Origin: a virus
IMG/VR virus record: IMGVR_UViG_3300042892_003972
Coordinates: 1 to 44,591 of that record
DNA: 44,591 nt
Direction: 5' to 3' (one strand)
Below are positions 1-44,591 of the stretch, piece by piece. Position 1 is the first letter of the stretch. The number at the start of each line of letters is the position of its first letter. The position numbers and the translations under genes are program-made. The notes under the pieces are model-generated. The model did not search any database and was not told the origin of the DNA. It was given only the letters and a program-made list of their open reading frames with translations.

Positions 1-17
1 ATTGCGACACTTGTAAG

Positions 18-46
18 TTGCTACACGATCACGATACCACTATGGA
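18..46 (+). promoter_or_regulatory. possible weak promoter
   Basis: TTGCTA at 18-23 and TATGGA at 41-46 are 17 bp apart, ahead of the broken small gene at 77. The -10 box is poor, so this rests mainly on spacing and position. Confidence 0.3.
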
Positions 47-76
47 AAGTGATAACAGTTGCCAAGGGGGAGAACA

Positions 77-182
77 ATGAAAGAAGTTAAATTAGTATTT
101 ACCGCGTTTATTAAAGTTCCCCGCATACTGGGAAGGTGATGAAGTCTATTGCTCGAAATGCCAAACCAAACTAGAGGACTAA
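77..182 (+). pseudogene. small Cys-x2-Cys protein broken by a one-base frameshift
   Basis: An ATG at 77, preceded by a strong AAGGGGGAG ribosome binding site, opens a frame that stops after 20 codons (TGA 137-139). The next frame carries a sensible ending with a CSKC pair and stops at 180-182. Removing one C from the CCCC run at 119-122 joins the two into a roughly 34-residue protein beginning MKEVKLVFTAFIKVPAYW and ending CSKCQTKLED. It resembles the neighbouring miniature Cys-pair proteins. Either it is a real inactivating insertion or a homopolymer sequencing error; one sequence cannot decide. Confidence 0.6.
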
Positions 183-187
183 GGTAC

Positions 188-216
188 TTGACAAACAAAA
201 AATAAAGTTTTATAAT
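188..216 (+). promoter_or_regulatory. consensus sigma70-type promoter
   Basis: TTGACA (188-193), a 17-bp spacer and TATAAT (211-216), both boxes perfect. It drives the DUF4192-like gene whose start lies 42 bp downstream. Confidence 0.9.
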
Positions 217-257
217 CAGCACTACCAACGCACTACTAACTAGATAAGGGGAAATAA

Positions 258-743
258 ATGACTACAACAACAATAGAAAAAGTTACAGTTAAGCAAGCAA
301 GTCAAGCAATAAACCAACTCGCAACAAACTTCATGGAGTCAAACGAGATTGACGCGGACTTACTTTCGATTGTCACTACTGGAATTACAAGTGACACAAT
401 TCGCCACTTACGCGATTACATGATGGGTATGCCAGCAGATTTCGGCGTAGGGTTCATGATTAAATTCGCTGAAGCGATTGTAGAAAAAACAGAAGCGCAC
501 AACTCATACGCAATTAAAACAATTCTCTCGGCTTTCTACTTTGAGAACTCAGAGGTTGATAAGGCAAACAAACTACTCGCTGAAGTGTTAGAGAGTAATC
601 CAAACTACTCACTAGCCAAATTACTCTTACGGGTATTTGAGGCGGGTTGGCCAGTCGAGGCTTTCGTAACTATGCGAAAAGAACTTCACCCGAAAGTTAT
701 TCTCGCAATTAAAGAGGACTCGGAAATAGAACTTAATAACTAA
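258..743 (+). CDS. DUF4192-like protein
   Basis: A 161-residue soluble protein with an AAGGGG ribosome binding site before its ATG. The second half (about residues 85-150) has the pattern of the DUF4192 C-terminal part: a stretch on acquiring and losing subunits of a chain ('KANKLLAEVLESNPNYSLAKLLLRVFEAGWP' region), then a Met-Arg-x-Glu-Leu-His-Pro ending. DUF4192 proteins are common in actinobacteria and their phages, and their function is unknown. This one is shorter than typical chromosomal members, so it may be a fragment. It starts MTTTTIE, the same seven residues as the - strand HTH protein at 13854-14492. It is a single-gene unit between promoter 188-216 and terminator 757-785. Confidence 0.7.
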   Translation: MTTTTIEKVTVKQASQAINQLATNFMESNEIDADLLSIVTTGITSDTIRHLRDYMMGMPADFGVGFMIKFAEAIVEKTEAHNSYAIKTILSAFYFENSEVDKANKLLAEVLESNPNYSLAKLLLRVFEAGWPVEAFVTMRKELHPKVILAIKEDSEIELNN

Positions 744-756
744 TAAGTAAAGAGAA

Positions 757-785
757 GCCCCGCAGAGATGCGGGGTTTCTTTCTT
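757..785 (+). terminator. intrinsic terminator
   Basis: Stem CCCCGC/GCGGGG around AGAGAT, followed by TTTCTTTCTTTC. It closes the DUF4192-like unit. Confidence 0.85.
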
Positions 786-812
786 TCTCCGACACGCAGG
801 GCAAGTAAGGAT

Positions 813-841
813 TTGCTATTCTGATTTTGGTAGGCTACAAT
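813..841 (+). promoter_or_regulatory. promoter of the 871 gene
   Basis: TTGCTA (813-818), 17 bp, TACAAT (836-841). A CGACACGC motif lies 15 bp upstream of the -35 box (790-797). Confidence 0.7.
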
Positions 842-870
842 TAAGTTATCAAAACAAGGGGGTGAAATAA

Positions 871-1089
871 ATGCTAAGTTTCGGAGATTATGTAAATGGG
901 CTTAATGACAACGCGTGTTGTCAATGCGGGCGCAAGACAGGTAAGAACTCTTGGTTCGTTCAACTATCTATCTATGGTGCGATACTAGACCCAAAGATTG
1001 CGGTAGAGGGCAACCCTAAGTCACAGGGCTACTGGGCAGTTGGAAGCGAGTGCGCTAAAAAGTTTAATCGTGCGGTGCTAGTAAAGTAA
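871..1089 (+). CDS. small protein with a Cys-x2-Cys pair
   Basis: 72 residues, ATG preceded by AAGGGGGTG. CCQCGRK near residue 16 resembles one half of a zinc ribbon; a further Cys sits near residue 61 (SECAKKF), so a mononuclear metal site is possible. I do not recognise a family. It has its own promoter and terminator, like its neighbours. Confidence 0.75.
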   Translation: MLSFGDYVNGLNDNACCQCGRKTGKNSWFVQLSIYGAILDPKIAVEGNPKSQGYWAVGSECAKKFNRAVLVK

Positions 1090-1109
1090 TAAAAATAACT
1101 AAAAAGAAC

Positions 1110-1141
1110 TCTCGCAGAAATGCGGGGGTTTCTTTTTTTTT
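1110..1141 (+). terminator. intrinsic terminator
   Basis: CTCGCA (1111-1116) pairs with TGCGGG (1121-1126) around GAAA, followed by a long T-rich tract. Confidence 0.8.
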
Positions 1142-1148
1142 TCGGGTT

Positions 1149-1166
1149 TAGCAAAAAGTAAAAACT
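1149..1166 (+). repeat. repeat A, copy 1
   Basis: TAGCAAAAAGTAAAAACT, perfect 16-bp core plus CT, between a terminator and repeat B at 1198. See the repeat A finding. Confidence 0.9.
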
Positions 1167-1197
1167 GAACCAAGATCGCTAGTGCGGTGCTGGACTT

Positions 1198-1208
1198 CCA
1201 AACAACTT
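1198..1208 (+). repeat. repeat B, copy 1
   Basis: CCAAACAACTT, one mismatch to ACAAACAACTT, 32 bp beyond repeat A copy 1. Confidence 0.6.
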
Positions 1209-1264
1209 TCATAGTTACCAAAACCTTAGCAAAAAAAGTGTTAAGACAAAACGGACATTTTGCT

Positions 1265-1280
1265 TGTGATGTATGTCACA
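1265..1280 (+). promoter_or_regulatory. CRP/GlxR-like palindrome
   Basis: TGTGATGTATGTCACA fits TGTGA-N6-TCACA exactly. Its centre is 29.5 bp upstream of the -35 box at 1302, a class I activator position within one base of the three - strand examples. Confidence 0.6.
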
Positions 1281-1301
1281 AAAGATTTTTCAGATTTTTG
1301 A

Positions 1302-1333
1302 TTGACTTTTGCCCCTCTAATTCGTCTTACATA
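1302..1333 (+). promoter_or_regulatory. probable promoter with long spacing
   Basis: TTGACT at 1302-1307; the best -10 (TACATA 1328-1333, or CATAAT two bases on) is 20-22 bp away, longer than usual. Unusual spacing with an activator-like palindrome upstream suggests a regulated promoter for the 1366 gene. Confidence 0.45.
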
Positions 1334-1365
1334 ATAGAAGGATAAAAAATAACTAAGGGGGAAAA

Positions 1366-1563
1366 ATGTACGATTACACAGATTATTTAGAAAGTGATTA
1401 TGCCAAGCCAGCCGGCCCAAAGCGTTTAGCAGACCGACCAAACTTAACTACGCCTACGAAGTCTCGCAAGGTCGCACCAGCCCGCTACTGCGAGTGCGGG
1501 CAGAAGTTGTCCATAGTTAATGAAGGAGTTGCTTGCTTTATCTGTACGCGGAAAAAGAAATAA
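1366..1563 (+). CDS. small two-Cys-pair (zinc-ribbon-like) protein
   Basis: 65 residues after an AAGGGGG ribosome binding site. The N-terminal half is polar and probably disordered; the C-terminal 25 residues hold CECG and CFIC pairs 14 residues apart, the layout of a small zinc ribbon, ending in RKKK. This could bind nucleic acid or a host protein. It is the only + strand gene here with a CRP-like box before its promoter. Confidence 0.7.
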   Translation: MYDYTDYLESDYAKPAGPKRLADRPNLTTPTKSRKVAPARYCECGQKLSIVNEGVACFICTRKKK

Positions 1564-1574
1564 GTTATAGGTAC

Positions 1575-1603
1575 TTGACTTTACTCAGGCAAAGTATTAA
1601 GAT
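1575..1603 (+). promoter_or_regulatory. promoter of the 1634 gene
   Basis: TTGACT (1575-1580), 17 bp, TAAGAT (1598-1603). Confidence 0.8.
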
Positions 1604-1633
1604 TACAACAACAACAACTTATAGGGGGAAGTA

Positions 1634-1867
1634 ATGGATACAATTTCAATGAGTTACCACTTGCGGGGAAATTTCTACCCACCGCTACCATTTGATTATG
1701 CTGAACCTGCTGTCAAAGCATGGGAGTTTTATCAAGAGGAAAACTATGATGCGGTAGTCGTACTACCTGCCGACATAGTGCCTCACCCTGCTACTGCCGT
1801 AAAGACAGAAGCCGGCTGGGAAATAACTGCAAGCGAGTTGGTGCGGATACTCAGGTTAGATAGATAA
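1634..1867 (+). CDS. hypothetical protein
   Basis: 77 residues, ATG after TAGGGGGAAG. Mixed alpha/beta composition with no membrane segment or Cys pair. Residues 38-55 are a hydrophobic strand-like run (DAVVVLPADIV) and the end looks helical. No family recognised. It is a single-gene unit with promoter 1575-1603 and terminator 1886-1916. Confidence 0.7.
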   Translation: MDTISMSYHLRGNFYPPLPFDYAEPAVKAWEFYQEENYDAVVVLPADIVPHPATAVKTEAGWEITASELVRILRLDR

Positions 1868-1885
1868 GATAAGTTAAATTAAGAG

Positions 1886-1916
1886 AGCCCCGTCAGAAAT
1901 GGCGGGGTTTTCTTTT
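1886..1916 (+). terminator. intrinsic terminator
   Basis: CCCCGTC/GGCGGGG stem around AGAAAT, then TTTTCTTTT. The terminator at 5673 shares the same hairpin, about 25 identical bases, suggesting duplication of the element. Confidence 0.9.
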
Positions 1917-1926
1917 ACCCCTATTA

Positions 1927-1942
1927 TTTTTACTTTTTGCTA
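1927..1942 (-). repeat. repeat A, copy 2
   Basis: TTTTTACTTTTTGCTA on the + strand, perfect core, just after a terminator and 37 bp before repeat B copy 2. Confidence 0.9.
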
Positions 1943-1979
1943 ATGCAGGTTTTTTTTGCAGCTGACCGGTTCCCGACTT

Positions 1980-1990
1980 ACAAACAACTT
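1980..1990 (+). repeat. repeat B, copy 2
   Basis: ACAAACAACTT, 43 bp upstream of the -35 box at 2034. Confidence 0.7.
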
Positions 1991-2033
1991 TTTGACCTAC
2001 GCTTTTTTATTTGGGCGACACGCTGATTTAGAT

Positions 2034-2061
2034 TTGACAATCTGTAAAAAACCTTTATACT
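2034..2061 (+). promoter_or_regulatory. promoter of the 2142 gene
   Basis: TTGACA (2034-2039), 16 bp, TATACT (2056-2061). Almost the same sequence recurs at 2823-2850. A CGACACGC motif (2016-2023) lies 10 bp upstream. Confidence 0.85.
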
Positions 2062-2141
2062 TAGACTTACAACCAAACAGAGGCAGAAAAAGGAAATAGG
2101 CAAAAGTCCTCGCCAGTAGAAAACTAACAAAGGAGAAAAAA

Positions 2142-2354
2142 ATGACCTTCACTAAAATAAGAAGTGGAATGTACGAGAGTGCAGATTGTTGGATTACAGA
2201 TGTTTGGTACATGCACGAAGGTGATGAAGCTGCAATTGCTTCATATGGAAAAACTGGCTGGGCATATGGAGCGCATGGAGAACTCTGGGGAACTTGCAAA
2301 ACTCTCAAAGAAGCCAAGGAAATTTGCTCAAACTCAATAGACACGCCGAAATAA
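2142..2354 (+). CDS. hypothetical protein
   Basis: 70 residues after an AAAGGAG ribosome binding site. Gly- and Trp-rich middle (about residues 18-52), probably a small beta-rich domain, then a helical end. Two Cys residues (about 16 and 51) do not form a metal motif. No family recognised. The last coding bases (GACACGCC at 2340) are also a motif that precedes several promoters here. Confidence 0.7.
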   Translation: MTFTKIRSGMYESADCWITDVWYMHEGDEAAIASYGKTGWAYGAHGELWGTCKTLKEAKEICSNSIDTPK

Positions 2355-2360
2355 ATAGAT

Positions 2361-2389
2361 TTGCATATTAGAAATAAGTAGGTTATACT
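2361..2389 (+). promoter_or_regulatory. promoter of the WGR gene
   Basis: TTGCAT (2361-2366), 17 bp, TATACT (2384-2389). Confidence 0.8.
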
Positions 2390-2421
2390 CGGCACTACCA
2401 AACAAACAAAGGGGGAACAAA

Positions 2422-2661
2422 ATGAAAAAGTTTATCTTGGTAAAGAAGTCTGACGGAGAACGCGGACAAAATGGCAAGAAAAAGATTTACGAGATTGTTC
2501 AAGAAGGAACTCGCGTTGTAATGATGTGGGGTAAGGCAGAGGAACTTAACAAGCAACAAAATGTTAAGACCTTCCAAACAGAACAACAGGCTTACTGGTT
2601 CGCACTAGATAAGCAATGGGAAAAGATGAACAAAGGTTACGAATTAGTAGCCTCTCTCTAA
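2422..2661 (+). CDS. WGR-domain-like protein
   Basis: 79 residues after AAGGGGGAAC. From about residue 20 it follows the WGR fold: a strand-turn start (KKIYEIVQEG), a WGKAEE segment in place of Trp-Gly-Arg, a 'T-E-Q-Q-A' helix and a final Lys-x2-Lys-Gly-Tyr. WGR domains occur in PARPs and in stand-alone bacterial proteins, where they bind nucleic acid. The family is inferred from pattern only; Arg is replaced by Lys, which occurs in other members. It is a single-gene unit followed by the folded RNA element at 2661. Confidence 0.65.
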   Translation: MKKFILVKKSDGERGQNGKKKIYEIVQEGTRVVMMWGKAEELNKQQNVKTFQTEQQAYWFALDKQWEKMNKGYELVASL

Positions 2662-2757
2662 GATGTGGGGAAGCCTCACCGAAAGGTGGGGCTATCCACA
2701 ACAGCGATAGGTGTTCGGTAGAGAGTATCTGCTGTATAGAGAGTCTCTGCGACATCT
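2661..2757 (+). ncRNA. multi-branched RNA element after the WGR gene
   Basis: AGATGT (2661-2666) can pair with ACATCT (2752-2757) to close about 97 nt. Inside are AGCCTCACC/GGTGGGGCT around a GAAA tetraloop (2672-2693), CAGCGATA pairing with TATCTGCTG with one bulge, and a short AGAG/CTCT hairpin. No U-run follows, so it is not a plain terminator. It could be a processed 3' RNA or a regulatory element. It is not a tRNA: no T-arm signature and no CCA. Confidence 0.5.
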
Positions 2758-2767
2758 GCTTAGACGA

Positions 2768-2785
2768 TAGTAAAAAGTAAAAACT
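2768..2785 (+). repeat. repeat A, copy 3
   Basis: TAGTAAAAAGTAAAAACT, one mismatch (C to T at base 4). Confidence 0.8.
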
Positions 2786-2822
2786 ATGACGACACGACAC
2801 GGAAATGTTTATTCAAATAGAT

Positions 2823-2850
2823 TTGACAATTTATAGAAAACCTTTATACT
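2823..2850 (+). promoter_or_regulatory. promoter of the 2880-5211 operon
   Basis: TTGACA (2823-2828), 16 bp, TATACT (2845-2850), nearly identical to the promoter at 2034-2061 over about 40 bp. Confidence 0.85.
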
Positions 2851-2879
2851 TATACTAACAACAACAAGGGGGTAATAAA

Positions 2880-3053
2880 ATGACCACAGTTACTAGCAAT
2901 ACATATGACAAAAGACAATTAGCGTATGAGTTAGCAAAAGAGGCTCACGGAATACAAGCATGGGCAGCCTTATGGGGTAGCGCAAGCGTATTGCTTACCG
3001 ATAAAGATTTAGATGTCATAATCAGAGTAATGGAGAAAGGGGCAATAAAATGA
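2880..3053 (+). CDS. small hypothetical protein
   Basis: 57 residues after AAGGGGGTAA. Predicted mostly helical, Ala-rich (KEAHGIQAWAALWGSAS, about residues 21-37), with a Val-Ile-rich ending. Its stop overlaps the next start (ATGA at 3050-3053), so translation is probably coupled. No family recognised. Confidence 0.65.
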   Translation: MTTVTSNTYDKRQLAYELAKEAHGIQAWAALWGSASVLLTDKDLDVIIRVMEKGAIK

Positions 3054-3154
3054 ACGAATTCAGAAATTGCGCAGAGTGCCACAAGGTATTCAATTTGAGT
3101 AATAAAAATGATGCCAATGAGTTTTACTATGGACACGATTGCGAGGGGAAGTAA
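3050..3154 (+). CDS. 34-residue Cys/His-rich mini-protein
   Basis: Starts in the ATGA overlap with the previous gene, with GAAAGGGG as ribosome binding site. CAEC at residues 7-10, then H11, and a late HDC: four or five metal ligands in 34 residues, as in a minimal zinc knuckle. It ends in a TAATG overlap with the next gene. Function unknown. Confidence 0.6.
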   Translation: MNEFRNCAECHKVFNLSNKNDANEFYYGHDCEGK

Positions 3155-3468
3155 TGAAAAACTTAGAATTGGTAAGAGAAAGAGTAAGCGAGGCTAAGGC
3201 TATCGCTTGGGATACCTGCCACAAGATTTATGTCCTTATGGACGACGAGCAGGTAGAACTAATGCGTGAGTATCAGTATGACGACCTTATTACAAAAGAA
3301 AAAATGACAACTGATGAAATGGTAGATACCTTAGAAAATTGGTTTGGGGCGTCTTGTAGCCTTAGATTTATTCAAGCAGTATCTACTAATCCCGAAAACC
3401 CGAACGCGGGATTTGAGTCGCTCATTAGTCAAGGTGAGGACGAGGATTACTATGACGACGAAAACTAA
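3154..3468 (+). CDS. hypothetical acidic protein
   Basis: 104 residues. The ATG at 3154, coupled by TAATG and preceded by GAGGGGAAG, is preferred over an upstream start in the same frame. Helical first two thirds, then an Asp/Glu/Tyr-rich tail (DEDYYDD). It is long for this operon. The last 17 bases overlap the next gene. No family recognised. Confidence 0.65.
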   Translation: MKNLELVRERVSEAKAIAWDTCHKIYVLMDDEQVELMREYQYDDLITKEKMTTDEMVDTLENWFGASCSLRFIQAVSTNPENPNAGFESLISQGEDEDYYDDEN

Positions 3469-3844
3469 AAAACCACCACGCTATCTTTATCACGCAACTG
3501 CGGTTTGTAATCAAGAGGGCATTGAGAAGGAAGGACTTCGTGCTGGTTTTGGAGAAGTCTATGCGAGCGAGAGCGAAAATGATTGCCTAGCCTTTATGGG
3601 GTTTCGGTTAATGTCACACTTTCACTTTGATAAAAAAGGTGAGCAACCTCTATTCGTAGAGCACGATAGATTGCTTGTGTATGAAATTGACACGAAGGTT
3701 ACAGGGAAAAGTAAATGGGAAATAGGCACAGACCATAGCCCTGAGTTTTTTGGTAACGCAACCTCATGGGTTCATCTTGGTTCAATAGAACGAGGAGCAA
3801 TTGTTCGCTGCATTGAATTTGCTCCACAAGATAGCAAAAAGTAA
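3452..3844 (+). CDS. possible ADP-ribosyltransferase/Tpt1-fold protein
   Basis: 130 residues. The ATG at 3452 lies inside the preceding gene (17-base overlap). The start YLYHAT..., a helix ending 'IEKEGLRAG' and a following 'VYASES' strand match how the ART/Tpt1/DarT-type fold begins: a strand with His, a helix leading to Gly-Leu, then Tyr-x-Ser-x. A Glu-rich second half could supply the catalytic Glu. The family is inferred from this pattern and not proven; other small phage domains share the YHxT start. Such phage proteins often modify host RNA or protein early in infection. Repeat A copy 4 supplies its last codons (Ser-Lys-Lys-stop). Confidence 0.5.
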   Translation: MTTKTKKPPRYLYHATAVCNQEGIEKEGLRAGFGEVYASESENDCLAFMGFRLMSHFHFDKKGEQPLFVEHDRLLVYEIDTKVTGKSKWEIGTDHSPEFFGNATSWVHLGSIERGAIVRCIEFAPQDSKK

Positions 3845-3849
3845 AAACT
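3832..3849 (+). repeat. repeat A, copy 4
   Basis: Perfect TAGCAAAAAGTAAAAACT overlapping the end of the preceding gene, whose stop TAA is inside the repeat. Confidence 0.9.
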
Positions 3850-3865
3850 GCGGTGATGCGGGTGC

Positions 3866-3894
3866 TTGACAAAAAACAACTCGCATGAGATACT
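3866..3894 (+). promoter_or_regulatory. promoter before the 3923 gene
   Basis: TTGACA (3866-3871), 17 bp, GATACT (3889-3894), 17 bp after repeat A copy 4. Confidence 0.8.
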
Positions 3895-3922
3895 TACACT
3901 ACAAAGAAAGGGGGTCGCTCAA

Positions 3923-4180
3923 ATGAGTGACAAAGAAACAGTAACACTAGAACTAGATTTAGAAGAAGGTGCTTTCCTAAATATGGGATTGGCATTACTA
4001 CTAGAGATGTTAGGTAACGACATTGAGAAGTGGGAGAACAAGAAAGAGTCTTCTATGGATAAGTTGTTTTTCCTTATGGACACAAAGGTAGGAGTCGCAA
4101 GCCTATGGCGCAAGATTCTTATTACAATGGGGGCAGACCCCGAAGACATTGCCGAACACTTAGAAAGTGCGGGTGAGTGA
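3923..4180 (+). CDS. hypothetical helical protein
   Basis: 85 residues. The ATG at 3923 with AAGGGGGT upstream is used rather than an unsupported TTG further up. Predicted nearly all-helical, with a hydrophobic stretch 'FLNMGLALLLEMLG' (about residues 17-30) that is amphipathic rather than membrane-spanning, then charged helices. No family recognised. Confidence 0.65.
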   Translation: MSDKETVTLELDLEEGAFLNMGLALLLEMLGNDIEKWENKKESSMDKLFFLMDTKVGVASLWRKILITMGADPEDIAEHLESAGE

Positions 4181-4181
4181 C

Positions 4182-4406
4182 ATGGCTGAACACCACTACA
4201 TAATTAAGTTTGATGATGTTACTAAGATATGGTCACAGGACACAGATTCCGAAGAAGTGCGGTTTGTTGATGGCACTATCTATGATGAAGCAGAGCAAGC
4301 GTGGTTCGTGCCGTATCAAGGTGATGGACAATTCTATCGAAACGCTGATGAGATTGACGAGCGACTATCAACAGTTATAGACCTACTAGAAGGGCTGAAA
4401 AAATAA
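4182..4406 (+). CDS. hypothetical protein
   Basis: 74 residues, ATG at 4182 one base after the previous stop, with GGGTGAG upstream. A beta-rich first half (two likely hairpins around residues 6-45) and a helical end. Acidic. TAATG coupling to the next gene. No family recognised. Confidence 0.65.
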   Translation: MAEHHYIIKFDDVTKIWSQDTDSEEVRFVDGTIYDEAEQAWFVPYQGDGQFYRNADEIDERLSTVIDLLEGLKK

Positions 4407-4636
4407 TGGACGAGATTCTTTTAAGTCGAACAGTTATGTTCGTAGGTGACTACTTTACTTTGATGACCACAGTTGTCCTTGACGAGAAGTTGCGGAACGA
4501 AGATGAAGGTGACAACGACTTTGCCGTTCGCGTTGCCTCAGTATTTATGAACGAATACTACGGATTTGATGTCGAGGCAGTATCAAATAGTATTGGAGTC
4601 ATTGACGAAGATGGAGAAGTGAGCGAAGATGAGTGA
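4406..4636 (+). CDS. hypothetical acidic protein
   Basis: 76 residues starting in the TAATG overlap. Hydrophobic beta/alpha beginning, a central helix with Val-Ala-Val residues and a very acidic tail (DEDGEVSEDE). The acidic, compact form is typical of phage proteins that bind host basic proteins or mimic DNA, but there is no specific match. Confidence 0.6.
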   Translation: MDEILLSRTVMFVGDYFTLMTTVVLDEKLRNEDEGDNDFAVRVASVFMNEYYGFDVEAVSNSIGVIDEDGEVSEDE

Positions 4637-4868
4637 AAGAGAATACACATTGCTAAAATGGGAAATAGAAAGACAATTAGCAAAACCTGCTAAAGACGAA
4701 TACGACAGATTTGGAAATCTTTCTATACAAAAAAAGATACTTGACAGGATTGAGTATCACACAAATTTTCTGATTACGGACAACTTTGACAAGAACAGAA
4801 GCAGGCGTCACATAATGAAAATAGAAATCTTAAAAGAGATGCTAGAGGAAGGGAACAAAGATGAGTAA
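4629..4868 (+). CDS. hypothetical helical protein
   Basis: 79 residues, overlapping the preceding gene by 8 bases and the next by 8. Two charged helices (residues 3-20 and 55-79) around a basic linker (NRSRRH). Probably helical and possibly self-associating. No family recognised. Confidence 0.6.
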   Translation: MSEREYTLLKWEIERQLAKPAKDEYDRFGNLSIQKKILDRIEYHTNFLITDNFDKNRSRRHIMKIEILKEMLEEGNKDE

Positions 4869-5211
4869 CCTCACACTTGACATGCTTTCTAATTTAGTTG
4901 ATGACATTACAAATGGAAGTTTAGATGGTCAGTTAGATTCGATTAGCAAAGCAGTAGAGCAGAGAAAGAAAGAGATTCGTAGTGGAACAACCATTGACGA
5001 TTTTAGAGTTGGAGATGTTGTAACCATTAACGAGCGTTGCGGAACTAAGTACCTTGTTGGAGAACGAGGCACAGTTGTGGGGATTCGTAGGACTAAGATA
5101 ACGATTCAGTTTGAGAACCCGAAGGGTAGGTTCGTGCGGAAGAACGCAGATGGAACTACCTATTCCTCAGATGTTGTAGTGCCAGTAGAGATTGTTGATA
5201 GGAAAAAGTAA
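4861..5211 (+). CDS. SH3/KOW-like small-barrel protein
   Basis: 116 residues. After an N-terminal helix (about 1-40), residues 50-95 follow the small-barrel pattern 'FRVGDVV.I.ER....LVGERGTVVGI...KITIQF', as in KOW/SH3-like domains of transcription or RNA-binding proteins. This fold is the best guess; a nucleic-acid role is inferred. It ends DRKK, the last codons lying in a degenerate copy of repeat A (5198-5213). It closes the operon. Confidence 0.55.
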   Translation: MSNLTLDMLSNLVDDITNGSLDGQLDSISKAVEQRKKEIRSGTTIDDFRVGDVVTINERCGTKYLVGERGTVVGIRRTKITIQFENPKGRFVRKNADGTTYSSDVVVPVEIVDRKK

Positions 5212-5242
5212 AAGAGAAGAAAATGCGGTAAAGTATTATCAC

Positions 5243-5344
5243 CTCGACAAATAGGCAACCCCTTCGCCTAAGTCGAGATGAGAGTGGGCTCACCCTTCCA
5301 CTCCGCCGACCTCTCTCTTTAACCCCTTTTAGATGAGAAGTCGG
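5243..5344 (+). ncRNA. three-hairpin RNA element
   Basis: In a gap of about 200 bases: CTCGAC (5243-5248)/GTCGAG (5272-5277) with inner AGGC/GCCT; GAGTGG (5282-5287)/CCACTC (5298-5303); CCGAC (5306-5310)/GTCGG (5340-5344) enclosing a pyrimidine-rich loop. No U-run, no ORF. It may be the structured 3' end of the operon mRNA or an independent RNA; no promoter is seen immediately upstream. Confidence 0.45.
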
Positions 5345-5357
5345 TGTAATTGGGTGC

Positions 5358-5386
5358 TTGACTTTCTGTAAATGGTTTGGTAAGAT
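5358..5386 (+). promoter_or_regulatory. promoter of the 5416 gene
   Basis: TTGACT (5358-5363), 17 bp, TAAGAT (5381-5386). Confidence 0.8.
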
Positions 5387-5415
5387 TTGCTTATACAAAC
5401 AAGGGGGGTAAGGAA

Positions 5416-5640
5416 ATGGATTCAGTAGCATTTGATGAGTTCGGCAGAGTTTATGTTCGCCCAATTCACTATGGTCTAGCAGTTGCTAGAGGTGGAGCAG
5501 GAACAGCACCGAAGGTAAATCTAGAGGTTCGCTTTTGTGTTATTTGCGAAAAGAAACTCTCTATCTACAACACCGACAAAGACAGAGTTTGTTATAGCGA
5601 CAAGTGCGAAAAAGAATTTCGTGACAAGAAGAAAAAGTAA
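5416..5640 (+). CDS. small zinc-ribbon-like protein
   Basis: 74 residues. The ATG at 5416 is chosen because AAGGGGGGTAAGG precedes it; an upstream in-frame ATG lies inside the promoter. CVIC at about residue 41 and CYSDKC about 20 residues later make a four-Cys ribbon, with a basic tail (KKKK). Probably binds metal, perhaps nucleic acid. Single-gene unit ended by the terminator at 5673. Confidence 0.7.
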   Translation: MDSVAFDEFGRVYVRPIHYGLAVARGGAGTAPKVNLEVRFCVICEKKLSIYNTDKDRVCYSDKCEKEFRDKKKK

Positions 5641-5672
5641 AGTATTATATAGATAATTAAAGCAGTAAAGCA

Positions 5673-5700
5673 AGCCCCGTCAGAAATGGCGGGGTTTTGC
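5673..5700 (+). terminator. intrinsic terminator
   Basis: CCCCGTC/GGCGGGG stem around AGAAAT followed by TTTTGCTTT; same hairpin as at 1886. Confidence 0.85.
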
Positions 5701-5743
5701 TTTGCCCAAATCACCACCGACAAATGACGCTACGCTTTTATAC

Positions 5744-5989
5744 ATGAAGATTGTTGATAAGGATTACCACCCAAATGGCTCAGCCAACCCTTTCGTTGTT
5801 GCTATCGTAGATAGTCCTGAAGAAGGAGATACGAAACTAGTAATAATGTTTGAGGATTATGATTACATTGCGGTACTATCACTTGACTATCTTGTTCGTG
5901 ATGAAGACATTTCTGTAAGATTTAATGGACACCACGGAGATAAATACGAAAAACTTCGTAACGACTTGTGGGACGATTTTGCTGGATAG
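5744..5989 (+). CDS. hypothetical protein
   Basis: 81 residues from the ATG at 5744; a TTG at 5702 in the same frame would add 14 residues but lies in the terminator's T-run. Neither start has a good ribosome binding site and no promoter is visible, which is odd beside its neighbours. Beta-rich (residues 12-50), then charged. Stop TAG is the first three bases of repeat A copy 5. Confidence 0.5.
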   Translation: MKIVDKDYHPNGSANPFVVAIVDSPEEGDTKLVIMFEDYDYIAVLSLDYLVRDEDISVRFNGHHGDKYEKLRNDLWDDFAG

Positions 5990-6004
5990 CAAAAAGTAAA
6001 AACT
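5987..6004 (+). repeat. repeat A, copy 5
   Basis: Perfect TAGCAAAAAGTAAAAACT. Its TAG is the stop codon of the preceding gene; the next gene starts 15 bp later. Confidence 0.9.
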
Positions 6005-6018
6005 AAGGGTGGGGTGAG

Positions 6019-6588
6019 ATGACAACTATTGCTGCGGTGCAGGGTGAAGGCTGGGTTGTTGTTGGCTGCGACTCAAGAGTTACCGAGAACCAAGAGAGAA
6101 TATTTACTTTGGCTAAAGAAAATGGCAAAGTAGTTAAGAACGGAAATTACTTACTAGGCGCGGCCGGCGACATGAGAGCCATCAACTTACTTACACATGT
6201 CTTTAAGCCACCTGTCATTAACCCAACAACTTATGGGATCAGGCTGGATAAGTTTATGACTGCGGTTTTTATCCCTGAACTAAAGAAATGTTTCGAGGAA
6301 GCCTCATACTCCAAAGATGGTGAGATGGAATCCCAAGTCATGGTTGTGGTTAATGGAACTGTCTATGAGATAGGTAATGACTTTTCGTGGGCACATGACG
6401 AGTCAGGTATTTACTCAATAGGTTCGGGTGGCGACTACGCTATCAGCGCGTTGCTTGCCACATTCGAAACACGCAAGAGAACTATTGGAACTGCAAAGAT
6501 ACTTGTGCGTCAAGCAATAACTATTGCATCGAAGTTAGATCCAAATACTGCACCGCCTATCTACATACAAATCCAACACTTCGGGTAA
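6019..6588 (+). CDS. proteasome beta-subunit/HslV-like Ntn hydrolase
   Basis: 189 residues, ATG after TGGGGTGAG. If the initiator Met is removed the protein begins Thr-Thr-Ile, as in HslV and proteasome beta subunits, where Thr1 is the nucleophile. Counting from that Thr, an Asp sits at position 17 (GCDSRVT), as in the family; a Lys near position 36 (GKVVK) could be Lys33. 'LLGAAGD' matches the conserved Gly-rich turn and 'YSIGSGGDYAISALLA' the family's second Gly-rich helix start. Length fits HslV. No partner ATPase is in the window, so it may use the host's or act alone. Peptidase activity is likely but unproven. Confidence 0.75.
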   Translation: MTTIAAVQGEGWVVVGCDSRVTENQERIFTLAKENGKVVKNGNYLLGAAGDMRAINLLTHVFKPPVINPTTYGIRLDKFMTAVFIPELKKCFEEASYSKDGEMESQVMVVVNGTVYEIGNDFSWAHDESGIYSIGSGGDYAISALLATFETRKRTIGTAKILVRQAITIASKLDPNTAPPIYIQIQHFG

Positions 6589-6590
6589 GT

Positions 6591-6606
6591 TTTTTACTTT
6601 TTGCTG
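6591..6606 (-). repeat. repeat A, copy 6
   Basis: TTTTTACTTTTTGCTG on the + strand, one mismatch, two bases after the proteasome-like gene. No stem-loop precedes its T-run. Confidence 0.8.
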
Positions 6607-6642
6607 TTTAGCTCTGCAGCCGGCGTTCCTTGGAAACCAACT

Positions 6643-6653
6643 ACAAACAACTT
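6643..6653 (+). repeat. repeat B, copy 3
   Basis: ACAAACAACTT, 21 bp upstream of the -35 box at 6675. Confidence 0.7.
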
Positions 6654-6674
6654 GGTGATGTCTGCTACGAGGAC

Positions 6675-6703
6675 TTGACACACGACCTTCGTTACCATAT
6701 ACT
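6675..6703 (+). promoter_or_regulatory. promoter of the 6710 small RNA
   Basis: TTGACA (6675-6680), 17 bp, TATACT (6698-6703). The expected start, about 6710, is the first base of the RNA's closing helix. Confidence 0.85.
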
Positions 6704-6709
6704 TATGCT

Positions 6710-6799
6710 ATTCAGTAAGGGGAAAGTCGCTGGTCACCTGAACGACCTGAAACCTAGGGGGTCGGAAACAATACGACTCCCTTACTGAATCTTATTTTT
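6710..6799 (+). ncRNA. small structured RNA with its own promoter and terminator
   Basis: ATTCAGTAAGGG (6710-6721) is perfectly complementary to CCCTTACTGAAT (6779-6790). Beyond a GAA bulge the helix continues with AGTCG (6725-6729)/CGACT (6774-6778). The 44-nt apical part can form GGTC/GACC hairpins with alternatives. The 3' arm is followed by CTTATTTTTG, so the helix also acts as terminator. No ORF with a start is present. About 85-90 nt. I recognise no known RNA family; it could be an antisense or protein-binding RNA. Confidence 0.65.
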
Positions 6800-6826
6800 G
6801 ACATTACGAACTTGATGTACTAGAGT
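6798..6826 (+). promoter_or_regulatory. promoter of the subtilase gene
   Basis: TTGACA (6798-6803), 17 bp, TAGAGT (6821-6826). Transcription would start near 6833, one base before an in-frame ATG (6834). Confidence 0.75.
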
Positions 6827-6866
6827 CACCACTATGAATACACAAAGACAAAGGGAGAAAAGATAT

Positions 6867-7751
6867 ATGAAAAGACTAATACTAATAATCGCACTTGTAG
6901 CATCCTCGCTAACACCTGCGCACGCCGAGCCAACTCAAACTATTGCGGTGATTGACTCAGGAGTCAATACTGCGTTATTTAATAATATTGTTACAGAGGT
7001 ATGTATTCTCGAATACTCCAACTGCGCTAATGGAAAGCCTTTCATGGAAGGTAAGGGCGCGGCTAATACAGGAGTGACAACTAATGCTGCGCTTAATCAC
7101 GCAACTGGGATGATATCTATTATCAACAAAGTGAACCCTTCAGTAAATATTATTCCAATTCGTATTATTGGAATTACGGATAAAGGTAATCCTTATATCT
7201 ACTCAAACAATGCGGTGAAGTTAGCACTTGATTGGGTTGTTGCCAACCACGCTAAATATAATATTACTGCGGTATCCGTATCGCAAGGTAAAGTTTTTGC
7301 TGGATGTAGAGTCCCTGATGGAACTGCTAATGCGGTAGCAACCCTGAAGGCTAACAATGTCGCGGTAATTGGTGCGACAGGTAATACCAGTAATAGAAAA
7401 GAGATGGACTCGATTGCCTGCCTACCTGATGTAATCTCAGTAGGAGCAACAGACAACCCTGATAAGGGAACTAGCGGAATTGCTTACGACCCTACGGCAA
7501 AGCCATATATTGCTCGATACAGTAATGGTAATGCTCAGACAAGTTTCTACTTAAACGCTCGGATGTATGTCCTTCAGAGTAATGGAAAGCAGAAGTTTAC
7601 AGTCGGAACTTCCAACTCAACTGCCTCACTCGCTGGATTGTGGACGCTGAACAGAAAGTCAAGCGTTGCGGAAACGCAAGCGACTCTCAACTCTTTAGCA
7701 ACAACTGCGAGTAACGAGTGGCTAACAGGGAAGTATCTTAAACTTCCATAA
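6867..7751 (+). CDS. secreted subtilisin-family (S8) serine protease
   Basis: 294 residues from the ATG at 6867, chosen because GGGAG precedes it and a signal peptide (MKRLILIIALVASSLTPAHA) follows directly. An ATG at 6834 would add 11 residues and could be used leaderless. Catalytic Asp30 (VIDSGV), His78 (NHATGM), oxyanion Asn173 (GATGN) and Ser249 (GTSNSTASLAG, as in GTSMASPHVAG) are all present. There is little room for a propeptide. It probably acts outside the membrane: on cell-surface proteins, on another phage protein, or against competitors. Between promoter 6798 and terminator 7785. Confidence 0.85.
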   Translation: MKRLILIIALVASSLTPAHAEPTQTIAVIDSGVNTALFNNIVTEVCILEYSNCANGKPFMEGKGAANTGVTTNAALNHATGMISIINKVNPSVNIIPIRIIGITDKGNPYIYSNNAVKLALDWVVANHAKYNITAVSVSQGKVFAGCRVPDGTANAVATLKANNVAVIGATGNTSNRKEMDSIACLPDVISVGATDNPDKGTSGIAYDPTAKPYIARYSNGNAQTSFYLNARMYVLQSNGKQKFTVGTSNSTASLAGLWTLNRKSSVAETQATLNSLATTASNEWLTGKYLKLP

Positions 7752-7763
7752 CCTAAACGCCTT

Positions 7764-7779
7764 TAGCAAAAAGTAAAAA
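7764..7779 (+). repeat. repeat A, copy 7
   Basis: Perfect TAGCAAAAAGTAAAAA, between the subtilase stop and its terminator. Confidence 0.9.
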
Positions 7780-7784
7780 TAGAT

Positions 7785-7812
7785 GCCCCCTCCCCCCGAG
7801 GGGGTTTTCTAT
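7785..7812 (+). terminator. intrinsic terminator
   Basis: C-rich arm (7786-7797) pairs with AGGGGG (7800-7804), followed by TTTTCTATT. Confidence 0.75.
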
Positions 7813-7823
7813 TGTTGCGGTGT

Positions 7824-7851
7824 TTGACTTTCTACAAAAAAGTGCTAAACT
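7824..7851 (+). promoter_or_regulatory. promoter of the 7881 gene
   Basis: TTGACT (7824-7829), 16 bp, TAAACT (7846-7851). Promoter and leader are nearly identical to those at 8832-8886. Confidence 0.8.
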
Positions 7852-7880
7852 TAGATTAACAAAATGAAAGGGGAAAGTAA

Positions 7881-7997
7881 ATGGAACTAGAAGTAGAATT
7901 GGCTCAGTGTACGCGGTGTGAGGATGAAGTTGATGCGAGCACACTAATGGCTTATGGCGATTGGGAATTGTGTGAGATATGCCAGGGCGACATTTAA
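7881..7997 (+). CDS. 38-residue two-Cys-pair mini-protein
   Basis: ATG at 7881 after GAAAGGGGAAAG. CTRC (about residue 10) and CEIC (about residue 32) with an acidic body. Probably a minimal zinc ribbon. Single-gene unit. Confidence 0.65.
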   Translation: MELEVELAQCTRCEDEVDASTLMAYGDWELCEICQGDI

Positions 7998-8006
7998 TCT
8001 CAGGTA

Positions 8007-8035
8007 TTGACTTTCTAAAAAATTAGTGAGATACT
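8007..8035 (+). promoter_or_regulatory. promoter of the 8066 gene
   Basis: TTGACT (8007-8012), 17 bp, GATACT (8030-8035). Confidence 0.8.
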
Positions 8036-8065
8036 TACGCTACTTAACAAGAAAAGGGGAACGCA

Positions 8066-8530
8066 ATGAAAGATACACACGAGATTGTAAAGTGTAAGAA
8101 TTGCTTAAAAGATACCGAATACTCTTCATATGAAGTCTACGAAGCAATATGCTTAAAGTGCCAGAAGCAAGTGGTGGTACTAGAAAGCGATTGTGTGTGC
8201 GCAGATGAAGATGGCCCGGACTATGGTGAGTGCTTCGGTTGCTATGATGATGCTAAAGATAATCTTAAGCATCTAATCAACGCTTGGGTAGACGCTCAAG
8301 GTAAAGAATTTTCTGAAGTCCGTATAGATGGAACTGGAATGGGATGGCAACGCCAAAGTGGTTATGCCCATACGGACATAGATGATCTTGCTCATGCCCT
8401 CGCACTTCGCGGTGACTTCCGTATTGTCTTCACTTTAGAAAATGGCGAACTAACTGCGACTCGATCATCTCATGATGAACCTACGGGAGCGCACTTCACC
8501 TTCACGCCAAGCGACACGCCAAGCGAGTAA
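8066..8530 (+). CDS. Cys-rich N-terminus plus conserved phage C-terminal domain
   Basis: 154 residues after AAAAGGGGA. Residues 9-60 hold CKNC, CLKC and further Cys (CVCAD, CFGC), enough for two metal sites. The C-terminal part (about 68-154) has a run typical of a small actinophage domain: 'EVRIDGTGMGW', a short acidic helix, beta strands and 'RSSHDEPTG'. I have seen this arrangement in phage hypotheticals but know no function. The N-terminal metal part may add a binding surface. Ends with a GACACGCC motif inside the coding region. Confidence 0.65.
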   Translation: MKDTHEIVKCKNCLKDTEYSSYEVYEAICLKCQKQVVVLESDCVCADEDGPDYGECFGCYDDAKDNLKHLINAWVDAQGKEFSEVRIDGTGMGWQRQSGYAHTDIDDLAHALALRGDFRIVFTLENGELTATRSSHDEPTGAHFTFTPSDTPSE

Positions 8531-8532
8531 GG

Positions 8533-8561
8533 TTGCGTATCTTGATTGACTATGCTATACT
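8533..8561 (+). promoter_or_regulatory. promoter of the 8593 gene
   Basis: TTGCGT (8533-8538), 17 bp, TATACT (8556-8561). Confidence 0.75.
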
Positions 8562-8592
8562 TACGCCATAACAATAACGAAGGGGGAATAAA

Positions 8593-8688
8593 ATGGTTTG
8601 CTCAAGTTGCTCGATAAGAGGTATCCGTGTTTGTTACCATATCGAAGTAAGTAAAGATGAACTTTACACGGAGTATCTCGAAGACTAA
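8593..8688 (+). CDS. 31-residue mini-protein
   Basis: ATG after GAAGGGGGAA. CSSC at residues 3-6, a third Cys at residue 13 and an acidic end. It has a full promoter, ribosome binding site and terminator, so it is a credible gene despite its size. Confidence 0.6.
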   Translation: MVCSSCSIRGIRVCYHIEVSKDELYTEYLED

Positions 8689-8701
8689 ATAGTAATTAAA
8701 A

Positions 8702-8728
8702 GCCCCCACCAAGTGTGGGGGTTTTTTC
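8702..8728 (+). terminator. intrinsic terminator
   Basis: CCCCCAC (8703-8709)/GTGGGGG (8715-8721) and TTTTTT. Confidence 0.9.
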
Positions 8729-8744
8729 TTTGCAGCGATGCATT

Positions 8745-8760
8745 TAGCAAAAAGTAAAAA
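8745..8760 (+). repeat. repeat A, copy 8
   Basis: Perfect TAGCAAAAAGTAAAAA, 31 bp before repeat B copy 4. Confidence 0.9.
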
Positions 8761-8791
8761 TTTAACAGCTGCGGTTGTCAGCTGCGCAACT

Positions 8792-8802
8792 GCAAACAAC
8801 TT
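8792..8802 (+). repeat. repeat B, copy 4
   Basis: GCAAACAACTT, one mismatch, 29 bp before the -35 box at 8832. Confidence 0.65.
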
Positions 8803-8831
8803 CGTCATCTCCGCCTACTATCTACTAATGC

Positions 8832-8859
8832 TTGATTTTCTACAAAAAAGTGATAGAAT
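8832..8859 (+). promoter_or_regulatory. promoter of the DUF6011-like gene
   Basis: TTGATT (8832-8837), 16 bp, TAGAAT (8854-8859). Confidence 0.75.
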
Positions 8860-8886
8860 TAGATTAACAAAATGAAAGGGGAAAAA

Positions 8887-9312
8887 ATGTTAATTTCACC
8901 AAAGCAACTCGCGTTCGCGGGTCGCCTCGCCAACGAGCGCGGAGTCGCGCTCGATAGTAGTTTTTCTACTTGGTCAATGAACCAAGCAAGCGAGGAGATT
9001 GCTCGCCTACTCGCAATGCCAAAGGTTGGCGTACGCGTACTTCCTGAGGGCATCTACCTTAAAGATGGGATTGTCTATAAGGTACAAGTGTCTGGTGCTG
9101 GACGCTCATACGCAAAAGTCTTGCGTGAGAAGGGTGGGTTCGAGTATGACAATACTGCCATCAAGAATCTTTCCATCGAGGATAAGATTACGATTGAGCA
9201 GGCTAAGGCGTATGGCGTTCAGTATGGCGTCTGCGTTGTCTGCGGAGCGTTGCTTACGGACGCAAAGAGTGTGGCAGCAGGGATTGGGCCGGTGTGCGGT
9301 AAGCGCATCTAA
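8887..9312 (+). CDS. DUF6011-like protein
   Basis: 141 residues. ATG at 8887 is preferred over an in-frame ATG at 8872 because GAAAGGGG lies between them. The C-terminus (about 113-141) has the conserved actinophage ending 'C-x2-C-x-x-L-T-D...S...G-I-G-P-x-C-G', a compact zinc-binding motif with Cys pairs. The N-terminal half is a helical region resembling DNA-end or single-strand binding phage proteins, and the middle is beta-rich. The domain is often fused to other phage proteins; its function is unknown. Confidence 0.75.
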   Translation: MLISPKQLAFAGRLANERGVALDSSFSTWSMNQASEEIARLLAMPKVGVRVLPEGIYLKDGIVYKVQVSGAGRSYAKVLREKGGFEYDNTAIKNLSIEDKITIEQAKAYGVQYGVCVVCGALLTDAKSVAAGIGPVCGKRI

Positions 9313-9326
9313 GTATTAAAAAGTTA

Positions 9327-9355
9327 AGCCCCTCGCATACGCGGGGGGTTTTTCT
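9327..9355 (+). terminator. intrinsic terminator
   Basis: CCCCTCGC pairs with GCGGGGGG around ATAC, then TTTTTCTTT. Confidence 0.9.
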
Positions 9356-9364
9356 TTGCTCACT

Positions 9365-9375
9365 ATAAACAACTT
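9365..9375 (+). repeat. repeat B, copy 5
   Basis: ATAAACAACTT, one mismatch. It lies 28 bp before, not after, repeat A copy 9, so that copy of A is flanked by B on both sides. Confidence 0.55.
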
Positions 9376-9403
9376 CGTTTGGATCCAGCTGCGTGCCGTA
9401 TGT

Positions 9404-9419
9404 TTTTTACTTTTTGCTA
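9404..9419 (-). repeat. repeat A, copy 9
   Basis: TTTTTACTTTTTGCTA, perfect core. Confidence 0.9.
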
Positions 9420-9456
9420 ATTATCTCTGCAATTTTGAGATGCGTCTGAGAGAAGT

Positions 9457-9467
9457 ACGAACAACTT
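9457..9467 (+). repeat. repeat B, copy 6
   Basis: ACGAACAACTT, one mismatch, 6 bp before the -35 box at 9474. Confidence 0.6.
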
Positions 9468-9473
9468 CTTGGT

Positions 9474-9502
9474 TTGACTTTCCTGATCCTTAATGATAGA
9501 CT
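9474..9502 (+). promoter_or_regulatory. promoter of the phosphatase gene
   Basis: TTGACT (9474-9479), 17 bp, TAGACT (9497-9502). Confidence 0.8.
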
Positions 9503-9533
9503 CACGCTAAATAAAGAGAAAGGGGGGTTAGTC

Positions 9534-10046
9534 ATGGAAAACCTAGACAACCTCGCAGTAATAGATAAGAGCGTGGAAGCACCACGCTACGAGATTGAGT
9601 ACCCACAAGAGTTGTGGTCGGAAGTCTTAGAAGGATTGTGGATTGGCGGAACAGATGATAATGACATCTACGACCAATTAGAAGTACCAATGATTAGGCG
9701 AGAGCATTTCGATACTGTCTTTACGGCGTATGCGTGGGCTAATCCTGTGGATTGGTTTGTCAAAGAGATTCGTTATGGTTTCTGGGATAGTCATGTAAAG
9801 GGTGAAGCAGGTTTTAATCCTGCGGAGTTAGACGACATAGCCTCAATGATGTATGCCGATTGGAAAAATGGTAAGAAGGTTTTATTCCGTTGTCAAGCAG
9901 GTCTTAATCGTTCGAGTCTATGTGCTGCTTTGGTCTTAATGAAAGACGGCTATACGGCAGATGACGCTATCGCCCTTATTCGTGAGAAGCGAAGTCAGTA
10001 CGCACTATTTAATAAGACTTTCGTAGATTACCTGAGAAGCCTATAA
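9534..10046 (+). CDS. dual-specificity protein phosphatase
   Basis: 170 residues, ATG at 9534 after AAGGGGGG. The signature Cys-x5-Arg is FRCQAGLNRSS: Cys120 is the thiol nucleophile, Arg126 holds phosphate, and Ser follows as in the family. Asp85 (WDSHV) is placed to be the general acid. Length and order match small dual-specificity phosphatases, which are common in actinophages. Usual Cys-flanking His is replaced by Arg. Likely acts on host or phage phosphoproteins in the cytoplasm. A kinase-like domain is encoded at 27.9-28.7 kb, but no direct link is shown. Confidence 0.85.
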   Translation: MENLDNLAVIDKSVEAPRYEIEYPQELWSEVLEGLWIGGTDDNDIYDQLEVPMIRREHFDTVFTAYAWANPVDWFVKEIRYGFWDSHVKGEAGFNPAELDDIASMMYADWKNGKKVLFRCQAGLNRSSLCAALVLMKDGYTADDAIALIREKRSQYALFNKTFVDYLRSL

Positions 10047-10071
10047 GCGACACGCCGAAGGTCAGGAAGGT

Positions 10072-10100
10072 TTGACTTATGTCAGGAAGGTCTGTATCAT
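10072..10100 (+). promoter_or_regulatory. promoter of the 10143-11362 operon
   Basis: TTGACT (10072-10077), 17 bp, TATCAT (10095-10100). CGACACGCC at 10048-10056 lies 15 bp upstream. A GTCAGGAAGGT direct repeat (10061 and 10081) flanks and enters the spacer, so a regulator could bind here. Confidence 0.75.
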
Positions 10101-10142
10101 TAAGGTATTAACAAAAGTTGTTAATAGAAAAGGGGTAGAAAA

Positions 10143-10298
10143 ATGAAAACAGAAGCGAAGTTCATCAGACGCCGTATCGCAGTTGCCGTTATATTTTTCG
10201 CTATGTTCGGTTGGGCGTTAGACGCTACAACACCTGAAATGTGTAAAGTACCTGTGGAGCAGATGAACCAATACTGTATAGATTTAATCTACCCATAA
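10143..10298 (+). CDS. small membrane protein
   Basis: 51 residues after AAAAGGGGTAG. Basic start (KFIRRR), one hydrophobic segment at about residues 13-26, then an outside part with two Cys (CKVP, YCID) that could form a disulphide. Orientation by the positive-inside rule is N-in. Function unknown; it lies in a group of tiny membrane proteins upstream of the lysis genes. Confidence 0.6.
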   Translation: MKTEAKFIRRRIAVAVIFFAMFGWALDATTPEMCKVPVEQMNQYCIDLIYP

Positions 10299-10315
10299 TC
10301 GAAAGGGGAATAAAA

Positions 10316-10468
10316 ATGAAATGCTTAACTTGCGGAACTACTGAAGGCATAGTGTATTCAGGCGTAGATGCTTTCTGCCTCGGAGTAGAAACAGAAAAGA
10401 TTTGCTACCCATGCGCTAATGCGGTTGCTTTACAAAAAAGGTTGGAGTCAGCCAATGAAGGTAACTAA
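10316..10468 (+). CDS. 50-residue two-Cys-pair protein
   Basis: ATG after GAAAGGGGAA. CLTC at residue 3 and CYPC at residue 30, the layout of a zinc ribbon, with a helical end. Overlaps the following gene by 14 bases. Confidence 0.65.
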   Translation: MKCLTCGTTEGIVYSGVDAFCLGVETEKICYPCANAVALQKRLESANEGN

Positions 10469-10688
10469 AAAAGGAAACGCTTTATTCAAAGAGAGAGAAA
10501 GAACTAGCGCAACGCAAGCCGAGTTTCTGATTAAGTTTGCCTCTATGAGTGACGAACAGTTTTGGAAGTGGTCTGAACTAAAGACAACTGCCGAAGCAAG
10601 AGCGTTTATGGAAGCAATACCAATGCCACCAATGAGAACAAACAAAATGTTTATCGAACTGGAAAAACAGGAAGGTAGCAAAAAGTAA
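10455..10688 (+). CDS. hypothetical protein
   Basis: 77 residues from the ATG at 10455 inside the previous gene, with TTGGAG upstream. Basic N-terminus, two helices, and a Pro-rich stretch (IPMPPMRT, about residues 55-62). Last codons Ser-Lys-Lys-stop come from repeat A copy 10. No family recognised. Confidence 0.6.
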   Translation: MKVTKKGNALFKERERTSATQAEFLIKFASMSDEQFWKWSELKTTAEARAFMEAIPMPPMRTNKMFIELEKQEGSKK

Positions 10689-10691
10689 AAA
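10676..10691 (+). repeat. repeat A, copy 10
   Basis: Perfect TAGCAAAAAGTAAAAA bridging two genes: it holds the stop of one, and its last base is the first base of the next gene's ATG. Confidence 0.9.
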
Positions 10692-10840
10692 TGACACTAG
10701 ACACGGGAACTTTAGCAGCAATAATTATTGCGCTCGCCGGTTCATGTACGGTGATGATTATTTCTATTCGCAAAATTGGCGAACTGGAAAGACAGAACAG
10801 ATTTCTACGCAACCAACTAAAAACGAAAGCAGGTAAGTAA
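10691..10840 (+). CDS. small membrane protein with a coiled tail
   Basis: 49 residues. A hydrophobic segment (about 8-25) followed by a charged helical part (KIGELERQNRFLRNQL) that could be a short coiled coil. The start lies directly against repeat A and has no ordinary ribosome binding site, so expression may depend on coupling. TAATG overlap with the next gene. Shape recalls small lysis accessory proteins, but this is a guess. Confidence 0.55.
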   Translation: MTLDTGTLAAIIIALAGSCTVMIISIRKIGELERQNRFLRNQLKTKAGK

Positions 10841-11028
10841 TGGATACAACTCAAGTAGTACTACCCGACAACTGCGGGTTCTCATGTCAGTTCGAGTGGA
10901 TTGAGGTTTCCTCAAACTTCTTTAATGTTTCTGTCTATACGCCTGCGCTTATCGCCGGTTTAGCTGGGTATTTAATGTACCGATTCATTAAAAAGAGCAA
11001 AAAGCGCAGCCCACTTGAGAAAAAGTAA
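10840..11028 (+). CDS. small membrane protein
   Basis: 62 residues. Two Cys (14 and 18), then a single membrane segment at about 33-49 (YTPALIAGLAGYLMYRFI) and a basic tail (KKSKKR), so the C-terminus is probably inside. The end (LEKK-stop) falls in a degenerate repeat A. Function unknown. Confidence 0.6.
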   Translation: MDTTQVVLPDNCGFSCQFEWIEVSSNFFNVSVYTPALIAGLAGYLMYRFIKKSKKRSPLEKK

Positions 11029-11209
11029 AAACATAGAAGCAGACGCTTCTAAACTCTATGACTCAGGATTGTCCATAGATAATGTTGCTTTGGAGTTAGA
11101 TGTTTGCTACCGAACAGCAAGAAGGGCTATTAAGAACGCCGGTGTCACACTTCGTGACCCCTCTGCTCGCCTGAAAGGGCGTACAAGCCCTAAGAGAAAG
11201 AAGGGTTAA
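11015..11209 (+). CDS. small helix-turn-helix protein
   Basis: 64 residues from a TTG at 11015; no ATG is available in frame. Residues 14-41 ('LYDSGLSIDNVALELDVCYRTARRAIKNAG') follow the resolvase/Hin-like helix-turn-helix, and the C-terminus is basic (SPKRKKG). It begins RKSKN, encoded by the degenerate repeat A at 11019-11033, read in the same frame as at 12898 and 14446. Probably binds DNA; no catalytic domain is present. Confidence 0.55.
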   Translation: MRKSKNIEADASKLYDSGLSIDNVALELDVCYRTARRAIKNAGVTLRDPSARLKGRTSPKRKKG

Positions 11210-11362
11210 ATGAACAACCTTAGTATAGTTTGGACAGCCGTAGTAGCCGTTGTAGCAGGTCTAGCGTCAATTCTAGCCTCTATCGCTGGTAACGACTCAT
11301 TGTCTATAAGTTTCGGTCTGTGTGCGGTTGCTTCGGCAACGCTCGCAAGCCGAGAACGCTAA
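11210..11362 (+). CDS. small two-segment membrane protein
   Basis: 50 residues, starting one base after the previous stop. Two hydrophobic stretches (about 6-26 and 32-45) separated by a short polar turn (GNDS), i.e. a helical hairpin. Size and form resemble very small holin-like or accessory membrane proteins. Operon ends with the terminator at 11383. Confidence 0.6.
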   Translation: MNNLSIVWTAVVAVVAGLASILASIAGNDSLSISFGLCAVASATLASRER

Positions 11363-11382
11363 GCCGTTCCTTAGCACCGAGA

Positions 11383-11420
11383 GGCTCACTAACAACCTTC
11401 CCCGTTGGTGAGTCTTTCTT
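11383..11420 (+). terminator. intrinsic terminator
   Basis: CTCACTAAC (11385-11393) pairs over 9 bp with GTTGGTGAG, followed by TCTTTCTTTT. Confidence 0.85.
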
Positions 11421-11491
11421 TTGGCGTGTCACTTGCTTTGTTTGTTCGATAGTGTTATTGTTTGCCTTATCAAACAGATAAGGAGTTTCAA

Positions 11492-11668
11492 ATGCCCATC
11501 TCACGCCCGCAATACCCAACTTGCTACACCTGCGCCCGCGAATTCACCCACCTATGTACCTCTGAGGGTACATACTGCCTACACTATGACGGACTCACTG
11601 GCTTTGTCGTTAACTGCGACACCTGCCGTGTTTCAACTCAACAAAAGTTCCTCGCGCTCTACAAATAA
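11492..11668 (+). CDS. 58-residue Cys-rich protein
   Basis: ATG at 11492 after AAGGAG; an in-frame upstream ATG (11462) lacks a site. CYTC (about 11), CTS (about 21), CLH (about 29) and CDTC (about 41): six Cys and two His, possibly two metal sites. A weak promoter may lie at 11433-11461 (TTGCTT, TTATTG). Function unknown. Confidence 0.65.
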   Translation: MPISRPQYPTCYTCAREFTHLCTSEGTYCLHYDGLTGFVVNCDTCRVSTQQKFLALYK

Positions 11669-11679
11669 TTCAAGGAAGA

Positions 11680-11702
11680 AGCCCGCTGCGGCGGGTTTTT
11701 TC
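11680..11702 (+). terminator. intrinsic terminator
   Basis: CCCGC (11682-11686)/GCGGG (11691-11695) and TTTTTT. Confidence 0.85.
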
Positions 11703-11714
11703 TTGCGCTAGCAA

Positions 11715-11730
11715 TTTTTACTTTTTGCTA
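11715..11730 (-). repeat. repeat A, copy 11
   Basis: TTTTTACTTTTTGCTA, perfect, 27 bp before repeat B copy 7. Confidence 0.9.
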
Positions 11731-11757
11731 TCCTGACCGGCGCGGAGGGATCTGGCT

Positions 11758-11768
11758 ACAAACAACTT
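11758..11768 (+). repeat. repeat B, copy 7
   Basis: ACAAACAACTT, 11 bp before the -35 box at 11780. Confidence 0.7.
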
Positions 11769-11779
11769 TGGCGTGTTGC

Positions 11780-11808
11780 TTGACTTAGGATGATGTCTAA
11801 TGTATTAT
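11780..11808 (+). promoter_or_regulatory. promoter of the 11830 gene
   Basis: TTGACT (11780-11785), 17 bp, TATTAT (11803-11808). Confidence 0.8.
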
Positions 11809-11829
11809 TATGTATTGAAAGGGGATAAA

Positions 11830-11943
11830 ATGACAAAACGGACAAAGGTTCAAATCATTTACATAAATTGCTGGAAATGCGGGATTTCAATGTCCTTACC
11901 TGAAAAAGACTACTATCACGGAGCAAGTTGCGGGAAATGCTGA
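11830..11943 (+). CDS. 37-residue two-Cys-pair mini-protein
   Basis: ATG after GAAAGGGGAT. CWKC (14-17) and CGKC (34-37, the very end), with His near residue 30. A minimal zinc ribbon. No terminator was found before the next leader. Confidence 0.65.
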   Translation: MTKRTKVQIIYINCWKCGISMSLPEKDYYHGASCGKC

Positions 11944-11988
11944 TAAAAAGGTCACTTTCCTGACCTTCCTGTGCTAGAGTATTACCTA

Positions 11989-12105
11989 TGAATGACGAAA
12001 GACGATACGAAAGGTAAGTAAGTAATACCTGTCTCCCCAATGAGGGTGGCTGAGTTGGCTAGTACAGCAACCAACTGCGGTTAGTTAAACGCAGAGTCCA
12101 TGTCC
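11989..12105 (+). ncRNA. structured leader of the transglycosylase gene
   Basis: A short ORF (ATG 11989 to TAA 12015, 8 codons) is followed by AGTTGG (12053-12058)/CCAACT (12071-12076) and CTGCG (12075-12079)/CGCAG (12090-12094) hairpins that share bases and cannot both form fully. A tRNA-like D-arm pattern (GCTG...CAGC) is visible but there is no T-arm. Mutually exclusive pairing before the lysis genes suggests an attenuation or timing device; this is inferred. Confidence 0.35.
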
Positions 12106-12123
12106 CCAAACAAAGGAATACCT

Positions 12124-12720
12124 ATGAATACAGTTCCTAATAAAACTGTCGAACAAATAATCAGCGTAGCCATTGCGGTTGTGTTGGTTTCATGTTTCTC
12201 TAGTTATGTTCAAACTTCGAGCGCAGATGTAGTAACAAATAAAGTAACAAAAGTTCAACTGGCTGAAGAGATTGCGCTACATGAAGAGAAGATTAAAGAA
12301 CTTCAACTAAAGAAGTTCGCAGAACAACGAAAACCATTTACAGATAAAGAACTAGCCCAAATGCTTTACGCGGTTGGCTTCGAGGGCAGGGCTCTCAAAG
12401 TTGCTTGGGCAGTTGTAAAGAAAGAGTCCAACGGACGACCACTAGCCTTCAATGGCAACACCCGTACTGGCGATAGTTCATACGGCATCTTCCAGATCAA
12501 CATGATTGGTGGATTAGGCGTAGACCGCCGAGAAAAGTATGACTTAAAAACAAACAGAGAATTATTCGATCCTGTCGTTAATGCCGAGATTGCGCTTCAC
12601 ATGACTAACGAAGGTGAGAATTGGAGTTCTTGGAAAGTTGGGAGCGGGTATAATGGTAGAGATCAAGCCCGTTTCTTAGACTGGTACAAGAGATTCCCAG
12701 AAGGAGTACCCCTTTCATGA
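12124..12720 (+). CDS. membrane-anchored lytic transglycosylase
   Basis: 198 residues, ATG at 12124 after AAAGGAAT. Residues 10-30 are a hydrophobic signal-anchor segment, then a charged helix, then an SLT-type lysozyme fold: Glu101 in 'KKESNGRP' is the catalytic acid, and 'GDSSYGIFQINM' is the conserved Gly-Leu-(Phe)-Gln-Ile segment. It cleaves peptidoglycan outside the membrane. It carries a signal or anchor of its own, so export may not need a holin. ATGA overlap to the peptidoglycan-binding gene marks a lysis pair. Confidence 0.75.
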   Translation: MNTVPNKTVEQIISVAIAVVLVSCFSSYVQTSSADVVTNKVTKVQLAEEIALHEEKIKELQLKKFAEQRKPFTDKELAQMLYAVGFEGRALKVAWAVVKKESNGRPLAFNGNTRTGDSSYGIFQINMIGGLGVDRREKYDLKTNRELFDPVVNAEIALHMTNEGENWSSWKVGSGYNGRDQARFLDWYKRFPEGVPLS

Positions 12721-13211
12721 CTGAAGAAGTAGCCCCAATTCATGATCAAGTAGTATCAACACCCGCCGAGTGGGTTGCTGAACCTATCCATGAAGAGCCT
12801 GTAGTTCCCGTTGAGGAGCCTAGGGTTGAAGAAGTTATTGTTGAACCAACACCAGAAGTTGTTGTTGAACCAACGCCGCCGGCTGTCGAAGAGCTAGTAG
12901 CAAAAAGTAAAAATGAAGAGCATGTTGCAGCGGCAGCTCCAGACCACGGCTTAGATGAAAAAGTTGTTCATACATCAGCCTTGGTTTTCAAGTCTAATTC
13001 TCACAATTCTGTATCAGTTGGTTTGGTACAAGGACGCTTAGTTGAGATGGGATTTGTCGCTGCCAGTTCAGACAAGTACGGATGGCTATGCGAAGGAACA
13101 ATGGAAGCCCTCGCTGCGTTTGCTAACACAAGCGTAGAAGAAGTTAATCTCAAAGACGCTTCAGTCATTGAAGCGTTGTTTGCGGGCACACAAGTTAGAG
13201 TTGTTTCTTAA
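12717..13211 (+). CDS. Pro/Val/Glu-rich linker with peptidoglycan-binding domain
   Basis: 164 residues. Residues 1-60 are low-complexity (repeated VEPTPEVV-type units); 100-164 match the PG_binding_1 pattern: a helix 'VQGRLVEMGF', then 'GWLCEGTMEALAAFA'. No catalytic domain. It is probably the wall-targeting partner of the transglycosylase, translated from the ATGA overlap. Repeat A (12898-12913) lies inside the gene and is read as Ala-Lys-Ser-Lys-Asn at the linker border. Confidence 0.7.
   Translation: MTEEVAPIHDQVVSTPAEWVAEPIHEEPVVPVEEPRVEEVIVEPTPEVVVEPTPPAVEELVAKSKNEEHVAAAAPDHGLDEKVVHTSALVFKSNSHNSVSVGLVQGRLVEMGFVAASSDKYGWLCEGTMEALAAFANTSVEEVNLKDASVIEALFAGTQVRVVS
12898..12913 (+). repeat. 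repeat A, copy 12 (inside a gene)
   Basis: Perfect TAGCAAAAAGTAAAAA in frame within the preceding coding sequence, between the Pro-rich and wall-binding parts. Confidence 0.9.
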
Positions 13212-13230
13212 GTAATTCATAATCAGCGTC

Positions 13231-13268
13231 CAGTCCCTCGTCTAAAATTGAGGGGCTGGGCGCTTTTT
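13231..13268 (+). terminator. intrinsic terminator using repeat A's T-run
   Basis: CAGTCCCTC (13231-13239) pairs over 9 bp with GAGGGGCTG (13250-13258). The first T-run after it (13264-13268) belongs to repeat A copy 13. Confidence 0.75.
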
Positions 13269-13279
13269 ACTTTTTGTTA
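13264..13279 (-). repeat. repeat A, copy 13
   Basis: TTTTTACTTTTTGTTA, one mismatch, directly behind a terminator hairpin. Confidence 0.8.
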
Positions 13280-13313
13280 AGCGCTTTCGTGTGGAACATG
13301 GAAGGACGACACA

Positions 13314-13604
13314 ATGGCAAAGAAAATGATAACGGAAGATGAGCGTGAAAATGCTTTCCTAGAGAAGGCAAAGATGCTTGTTGGTCGTGTAGTCGCGGTG
13401 TTCGCTGCGTCTGGATTGTCTGTAGTTGGTGCGGGTTCTCTCTTTGGTATCGAAGTGTGGAAGTCTATTGCGCTTGCTGGAGGTTTGGGTGTCGCTACTG
13501 TTGTAGAGGCTTTGTCCCGCGCCTATCTAGCGGACGGAAAACTTACTACCTCCGAGATTAACGACGCGTTTCGCTTAGTTGATAAGAAGAAGGCTGACGA
13601 CTAA
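13314..13604 (+). CDS. holin-like membrane protein
   Basis: 96 residues, AAGGA before the ATG. A charged N-terminus, two membrane segments (about 24-46 and 48-68, Gly/Ala-rich) joined by a short turn, and a charged cytoplasmic end, as in two-segment holins. Its place right after the cell-wall hydrolase genes supports the call. No catalytic motif. A short transmembrane accessory protein is the alternative. Confidence 0.6.
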   Translation: MAKKMITEDERENAFLEKAKMLVGRVVAVFAASGLSVVGAGSLFGIEVWKSIALAGGLGVATVVEALSRAYLADGKLTTSEINDAFRLVDKKKADD

Positions 13605-13625
13605 TACGGATTATCAAAAAAGAAA

Positions 13626-13655
13626 CCCCCTAGTTTTCGCTAGGGGGTTTTCTTT
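13626..13655 (+). terminator. bidirectional terminator
   Basis: CCCCCTAG (13626-13633)/CTAGGGGG (13640-13647) between converging genes, T-rich on the right and A-rich on the left, so it can end transcription in both directions. Confidence 0.9.
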
Positions 13656-13667
13656 AATGAGGTTACT

Positions 13668-13787
13668 TTAGGCTCCGAAGATGAAACATAGAGCGACTGC
13701 GATACCTACACCAATGAAGGCTCCGATAGGTGCGCCGAAGTCTGCGTTATCATCTAACCAATCTATTACTGCTGTAAATGGATTCAT
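13668..13787 (-). CDS. 39-residue membrane protein
   Basis: The start at 13787 (- strand) is chosen because AAAGGGGGAAAG precedes it. A short N-terminus, an acidic part (WLDDNADFG) and one hydrophobic segment (about 20-39) to the end. Function unknown. The gene has its own promoter at 13829-13857. Confidence 0.6.
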   Translation of the reverse strand: MNPFTAVIDWLDDNADFGAPIGAFIGVGIAVALCFIFGA

Positions 13788-13828
13788 TTTCTTTCCCCCT
13801 TTTAGGTTCTCCTTGAACCAATAAGATA

Positions 13829-13857
13829 AAGATACACTACGCCCTAACATTTGTCAA
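13829..13857 (-). promoter_or_regulatory. promoter of the 13668 gene
   Basis: - strand TTGACA (13852-13857), 17 bp, TATCTT (13829-13834), overlapping the end of the HTH gene upstream. Confidence 0.8.
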
Positions 13858-14492
13858 AGACACGCCGAGTAGGGGGCTGCCCTGCGGTTAGAGGTTTTGA
13901 TTTGTCTATAGACATTAGAGCCACCATTTGAGGTTTTGTAGCCATACCGAACGAGTCTGAATACAAGCCCCGAGGTAGTAACTCCAAGTAACTTACCGAG
14001 TCTGTACATAGAAACCCCGTGTACTGTGTGCGCTTCGTTGAGCAAGTAAGAATACTCTTCGGCTTCTGAACGATAACGCGGTGAGTTCGAGCGAACCTTC
14101 TCTGCTATTGGTTTAAGTTCTTTAAGCCTTGCTAGTAATTCAGCGGGAGGTAAGGCGTGAATAGTCAATGAAGATTTAGGCTCATGCTTTGGAACCTCTG
14201 GGATTACTAGAGTTGGAGGTACAGGCTCTGCGGTGTGCTTGCCTATAATAATTCTTATCATCTCATTTGATAGCCCTGTAGATTTAGCAATGCTAACGTG
14301 TGTCCACCCTGCGTTTACTAGCGCAATGACGTAATCATTTCGCAAGTTCTTTAAGTTGCTTTTAGCCAATGCGGTGAAGTTGTTTGTAACCTCTTCAGGT
14401 AGTTGAACATTAGCAACCTTGTTCATACCTGCGCGTTTGTAGTAGTTTTTACTTTTTCCTAATTGCGTTTCTTCGATTGTCGTTGTTGTCAT
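13854..14492 (-). CDS. two-helix-turn-helix regulatory protein
   Basis: 212 residues on the - strand. Residues 57-85 ('NAGWTHVSIAKSTGLSNEMIRIII') and about 160-183 ('VSMYRLGKLLGVTTSGLVFRLV') are both helix-turn-helix units, with a Pro-rich linker. The order and the segment 'R-S-(N/K)-(S/T)-P' before the second unit match the gene at 16647, so the two look like paralogues. Residues 12-16 (GKSKN) are encoded by repeat A copy 14. It starts MTTTTIE like the 258 gene. Likely a DNA-binding regulator; the target is unknown. Confidence 0.65.
   Translation of the reverse strand: MTTTTIEETQLGKSKNYYKRAGMNKVANVQLPEEVTNNFTALAKSNLKNLRNDYVIALVNAGWTHVSIAKSTGLSNEMIRIIIGKHTAEPVPPTLVIPEVPKHEPKSSLTIHALPPAELLARLKELKPIAEKVRSNSPRYRSEAEEYSYLLNEAHTVHGVSMYRLGKLLGVTTSGLVFRLVRYGYKTSNGGSNVYRQIKTSNRRAAPYSACL
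14446..14461 (-). repeat. repeat A, copy 14 (inside a gene)
   Basis: One-mismatch copy in the - strand coding sequence of the HTH protein, read as Gly-Lys-Ser-Lys-Asn. Confidence 0.75.
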
Positions 14493-14513
14493 TTGTCTTT
14501 TGTCCTTTGTCTT

Positions 14514-14846
14514 TTAGAGTCCGAATAGTTTTCGTAGTTTGTTTGCGGTGGCTTCGTCAAGTCCGAGAGTTGAACCTTCGTCATCTACTCCGCCTGTGAA
14601 GATTACATTTCCTTTGATCAAGTCTGTCTTTCCGAAAGACTCTTCCCATAGGTCTGTGGCTAACGGGTTGAAAGGCAAGCCGTTTAGTTTGCCTTCTTCG
14701 TTACACCACATAGTGAGAGTTGGGCTTAGATCTACTGCCTCTATCCAACCACCGACTGCTTCTTGAAGTTGCTTTAGTCTTTGTCCCTCTTCAGCGATTT
14801 CGACCTCTACTGCTACTCCGTCTGTGTCTAGTTTAATTGCTAACAT
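14514..14846 (-). CDS. DUF3846-like protein
   Basis: 110 residues from the ATG at 14844-14846 (- strand) with GGGAG upstream. The DUF3846 pattern is clear: 'LQEAVGGWIEAV', 'CNEEGKLNGLPFN', 'AT' and 'D-x-I-x-G-x-V-x-F-T-G'. These proteins are frequent in phages and plasmids, of unknown function. The gene is upstream of and cotranscribed with the HTH gene: 21 bases separate them and no terminator lies between. Confidence 0.8.
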   Translation of the reverse strand: MLAIKLDTDGVAVEVEIAEEGQRLKQLQEAVGGWIEAVDLSPTLTMWCNEEGKLNGLPFNPLATDLWEESFGKTDLIKGNVIFTGGVDDEGSTLGLDEATANKLRKLFGL

Positions 14847-14875
14847 TTGTTTTCTCCCTTTGTTGTTATGCCGTA

Positions 14876-14904
14876 AGTTTAGTACTAGCATTTTAGTTTG
14901 TCAA
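14876..14904 (-). promoter_or_regulatory. promoter of the DUF3846/HTH genes
   Basis: - strand TTGACA (14899-14904), 17 bp, TAAACT (14876-14881). Confidence 0.8.
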
Positions 14905-14921
14905 ACTGTCGTACATAAGGA

Positions 14922-14941
14922 AGCCCCTCTTTCGAGGGGCT
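14922..14941 (-). terminator. probable terminator hairpin
   Basis: AGCCCCTC/GAGGGGCT stem around TTTC after the 14954 gene on the - strand; the following T-run is short. Confidence 0.55.
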
Positions 14942-14953
14942 ACCTTGTTTGTC

Positions 14954-15121
14954 TTAGTTAGTTGCCCAGAAATCTTCTACTGCGAAGTTTTCGACCTCTA
15001 CCTTGCGCTTTGCTACCTTGCGCTTTGCTACCTTGCGGTCTTGCTTGATTGTGTCAATTACGAAAGGTGAAGCGATTAGTAGGACACTTGCGAAGTAGAT
15101 TACGGCTGTTGTCTGTGACAT
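14954..15121 (-). CDS. small membrane protein with Lys/Arg repeat
   Basis: 55 residues, start at 15121 (- strand), AGGGGAAA before it. One membrane segment (about 7-23), then a basic KVAKRK unit twice, from a 15-bp tandem duplication at about 15000-15030, and an acidic end. Function unknown. It has a CRP-like box before its promoter and a hairpin in its leader. Confidence 0.6.
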   Translation of the reverse strand: MSQTTAVIYFASVLLIASPFVIDTIKQDRKVAKRKVAKRKVEVENFAVEDFWATN

Positions 15122-15140
15122 TTTATTTCCCCTATTCTTT

Positions 15141-15157
15141 AAGCACCCCTTGTGCTT
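15141..15157 (-). promoter_or_regulatory. leader hairpin of the 14954 gene
   Basis: AAGCAC/GTGCTT stem near the transcription start. The same hairpin (AGCAC...GTGCT, with CTTG in the loop on one strand) is at 15580-15594 before another - strand gene; it may protect the mRNA 5' end. Confidence 0.45.
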
Positions 15158-15165
15158 ATGAGATA

Positions 15166-15193
15166 AGTTTATCAAACTGTAGGCTAGTGTCAA
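15166..15193 (-). promoter_or_regulatory. promoter of the 14954 gene
   Basis: - strand TTGACA (15188-15193), 16 bp, TAAACT (15166-15171). The spacer begins CTAGCCTACA, as at 16066-16094. Confidence 0.8.
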
Positions 15194-15213
15194 GTAATAA
15201 CAAGCCTTTTCTT

Positions 15214-15229
15214 TGTGATGTCTGTCACA
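15214..15229 (-). promoter_or_regulatory. CRP/GlxR-like palindrome
   Basis: TGTGATGTCTGTCACA, a perfect TGTGA-N6-TCACA, centred 28.5 bp beyond the outer edge of the - strand -35 box at 15188-15193. Confidence 0.65.
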
Positions 15230-15292
15230 GTGCGGTGGTGTGTTGAGATTGTTTATAGGCGCGGCTGGCAAGCGCAATTTTTGTTTATATAG

Positions 15293-15308
15293 TTTTTACT
15301 TTTTGCTA
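15293..15308 (-). repeat. repeat A, copy 15
   Basis: TTTTTACTTTTTGCTA, perfect. Confidence 0.9.
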
Positions 15309-15332
15309 CAGTCTTTTTTTTTTTGACAATAA

Positions 15333-15360
15333 GAAAACCCCCTCTTTCGAGGGGGCTTCT
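15333..15360 (-). terminator. intrinsic terminator
   Basis: CCCCCTC (15338-15344)/GAGGGGG (15349-15355); on the - strand it is followed by TTTTCTT and so ends the 15370 gene. Confidence 0.85.
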
Positions 15361-15369
15361 TTTTGAAGG

Positions 15370-15558
15370 TTACTTTCTTTTATCTAGTTCTTTTACACCC
15401 ATGTGGTAGCGCATAGAATACTTTGTGCTAATACCTTCTCCAGTGCCTTCATAACTCTTGAACATTTCCTCTAGTGTCCAGACCATTTCCTGAACTGTAG
15501 TTGTATCTAGTTGCGCAATGTTCGACTCGTTGATCTCTAGTAGTTGGTCGTAGTCCAT
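15370..15558 (-). CDS. hypothetical acidic protein
   Basis: 62 residues on the - strand, AAGGGGGAAA before the ATG. Helical N-terminal part with many Glu and Asp, and a Met- and Tyr-rich end. No family recognised. A degenerate CRP-like box (15654-15669) is upstream of its promoter. Confidence 0.6.
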   Translation of the reverse strand: MDYDQLLEINESNIAQLDTTTVQEMVWTLEEMFKSYEGTGEGISTKYSMRYHMGVKELDKRK

Positions 15559-15603
15559 TTTGTTTCCCCCTTTTTTACTAGCACTCCTTGTGCTTATAGG
15601 TAA

Positions 15604-15633
15604 AGTTTAAGGCATAACATACGGCAGTGTCAA
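15604..15633 (-). promoter_or_regulatory. promoter of the 15370 gene
   Basis: - strand TTGACA (15628-15633), 18 bp, TAAACT (15604-15609). Confidence 0.7.
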
Positions 15634-15653
15634 GTGTTATCAAGTAATTCTTT

Positions 15654-15669
15654 TGTGTGTTGCGTCACT
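15654..15669 (-). promoter_or_regulatory. degenerate CRP/GlxR-like palindrome
   Basis: TGTGTGTTGCGTCACT, two bases off TGTGA-N6-TCACA, centred 28.5 bp beyond the -35 box, exactly as at the two perfect - strand sites. Confidence 0.45.
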
Positions 15670-15685
15670 TTTGCGGTAGCGTCTA

Positions 15686-15701
15686 TTTTTACTTTTTGCT
15701 A
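15686..15701 (-). repeat. repeat A, copy 16
   Basis: TTTTTACTTTTTGCTA, perfect. Confidence 0.9.
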
Positions 15702-15712
15702 GGGGGCAGAGA

Positions 15713-15738
15713 AAAACCCCCGCTTTCGCGGGGGCTTT
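15713..15738 (-). terminator. intrinsic terminator
   Basis: CCCCCGC (15717-15723)/GCGGGGG (15728-15734); the - strand continues with TTTTTCTC. It ends the 15745 gene. Confidence 0.85.
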
Positions 15739-15744
15739 GAACTT

Positions 15745-16032
15745 TTAGGCTCTCTCTCCCGTAGGGTTGGAACTAGACCACGATACGGTTTCCACGTCAT
15801 CACTGTAGTTCAAGATTTGAAAAACTCTTTTATCTAAAAATCTTGTGCCGTACTCTTTAGCAAGTTCTAGTGCTTCCTTCTTAGTGTTTGCGGTAAGTTC
15901 AAATCCTTCACCGAAGTTGCGTAGAAGTAATTTACCCATAGGAACGAACTCTACGAAGAAAGTTTTCTTACCATTGTTTGTCTTAGCGAACGCACTTAGA
16001 ATCTCTGAATCTGTAAGAAGTACCTTTGACAT
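15745..16032 (-). CDS. hypothetical protein
   Basis: 95 residues, AAGGGGAAAC before its - strand ATG. A beta-rich middle (TFFVEFVPMGKLLLRNF) and a helix (KKEALELAKEYG). It resembles small phage regulatory or single-domain proteins only in size. No family recognised. Confidence 0.6.
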   Translation of the reverse strand: MSKVLLTDSEILSAFAKTNNGKKTFFVEFVPMGKLLLRNFGEGFELTANTKKEALELAKEYGTRFLDKRVFQILNYSDDVETVSWSSSNPTGERA

Positions 16033-16065
16033 TTTGTTTCCCCTTTGTTGTTTGCTTGTAGAGCA

Positions 16066-16094
16066 ATCCTATAAAAATTGTAGGCTAGTGTCAA
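16066..16094 (-). promoter_or_regulatory. promoter of the 15745 gene
   Basis: - strand TTGACA (16089-16094), 17 bp, TAGGAT (16066-16071). Promoter plus upstream CRP-like box is a near copy of the 15166-15229 unit. Confidence 0.75.
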
Positions 16095-16114
16095 GTGTTA
16101 TCAACCAATTCTTT

Positions 16115-16130
16115 TGTGATGTCTGTCACA
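16115..16130 (-). promoter_or_regulatory. CRP/GlxR-like palindrome
   Basis: TGTGATGTCTGTCACA, identical to the site at 15214 and with the same 28.5-bp spacing to its -35 box. Confidence 0.65.
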
Positions 16131-16158
16131 CAGATTGCTAGGTGATTACTAGATACCT

Positions 16159-16188
16159 GACCAGTCACGACCAGTCATGACCAGTCAT
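16159..16188. repeat. 10-bp direct repeat, three copies
   Basis: GACCAGTCA(C/T) three times in tandem at exactly 10 bp spacing. Part of the 16.15-16.39 kb repeat zone. Confidence 0.85.
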
Positions 16189-16240
16189 CTAGTAGAAGTT
16201 GTCTGTAGTTCATAGACTCACTACCTACCAACCAAGATCT

Positions 16241-16322
16241 ATGTTACTCACTAGTAACTTAACTATGTACCTATGTTACTCACTAGTAACTTAGTCATCT
16301 CTTATGTTACTCACTAGTAACT
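16241..16322. repeat. three copies of a palindrome-bearing direct repeat
   Basis: ATGTTACTCACTAGTAACT occurs three times (from 16241, 16273 and 16304), 31-32 bp apart (about three helical turns). Each copy holds the inverted repeat GTTACT...AGTAAC, a probable dimer-binding site. Confidence 0.85.
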
Positions 16323-16346
16323 ATCCTCTACCCCTACCCCCTTATC

Positions 16347-16390
16347 AGATACCTCTTAGATACCTCTTAGATACCTCTCAGGTAACTCTT
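16347..16390. repeat. 11-bp tandem repeat
   Basis: AGATACCTCTT occurs three times in tandem (one base differs in the third) plus a diverged fourth. Next to it is AT-rich sequence (16394-16435). A single AGATACC also lies at 16151. Confidence 0.8.
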
Positions 16391-16507
16391 AGGATTGAAT
16401 TATAAAAATAATTCTCAGAAAACTTTAAGGTATCTAACTTTCAGCCAATTCTCAGGAAAATAAAAATCAGCAAAAAGTAAAGTAAATTATCCGGAAACGA
16501 TTTAGAA

Positions 16508-16642
16508 ATGCTCCGCGCCCATGCAAAGCCGTCTCGCAGGCCAAAAGCAAAAAACGGTAATGTTCATATATTTCAACGATTCGTCCAATGCTTCCGCTGC
16601 TTCAACATTCACTGTACGCCTTTGAAAAAGACTGTACGATAG
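16508..16642 (+). CDS. possible small basic Cys-rich protein
   Basis: 44 residues. Basic first half (SRRPKAK), then CFRC and a further Cys (HCTP) suggest a metal knuckle. It ends 4 bases before the next start, so coupling is possible. There is no strong ribosome binding site, so the call is uncertain; the frame could be chance. Confidence 0.35.
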   Translation: MLRAHAKPSRRPKAKNGNVHIFQRFVQCFRCFNIHCTPLKKTVR

Positions 16643-16646
16643 GTCA

Positions 16647-17147
16647 ATGAAACATAGCCAGAAATTACCAGACGACGAAGTTCGTTTTATCTCTGCCATG
16701 TCCCCAGAACTTATTCCAGGACGCCTCCGCGCCCTTTGGGAAGCAGGATGGTCTTTGGGAGTCATTGCTAAATCTCTCAAACCTGTCCGCCCAAAGTCCA
16801 CAGTTCACTTTTGGGTCAAGAACGCCGCTAATCAGGAGCAAACACGAACAATTCCCTCTCCTCCAGCTAAATCACTGACCTCATCCGCTCCGCTTGCGTC
16901 TTCCCCTCGTATGCGTAGCATTTCTCCAGAGGTTCCACTAGATATGGTCGCTCATATACAACAGTTATCTCAGCTTTCCAAGCGCTACAGGTCTAAAACA
17001 CCTTCTTCCAGCCCCCTAGCACAGGCAAATAGAGAACTTACAGAGATTGCCCTAGACCTATATCATCGAGGAGTTCCTGCAGCCTCTATTGCTCAAGCCG
17101 CAGGAGTTACTTATCGTGCTATGGCAAGGAGAATCGCCAATGGCTAA
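16647..17147 (+). CDS. two-helix-turn-helix protein
   Basis: 166 residues, first strong gene of the late block. HTH-like segments at about 33-65 ('RLRALWEAGWSLGVIAKSLKPVRP') and 138-164 ('LYHRGVPAASIAQAAGVTYRAMARRI'), with a Ser/Pro-rich linker. The layout matches the - strand HTH protein at 13854. Position just before the head genes and next to the 16.2 kb repeats suggests a terminase small subunit or a regulator binding there; neither is proven. Overlaps the next gene by 8 bases. Confidence 0.6.
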   Translation: MKHSQKLPDDEVRFISAMSPELIPGRLRALWEAGWSLGVIAKSLKPVRPKSTVHFWVKNAANQEQTRTIPSPPAKSLTSSAPLASSPRMRSISPEVPLDMVAHIQQLSQLSKRYRSKTPSSSPLAQANRELTEIALDLYHRGVPAASIAQAAGVTYRAMARRIANG

Positions 17148-17466
17148 ACCCGCAAGCAGTGAAGACCTTGTTGTAGCAGTTTGGGCCAATCCAAAGAAGC
17201 AAAAGGGACGCCCTAACGCCCGCACACTGGAGACTCTTATCTCCGAATCATCAATTCATCCTATTGCAATGTCTTTAGCCTCTCTAAAAGCAATTCAACC
17301 TTGGAAAAACTGCCCAGTAGCAACAACTTCTATAGAAATAGATTTTTTGTTGACTCCAGAAATATCTAATAGAGAAAACCCTATTCTTATTCCGATATCT
17401 TTAGCCAAATCCTATCTGGGTTGGCAAGAATTCTATGTTTCACCGATATATACGGAGAATAAGTGA
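17140..17466 (+). CDS. hypothetical protein
   Basis: 108 residues. The ATG at 17140, inside the previous gene's end, is chosen over an upstream in-frame ATG. Basic N-terminus (NPKKQKGR), then beta-rich sequence. No motif recognised. The last bases overlap the next gene (GTGA). Confidence 0.55.
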   Translation: MAKPASSEDLVVAVWANPKKQKGRPNARTLETLISESSIHPIAMSLASLKAIQPWKNCPVATTSIEIDFLLTPEISNRENPILIPISLAKSYLGWQEFYVSPIYTENK

Positions 17467-17825
17467 GAATCAAAGCAGATGTCTTCCCAGCGGTGCTTAC
17501 AATTGCTGACCCAGGGTCGCTAGAGAATATAAATGAACTACTTCCACGAGGTGGTGCGCCGAAAGGGTCTAGAAAGTTAGACAGATGTAGGATTGTTGTT
17601 ACCGAGGAAAAGATTATGGTTGTTGTTGACGACCCTTCTGGCCCAAAACTTATCTTTAATGAAAATATAACCTTCCACTCCAAAGATGAGAAGGTTCATA
17701 GGGTAATTACTGAATCTGGAAAGATGATTGCTTTTAGAAAAGACGAAACCTGCGGATGTGGCTCACGCCTACGCAGTTGGAGTCCATATGGAAGCATTTT
17801 AATGTCACAAACAGAGGGAGAATGA
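17463..17825 (+). CDS. hypothetical protein with a C-terminal Cys motif
   Basis: 120 residues from a GTG in the overlap with the previous gene. Beta-rich, ending with 'TCGCGSRLRSW.PYG', a compact three-Cys sequence that I have seen at this place in actinophages. ATGA overlap with the next gene. Function unknown. Confidence 0.6.
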   Translation: MRIKADVFPAVLTIADPGSLENINELLPRGGAPKGSRKLDRCRIVVTEEKIMVVVDDPSGPKLIFNENITFHSKDEKVHRVITESGKMIAFRKDETCGCGSRLRSWSPYGSILMSQTEGE

Positions 17826-18112
17826 TGACAGCGCTAGAGTTTTTAATTATGGGATTGGCTACATACAGAATCACTAGGCTAATTATTCGTGATGAATTAC
17901 TAGCAAGACCTCGTAATTTTTTCTGGAAGAAGTTTCCTCCCGAGAAGTCTTTACTAGGGTATCTCCTGACTTGCCCTTGGTGTATAAGCATTTGGGTCGC
18001 ATTAGTTCTTCAGATATCTAGTATCATTAACCCAGAAGCCACGTATGCAGTAGAGATAATTTTTGCTCTATCTGCAATCGCTGGCCTGTTAACTGCACAT
18101 GAAGAGCGGTAG
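17822..18112 (+). CDS. DUF1360-like membrane protein
   Basis: 96 residues, ATG at 17822 (a second ATG follows directly). 'GLATYRITRLIIRDELLARPR' and 'LLTCPWCISIWVALVL' are the DUF1360 signature, with a Cys-Pro-x-Cys at the border of a membrane segment. Two to three membrane segments (about 1-16, 48-68 and 74-92). DUF1360 proteins occur in Bacillus and in phages next to head genes; their role is unknown. Confidence 0.75.
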   Translation: MMTALEFLIMGLATYRITRLIIRDELLARPRNFFWKKFPPEKSLLGYLLTCPWCISIWVALVLQISSIINPEATYAVEIIFALSAIAGLLTAHEER

Positions 18113-18150
18113 CCCCTCATGTTCCGTGACAACGACGAGGAGTTAAATTA

Positions 18151-19920
18151 GTGAGCGTATTTAAGCGCAGCGAACCAAACAATGACTCTACTCCTGTCTC
18201 CGTGCCAAAAAAGAAATCTGCTCCTAAGAAAAAAACACAGTCGAAGCAGACAACTCGTTCTCGCACACAATCTAGAATTCCTCAAGCTGCTCCGATAATC
18301 AGTGGAGCCGCATCTGTATTCCTATCTCAATCAAATCAAGCGCAAGCAGTTCCATACAACCAACCTCGCTCTCTTACAGCAGCAGCGGTACAAGTAAAGT
18401 TAAATGATAAAGGCGAATCAGAGCAATTTAGAAATCGCCGCTCTGCTGCTTCAAGTGCATGGCAAGCAGAAGCATGGGAGTATTACGACGCAATTGGTGA
18501 AATCAAATACGCATTTAATCTTGTTGCATCAGTTGTATCACGAATCAGAATTTTTCCAGCAGTAATTGATGACCCGTCTCAAGCACCAACATCAGTACGC
18601 TCTTCAACAACTTTAGATAAACAACTGTCTGCTGCAGCAGAGCGAGCACTTTCTCGTCTTGATTCTGCATACGGTGGACAAGCTGGGCTCCTCCGAGATG
18701 CTGCACTCAACCTCTCAGTGGCTGGCGAATGTTATCTAGTGCAGATGCCAGAGCGTAAGGGCTCAGGTATTCCAGAATCTTGGGATATTCGTTCTGTAGA
18801 TGAAGTAGTTATAGATGCTCGTGGTGGATACAACGTAGTAAGTCGCCGTGAGCAAGCAACTGGTGGCGGAAATACAGGACCAACAACTCATTTAGGTAAC
18901 ACCGCATTTGTTGGTCGCATCTGGCGTTCACATCCACGTTTCTCTGATGAATCAGACTCTTCAATACGTGGTCTTCTCGACCTTTGCGCAGAACTACTTC
19001 TTCTTAATAGAACATTCCGTGCGACTGCTCGCTCTCGCTTAAACGCTGGCGCACTTTATCTTCCAGATGGTTTATCAGTTGCTGCACAAGGCGACCCAGA
19101 CTATCCGTATGAAGATGGAGATGGTCAAACAGATCCTGGCTTCACAGCAGAAGAAGCAGAAGACGAGTTTGAAGACCAACTCATTGATGCAATGACAACT
19201 CCGATTCGTGATGAAGAGTCTGCATCCGCTGTTGTTCCTCTTATTATTCGCGGACCTGCTGAACTTGGCGACAAGATTAAGCAATTCAAGTTCGAGCGTT
19301 CATTCGACCCAGCACTTGCTCAACGAGCAGACCGTGTTCTAGAGCGCATCCTTCAAGGACTAGATGTTCCTAAAGATGTTGTTACTGGCTTAGCAAATGT
19401 TAAGTACTCAAACGCTTTACAGATTGACGAAGGACTTTACAAGGCACACATCGAGCCTTTGATGCTTCTTATTGTTGATGCTTTAACAATTGTCTACTTG
19501 CGCCCATACTTAATTGCTCAAGGCTATGCCCCTGCAGATGTTGACCGCATTGTTGTTTGGTATGACCCATCAGCAGTTGCTACTCGCAATGACCGCGCAA
19601 CGGATGCAGATTCAGGATTTGATCGTGGCGCAGTTTCTTATGAGACATGGCGTCGTGCTCACGGATTCTCAAACGCAGATGCTCCTACATCAAATGAAAT
19701 CGCAATTCGTATGTTGTTTGAAAAGGGTGCAATCACCCCAGAACTTACAGAATCAATGCTTGCAACTGTTGCCCCAGAGATGATGGAAGCAGTTCGTAAC
19801 GCACAGCAAGCAACCTCTGTTGCTCCGCTTCCAGCAGGGCTTGAAGACATTCTTAAGGGCGCTATAGCAACCCCTGAGACAGCAGCTCCAGCAGAGCCAG
19901 CCCCAGAAACAGAGCAGTAA
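18151..19920 (+). CDS. portal protein
   Basis: 589 residues from a GTG (ACGACGAGGAG upstream). A Lys-rich N-terminus (about 1-40), then the portal core: 'WEYYDAIGEIKYAFNLVASVVSRIRIFPAVI' (about 107-140), 'IWRSHPRFSDESDSSIRGLLDLCAELLLLNRT' near 255-285, and 'LDVPKDVVTGLANVKYSNALQIDEGLYKAHIEPLM' (about 405-445), both usual portal signatures. The C-terminus is Ala/Pro/Glu-rich. Forms the dodecameric DNA gate of the head. TAATG overlap with the next gene. Confidence 0.85.
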   Translation: MSVFKRSEPNNDSTPVSVPKKKSAPKKKTQSKQTTRSRTQSRIPQAAPIISGAASVFLSQSNQAQAVPYNQPRSLTAAAVQVKLNDKGESEQFRNRRSAASSAWQAEAWEYYDAIGEIKYAFNLVASVVSRIRIFPAVIDDPSQAPTSVRSSTTLDKQLSAAAERALSRLDSAYGGQAGLLRDAALNLSVAGECYLVQMPERKGSGIPESWDIRSVDEVVIDARGGYNVVSRREQATGGGNTGPTTHLGNTAFVGRIWRSHPRFSDESDSSIRGLLDLCAELLLLNRTFRATARSRLNAGALYLPDGLSVAAQGDPDYPYEDGDGQTDPGFTAEEAEDEFEDQLIDAMTTPIRDEESASAVVPLIIRGPAELGDKIKQFKFERSFDPALAQRADRVLERILQGLDVPKDVVTGLANVKYSNALQIDEGLYKAHIEPLMLLIVDALTIVYLRPYLIAQGYAPADVDRIVVWYDPSAVATRNDRATDADSGFDRGAVSYETWRRAHGFSNADAPTSNEIAIRMLFEKGAITPELTESMLATVAPEMMEAVRNAQQATSVAPLPAGLEDILKGAIATPETAAPAEPAPETEQ

Positions 19921-21290
19921 TGGCTGATATTAACGGCTGCCCTCCTGCTACACAGGACATTGCAATTAATCTTACTAATCGTAAGAAGGCAATTGATACT
20001 GCGATGTATGGACCGCTTAATCCTGCGGAACCAAACGAAGAATATTGGAACGCATTAGGCGCTGAGTGGAATGTAGATTCTGAGACTGCAAAGAAACAAC
20101 GTTGCGGTAACTGCGCTGTATTTATTCAGACTCCAGAAATGCTTTCTTGTATTGAAACAGGTTTAACAGATAACGCAGATGAGTTCGATTCAATCAACGA
20201 GGCTGGCGAACTTGGCTACTGCGAAATCTTCGACTTCAAATGCGCATCAGCACGTACCTGCCGCGCTTGGGTTGCTGGCGGCCCAGTAACTGCTGCTGCA
20301 AATAAGAAAACAATTTCTCAGACCCCTGCTCCTAAGAAAGATAAAGTAAAAGGCTCTAGCAAAAATAAAAAAGGTTCAGCATCTGGAACTAGAAAAGTTG
20401 TATTTAGTAAGGCAACAGAGAACACCCTCTCTACCAAAGTCAAAGAACACAATGAAAAAGCACCAGAAGGTAGAAAAGCCTCTCTAGGAATGCTTAAGGC
20501 TGTATATCGCCGTGGCGCTGGAGCATTTTCTACATCTCACCGTCCTGGTATGAATCGCAACCAGTGGGCTATGGGCCGTGTTAACGCTTTCCTTAAACTT
20601 CTCAAATCAGGTAAGCCAACAAACTCTGCCTACACAACAGATAATGATTTGCTCCCAGCTAAACACCCTCGTTCAACAAAAAGAGATAACTCAATTACTG
20701 CCTCTGCTGGTTTAGTCCCAGAAGAGTCAGACCTAGCTAATGCTCTCGTCGAAATCGCTGAGAAGTATGGAAAGTTTAATGAAGATGCCACAGGAATTTG
20801 GGCAGGATATACACCCGCCGCAGAAAACGAATACAAAGGAATCGGAGTCAAGTGCTCTTCTTGCGTTCTATACATGGGTAATGGATCGTGCAGAATCATC
20901 GAACAAGAAGTCGAAGACGAAGGTAAATGTCGTTTTGCGGTTATCCCAGATGGGGTCGTTGATGTCGGAGTTCTCGAAGGCGAAAAACTCGGAAACAAAA
21001 ACCGATTAACAGAAGATACTCTGCAGGAGTATCGCTTTGACCGAGAATTATCAATATCTCTAGGAAGCAAAGAAGACTATAATTCTCCAGAGGATGCCAT
21101 CCTTGCTATGGCAGAATTTTCTGGAGCAGGGTATGAAGCAGAAGATGCAATTAGAGCATCTTGGCTTCGTGCAGTTCGTGCAGGTGGAGACCCGTTTAGA
21201 AGAGCATCGTTACTAGCACTACATGGAGAACTTAGTCTTGATGCAGATTTACTACCAAGTTCAGAAGAAGAAGAAGAGGATGACAACTAA
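19920..21290 (+). CDS. Cys-rich head-cluster protein
   Basis: 456 residues. Two Cys clusters: 'CGNCAVF...C...C' (about 62-116) and 'CSSCVLY...C...C' (about 313-340), each able to bind a metal. Between them is a helical module 'LKAVYRRGAGAFSTSHRPGMNRNQWAMGRVNAFL' (about 200-233) that occurs in actinophage head proteins, followed by 'DNDLLPAKHPRST'. V123-T-A-A and I259-T-A-S are possible maturation sites. A minor head protein is likely; it could also be a maturation target. Confidence 0.65.
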   Translation: MADINGCPPATQDIAINLTNRKKAIDTAMYGPLNPAEPNEEYWNALGAEWNVDSETAKKQRCGNCAVFIQTPEMLSCIETGLTDNADEFDSINEAGELGYCEIFDFKCASARTCRAWVAGGPVTAAANKKTISQTPAPKKDKVKGSSKNKKGSASGTRKVVFSKATENTLSTKVKEHNEKAPEGRKASLGMLKAVYRRGAGAFSTSHRPGMNRNQWAMGRVNAFLKLLKSGKPTNSAYTTDNDLLPAKHPRSTKRDNSITASAGLVPEESDLANALVEIAEKYGKFNEDATGIWAGYTPAAENEYKGIGVKCSSCVLYMGNGSCRIIEQEVEDEGKCRFAVIPDGVVDVGVLEGEKLGNKNRLTEDTLQEYRFDRELSISLGSKEDYNSPEDAILAMAEFSGAGYEAEDAIRASWLRAVRAGGDPFRRASLLALHGELSLDADLLPSSEEEEEDDN

Positions 21291-24200
21291 TGAGCCGTAT
21301 TCGCCGCTTAAGCCAAGTAATTTCTGAAGAGGGTCGCCGTTCACTGGCATCTCAGCAGGCATCACGTATTCGCGACACCGCTTTTGGGATTGTCGACGAA
21401 GCAAACTTAAACGCATCTACGAGTCGTAAGATCACAAAGAAGGCTGCTTTCACAGTTGTACTTCGCTCACTTCAATCAACACGAGAGCTTCCATTCTCAC
21501 TCCGTGAGCACATGGCTATCAAAGAACTTTCTCAATACATCACTCTTGCTCAAAGTGATAAGTCTAACTCTCTTACTCTTTCTAATACAGACCTTCTACC
21601 AGTCTCACACCCACGTTCTACCCGCAACCACGCAATGACTGCTTCTGCTCTCATGGAAGCTCGCGCACGCTGGGTTGCAGATGACCCTCGCATTGTTGAT
21701 GGATACGCAAAAACAATTATTGCTTCTGCTCTTACATCCAAGTATGCATCTGTAGAACATGTTTACTACAACTCTATTCTTTCTAGCCTTCCTCAGGGAG
21801 TAGTTCCTGCAGAGGTTATTGTTGCTGCTAGTAATCCATTCTCAGGTGGAAACTCAAGTGCGGAGCGTTCACTTCGTGCTCGTTTGCAGCGTCGTGACCG
21901 TGAAGGTAAATTCGCATTTATGGGCGGAGGACTTAGCGCCCTTGTTCGTAAGAGCAATGGCAGAGTTTATAACCTTGTAGGCCGCCCAATTATTGATGGA
22001 CCTAATGGCGATGACATTCAGATGGAACTTCCTGATGGAAAAATTGTAAACATCCCCGCATCAAAGGGTATGTTTATTAAAGCTGTTATTAATCCTACTC
22101 CAGATGGATACAGTAAAGATACTGCAAAGACAGCGACAACTAAGAGCATTATTAATGAAGAAGATTTATCTTATGTAGATGCACCTCAAGGATGGAAAAA
22201 AACTGGCCCTAACACTTGGATCTCCGAGGATGGTTGGAGCATTGAAAAAGGTAGAGATAAAAATGGCTTCTTCCAATACGAGATAAAAGATCCTTCTGGA
22301 AAAACAGCAGGGACTAGTAGCGGCAACTGGGAAGATGCTTTAGACAGTATTGCAGAAAAGAAAGAGGGAAAGAAAGCTGTTCTTCCTTCAGATAACAAAA
22401 ACAACATTGTTCCAAAAAAGGCTCCTGTAGACATTGGTGGCAATGGGGAAGGGCCTAAGCCTCCAAAACCTTTCGAGTTTAAATACCCTGAAGGCGCAGT
22501 TAAAATTAAAATTGATGAGATATACGAACCTGAAGGTCGTAATGAGGAAGAAAGCTCAGACTATACAGATGACCCTGTAGAAATTGGCCAGAAGTTTGAC
22601 CCTAGAGATTTAGTTCAGGCTTTAGAGCAAGGTGCTATTCCTCAAAATAAAGGAGAGAACGCTATTGGTTATGGTGTTCTTCGTTTTAATGGCGGCGATG
22701 AGTTTGTACCTGTACAAGCAATCTATAACGCACTTGATGAAGCAGGAGAAGATGCTGCTCTAGAACTTGCACGCATTTATGACAAGGCTTTAGGCGGTAA
22801 TGGTAATGAGAACGCTCTTAAGGATAACCGTAAGGGTATAGCACGCCTTGATCAATCAAAGCCAGATGTTGCAGAATCATTTGAGCGCACTATTGCTATG
22901 AACCCAGATGAGGTTCCAGCAACTGAACTACCAAAGTTTAGTGAAGCAGAGATGAATGAATCTTCACTTCCTCCAGTTCTTGAGGGTTTATCAGATGCCG
23001 AGAAAACTCAACTTATGGAAACAGGAGATCACACTCCTTATCTTCCAGAGAACGAATCTATTGATATGCCAGAAGGCTACAACACTCTTGATCCAGCGCC
23101 TTTCTCTTCTTGGCGTGAAGTAACTGCTGATACACCTGATGCAGTTCTTCCAGAAGGCTTCAGTGATAATCCTGTATTCATTGCTAAGTCAGTTGGCAAA
23201 GATAAGCTAGAGACAGAACTTCGCCGTTCAATTGAACCAGACTCTGCAACACCAGGCTATGCAAACATCTCACTTGAAGATGAAGATGGCGAAGAGTTTG
23301 TTGCTAACGTTCCAGGAGAAGCAGTGCGTGATGCGCTTCAACTTCAAGGTGTAGATACAAACGCTCTCATTAAGAGCATTGCTGATGAAGGTTTTGCTGG
23401 TCAAGAAGATCAGATAATCATGGACCCACCTAAAGATGGTAAAAAGAAAGACTGGGTTCAGCAAGAGCCAGTTTTCAAGCGTGATAAAAATGGTAACTGG
23501 GTTGAGCAAGAACCAATCTTCAAGCGTGAAGAAATCATCATGGACCCACCAAAAGACGCGCCTGAGCAAGGCGACAAGTTTATTAAAAATGAAAATAATG
23601 GTTACATGGAGTACGACCTAGGCAACCGTTACGTTGTGTCCTACGGTAAAGATGAAGATGGAAACTGGTTTGCAGAGATGAACAGGTTCTCTCGTGATGG
23701 CGGCGTTGATTCAGAGAATAGTTTCCCTGCAGAGAGTGAAGCAGACGCTCGTGCAATGGCAGAGGGTCTTATAGACAGATACAACGACGCTCAAGAATGG
23801 GAAGCCAGCGACCAAATAATCATGGACCCACCTAAAGATGCGCCAGCAGGTGGTGGCAATGGCGGCGGTCCAAGTGATCTAGGTAAAAAAATCTATGAAC
23901 GTCGCATTGCAACAGGCGAATCACTCGATGAGGTTGCAAAAGACCTTGGCCTTACTCGCCTAGAAGTTCGACGCTTAGAATCTCAATACGCACGTTCTCT
24001 TGAAAGTAAAAAATCTACTAGTGACTTTACAAATCTCACTCCAGACCAATTAGACAGAGTTAAATCTATCTTAGGAAATGACAAAGTCGGAGAGCAAGGC
24101 GGATTTGCGTTCATGCGTGATAGCTCTGGAGGCGTCGAAGTCTATAAAGGTGGATTTGAACCAGGTGACAAGCCTGTCGCTACTATATTAGAGGACGGTG

Positions 24201-27200
24201 GTATCGACTGGCCAACCGAAGCAGATTATGACGCTAACGCAGAGAGTCTACAAAAAGCTCTTGAAACTCCATCAAAAGATGGTGGTCAAAATATTAAAGA
24301 TGTAGATAAAGCATTAGATTTCCTAGATAAGCACATGGATGATATGGGCACTACTGAAGATGCCGCGATGGGCATCTCTCAAGCGCAGGATCACCTTAAG
24401 GAAGCAAAGAAGGACCTTGAAGCAGGAGATATAAAGTCTGCTATTTCATCTCTTGAAGATGCGTTTAACTTAATGGACGGCCTAGAAAGCCCAGGTGAAG
24501 GCGTCTTCCCTAACGGTGAGAACTCCGCTGAAGCTGTAGACGTTGTAAATAAACTAATTACTCGTCTAGAAGAGATAGATGCTCCTAAAGGTTTAGATAA
24601 GCCTGAAAATAAAGAAGCAATTGCCGCATTTAATAGACAATATGTAAAAGATTTGCTAGATCAAGAAGAGGCACGAGCAGACGAGCTACAAGCAGAAGGC
24701 GAAGGCATGCCTCGCGGCGATGCGCAAGGAATTGCTGAAGCAGAGATGAAGCGCATGTATGGCAAGACTGCTGGTGAAGCTCTTGACGAACTTCCTCGCG
24801 ATGAGGCACTAAGAGTTCTTAAAGAAAGACAAGACGAGTTTGATAAAGGTGTAGTACCAGATATTTCTGAACCACCTGCACAGTCAGATTATGTTTTTGC
24901 TGTTGATGTAAATAGTCCTACTCTTCAAGAAGACATTCAATCTGCAATTGACAAGGGTCAAAAAATTGCCTTTTCCTATAATGGAAAAGAAAGAGTTGTT
25001 CTTCCAAAGAGCATTTGGACTAACCCAAAGAACGGCAATGTAAACCTTCGTGCTATAGAAGATGGAACTGATGGAGGACTAAAGGTCTTTACATTGGATA
25101 AGATGGAAATGGCAAAGGGCGCTATGCCTTCACCTAACGCTCCACTTGTTAAACCAGAAGTCGATGATGAGGGTAATGTAGAAACTCTACCATCTGATGG
25201 AGAAATTGATGGAAAAGCAATGGGTCGCGAAGCGTTTGAAAAGGGCGAAGTTATGGCACCTTTTTACAACAAACCTTTTATGGATTCGATAAAAGACAAG
25301 TCTACTGATGAAAGACTAAGACTACTAAGAGATTATGTCGAAGGCTTTTCCAGAGCAAACGCAGAAGCTCCTGTTGAATCACTTCCTAATGCACCTAAGG
25401 AGGTTGACGACGAGGCTCTACTAGACCGTCGTCTAGCAGGAGAGTCTCTTGATGTAGTTGCTGAAGACCTTGGAATCTCTCGTGAAGAAGTTCGCCGCCG
25501 CGAGATGAATGCACTGCGTAAGCGTAGAGAAGCAAATCCAGATTTACCTCCTGCTCCTCCTATTGAAGAAAATGTTCAGGCTCCAAAGAAAGAGCTTCCT
25601 CAGAATGAAAAAGTTAAGTTCTCCCAACTAAACGAAGAAGAGCAGATGGAAATTCTTCGTGACAATGCTCGAGTAGAAGAGCTAGCCGATAACATGGCTG
25701 GTATTAAAGCTGGAAACGTTAAGGTCGGAGACTTTGTATACCATCGTCAGCTTAATCGCTGGGAAAAAGTTGTAAGAATTGAACAAGGAAAAGAAAAGGG
25801 ATTAGATCGTGTTATTTTTTATGTCTATAACCCTATTGTTGGAGAAGAGCAACCACGTCCATATCAGAGAATTAGTCCTTTAGAGTTTGTTCGTCGTATT
25901 GACGGCGGAGGTATGGGCGAGAGATTCCCTGTAGGAAAGGCTCGTGGTAGAGGACGTCGTAAAGATATTCGTGTAAAAGAAGATCCTCTAGAGAGAGTAA
26001 AAATTCGTGAGGGAAGAGTCGCTCCTGCTATTGATAAAGAGAAAAATAGAGGATTATTTAAAGACAGAAATGGCCAACCTATTCTCAAAGGTGATGTAGT
26101 TATACATGCTGACCCGGAGAAGGCAAAGAAACTTGGACGTGGAATTGTTAAGCGCCGCGTTGGAGATCAAGTAGATGAAGGAAAGAAAGTTGGAGGCCTT
26201 GGAAGAGATGGAAAGGTTCGCTTAGACTACGTTCGGGTTCAATGGGAAAATGAAGACGCTGAGAACGCCATCAATAATGATGGTGATCGTCTTATTGTTG
26301 CCAAAAACCTTCTTCCTTATGATGGCAACATTACTGGTCTTGTTGAAAAACTTGAAGAGAAGCCATGGAAGGGTGGAGTTGCACGTCCTAACGGTAGAAA
26401 TGGAAAGGCTGCACCTGCTCCAGCAAATCCTGCTGCTCCAGCGGAGCCAAATGTTCGTCCTGGAATGCCAGAAAATATTTACAATGCTAAGTTCCGAGAT
26501 AAAAACGGTGGAAACTTTGAGATTAATCTTATTAAAATAGATGACGTATATGAAGGCGCTCTTATTGATAGAAACGTAGCAGAAGATCCTCAAGACGCTA
26601 GAGTTCAGATTGTTGTCAGAGATAAAGATAAAAAAGTTGCGATGGATGCGTTAGCAAATGCTCGTGAGATTATTAAGGGTGCTGCCAATGGCCAAGAAGC
26701 CTTGCCAGATATTCCTAATCTTGATGGCACATTTCTTGGAGATGAAAATTCAAAACCTGCTCGAGTACCAGAACAAGGAAAACTTCTAGATACTCCTGAA
26801 GGTAAACCTGCTGCTCCTGCTCCTGTTGGTCCAGGTATGCCTAAGGCTATTTATAAAGCAGAAGTTGAAGATGAAAAAGGTAACAAGTTTAAAATTAGTG
26901 TAGTAAAAATTGATGATGTGTATGAGGCTGCCGTATTTAATGAAAATGGCGACCTCAATGCAGTTATTGCTAAAAATATTTCACTTGCTGAAGTACAAGG
27001 AGTGGTTGGTCGTTTTATTGGTGATGTTGCCGAGTCTAATGACGGAGACAAAGTTATCCGTCTTTATGGAGGGCTTCCAGAGCCAGTAGAACAGCCCGTG
27101 TTGACTGGTGAAGCGGTAGATGTACCACCACTTCCTGCAGTAAAAGCAATTGACCTTAAGGAAGCAAAGGCTCGCGCAGCAGCTTTAGCAGAGATTCTCA

Positions 27201-28711
27201 AAGAGAGAGAACTACCTGGAGATGCTCGAAAAAATTTAACATTAGAAGAGCAAGAAAGAATGAAGCAGTATATTCGGGCATATCTAATTACAGGTGGAGC
27301 AGCAGTAGACCGCCGTCAAAATGCAAAGTTCAATGATGATCTTCGTGTTGCACGTAGATATGCGATGGCTCTTGGTTGGTTTGATGAGGCTCGAGAAATT
27401 GCTGCCATACAGAAGAGAGTAGATAAACTCCCTCTTCGACCTATGGATGCTGAATTCAATGGCAATATTGAAAAAATGCAAGAACTTCAATCTATTGTTG
27501 CGGGACTAGAACTAGACCTTGCTAGACCATTAGGATTTGAAGGAAGAAGAAAAATTAATGATCTTATGGAAGATATTGATAAGGTCATAATGAATCCTGA
27601 CTTACACAATCCTGATTTTAGAAATGGAATTCTTCGTGGAAGAAGAAACATTGATAAAATAATGAACGATCTAGAGGCAGCAAAGACATTCCTGCAAGGT
27701 CGCAATCGTGACACTGCTCAGGTTGAAGAAGTAATAGAGAAAGCCAAAGAGTTTAAGAAGTATTTTGATAATTTTGGAGACATGCCAAAACTTCCAGAAC
27801 GTTCTCTGGAAGGCGCGGACGATAAAACTAAAGCTCTAGCAAAAGTTGCTGACCAAATAAAAGGAATGAATCTTGACGATTTACGTAATGGTTTTGGTGA
27901 CTGGAAGTTTGAAAAAGAATTAAGTAGTGGAATCAATAAAGTACTTCTTTTTAGAAATCCTCTTAATGGAGAAAGAGTAGTCATAAAGCACGATGATGAC
28001 TATTTAAAGAGGGGTGGAGGACAGGTTAAGTACTATGGCAATGGTGCTCGAGCAGAAGACATAGTTGCAGCTCTTTACAGAGACTTAGGATTTGCTCAGC
28101 CTGCATTTGTTGCTGCTAATCCAGGAGATGTTGATCCAGATATTGGAGGAGTAGGAGTCATGGAATACGTAGGAGACGGATTCTTTGGACTTGCAAACAT
28201 TGACGTTCACAATAGGGCGGGAATTAGAGACATTAGTCAAGTTGCACCTGAGCATAGAGCAGAATTGCTTGACTTTTTAGTTGCTAATGCAATTATTGGA
28301 AACTCTGACCGACATGGAGAAAACTTCATGTGGGGACTTGATCCTGCATCAGGAGAAGCAAGGCTTGTACCTATCGATAATGGACTTGCAATATTTAATG
28401 GAGGATTTAATGAAGCAGAAGAAAATATAAATAATCCTCTGCACTTAGACCCTTATAAAATACTTCAGGGTAAAGCTGGTCAGAGAAATGGAAACCGCAA
28501 TCACGCAGGAAGATTTGGTAAGCAATGGGTTAGAGAAATTGGAGAAGATGCTGCTAAAATTCAAATAGTTGAGTTTGCTACTCGTATGCGCGAGCGTGCA
28601 GAGGCTTTAAAGTTTGTTGATCCTAGAGCAAATGCTTATCTTATGGCACGAGCAGACTACATTATAAATGACCCTCAAGGGCTCATTGATATTCTTAAAG
28701 GTTTCTGGTAA
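21290..28711 (+). CDS. giant head-cluster protein with C-terminal kinase-like domain
   Basis: 2,473 residues between two head genes. N-terminus (about 1-215) is head-like: 'TDLLPVSHPRST' as in the previous gene, then M116-T-A-S. Linkers repeat 'IIMDPPKD' at 709, 749 and 843. Two short helix-turn-helix units resemble sigma region 4 (about 865-903 and 1373-1413). About 1200-1280 is WYL-like (strand-turn, 'FSYNGKERVVLPK', 'VFTLDKMEMA'); about 1476 and 1588 look like small barrels; 1724 and 1849 begin two copies of a 'IKIDDVYE' unit. Residues 2204-2473 are kinase-like: Lys2233, catalytic loop 2338-NSDRHGEN-2345, metal Asp2363 (PIDNG). Fold is nearest to PI3/4-kinase or HipA families. Probably carried in the virion and possibly ejected; not shown. 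Confidence 0.7.
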   Translation: MSRIRRLSQVISEEGRRSLASQQASRIRDTAFGIVDEANLNASTSRKITKKAAFTVVLRSLQSTRELPFSLREHMAIKELSQYITLAQSDKSNSLTLSNTDLLPVSHPRSTRNHAMTASALMEARARWVADDPRIVDGYAKTIIASALTSKYASVEHVYYNSILSSLPQGVVPAEVIVAASNPFSGGNSSAERSLRARLQRRDREGKFAFMGGGLSALVRKSNGRVYNLVGRPIIDGPNGDDIQMELPDGKIVNIPASKGMFIKAVINPTPDGYSKDTAKTATTKSIINEEDLSYVDAPQGWKKTGPNTWISEDGWSIEKGRDKNGFFQYEIKDPSGKTAGTSSGNWEDALDSIAEKKEGKKAVLPSDNKNNIVPKKAPVDIGGNGEGPKPPKPFEFKYPEGAVKIKIDEIYEPEGRNEEESSDYTDDPVEIGQKFDPRDLVQALEQGAIPQNKGENAIGYGVLRFNGGDEFVPVQAIYNALDEAGEDAALELARIYDKALGGNGNENALKDNRKGIARLDQSKPDVAESFERTIAMNPDEVPATELPKFSEAEMNESSLPPVLEGLSDAEKTQLMETGDHTPYLPENESIDMPEGYNTLDPAPFSSWREVTADTPDAVLPEGFSDNPVFIAKSVGKDKLETELRRSIEPDSATPGYANISLEDEDGEEFVANVPGEAVRDALQLQGVDTNALIKSIADEGFAGQEDQIIMDPPKDGKKKDWVQQEPVFKRDKNGNWVEQEPIFKREEIIMDPPKDAPEQGDKFIKNENNGYMEYDLGNRYVVSYGKDEDGNWFAEMNRFSRDGGVDSENSFPAESEADARAMAEGLIDRYNDAQEWEASDQIIMDPPKDAPAGGGNGGGPSDLGKKIYERRIATGESLDEVAKDLGLTRLEVRRLESQYARSLESKKSTSDFTNLTPDQLDRVKSILGNDKVGEQGGFAFMRDSSGGVEVYKGGFEPGDKPVATILEDGGIDWPTEADYDANAESLQKALETPSKDGGQNIKDVDKALDFLDKHMDDMGTTEDAAMGISQAQDHLKEAKKDLEAGDIKSAISSLEDAFNLMDGLESPGEGVFPNGENSAEAVDVVNKLITRLEEIDAPKGLDKPENKEAIAAFNRQYVKDLLDQEEARADELQAEGEGMPRGDAQGIAEAEMKRMYGKTAGEALDELPRDEALRVLKERQDEFDKGVVPDISEPPAQSDYVFAVDVNSPTLQEDIQSAIDKGQKIAFSYNGKERVVLPKSIWTNPKNGNVNLRAIEDGTDGGLKVFTLDKMEMAKGAMPSPNAPLVKPEVDDEGNVETLPSDGEIDGKAMGREAFEKGEVMAPFYNKPFMDSIKDKSTDERLRLLRDYVEGFSRANAEAPVESLPNAPKEVDDEALLDRRLAGESLDVVAEDLGISREEVRRREMNALRKRREANPDLPPAPPIEENVQAPKKELPQNEKVKFSQLNEEEQMEILRDNARVEELADNMAGIKAGNVKVGDFVYHRQLNRWEKVVRIEQGKEKGLDRVIFYVYNPIVGEEQPRPYQRISPLEFVRRIDGGGMGERFPVGKARGRGRRKDIRVKEDPLERVKIREGRVAPAIDKEKNRGLFKDRNGQPILKGDVVIHADPEKAKKLGRGIVKRRVGDQVDEGKKVGGLGRDGKVRLDYVRVQWENEDAENAINNDGDRLIVAKNLLPYDGNITGLVEKLEEKPWKGGVARPNGRNGKAAPAPANPAAPAEPNVRPGMPENIYNAKFRDKNGGNFEINLIKIDDVYEGALIDRNVAEDPQDARVQIVVRDKDKKVAMDALANAREIIKGAANGQEALPDIPNLDGTFLGDENSKPARVPEQGKLLDTPEGKPAAPAPVGPGMPKAIYKAEVEDEKGNKFKISVVKIDDVYEAAVFNENGDLNAVIAKNISLAEVQGVVGRFIGDVAESNDGDKVIRLYGGLPEPVEQPVLTGEAVDVPPLPAVKAIDLKEAKARAAALAEILKERELPGDARKNLTLEEQERMKQYIRAYLITGGAAVDRRQNAKFNDDLRVARRYAMALGWFDEAREIAAIQKRVDKLPLRPMDAEFNGNIEKMQELQSIVAGLELDLARPLGFEGRRKINDLMEDIDKVIMNPDLHNPDFRNGILRGRRNIDKIMNDLEAAKTFLQGRNRDTAQVEEVIEKAKEFKKYFDNFGDMPKLPERSLEGADDKTKALAKVADQIKGMNLDDLRNGFGDWKFEKELSSGINKVLLFRNPLNGERVVIKHDDDYLKRGGGQVKYYGNGARAEDIVAALYRDLGFAQPAFVAANPGDVDPDIGGVGVMEYVGDGFFGLANIDVHNRAGIRDISQVAPEHRAELLDFLVANAIIGNSDRHGENFMWGLDPASGEARLVPIDNGLAIFNGGFNEAEENINNPLHLDPYKILQGKAGQRNGNRNHAGRFGKQWVREIGEDAAKIQIVEFATRMRERAEALKFVDPRANAYLMARADYIINDPQGLIDILKGFW

Positions 28712-28726
28712 GGGAGAGATGATTAA

Positions 28727-29134
28727 ATGAAAACATATTACAAGTCCTACTTTAATATTCATTTAGATGGAAGAGAGGAAACGCCTGCTTTCATAATTTT
28801 AGCTCAGGAAGAAGAGTACGGCATTGCTTTTCCTGAAACAATGGACGAGGAGAGTATTGAAATTATGTCAATGGCTATCGGTACTCGAATTGCAGTAGCA
28901 AAAAAAGAAGGCACTCTTACTCCTGGAGAGATTCTTAACTCAATACCGTATAACATGATGTTTATTCAGACAAGCGAGGAAGACATTATCTACCCTACAT
29001 GGGAAGAGGCATCTGATGAAGCAAAGAATTTTTTAGAAGCATTTTCTCATAAAAGTAGTGGATGGAAGTTCAAACTCCATTCTCCAATGTCTTCCGATTC
29101 TTCAGACAATGACAATAAGACAGAGGAGAAATAA
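28727..29134 (+). CDS. hypothetical protein
   Basis: 135 residues after GGGAGAGATG. Alpha/beta with acidic surface and a polar, Ser-rich end. It is located between the kinase-like gene and the maturation protease, so possibly a virion component or a chaperone. No family recognised. Confidence 0.65.
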   Translation: MKTYYKSYFNIHLDGREETPAFIILAQEEEYGIAFPETMDEESIEIMSMAIGTRIAVAKKEGTLTPGEILNSIPYNMMFIQTSEEDIIYPTWEEASDEAKNFLEAFSHKSSGWKFKLHSPMSSDSSDNDNKTEEK

Positions 29135-29136
29135 TA

Positions 29137-29454
29137 ATGGCCTTTACACCAGAAAAACCAGAGAACCTAGATGACCTTATGGTCTTCTGCGACAGTGTGG
29201 AAGATGAAATTGTTATTTTCATGTACGACGCTGGCGCTGAGGGGCTTTTTTATAGATATCAAAAAACTTGGAAAGAACTACTAAACCCAGAAGATGACTA
29301 TAACCTTAACTTAGATGACTTATCATTGATATATGTTCTTCCTACGTTTATAGAGGTATATGACGAAGCAGAAGAAGTAAAAGAGATTATCCCTATTTCA
29401 GAGGTTTTGGAATATAAGTCTGTAGATATAGAAGATCTAAAGGACAAGGAATAG
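29137..29454 (+). CDS. hypothetical acidic protein
   Basis: 105 residues, 2 bases after the previous stop, GAGGAGA upstream. Very acidic, no Cys; predicted beta strand and helix mix. It could be a small assembly protein. Three bases separate it from the protease gene. Confidence 0.6.
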   Translation: MAFTPEKPENLDDLMVFCDSVEDEIVIFMYDAGAEGLFYRYQKTWKELLNPEDDYNLNLDDLSLIYVLPTFIEVYDEAEEVKEIIPISEVLEYKSVDIEDLKDKE

Positions 29455-29457
29455 ATA

Positions 29458-32400
29458 ATGCTATTTATTGGTCGTAGTGGCGACGAGGTCCTATTTTCCG
29501 CAGGGGAATTGGCAGTAGTTGTCGACGAGAAAAGAAAACTAGTTTCTTCCGTAGGTAGTTCAGAGGTTCTAGTTGCCTCTTTCACTCCCTTTGGCGACCA
29601 AACAGCACCAGACTCCGTACCTTTTGAGTTAGCAGTAGCAGCTACAACAGATTTAGACGTCAAGGTTTTTTCAAATAATGACCGTCTTTATACAATTCCA
29701 AAAGCAGTTCAGGCAGAAGCAAAGCGTGCCCTCGAGTGGCGCAAAAAAGAAAAGCGTGGCGGAACACCTGTTGGTTTAAATACTGCTCGCACTCTTGCAA
29801 AGGGCGGTCAGATTGGTATTCAAAAGGTTCGCCACATTGCTAAATACTTTCCACGCCATCAGGTAGATAAAAAGGGTAAGGGCTACGAGCCTGGAGAACC
29901 TAACTACCCATCAAATGGTCGTATCGCTTGGGCACTCTGGGGTGGAGATGCCGCAGAGCGTTGGGCATCAGCAATTGTTGATCGTGAAAATAAAAAGGCT
30001 CAATCAAACTCAATTACTGCGTCTTACAATCACATCATGGGCGGCTACGAGAGCCCAGGTAGAGTTGAGTTCGATGCGTTTATAGAGTCAGAAACACTTC
30101 CTATAGAGAGTGCTCCTCAGTTTTATATCCGAATCCGTTTGGACTCTGGAAAAGTTGACCGTATTTATAAAGTAATTCCAGATGGTGCTTGTTTTGTTTG
30201 GGATGACGGTATGTGGGAAGACTTAGGAAATGTAAATCACGATTTTGAAACATATGACCGTTCATTAGATGACCCATATGACAGAACTGTAAAGATGCAT
30301 GTACCTGTAGATGTTCAGACATCAATCATTCTTTGCGGAATGTTTGACTCCAACCCATTTGAACCAGTATCAATCTCTCAACTAGCTCCTGAAGAGGCTC
30401 AACTCTTTGTTGACCAAGTAAGTGGTGTTGATTGGGGACTTATTGATGCAGTCTTGTTTGATAATACTGACAACTATGTAAGTTTTGAAGATTACTCAGG
30501 TAGTTCAATTACTGCAGCCGCTCCTGAAAAAGGAGACTCTGTTACTTTAAAGTCCACTATTACGGACCAAGATGGAAATTACACACCAGAAGAGCGCTCA
30601 TCTAAGGCTCGTGGTCAGGTTCGTAATAAGAATGGCGAGTTTGCTAAAGCTGGTGGCCGTGTAGTTATTGGTGGAAACGCTAAGTACTCAGGAACAGTTG
30701 AATCTGCAAACTCAGATACACAAACATTAAAAATTAAACTTGATAACGGCAATGTCGTAGATGTTCCAGGAAACACAACAGAACCCGCAGACACTTTTGT
30801 GCCTTTGCCTCAAGTTCAGTCAGCATCTTCTACAAAACAACTTACTCGTAATATTCTAGGACAACCTCGCACACCTATTGATAGTCCAGTTGCAAATGTT
30901 CCTGGAAAACTTCCTCAATTAAGAAGTAATCAAGTAAATACAATCCTCGCTGACTTCTCCCCTTGGGCTACTGATGCTAGAACAGCTAAATTAAACACTG
31001 GTGCTGCTCCCACAGAACGCTCTGCTCTTATTCAGCAGATAATGGATAGCCCTACACCTAATGCTTATAACGACCCCTCACTTCGTTCTTTCTTAGAGAA
31101 GTCTTCTAAGTCAGCAAATGGCGAAACTTTATATCCAAACGCTATTTGGTATCGCCCAGATTTACGCGGAGTTAAACCAGGAGATGTAGATAAGTACAAG
31201 GCAACTAAAAGTTTAACTCCATCTCCAGGAAAGAACCCTGCAAGTTGGTTACAACAAAAACCTAAAGGATTTACATCTGCTGCAGAATCAGCTCCAAAAA
31301 ATAAAGAATTAACTCCAGATACTTCAGATGTTCCACCAATTTATATTGCTATTGTCTCACCTGATGACCCTCAGGCGGTAATGGATTTAGTTTCACTAAT
31401 TCCTGCATCAACAAACTCCACTAGTCCTATGACATTTATTCGTAAGCCTGGAAAGTGGGAGAAGAACGAACAAGTTCTTAATGACCTCAACAGTCCTACA
31501 CCTCCCCCAGTTGTTGTATTAGATGATGAAACACTAGCAACTGTTTTAGAGCAAGTTGATTCAATCAAACCAATGACATCTTCTGGCTACGATGACTCAG
31601 ATATGAAGATTGTTGCTGCAATGATTGCAGCAGGCGGGGCTGATAGAAATAAAGGAAACGCTGAAGAGTTACGTCAGTATTGGCTAACTGGTAAAGGCGC
31701 AGCAAAGATTCGTTGGGGAACTGGTGGAGACTGGACACGATGCGTTCGTCAGCTCTCTAAGTACATGGGTCCTCGAGCAAAAGGCTATTGCGCTCTTCGC
31801 CACAAGGAAGCAACTGGTCTTTGGACTGGTGATAAGGAACATAGACAACTCTTTGGAAAGAAGGGTAAGGCAAGGAACTCTTTTAGTAGCGACTTTGTTG
31901 TTTCTTCAGAAGCAATAATTGCTTCAGCAACTATTAGAGCAAGAGCAGAGGATGCTCGAATAAGAGTATTTGGTGAGCAACCTGTTTCAGAGAATAAGGG
32001 AGCAAGTTTCTTTATCCCTCTAGTAATTCCAGAAGGAATTGAGTCAGGAGATGGTCGCAAGTTTGATGCTGGCGCAATCACTATTCGTGAGCTTCCTCTT
32101 CCGTTTTTATGGCAAATCAAGACTGGTGAGGGCCATTCAGGATCAGTTGTAGTTGGAACAATTACAAAGATGGAAAGAGTTGAAAACGGTATTGGAAATG
32201 CTTACGGGCATTTTGATAGCGGAGAGTATGGAAAAGAAGCGGAAAGATTGGTTCGTGGAGGCTTCATTCGTGGAGTATCTGCTGACCTAGACATGTTCGA
32301 AGCAAAAGAACATGAGAATGCTGCTAAAGACGATGCTGACGGCAAAGTTGGAGCAGGTAAAATGAAGATAACAAAGGCAAGAGTTATGGCCGTAACTCTT

Positions 32401-34356
32401 GTACCCAAGCCCGCATATCAAGAATGCAAGGTAGAACTTGTTGCCGAGATGGGAATAGAGCAGGAGGAAGAAGTGATTCAAGATGGAGTGTACGTCGAAG
32501 GAGTAAATCCTCTCGATGCTTCAGCACTCATCGCTTGCGGAATGGTAGCTGGAGCAATTCCAGTAACCCCACCTAAAGAGTGGTTTAACAACCCTGGTTT
32601 GAAAAAACCAACCGCTCTTACTGTAACCGATGATGGAAAAGTTTTTGGTCACATTGCCGCTTGGCATGTAGACCATATTGGAATGGCGTTTGGTACTCGC
32701 CCTCCCCGTAGTAAGAGTAATTATGCATTCTTCCATACAGGAGTTGTTCGCACTGAAGAAGGTGCAGATATGCCTGTAGGTCAATTAACTCTTGCTGGAG
32801 GTCACGCAGGACTTGAAGCATCTGCTCAGGAAGCAGTTCGTCACTATGACGACACAGCATCCGCAGTTGCTGATGTTCATGCGGGAGAAGATGCTTATGG
32901 CATCTGGGTATCAGGAGCACTTCGCCCTGGAACTAGTCCAGAACAGATTCGTTCACTTCGTGCGTCAGCGCCATCAGGTGATTGGCGCCCAATCAAGGGT
33001 GCTCTAGAACTTGTTGCTGTATGTCAAGTAAACGTTCCTGGATTCCCTATTGCTCGCGCTCGCGTTGCTTCAGGTCAGGTAATGGCACTCGTTGCTGCTG
33101 GAGCAAGTGTTCTTGCTCAACTAAAGCACGACCCTCTTGCAGAACTTCATAACAGAATTGATAAGTTAGAAGCACCATTAGTTGCTGCCGCAACAGATGC
33201 TAGAACTCGTATGCAGGCAATCACTGCAGCGATTAAAGCAGAAGAACTTTCAAATAAAGTTAAGGCAGCAAGAAATGAAGACTCCGCATACATGCTTCAA
33301 ATGCTTGATGATTCAGATGCAGAACTTGCTGTTATTACACGCAAAGAGCGTATGAAGCTGGCAGACTCGAAGAAGGCTTTGCCAGATGGCTCATTCCCAA
33401 TTCGTAATGCTAGTGACCTTCGTAATGCTATTCAAGCATACGGACGTTCTAAGCCAGGAAAGCGTGGAGCTGTTCGTCGTCACATTGCGAAAATGGCTCG
33501 CCAACTTGATAAGAAAGACCTTATTCCAGCTAGTTGGAAAGAAGCATCTGATTCAGAGTCCATGGTTGCTAGCTTGAGAGAGCGTATTGCAATCGTTGAA
33601 TCTGTGGTCGCTTCTACTGAAAATAAAAGCACTTTTGGAACAAAGATTTATCAAGAAGAAAAAGGCGTATTTAAGCCAAAAGCAGCGCCTTCAGATGAAG
33701 AAATTATAATCCTCAATGGTGGAGACACTGAAGAGTCTTTTGCTGGAGCAGATATTTCAGAGGAAGACCTAAAAGGTCTTACCGATGAAGAGTTGAAGCT
33801 ACTAAAAAAAGAAGTTAAGAGCAAGCAGAAGGCCGAAGAAAAGTCAGGAATCTATACACCTAAAACACAACCCCGTGATACCAAGGGGAAATTTCGACAA
33901 GTGCTTGCTCGGTTGAAAGTTAATCTAGGTGATTCTGGCTCAGACGAGGCGTTAAAAAAGATTGAAGAAGCAGAAAATCTAGATAACGCAGGCGATTACG
34001 CTGGTGCAGCCAACGCTGCTGGAGATTTATTAGGCATAATTGACAGACTAGATACTGGAGCATTAAATGCTGAGTCTCTAGAGAATGTAAGAAACTCGGC
34101 AGGGCAGTTAGGTTCGGTTATTGCTAACCTTCCTTTTGCCTTTGGTCAAGATGCTCAGAAAATTCGTTTCAGCGACATTCCTCCTGCGCTGAGCAATTTG
34201 ATAGAGAAGATGATTACTCGTGTAGAGGCCAAGATTGGGCAGAAGGATGCCGATATAGCAACTAAGGATTTAAGAGGCTTTATGGCTGGCGCTGACTACT
34301 ATAGCCAAAGCGAGATATCTAGTCAAATGTCTAAGTTGCTTCGGTTACTTACCTAG
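29458..34356 (+). CDS. multidomain capsid maturation protease
   Basis: 1,632 residues, far longer than a bare prohead protease. Order: helical module (about 78-181, 'WALWGGDAAERWA'); low-complexity part; second helical module with 'WGTGGDWTRCVRQLSKY' (about 716-800); prohead-protease-like domain (about 851-980, 'RKFDAGAITIRELPLPF', 'VVVGTITKME', 'GFIRGVSADL'); the conserved actinophage segment 'PTALTVTDDGKVFGHIAAWH', 'GEDAYGIWVSGALRP', 'LRASAPSGDWR', 'VNVPGFPIARA' (about 1040-1205); 'FPIRNASDLRNAI' module (about 1310-1350); helical end. Cleaves the head proteins during assembly. I186-T-A-S, I351-T-A-A, I820-I-A-S and M1369-V-A-S may be its own cut sites. Confidence 0.8.
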   Translation: MLFIGRSGDEVLFSAGELAVVVDEKRKLVSSVGSSEVLVASFTPFGDQTAPDSVPFELAVAATTDLDVKVFSNNDRLYTIPKAVQAEAKRALEWRKKEKRGGTPVGLNTARTLAKGGQIGIQKVRHIAKYFPRHQVDKKGKGYEPGEPNYPSNGRIAWALWGGDAAERWASAIVDRENKKAQSNSITASYNHIMGGYESPGRVEFDAFIESETLPIESAPQFYIRIRLDSGKVDRIYKVIPDGACFVWDDGMWEDLGNVNHDFETYDRSLDDPYDRTVKMHVPVDVQTSIILCGMFDSNPFEPVSISQLAPEEAQLFVDQVSGVDWGLIDAVLFDNTDNYVSFEDYSGSSITAAAPEKGDSVTLKSTITDQDGNYTPEERSSKARGQVRNKNGEFAKAGGRVVIGGNAKYSGTVESANSDTQTLKIKLDNGNVVDVPGNTTEPADTFVPLPQVQSASSTKQLTRNILGQPRTPIDSPVANVPGKLPQLRSNQVNTILADFSPWATDARTAKLNTGAAPTERSALIQQIMDSPTPNAYNDPSLRSFLEKSSKSANGETLYPNAIWYRPDLRGVKPGDVDKYKATKSLTPSPGKNPASWLQQKPKGFTSAAESAPKNKELTPDTSDVPPIYIAIVSPDDPQAVMDLVSLIPASTNSTSPMTFIRKPGKWEKNEQVLNDLNSPTPPPVVVLDDETLATVLEQVDSIKPMTSSGYDDSDMKIVAAMIAAGGADRNKGNAEELRQYWLTGKGAAKIRWGTGGDWTRCVRQLSKYMGPRAKGYCALRHKEATGLWTGDKEHRQLFGKKGKARNSFSSDFVVSSEAIIASATIRARAEDARIRVFGEQPVSENKGASFFIPLVIPEGIESGDGRKFDAGAITIRELPLPFLWQIKTGEGHSGSVVVGTITKMERVENGIGNAYGHFDSGEYGKEAERLVRGGFIRGVSADLDMFEAKEHENAAKDDADGKVGAGKMKITKARVMAVTLVPKPAYQECKVELVAEMGIEQEEEVIQDGVYVEGVNPLDASALIACGMVAGAIPVTPPKEWFNNPGLKKPTALTVTDDGKVFGHIAAWHVDHIGMAFGTRPPRSKSNYAFFHTGVVRTEEGADMPVGQLTLAGGHAGLEASAQEAVRHYDDTASAVADVHAGEDAYGIWVSGALRPGTSPEQIRSLRASAPSGDWRPIKGALELVAVCQVNVPGFPIARARVASGQVMALVAAGASVLAQLKHDPLAELHNRIDKLEAPLVAAATDARTRMQAITAAIKAEELSNKVKAARNEDSAYMLQMLDDSDAELAVITRKERMKLADSKKALPDGSFPIRNASDLRNAIQAYGRSKPGKRGAVRRHIAKMARQLDKKDLIPASWKEASDSESMVASLRERIAIVESVVASTENKSTFGTKIYQEEKGVFKPKAAPSDEEIIILNGGDTEESFAGADISEEDLKGLTDEELKLLKKEVKSKQKAEEKSGIYTPKTQPRDTKGKFRQVLARLKVNLGDSGSDEALKKIEEAENLDNAGDYAGAANAAGDLLGIIDRLDTGALNAESLENVRNSAGQLGSVIANLPFAFGQDAQKIRFSDIPPALSNLIEKMITRVEAKIGQKDADIATKDLRGFMAGADYYSQSEISSQMSKLLRLLT

Positions 34357-34415
34357 TCAGATAAAAATCGTACAAAATTAAAAATCACACTATTTGAACT
34401 AATGTAGTATCTGTT

Positions 34416-34501
34416 AATAGGTGGAGTGCCTCCCGCAGATTAAATGCGTCCTGGAGTCCCTCGGCCCCGATTGATTAGCGAAATGGGTAATAAGACCTAT
34501 T
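34416..34501 (+). promoter_or_regulatory. structured leader before the capsid gene
   Basis: In the 172-base gap before the capsid gene AATAGGT (34416-34422) is complementary to ACCTATT (34495-34501), closing about 86 nt; inside is GGAG/CTCC (34424-34434) and further weak pairings. No clear promoter is present. Could set capsid protein output. Confidence 0.4.
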
Positions 34502-34528
34502 TAGACTGGCCGTAGGAAAGGACAGTTC

Positions 34529-36640
34529 GTGGACCGAATTAAAGAACAAGTGGACCAACTTGCCGAGCTAGGTGACGATCAAGTTACCGAACTTCAAAGT
34601 GAAATCCTTAGTGCATTTGAGTCGGTTGAGAAGGAAGATCCTACCCCGCAGACAGTTGACGCGATGACGTCGCTTGCCGATATGCTTGATGGAGTTAGAA
34701 ACGAAGTCAAGCGCCGCGAGGCCGCAGCCGTAGAACTCGCTCAGCGAGCCTCCGAGGCCGCTTCCCGCGTTTATGGACAAGATGACGAACCAGCAGAAGA
34801 AAACATGGATGCTGCACCAGCAGATGCTCCAGCAGAAGAGGCACCAGTTGCCCCAATGGCTGAAGCTCCAATGGCAAAAGCACCTACTTCCGAAACTCCC
34901 GTCCCAGCACTGGAAGAGGAAAAGAAACCAGAAGCAGCAGGCGCAATGCCAGTTGCTCCTACAGAAACTCCAGCCCCAGAAACTAAAGACGAGACACCTC
35001 CTGTTGAAAAAACAGAAGAAGAAAAGGAAAAGGAAAAGACCATGACTGAAGCGTCTACTACAGCGGGAACAGAAACCGAGTTCTCAACCACAGAAGTGAC
35101 TCCAGAAGCAGCACCTGCTGCTATCGAGGAGACAGTTGTTGCATCTGTTGAAACAACAGAAGCAGCAGCAGAAGTACCAGCCGAAGAAGCACCAGCCGAA
35201 GAAGCACCAGCAGCAGAAGCAGAAGCATCAGTCGATGATGCCGCAGCAGACGCCGCAGTTGCAGATGCAGTTGATGGCTCAGAAGCATCAATTCAAACAA
35301 CCGAATCAGCTGTGCCAATGGCACAAGAAATTATGGAGGCACCCGTGACCGCCGCTGCAGATAACGCAGATAACCTCAACATTGAGGTACCAGCGAGCCA
35401 CCGCCCTGTAGCACAGGCATCAGTAGCGGCAGTGGCAATCACTGCAGGTGCTGACATTCCTGGCTACACAGCAGGCTCTTCGCTAGACAACATGAACGTC
35501 GTTGCTGAGGCAATGGCAAAGCGTCTACATGGCCTACGCCGTGTAAACGGTGGAGATGGCGAGCAGCACATTGTTGCTTCTGTATCCACATCATTCCCAG
35601 AAGATCGCACTCTTACACAAGATGCAGAGTCAAACTGGAACAAGATTCAAGCAGTGACAGGTCCAGAGGCACTCGTTGCATCTGGTGGTCACTCAACACC
35701 ATTCGCAGTTAAGTACGACATCTTTGGAATGGGAACAACAGCACGTCCAGTACGTGATGCTCTTCCTCGTTTCCAGGCTGACCGTGGTGGTATCCGCTTC
35801 ATTACTCCTCCAAAGCTTTCTGATTATGGAAATGCTGTTGGTGTATGGACAAACGCAGTAGATACAACACCAGAGTCTGCTACAAAGGCAAGCCTTACTA
35901 TCACTGCTGCTTCAGAGAACACCGTCGCAACTGACGCTGTAACTCTACAGCTACAGTTTGGTAACTTGATGACACGTGCTTACCCAGAACTCATCGCTCG
36001 TCACAACGAGTTGGGTCTGATTCAGCACGCACGTGAAGCAGAACAACAGCTTCTTACACAGATCGGTGCTGCTTCAACAGCAGTTACAACTACTTCCCTA
36101 ATCGGATTTGGTCGTGACTTCCTAGTTCAACTAGGCCGCGCTGCTTCTGCTTACCGTTCACGTCATCGCCTAGAGGCTGATGCACCACTTCGTGCAATCA
36201 TTCCTGCTTGGGTTAAGGATGCAATGGCTGCTGACCTCGCTCTATCAATGCCTGGAGATTCACTTCTCAACGCATATGGTGAGATTGATGGTTACATAGC
36301 ATCACGCAACGTAAACCTAACTGCTTCACTAGATCAGAACGTGTCTGGCGCACAATCAGGGTCCGCTGCTCTAAACGAGTTCGCAGATTCATTCACTTGG
36401 TACCTCTTCTCAGAGGGCTCATTCTTGTTCCTTGACGGTGGCACACTTGACCTCGGAATCATCCGTGACTCAAGCCTTGTTGGCACCAACGACTACAAGA
36501 TGTTCGTTGAAACATTCGAAGGAATTGCTTTCATCGGAATCGAAGCACTGAAGATTACTTCAACCATTTCTGTTAACGGTGTGGCTGCTGCCCTCCGCGA
36601 CACAACTGGTGGAGCAACTGCTGCTGCGATTGAATACTAA
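34529..36640 (+). CDS. scaffold-major capsid protein fusion
   Basis: 703 residues from a GTG (AGGAAAGGACAG upstream). Residues 1-85 are helical and match the scaffold-like N-terminus of actinophage capsid proteins ('DDQVTELQSEIL', 'VRNEVKRRE'). Residues 86-300 are Ala/Pro/Glu-rich. From about 300 an HK97-fold coat protein follows ('FAVKYDIFGMGTTARPVRDALPRFQADRGGIRFITPPK', 'QLLTQIGAAST'). The protease should remove the N-terminal part; V273-T-A-A, I304-T-A-G and I348-V-A-S are candidate borders. An in-frame ATG (35042, residue 172) with AAGGAAAAGGAAAAG upstream could start a shorter form. Confidence 0.8.
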   Translation: MDRIKEQVDQLAELGDDQVTELQSEILSAFESVEKEDPTPQTVDAMTSLADMLDGVRNEVKRREAAAVELAQRASEAASRVYGQDDEPAEENMDAAPADAPAEEAPVAPMAEAPMAKAPTSETPVPALEEEKKPEAAGAMPVAPTETPAPETKDETPPVEKTEEEKEKEKTMTEASTTAGTETEFSTTEVTPEAAPAAIEETVVASVETTEAAAEVPAEEAPAEEAPAAEAEASVDDAAADAAVADAVDGSEASIQTTESAVPMAQEIMEAPVTAAADNADNLNIEVPASHRPVAQASVAAVAITAGADIPGYTAGSSLDNMNVVAEAMAKRLHGLRRVNGGDGEQHIVASVSTSFPEDRTLTQDAESNWNKIQAVTGPEALVASGGHSTPFAVKYDIFGMGTTARPVRDALPRFQADRGGIRFITPPKLSDYGNAVGVWTNAVDTTPESATKASLTITAASENTVATDAVTLQLQFGNLMTRAYPELIARHNELGLIQHAREAEQQLLTQIGAASTAVTTTSLIGFGRDFLVQLGRAASAYRSRHRLEADAPLRAIIPAWVKDAMAADLALSMPGDSLLNAYGEIDGYIASRNVNLTASLDQNVSGAQSGSAALNEFADSFTWYLFSEGSFLFLDGGTLDLGIIRDSSLVGTNDYKMFVETFEGIAFIGIEALKITSTISVNGVAAALRDTTGGATAAAIEY

Positions 36641-36678
36641 AAAGTATTTAATACAGTAAAGATTAAATAACAATAGTT

Positions 36679-36776
36679 AACGCTCAAGAGATCAAGAGGA
36701 GATAAAAATGGCAGCTTTTCGTGGGGTTTATACAGCTCCAGAATTGAAACCTACTCCTTGCGGTCTCTTGAGCGTT
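36679..36776 (+). promoter_or_regulatory. long stem enclosing a capsid gene start
   Basis: AACGCTCAAGAGATC (36679-36693) pairs over 15 bp (one U-G) with GGTCTCTTGAGCGTT (36762-36776). The 68-nt loop holds the ribosome binding site (AAGAGGAG) and ATG of the 36708 gene. The right arm could pair instead with TCAAGAG (36692-36698), covering the ribosome binding site, so two states are possible. Confidence 0.55.
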
Positions 36777-37592
36777 GCTAGTGTTATGACACACAAATCC
36801 AGCGATTATGACGAGCGTTGGGTGCGTGGTTTTGCATATGAGTTTGACTCACTTGCTACAACACGTATTCTTACAACCAATGATGATGAAGTCACGGGAG
36901 GGGAACTGTATGACGCCTCTGACGAGCCTTACTATAGAGATTACTCTCCATTCTTCATTGAAGTAGAGATTGCACGTTCAACATTTGGTCTACCTGCACA
37001 GGACCGTTTTGCTATCGCACTCAAGCAACTTGAGGCAGCAACACAAAAGGCAGTCGAATTAGAATTATGGAGTGGGGTTGCTGCTACAGCAGCTGACAAT
37101 TCAAATGTATTTTTATCAAAAGAAGGCGCAGCAACTGTCCCCGCTTCTGGAGCACATACTGCCTCTAACGCTCTGTTTCATTTAGAGCAAGCAATAGCAA
37201 GTTCACCTACAGGCGCAGGAGGAGTTATTCATATGACTCGTGATGTAGCCTCAATCCTTGGGTCAAAGATTGTTTATGCCTCAACAGATGGTGGAAAAAC
37301 AGGTAAGGCAATGACACGTTTAGGGACAGAAGTTGCTATTGGCTCAGGCTATAGCGGAATTGGTCCATACAGCGTAACTGGAGCTTCACCATCTGCAACA
37401 AATCGTTGGATGTATGCAACAGGTCCAGTAGAAGTACACCTAAGCAAGTCAGAAATCGTAAACGAATCATTGAGCCAAGGAATTAATGCTAACATTAATG
37501 ACATGGTTATCAAGGCAGTCCGCTCTGCGGCTGTTTATTTCGACCCATCAATTCATTTTGCAGTGCGGGTAGCAGTACCTGCAACTACATAA
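36708..37592 (+). CDS. second capsid-like protein
   Basis: 294 residues, GAGGAG ribosome binding site. Composition and order recall an HK97-fold coat-like protein: an N-terminal arm, an alpha-helix with 'ALKQLEAATQKAVELELWSG' (about 105-124), a strand-rich part, then 'PVEVHLSKSEIVNESLSQ' and 'FDPSIHFAVRVAVP' at the end. Some actinophages have separate hexon and penton coat proteins; this could be the penton or a decoration protein. Its start is inside the stem described at 36679. Confidence 0.6.
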   Translation: MAAFRGVYTAPELKPTPCGLLSVASVMTHKSSDYDERWVRGFAYEFDSLATTRILTTNDDEVTGGELYDASDEPYYRDYSPFFIEVEIARSTFGLPAQDRFAIALKQLEAATQKAVELELWSGVAATAADNSNVFLSKEGAATVPASGAHTASNALFHLEQAIASSPTGAGGVIHMTRDVASILGSKIVYASTDGGKTGKAMTRLGTEVAIGSGYSGIGPYSVTGASPSATNRWMYATGPVEVHLSKSEIVNESLSQGINANINDMVIKAVRSAAVYFDPSIHFAVRVAVPATT

Positions 37593-37620
37593 GTAAAAAC
37601 AAACTAAGGAGAATACTGGT

Positions 37621-38667
37621 ATGGCCACTCAGGACTACGCAGCAAGCGTCCAAGGTGTGGCGATCCGAGTCACTAGACTGGACGCCTCAGGAAACCTACT
37701 CACCGATCCCGGTGATAGTTATACAACCTCGGCGTTCTTACGTACATCATTTACACCAGAGTATGAAGAAGGCGATGAAATCATTGAGAAGTCTGCAAGT
37801 GGTGTCATTTGCGTTTCTTACAAGGCGCCAGATACTCTTAAGCGCATCACTATGGAACTCGCAATCTGCGATCCAGACCCAGAATTAACAGCACTTCTTT
37901 CAGGTGGCTTGCTTCTTCGCAAGAACTTTGGAACATACTCATCAACAGACAACAAGTCTATTGGTTGGGCTGCTCCAGGAGTTGGCGATGACCCTTCAGG
38001 CAACGGTGTTGCTATTGAATGCTGGTCATTCGCAGTTAAGGATGGCAAGCGTGCAACATCACTTCCATACTTCTACTGGATTTTCCCATACGCAAAGCTT
38101 CGTCAGTCAGGTGACCGTGTTATTGAAAACGGTCTTCTTGCTAACACATTCGAAGGCTATGGCCTTGGAAACGTAGAATTCGGTACAGGTCTAGATGGCC
38201 GCTGGGAGTTCCCAGTTGCTACAGAACGTCCATATGCTTATGCACGTGATGACTGGGCTCCTACAGGTCTTAAGGGATTCTACCAATGGTTCGACAACAG
38301 TTCAGCAGTTGTAAACAACAAAGCACTTTCATCTAACGTAGCAACTCTTACAACCGCTTCAGCCCACGGGTTTGAAGTAGGTCAGAGCGTTGTTGTAGCA
38401 GATGTTGATTCAACCTTCAACGGTACATTTACAATTACTGGAGTTCCGTCTACTACTACATTTACATACGCTAAGACAGCAACTAACGTATCAAGTGCGG
38501 CAGTTAGCCCAGTTGGTTCAGCAGTTCGTCAGCGTGGATATAAGGCTGTTACAGACTTTACGTCGCAGGGTTCTACAACATCCTACAACGTACCTGGTCA
38601 ACAGAGCTATAACGCAGACCTTCCAATTGACTTCATTATCGCTTCATCAGAAGATCCATCAGCTTAA
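37621..38667 (+). CDS. major tail tube protein with C-terminal extra domain
   Basis: 348 residues, GGAGAAT before ATG. The first 220 residues have the tail tube layout ('VAIRVTRLDASGNLL', 'EEGDEIIEKSASGVICVSYK', 'TMELAICDPDPELTALLSGG', 'GRWEFPVATERPY'). Residues 235-300 ('LSSNVATLTTASAHGFEVGQSVVVADVD...FTYAKTATNV') are a small beta domain found on phage surface and tail proteins, likely exposed. The C-terminus then returns to the tube part. Followed by a terminator. Confidence 0.75.
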   Translation: MATQDYAASVQGVAIRVTRLDASGNLLTDPGDSYTTSAFLRTSFTPEYEEGDEIIEKSASGVICVSYKAPDTLKRITMELAICDPDPELTALLSGGLLLRKNFGTYSSTDNKSIGWAAPGVGDDPSGNGVAIECWSFAVKDGKRATSLPYFYWIFPYAKLRQSGDRVIENGLLANTFEGYGLGNVEFGTGLDGRWEFPVATERPYAYARDDWAPTGLKGFYQWFDNSSAVVNNKALSSNVATLTTASAHGFEVGQSVVVADVDSTFNGTFTITGVPSTTTFTYAKTATNVSSAAVSPVGSAVRQRGYKAVTDFTSQGSTTSYNVPGQQSYNADLPIDFIIASSEDPSA

Positions 38668-38683
38668 TTAAATAAAACAAAAG

Positions 38684-38736
38684 GCGGACGACAGGCCAGT
38701 CGTGTCATCAGCACACATGGTAGTCGTCCGCTTTTT
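38684..38736 (+). terminator. intrinsic terminator inside the late block
   Basis: GCGGACGAC (38684-38692) pairs with GTCGTCCGC (38723-38731) over 9 bp with a 30-nt loop, then TTTTTG. It follows the tail tube gene, so it probably lowers expression of the genes beyond. Confidence 0.8.
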
Positions 38737-38753
38737 GTATTTAAGGAGGAACA

Positions 38754-39896
38754 GTGGCTAGCAATCTATGGGTAACCGCAGAAGAACTCGGTTCATACGG
38801 GGACTCTACATACGCCTATGATGCTTGTAAGACTGCTTCCTATTTACTGTGGGGAATGTCTGGTCGTAAGTATTCTGGAACAACGACTGTAACAGAAAAA
38901 TATGTCTCTTCCTATGACCCATACCTTCGTATGGGAGCATCTTCAAAGAACTATCAACCTATATTAGTAGATGGACATGTAGAAAATGTTCGCTCAGATG
39001 GTTTTGGTCGCTTTGGCGAATACGATTTTATGGGAGATGGGACATCTTCCAACTCTCGTCTACGCCTTCGTGGACGTAAGGTAATTAAGATTCATAATAT
39101 GCGTGACCAGTTTGGCAAAATCATCAGTCCTAGCAAATACTATCTTTCAGAGCATTCGACAATTATTGCAACTCCTGGAGCCAACTGGTCTCCTTCTAAC
39201 GTAGAAGTTACATACACCTACGGAACTCCACCTCCAACTGCTGGTAAGGCTGCTGCCCGTATTCTTGCAACAGAACTAGTTAAGTTGTATGAAGGTGATG
39301 ACACCTGCGCTCTGCCACAGCGTGTAACATCTGTTTCTCGTCAAGGTGTTTCTTACACTCTGCTTGACAGTCAAGATTTTATTGATGAACTTCGCACTGG
39401 TATTTACGCAATTGACTTATTCTTAAAAACATCTAACCCTGACCGTGCTCGTGCACGTGCTCGAGTATTTTCTCCAGATGTACCTAAAGCAAGAAGGGCC
39501 ACACCTCACTCCCTACTTCTACCAGCAACTGCATCTGACCTTCAAGTACTTCCTACAGGTGGAGATATCACTCTCTATTTTGATGAAGTTGGTGGAGACT
39601 TTCTACTTACACAAGACACTTGGACTATCTTTATGTCCGTATCTGACTATACAGAGGCTAAAACAGCAGTTATTGCAAATGCAGTGACTCTGGATGTAGG
39701 AGCTGAACTTATCTCTGTATATGCTCCTTATCAAGATGTATATGACGTTCTTGGGATTAGAGACCCTGGAACTTATGAAATTTATTGTACAAGACCTAGC
39801 CCAACAAATTCAGCAATAGAAGAAGTAGTAACTATCCTCTCTGCTAACATCTCTATCAGTCTTGCTACAAGAGTAGAACCAATCTACACACCATAA
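38754..39896 (+). CDS. head-tail connector-like protein
   Basis: 380 residues from a GTG with AAGGAGGA upstream. The beginning ('LWVTAEELGSYGDSTYAYDACKTASYLLWGMSGRKYSGTT') has the shape of head-tail adaptor (HK97 gp6-like) proteins. It is about twice as long as usual; residues beyond about 230 are a beta-rich extension. Probably forms the ring under the portal, with an outer domain added. Confidence 0.65.
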   Translation: MASNLWVTAEELGSYGDSTYAYDACKTASYLLWGMSGRKYSGTTTVTEKYVSSYDPYLRMGASSKNYQPILVDGHVENVRSDGFGRFGEYDFMGDGTSSNSRLRLRGRKVIKIHNMRDQFGKIISPSKYYLSEHSTIIATPGANWSPSNVEVTYTYGTPPPTAGKAAARILATELVKLYEGDDTCALPQRVTSVSRQGVSYTLLDSQDFIDELRTGIYAIDLFLKTSNPDRARARARVFSPDVPKARRATPHSLLLPATASDLQVLPTGGDITLYFDEVGGDFLLTQDTWTIFMSVSDYTEAKTAVIANAVTLDVGAELISVYAPYQDVYDVLGIRDPGTYEIYCTRPSPTNSAIEEVVTILSANISISLATRVEPIYTP

Positions 39897-39921
39897 ATAT
39901 AAAACGACGCCTAGGAGTGAC

Positions 39922-40425
39922 ATGATTAATATAAATAAAGCAACAGTTAGTAGTAACGCTAAAAACCTTGCCGTCTTTATGCAAGCAGTTCTTGATCAGG
40001 TTGTTACATCTTTTGCCTCATACAACATGCCACTTCCTTTTAGAAAATACTGGACGTTAGGTGTTCCTGCAGTAGATTGCGAGCAAGTTGTAGTTTCTCT
40101 TATTCAAATGTATGTAGGCGCTCCAGGGGATGAAGCAACATCTCCACGTCGCTGCTCAGACCCACGCAGTGCGACTATAACTGTTGCTGTTTCTAGACAA
40201 GTACCAACAGTTGGTCCTAGTGGTAAAGCACCAGCAGCCGAGACTATTGAATCTTATGCAGAAGTTTCTGCCTACGATGCTTGGATTCTTCTTGACAGTG
40301 CTGCTCAGTTAGATACTTGGGAGGCTTCTGGTTTTGGTCTTGGAGTTATTGCAACTGTTGAAGTCAACGCTCCTGAAGGCGGATATCAAACAGTGACCTT
40401 AACACTTACGGCAGCTATTCCATAA
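39922..40425 (+). CDS. head-tail joining/tail completion protein
   Basis: 167 residues, TAGGAGTGAC before the ATG. Helical N-terminus, then 'CEQVVVSLIQMYVGAPGDEATSPRRCSDPRSATITVAVSRQVP' and beta-rich sequence, as in small tail-terminator or neck proteins. TAATG coupling to the next gene. The exact role among neck proteins is not decided. Confidence 0.6.
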   Translation: MININKATVSSNAKNLAVFMQAVLDQVVTSFASYNMPLPFRKYWTLGVPAVDCEQVVVSLIQMYVGAPGDEATSPRRCSDPRSATITVAVSRQVPTVGPSGKAPAAETIESYAEVSAYDAWILLDSAAQLDTWEASGFGLGVIATVEVNAPEGGYQTVTLTLTAAIP

Positions 40426-40808
40426 TGGCTAGAGTTGTAATTAGAAAGCCAGCGTATAATTTTGCATTTAATCACCCTGATGGCATGGTTGGAAGACATC
40501 TTGCTAAAAAAGGCAGACAGTTAGAAGTTCTAGCAAAAGCTCAGGTAGGAGTCCGAACAGGGGCACTTAGAGCATCTATTCACATGCGACACATGCGCGA
40601 TCCGCGTGGTCAATATGTGATGGTTGGCTCTAGACTTAACTACGCATTGATGCACCATGAGGGAACAAAACCCCACTTAATTGTTGCTAATAGTGCGAAA
40701 GTTCTTAGGTTTGTTAAAGGTTCTTCTATTATTTATGCTCACTCGGTTATGCACCCTGGGACAAAAGCCAATAGATATCTCTCAGACAACCTAAGAAAAG
40801 TAATGTAA
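40425..40808 (+). CDS. HK97 gp10-like neck protein
   Basis: 127 residues. 'LEVLAKAQVGVRTGALRASI', 'YALMHHEGTKPHLI' and 'HPGTKANRYLSDNLRKVM' form the gp10-like signature: a helix, then Arg-Thr-Gly-x-Leu-Arg-x-Ser-Ile, then His-x-Gly-Thr and Pro-Gly-Thr. Stops tail tube growth or joins head and tail. Confidence 0.75.
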   Translation: MARVVIRKPAYNFAFNHPDGMVGRHLAKKGRQLEVLAKAQVGVRTGALRASIHMRHMRDPRGQYVMVGSRLNYALMHHEGTKPHLIVANSAKVLRFVKGSSIIYAHSVMHPGTKANRYLSDNLRKVM

Positions 40809-40868
40809 AATAACAATATTACTATGTAAATAGTAAAAAAGACATAAGAGAAACGAGGAAAAGGAAAC

Positions 40869-41213
40869 ATGACAAGTAGATTCAAAGACTTCGGTAGTAC
40901 CGATATCGTTACAGAACCACTATCGTTTAAATTGTACGATGAAGAGTTCCACTGCAAGACATCACTTCAAGGAAAAGTACTTTTAGACATGGTTGCTGCT
41001 GCATCATCTGAAGAAGCTGGAGACGCTGCCAACTTAGTTACAGGGTTCTTTAGTAAGGCTCTTATGCCTGAAAGTTACGAGCGTTTTAATGTTCTTTTAG
41101 AGTCAGACAAGATTGTCACTGTTGAAACTCTAGGTGAAATTACATCATGGCTAGTAGAGCAGTACTCGGGCCGTCCCACAGCGGGGCCAACGGACTCCTT
41201 GAGTGGGCAGTAG
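40869..41213 (+). CDS. tail assembly chaperone, short product (gpG-like)
   Basis: 114 residues, ACGAGGAAAAGG upstream. Small alpha-rich protein between the tail tube/neck genes and the tape measure, with 'GKVLLDMVAAASSEEAGDAANLVTGFFSKAL', the usual gpG-like character. It overlaps the next ORF by 67 bases in the -1 frame, as expected for gpG/gpGT pairs made by ribosomal frameshift. Helps wrap the tape measure protein. Confidence 0.75.
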   Translation: MTSRFKDFGSTDIVTEPLSFKLYDEEFHCKTSLQGKVLLDMVAAASSEEAGDAANLVTGFFSKALMPESYERFNVLLESDKIVTVETLGEITSWLVEQYSGRPTAGPTDSLSGQ

Positions 41214-41593
41214 ACCATTGGCCTTATGTCAACGGGAAAGCACTGATGAGCGGCCTACGTCTCGGAGAGATGGACTCGGCAGAAATGCTGGATGTAGTAC
41301 ATGTCATCTTTGAAGAAGACTATACAAACGTTACTAGTGGAGAACAAGTTGACGCAAAGAACAACGTAAGAAAGATTATATATCGAGAGTTCTATGAAAA
41401 AGAGTATAGGCATGGCTTTTCAAGCAAGACAGATTACTCAGATTTAGAACCTGAAGAAAGTGGCTATGACTACAGCGATGTAGTTCCTTTTGACCCTGCT
41501 AAGGCAGCGACAAAACCATTTGTACCTTCTACAGATTTTAATCCTGATGCAGCACTACCGTTTGGAAAGACATTAGACGCCCCTTTGGGCTAA
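41147..41593 (+). CDS. tail assembly chaperone extension (gpT-like)
   Basis: 148 residues if read from ATG 41147; normally the C-terminal part of a frameshift product of the previous gene. The -1 frame is open only after a TGA at 41135, so the shift must fall between about 41138 and 41213. Candidate slip stretches are GCGGGG (41181-41186) and TCGGGC (41166-41171). AGGTG (41132-41136) is 10 bases before the ATG, so independent starting is also possible. Acidic, Tyr- and Pro-rich C-terminus. Confidence 0.65.
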   Translation: MASRAVLGPSHSGANGLLEWAVDHWPYVNGKALMSGLRLGEMDSAEMLDVVHVIFEEDYTNVTSGEQVDAKNNVRKIIYREFYEKEYRHGFSSKTDYSDLEPEESGYDYSDVVPFDPAKAATKPFVPSTDFNPDAALPFGKTLDAPLG

Positions 41594-41613
41594 ATACTAG
41601 GAGGTGATGGCTT

Positions 41614-44591
41614 GTGGCAATAGTAGGTGATGCTTATGTGATGATACATGCCATTACTTCTGGTATTGATAAAGACATTAAAGATGGATTTAAAGATGTT
41701 GATAAACACGGTGAGAATGCTGGAGAAAGAGTTGGTAAAAGCTATCAAAAAGGTCTTAGACGTGGTAGCAGTGGTAAAGGTATTGACTGGAAAAAGTTTG
41801 AAAAAGAAAGCATAAAAGCAAGTGAAAAATTCAGTAGCCTTACTAGAACTGGTTACACTCTTGCTCCACTCTTACAGGCTGCAGCTGGAACAATTGGTGT
41901 TTTAGGTACAAGCTTAATTTCTTTAGGTTCTATAATTGGCGCTGTTGCCTTACCTGCCATGACTGTTCTTGGTGGAGCAATGATGTCCCTTGCTCAGGCA
42001 GCCATAACTGTAAAACTAGCATTTGCTGGAGTTGGAAAAGCAATTTCTGCTGGAAATAAAGCATCAAAAGCAGGTGCTGGCAACGCTAAAGCACTTGAAA
42101 AAGCAAATAAAGCATTAATAAGAGCGCAGAGAGCGCTGGCTAAAGCATATGAAGATGCTGCTAAGTCAGAGTTAAGAGCAAAGCGTGACCTTATTGACGC
42201 TGAAAATGAATTACATAAAGCTCGTGAGCAGGCTATTGAAGATTTACAGCAGTTAGGTTTTGACTCAGAAGATGCTGCAATTGCAGAGCAAAGAGCAGGA
42301 ATTGAACTTGAAAAAGCACGCGAAACTCTTGCTCGTGTATCAGATCTTCCACCAAACTCTCGCGCTAGAAAAGAAGCAGAACTTGCTTTTGCTGAGGCTG
42401 ATCTTAACTATCGCCGTGCAATTGATAAAAATAATGACCTTAAAAAGACAGAAGCAAAAAATGCTGCAATGGGTAGCTTTAAACAACAAGTTGATGGCCA
42501 AGAGAGTGTAGTTTCAGCAATAAGAGCAGTAACTGATGCTGAAGACGGCTTAAAAGAAACTAAACTTGAAAACGCAAGAGCCATCTTAAGCGCAACTGAA
42601 AATAGAGATGACGCGGCTGAAGCAGTTAAAGATGTGAAAGAGAATAAAGCTGCCACTGATGCATACGCGGATGCTCTAAAAGACCTCTCTCCCGAGGCGC
42701 AGCGTTTTGTTAAGTATATTGTCTCTTTAAAAGACGAGTTTAAAAAACTTAAAGCTTTTGCTGGAAAAGACCTGTTCCCTCTTCTTGAAAAAGCAATTGA
42801 TAATCTTGTAAAAAATCTTTTTCCAAAACTTGGCCCTCTTCTTCAAGGAACTGGAAAAGCTCTAGGAGAGGTAGCACTTGGATTTTCTAAGACTATAACT
42901 AAAGCAGAGAACCTAAAAAGACTAGAAGCTATCTGGAAAACTAATGATAAACTTTTAGTAAACTTTGGCAAAGCAGCAAGCAACTTATATGAAGTATTTC
43001 TTATTCTCCTTACTGCTGCAAAGCCTCTTATTGATGCGTTTGGTAATTGGCTTGTTAAGATTACTGGGGCATGGAAAACGACCCTTCTGGCAGATGAAGC
43101 AACTGGAAAACTTGCTAATAGATTTAAAATTGCTCAAGGTATTTTTAAAGATTTAGGTACTATTTTTGGTAACGTTTTTGGCGGTTTAGGTAAACTCTTT
43201 GAAGCCAATACTGGCCCAGGTAGTGGCGGGCAAATATTTTTAAATTACTTTAAAGATATAACAGAGAAATTTAAGAATCTTAAGACCATTGATGGAAAAC
43301 CTCTCAAGGAGTTCTTCGCAGGGGCAGCAGAAAATGGAACCCTACTTCTTGATCTTCTAGGAAAGATTCTTTACGGATTTATTAAGATGGCAGATGATCC
43401 TGCCTTAGGTATTTTTTATAAAAATATAGGGGACGCAGTAGATATCCTTAACACTATAGACCTTGGCGGGGCTATGATTGCTATTAGCGAACTTGCCATC
43501 GAATTTGCTAAATTTATAAAGATTGTCACAGATAGTGGCTCTATAGAAATATTTTTTGGTGTTCTAACTGCCTCCTTAAAACAGCTTAACAAATTTCTCT
43601 TAAGTGATCTAGGCCAAAATATTCTAAAAACATCTGCAAAGATTCTTCCTCTTTTAGCAGCTTTCGGATTTATTGCAAAAATTGGTGGCTTTGCATTTAA
43701 GGTGGTTGTTGGTGGTGTCTCTAAATTTGTTAAGCTTTTTACAAACATACCTAATTTAATCAGAGGTGTTATTACGCTTCTTGCTGATATGGCTGCTAAA
43801 GTTGGACTTGCCCTTGGACCATTCGTCGCAATTGTTGCTGCAGCTGCCGCATTTATAGCAATTTTAGTTGGTGCCTATACTCAGAGCGAGAAGTTTAGAA
43901 ACTCTATTGCAGAACTTGGCACATTTATTAAAGAAAAAGTTTTAGCAAATTTTGAAAAAATAAAAAAGGCAATTGATGATGCCTTTGGTGGTGGTGCTGG
44001 TGCTGGTATGGCTAGCTTTAAAGAAGCTTTAAAAAATATTGGTGATTTTATAGCAACATATGTAATGCCTTACCTACAAATATTAGTAGGATTTATTATT
44101 GATGTTCTTGGTGGAGCAATTACAGGTCTTATTTATATTTTTGCTGCAGTAAAAGATGCATTTGTTGTTGTCTTTAATATTTTAACAGGGCTTTTTAGAA
44201 TTTTTACTGGAGATTTTGAAGGAGCAGGCAGAGCATTTAGAACAGCATTTGGAGGGTTAGTTTCTTTCTTTGAAAATATTTTTAAAGCAATTTGGGCAGT
44301 TATTCAGCCATTTGTAGGAGTGCTTATGGCAGTGCTTAGTCCAATTTGGAATGTACTAAGAACTGGTCTTGAGCTTGCTTGGAGAGGTATCCAAGTAGTT
44401 TGGGACTTACTTGTCGCAGGTGTTCGGGCATACATAAGGGCCATCACTACTGTAATTAGTGTTGTTTGGAATGTACTAAGAACTGGTCTTGAGCTTGCTT
44501 GGAGAGGTATCCAAGTAGTTTGGGACTTACTTGTCGCAGGTGTTCGGGCATACATAAGGGCCATCACTACTGTAATTAGTGTTGTTTGGAA
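41614..44591 (+). CDS. tape measure protein, 3' end missing
   Basis: 992 codons are visible, open to the window edge. GTG start at 41614 has an excellent AGGAGGTGAT upstream. Starts 'VGDAYVMIHAITSGIDKDIKDGFK', as in tape measure proteins, then a Lys/Ala/Glu-rich coiled region (about 150-370), several hydrophobic segments (about 80-140, 660-750 and later) and Trp-spaced helical repeats at the end. It sets tail length and helps DNA entry. The last 247 bases are a perfect 40-residue repeat (44345-44591). Confidence 0.85.
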   Translation, partial: MAIVGDAYVMIHAITSGIDKDIKDGFKDVDKHGENAGERVGKSYQKGLRRGSSGKGIDWKKFEKESIKASEKFSSLTRTGYTLAPLLQAAAGTIGVLGTSLISLGSIIGAVALPAMTVLGGAMMSLAQAAITVKLAFAGVGKAISAGNKASKAGAGNAKALEKANKALIRAQRALAKAYEDAAKSELRAKRDLIDAENELHKAREQAIEDLQQLGFDSEDAAIAEQRAGIELEKARETLARVSDLPPNSRARKEAELAFAEADLNYRRAIDKNNDLKKTEAKNAAMGSFKQQVDGQESVVSAIRAVTDAEDGLKETKLENARAILSATENRDDAAEAVKDVKENKAATDAYADALKDLSPEAQRFVKYIVSLKDEFKKLKAFAGKDLFPLLEKAIDNLVKNLFPKLGPLLQGTGKALGEVALGFSKTITKAENLKRLEAIWKTNDKLLVNFGKAASNLYEVFLILLTAAKPLIDAFGNWLVKITGAWKTTLLADEATGKLANRFKIAQGIFKDLGTIFGNVFGGLGKLFEANTGPGSGGQIFLNYFKDITEKFKNLKTIDGKPLKEFFAGAAENGTLLLDLLGKILYGFIKMADDPALGIFYKNIGDAVDILNTIDLGGAMIAISELAIEFAKFIKIVTDSGSIEIFFGVLTASLKQLNKFLLSDLGQNILKTSAKILPLLAAFGFIAKIGGFAFKVVVGGVSKFVKLFTNIPNLIRGVITLLADMAAKVGLALGPFVAIVAAAAAFIAILVGAYTQSEKFRNSIAELGTFIKEKVLANFEKIKKAIDDAFGGGAGAGMASFKEALKNIGDFIATYVMPYLQILVGFIIDVLGGAITGLIYIFAAVKDAFVVVFNILTGLFRIFTGDFEGAGRAFRTAFGGLVSFFENIFKAIWAVIQPFVGVLMAVLSPIWNVLRTGLELAWRGIQVVWDLLVAGVRAYIRAITTVISVVWNVLRTGLELAWRGIQVVWDLLVAGVRAYIRAITTVISVVW
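44345..44591. repeat. perfect 120-bp tandem repeat at the window edge
   Basis: 44345-44464 and 44465-44584 are identical, and the third copy begins at 44585. The period is exactly 40 codons, keeping the frame, each unit starting near Trp-Asn-Val-Leu and containing three Trp. Copy number cannot be known here. Confidence 0.95.

What the first reader, a model, noticed from the sequence alone, without database searches (positions are those of the whole stretch)
21290..28711. A 2,473-residue head-cluster protein ending in a kinase-like domain
The gene lies between portal and maturation protease, shares the 'LLP..HPRST' segment with the neighbouring head protein, and carries two sigma4-like HTHs, a WYL-like module, barrels and a C-terminal kinase fold (K2233, NSDRHGEN 2338-2345, IDNG 2362-2365) in the PI3/4K/HipA group. 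A modular effector attached to a head-protein anchor recalls ejected virion enzymes such as T4 Alt. If packed in the capsid and sent into the host it would be a virion-delivered kinase with DNA-binding parts. I know of no described example of this architecture.
Basis: partly seen in the sequence, partly recalled or inferred. Interest (0 to 1): 0.88.

Follow-up and report, generated by a model that had tools for sequence, protein, structure and literature searches.

The report
Giant phage-head protein with swappable kinase
A freshwater bacterial virus carries, among its head genes, a giant protein that ends in a real kinase domain; relatives keep the front end but swap the tail end for other kinases or a DNA-tagging-type enzyme, so it is probably a cargo that the virus packs and sends into its host.

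Summary
The reading frame (21290-28711, 2473 aa) and nearly all parts named are real. Its front end is homologous to the DUF5824 head-gene neighbour, not just a shared LLPxxHPxST string. The tail end is a kinase: catalytic residues survive in lineages only 22-27% identical, and the model best matches H. pylori kinase CtkA. The protein belongs to a family of 1.8-3.7 kaa giants in actinophages, next to portal, head protease and capsid genes. Of 26 family members with an intact end, 10 have this terminal kinase and 16 have instead a DarT-like ADP-ribosyltransferase plus another internal module; none mixes them. Between two phages that are 92% identical in DNA, the kinase and the two genes behind it are replaced as one block. 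A short ITASA-like motif recurs in the head proteins and looks like the prohead-protease site. Packing and ejection are therefore likely but unproven; a Yersinia phage giant sharing one module with relatives is recorded as particle-associated. The general idea (polyvalent proteins, MuF toxins, T4 Alt) is known. New here are the anchor, the kinase class and the exchange pattern. A cultured phage, Microbacterium phage Pumpernickel, has a related gene and makes it testable.

The parts
21290..28711 (+). Giant polyvalent-type head-cluster protein, 2473 aa
   Evidence: relatives in about 80 viral contigs and in phage DSL-LC01
21347..21574 (+). N-terminal domain homologous to DUF5824 of the neighbouring head protein (residues ~20-95)
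   Evidence: Profile comparison with the LLP motif removed: prob 89%, score 34.2 against at most 15.3 in 30 column-permuted controls
21590..21622 (+). DLLPVSHPRST segment (residues 101-111)
   Evidence: Conserved in the family and in the DUF5824 neighbour
21635..21649 (+). MTASA, putative prohead-protease cleavage motif (residues 116-120)
   Evidence: Motif [ILMV]TA[AS][AG] enriched in head proteins and absent from the window's tail genes; cleavage itself inferred
21875..21931 (+). RARLQRRDREGKFAFMGGG conserved segment (residues 196-214)
   Evidence: similar segment in Microbacterium and Arthrobacter phage giants
23879..24013 (+). Sigma-70 region-4-like HTH 1 (residues 864-908)
24905..25114 (+). 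WYL-like module (residues 1206-1275)
25400..25522 (+). Sigma-70 region-4-like HTH 2 (residues 1371-1411)
   Evidence: Pfam Sigma70_r4 E 2.6e-7
25709..26344 (+). Two modules, possibly small barrels (residues 1474-1558 and 1601-1685)
   Evidence: Conserved in close relatives only; fold not tested
27860..28708 (+). C-terminal kinase domain (residues 2191-2473); K2233, E2256, N2338, D2340, R2341, H2342, N2345, P2361, I2362, D2363
   Evidence: dN/dS 0.28 against L013
27093..29458 (+). Exchanged block: kinase end plus the two following genes; no DNA similarity to L002 here, 90% just before and 92% just after
28727..29134 (+). 135-aa gene; candidate cognate partner or inhibitor of the kinase
   Evidence: 58% identical in L013 (same kinase type), no BLAST match in L002 (other kinase), distant relatives behind other kinase types
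29137..29454 (+). 105-aa gene, also inside the exchanged block but with detectable relatives behind most types
19920..21290 (+). 456-aa DUF5824 head-cluster protein that shares the N-terminal module
   Evidence: Pfam DUF5824 E 2.8e-8
18151..19920 (+). Portal protein (PRSLTAAA motif near the N terminus)
   Evidence: phrog_776 E 6e-108
29458..34356 (+). Head maturation protease fusion, 1632 aa
   Evidence: phrog_859, phrog_18402, weak Peptidase_S78
34529..36640 (+). Major head protein with long acidic N-terminal region and VTAAA / AITAG motifs
   Evidence: phrog_777 E 1.6e-73
9474..10046 (+). Dual-specificity phosphatase, possible counterpart of the kinase
   Evidence: Pfam DSPc 36.5 bits, cut-off 33.5; found in kinase-type records, not in the ART-type records searched

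Best explanation
It is a virion-borne, polyvalent-type effector. A DUF5824-like N-terminal domain followed by LLPxxHPxST carries the giant protein into the prohead; the prohead protease trims it at the MTASA motif; it is ejected with the DNA. Modules that could bind DNA or nucleotides (sigma4-like HTHs, WYL) then keep it near DNA or RNA polymerase, and the C-terminal CtkA-like kinase phosphorylates a host protein at the start of infection. The C-terminal enzyme is exchanged between phages together with the genes behind it, one of which may keep the kinase quiet until packing. Shown here by computation: the ORF, the homologies, the kinase residues and fold match, the exchange. Inferred: packing, cleavage, ejection, substrate, and the role of the downstream gene.
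For: Catalytic residues invariant across lineages down to 22% identity; CtkA and protein-kinase fold matches; dN/dS 0.28. N-terminal homology to the DUF5824 head protein. Motif [ILMV]TA[AS][AG]: 46 seen against 3.3 expected in giants, 21 against 0.35 in DUF5824 proteins, 22 against 1.25 in protease fusions, 2 against 2.4 in minus-strand decoy frames. Same slot occupied by giants or ART proteins in DSL-LC01, Microbacterium, Arthrobacter and Gordonia phages, and gp82 of the cultured phage Pumpernickel ends in a kinase. 26 members with intact ends split 10 to 16 without mixing. Block replacement between 92%-identical phages. A giant sharing one module with ART-type relatives is noted as 'phage particle associated protein' in Yersinia phage fHe-Yen8-01.
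Against: No proteome of this phage or a close relative. The Yersinia protein shares only one internal module with relatives of the window protein, not the anchor and not this kinase. The kinase model is of moderate confidence and family models score below their cut-offs. The cleavage motif is short, related sequences are not independent, and one class (portal) was partly defined by the motif. A few members have a changed motif (L018 ELSNQ, L024 FMTNF). The downstream-gene link is broken by Pumpernickel, whose gene 83 resembles the ART-type neighbour.
Confidence: 0.6

Rival explanations
1. An internal structural or scaffold-like head protein: the giant is packed, but its kinase acts during assembly, on capsid or portal proteins or on itself, not in the next host.
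For: Location in the head cluster, shared N-terminal domain and cleavage motif. Giant size is conserved while modules vary.
Against: Exchange of the enzyme end, including for a DarT-like ART, is the pattern of effectors in conflict, not of assembly enzymes. WYL and sigma4 modules suit DNA or RNA-polymerase targets.
Confidence: 0.15
2. A late non-virion protein: made with the head genes but acting in the dying cell, for example against superinfection or host defence, and never packed.
For: Late-operon position alone does not prove packing; no proteome exists for a close relative in what I could search.
Against: Homology of the front end to a head-cluster protein and the protease-like motif; a giant sharing one module with relatives is recorded as particle-associated.
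Confidence: 0.15
3. A polymorphic toxin in the MuF sense: the phage poisons competitors or non-permissive hosts, and the gene behind it is the immunity gene.
For: Fixed front, variable tail, tail and downstream gene replaced together; downstream genes of kinase types K_A, K_B and K_C are distantly related, and unrelated to those of ART types.
Against: No MuF domain found. The anchor was not found in 84,980 bacterial and archaeal genomes, so life as a prophage is unlikely. Pumpernickel breaks the downstream-gene correlation.
Confidence: 0.2
4. The terminal domain is a degenerate kinase used only to bind ATP or a partner.
For: Low family scores and moderate model.
Against: All catalytic positions retained over deep divergence; dN/dS 0.28.
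Confidence: 0.08

Closest known systems
Polyvalent proteins of phages and conjugative elements (Iyer et al. 2017, PMC5512222)
   Same: Giant multidomain phage proteins in head-gene context, predicted to be packed; include ARTs and kinases
   Different: Their kinases are described as a truncated serine/threonine/tyrosine type, mainly in Verrucomicrobia-Chlamydia and Bacteroidetes (pro)phages; the text holds no 'HipA', 'PI3' or 'sigma' and no 'DarT'. The DUF5824-like anchor and the exchange seen here are not in the passages read
MuF polymorphic toxins (Jamet et al. 2017, PMC5576092)
   Same: Gene near portal, fixed N-terminal head domain, variable C-terminal toxin, proposed ejection
   Different: No MuF domain here; toxin-bearing MuF proteins were reported only in temperate phages, mainly of Firmicutes
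T4 Alt
   Same: Head-packed enzyme ejected with DNA to modify host proteins (as described in PMC5512222)
   Different: ART rather than kinase; no homology to the window protein was seen
CtkA of Helicobacter pylori (PDB 3akk)
   Same: Best fold match, E 6.6e-5; shared GN-DRHxxN loop
   Different: 12% identity; a bacterial protein, not part of a giant phage protein
DarT DNA ADP-ribosyltransferases (PDB 7omv)
   Same: Best fold match of the alternative C-terminal domain in relatives (prob 0.99, first six hits)
   Different: Not in the window; 11% identity; E-values 5e-3 and weaker
Giant of Yersinia phage fHe-Yen8-01 (WOL24339.1, about 2,150 aa)
   Same: Shares the GSNxGG-type module with ART-type relatives of the window and is annotated as an ART; noted as particle-associated
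   Different: Different phage group; no shared anchor shown

Membership tests
Polyvalent proteins | Several unrelated domains in one polypeptide of a phage or conjugative element | tested here: met
   HTHs, WYL, conserved modules, kinase
Polyvalent proteins | Gene in virion-gene context of a portal-terminase phage | tested here: met
Polyvalent proteins | Signature domains such as ArdC-N, MPTase, DdrB-ParB | tested here: inconclusive
   No Pfam match in the window protein; not all of these domains may have a model
Polyvalent proteins | Delivered with the DNA into the host | not testable with these tools
   Needs virion proteomics and infection assays
MuF polymorphic toxins | MuF domain at the N terminus | tested here: not met
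   No MuF family at E up to 1
MuF polymorphic toxins | Variable C-terminal enzyme on a fixed head-protein front | tested here: met
Polymorphic toxin systems | Cognate immunity gene directly downstream, varying with the toxin | tested here: inconclusive
   Pattern holds for the freshwater members, broken by Pumpernickel
PI3/PI4-kinase and HipA families (Pfam) | Score above the family cut-off | tested here: not met
   18.2 bits against 27.1 and 12.8 against 30.5
Kinase fold of the CtkA/PI3K-like/HipA group | Kinase fold with K, E, DRHxxN and ID residues in order | tested here: met
T4 Alt-like ejected enzymes | Present in the virion and processed by the prohead protease | not testable with these tools
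   Only a shared motif; needs mass spectrometry

The most novel reading that the evidence does not exclude
Actinophages run a modular virion-effector system with two interchangeable arms: a terminal CtkA-like kinase, paired with a phage-encoded dual-specificity phosphatase and a quieting partner gene, or a terminal DarT-like ADP-ribosyltransferase with its own internal module, both loaded through a DUF5824-type head-targeting domain and released by the prohead protease.
Probability: 0.3. Interest if true: 0.9.

Novelty: new variant of a known kind. Interest (0 to 1): 0.74.

Why it matters
If right, the virion carries a protein kinase that works before any phage gene is expressed, and closely related phages trade it for other enzymes as a block. 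That would show a little-explored way for actinophages to subdue hosts, suggest a head-targeting domain (DUF5824) and a cleavage signal usable to predict other packed proteins, and point to cultured phages in which to test it.

Tried and rejected
profile comparison was contaminated by one DUF5824 sequence; redone cleanly. Integrase search in the window: none. The GSNxGG module of ART-type relatives was suspected to be a second kinase: catalytic residues fall in register with the window kinase, but the comparison is not significant (prob 0.2) and Pfam and the PDB give nothing, so this is left open. The idea that ART-type phages carry an ADP-ribose eraser, as kinase types carry a phosphatase, failed: no macrodomain or ADP-ribosylglycohydrolase in ART-type records (a macrodomain turned up only in Pumpernickel). 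Relatives of anchor and kinase in 84,980 bacterial and archaeal genomes: none. Strict pairing of downstream gene and C-terminal type: rejected as a rule because of Pumpernickel. Papers on fHe-Yen8-01 or on virion proteomics of these phages: none found.

Full report
What was checked. The window is a 44,591-base IMG/VR virus record. The frame 21290-28711 is open for 2473 codons with one stop. It lies in a head-gene cluster: portal (18151-19920), a 456-aa DUF5824 protein (19920-21290), the giant, two small genes, a 1632-aa protease fusion, the major head protein, then tail genes.

Kinase. Pfam sees PI3_PI4_kinase at E 0.0025 and HipA_C at 0.093, both below cut-off. Seven C-terminal domains from the family (the window's and six others, 22-62% identical to it) keep K2233, E2256, N2338, D2340, R2341, H2342, N2345, P2361, I2362 and D2363. 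AlphaFold2 gives pLDDT 61 and pTM 0.66; the best PDB match is CtkA at E 6.6e-5, prob 1.00, followed by Bud32 and classical protein kinases. In the viral library the best matches are proteins of uncultured Caudovirales, one already annotated as a PI3/4-kinase. Window against L013 the kinase has dN/dS 0.28. I take the kinase as real; its substrate is unknown.

Anchor. Residues ~20-95 align with the DUF5824 domain of the neighbour even when the DLLPxxHPxST string is cut away: prob 89%, score 34.2, against a maximum of 15.3 in 30 column-permuted controls (one search is contaminated and not used). So the two proteins share a domain and not only a peptide.

Putative cleavage motif. A few residues after HPRST both proteins have ITASA or MTASA. 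The portal has LTAAA, the protease fusion ITASY and ITAAA, the major head protein VTAAA and AITAG; the tail genes have none. Over all fetched loci [ILMV]TA[AS][AG] is seen 46 times in giants against 3.3 expected from shuffles, 21 against 0.35 in DUF5824 proteins, 22 against 1.25 in protease fusions, 7 against 0.9 in head proteins, and 2 against 2.4 in minus-strand decoys; most remaining plus-strand hits are unclassified head proteins. Sequences are related, and the portal class was partly defined by the motif, so I read this as a strong hint that the motif is the prohead-protease site, not as proof.

Family. A profile of the front end found 80 viral-contig loci, and the window protein found a phage from Dishui Lake, DSL-LC01 (PMC10611076 places it with actinobacteriophages). 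Cultured Microbacterium phages (Pumpernickel, Zooman), Arthrobacter phage Atuin and Gordonia phage Forza have giants or ART proteins in the same slot. Atuin's 3113-aa protein holds a DNA helicase, Forza gp80 an ADP-ribosyltransferase well above cut-off, Pumpernickel gp82 a terminal kinase (PI3_PI4 7.2e-5). No relative of the anchor or of this kinase was found in 84,980 bacterial and archaeal genomes.

Alternative tails. Relatives such as L056 end in another domain with conserved H, R, Y and E positions; its model (pLDDT 82) has DarT structures as its six best matches in the PDB, prob up to 0.99 but E no better than 5e-3. Of 26 family members with an intact end, 10 (window included) have the terminal kinase and 16 have the DarT-like domain together with an internal GSNxGG module; none mixes these; Zooman and Atuin have neither. 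On a tree of the front end the label needs three changes, of which well-supported branches force two. Whether GSNxGG is itself a kinase could not be settled.

Exchange. Window and L002 are 92% identical in DNA from 16417 to 23440. The middle is a mosaic of about 90%-identical pieces in another order. From 27093 to 29458 there is no DNA similarity at all, and 92% identity resumes at 29459, the protease gene. The exchanged block is the kinase end, the 135-aa gene and the 105-aa gene. L013, with the same kinase type, keeps the block at about 80%. Synonymous divergence of the kinase from L013 is 0.98 against 0.26 for the front end, as expected if front and tail have different histories.

Downstream gene. 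Behind kinase-type giants of the freshwater phages the next gene belongs to one divergent family (K_A, K_B, K_C; the combined comparisons reach prob 66-83%), unrelated to the gene behind ART types. Pumpernickel is the exception. A cognate inhibitor is a reasonable guess, no more.

Virion location. The best outside evidence is the roughly 2,150-aa giant of Yersinia phage fHe-Yen8-01, annotated as an ADP-ribosyltransferase and 'phage particle associated protein', which shares 39% identity with the GSNxGG module of ART-type relatives. It does not share the anchor, and no paper on it was held.

Phosphatase. The window encodes a dual-specificity phosphatase (Pfam above cut-off) about 12 kb upstream. 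It is also in the records of L002, L079 and L006, and in none of the ART-type records searched, some of which are fragments, nor in Pumpernickel. The numbers are small and L002 and the window are near-copies, so this is a lead only.

Comparison with the known. Polyvalent proteins (PMC5512222) and MuF toxins (PMC5576092) cover the concept of head-packed multidomain effectors. The window protein lacks a MuF domain, and its kinase is of another class than the polyvalent kinases described. It works like a polyvalent protein or T4 Alt; formal membership in the published sets is not shown. Hence 'new variant of a known kind'.

Noticed in passing
window 9474-10046: Dual-specificity phosphatase (DSPc, 36.5 bits against 33.5) with a CQAGLNRS motif; also in the records of L002, L079, L006, not in ART-type records searched.
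   Followed up: partly
window 6019-6588: Proteasome/HslV-like peptidase (Pfam Proteasome 23.4 bits against 22.4); DSL-LC01 has one annotated as HslV.
   Followed up: partly
window 3344-3844: Protein from about 3452 has a YHAT...GLRAGFGEVYAS segment resembling RNA 2'-phosphotransferase/ART proteins (from memory); Pfam finds nothing.
   Followed up: partly
window 6834-7751: Signal-peptide-like protein with subtilisin-like segments (AVIDSG, NHATGM); no Pfam match.
   Followed up: partly
window 44345-44591: Perfect 120-bp tandem repeat (2.1 copies) at the contig end inside the tape-measure gene; real repeat or assembly end effect.
   Followed up: no
L090:15575-24916 (Arthrobacter phage Atuin gp71): 3113-aa protein in the same slot with a helicase (phrog_1967, E 1e-74) and a C-terminal stretch matching a 'head maturation protease' family.
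   Followed up: no
L028, L039, L041, L042: WYL-like modules are repeated up to four times in some relatives.
   Followed up: no
window giant residues 399-500 and 608-701 (22484-22789 and 23111-23392): A duplicated module of unknown fold found in 52 family members, more widespread than the HTH or WYL parts.
   Followed up: no
L056 residues 1238-1437 and counterparts: GSNxGG module shared by Gordonia phages and T5-like phages, 33-44% identical; possibly a HipA-like kinase, not provable here.
   Followed up: partly
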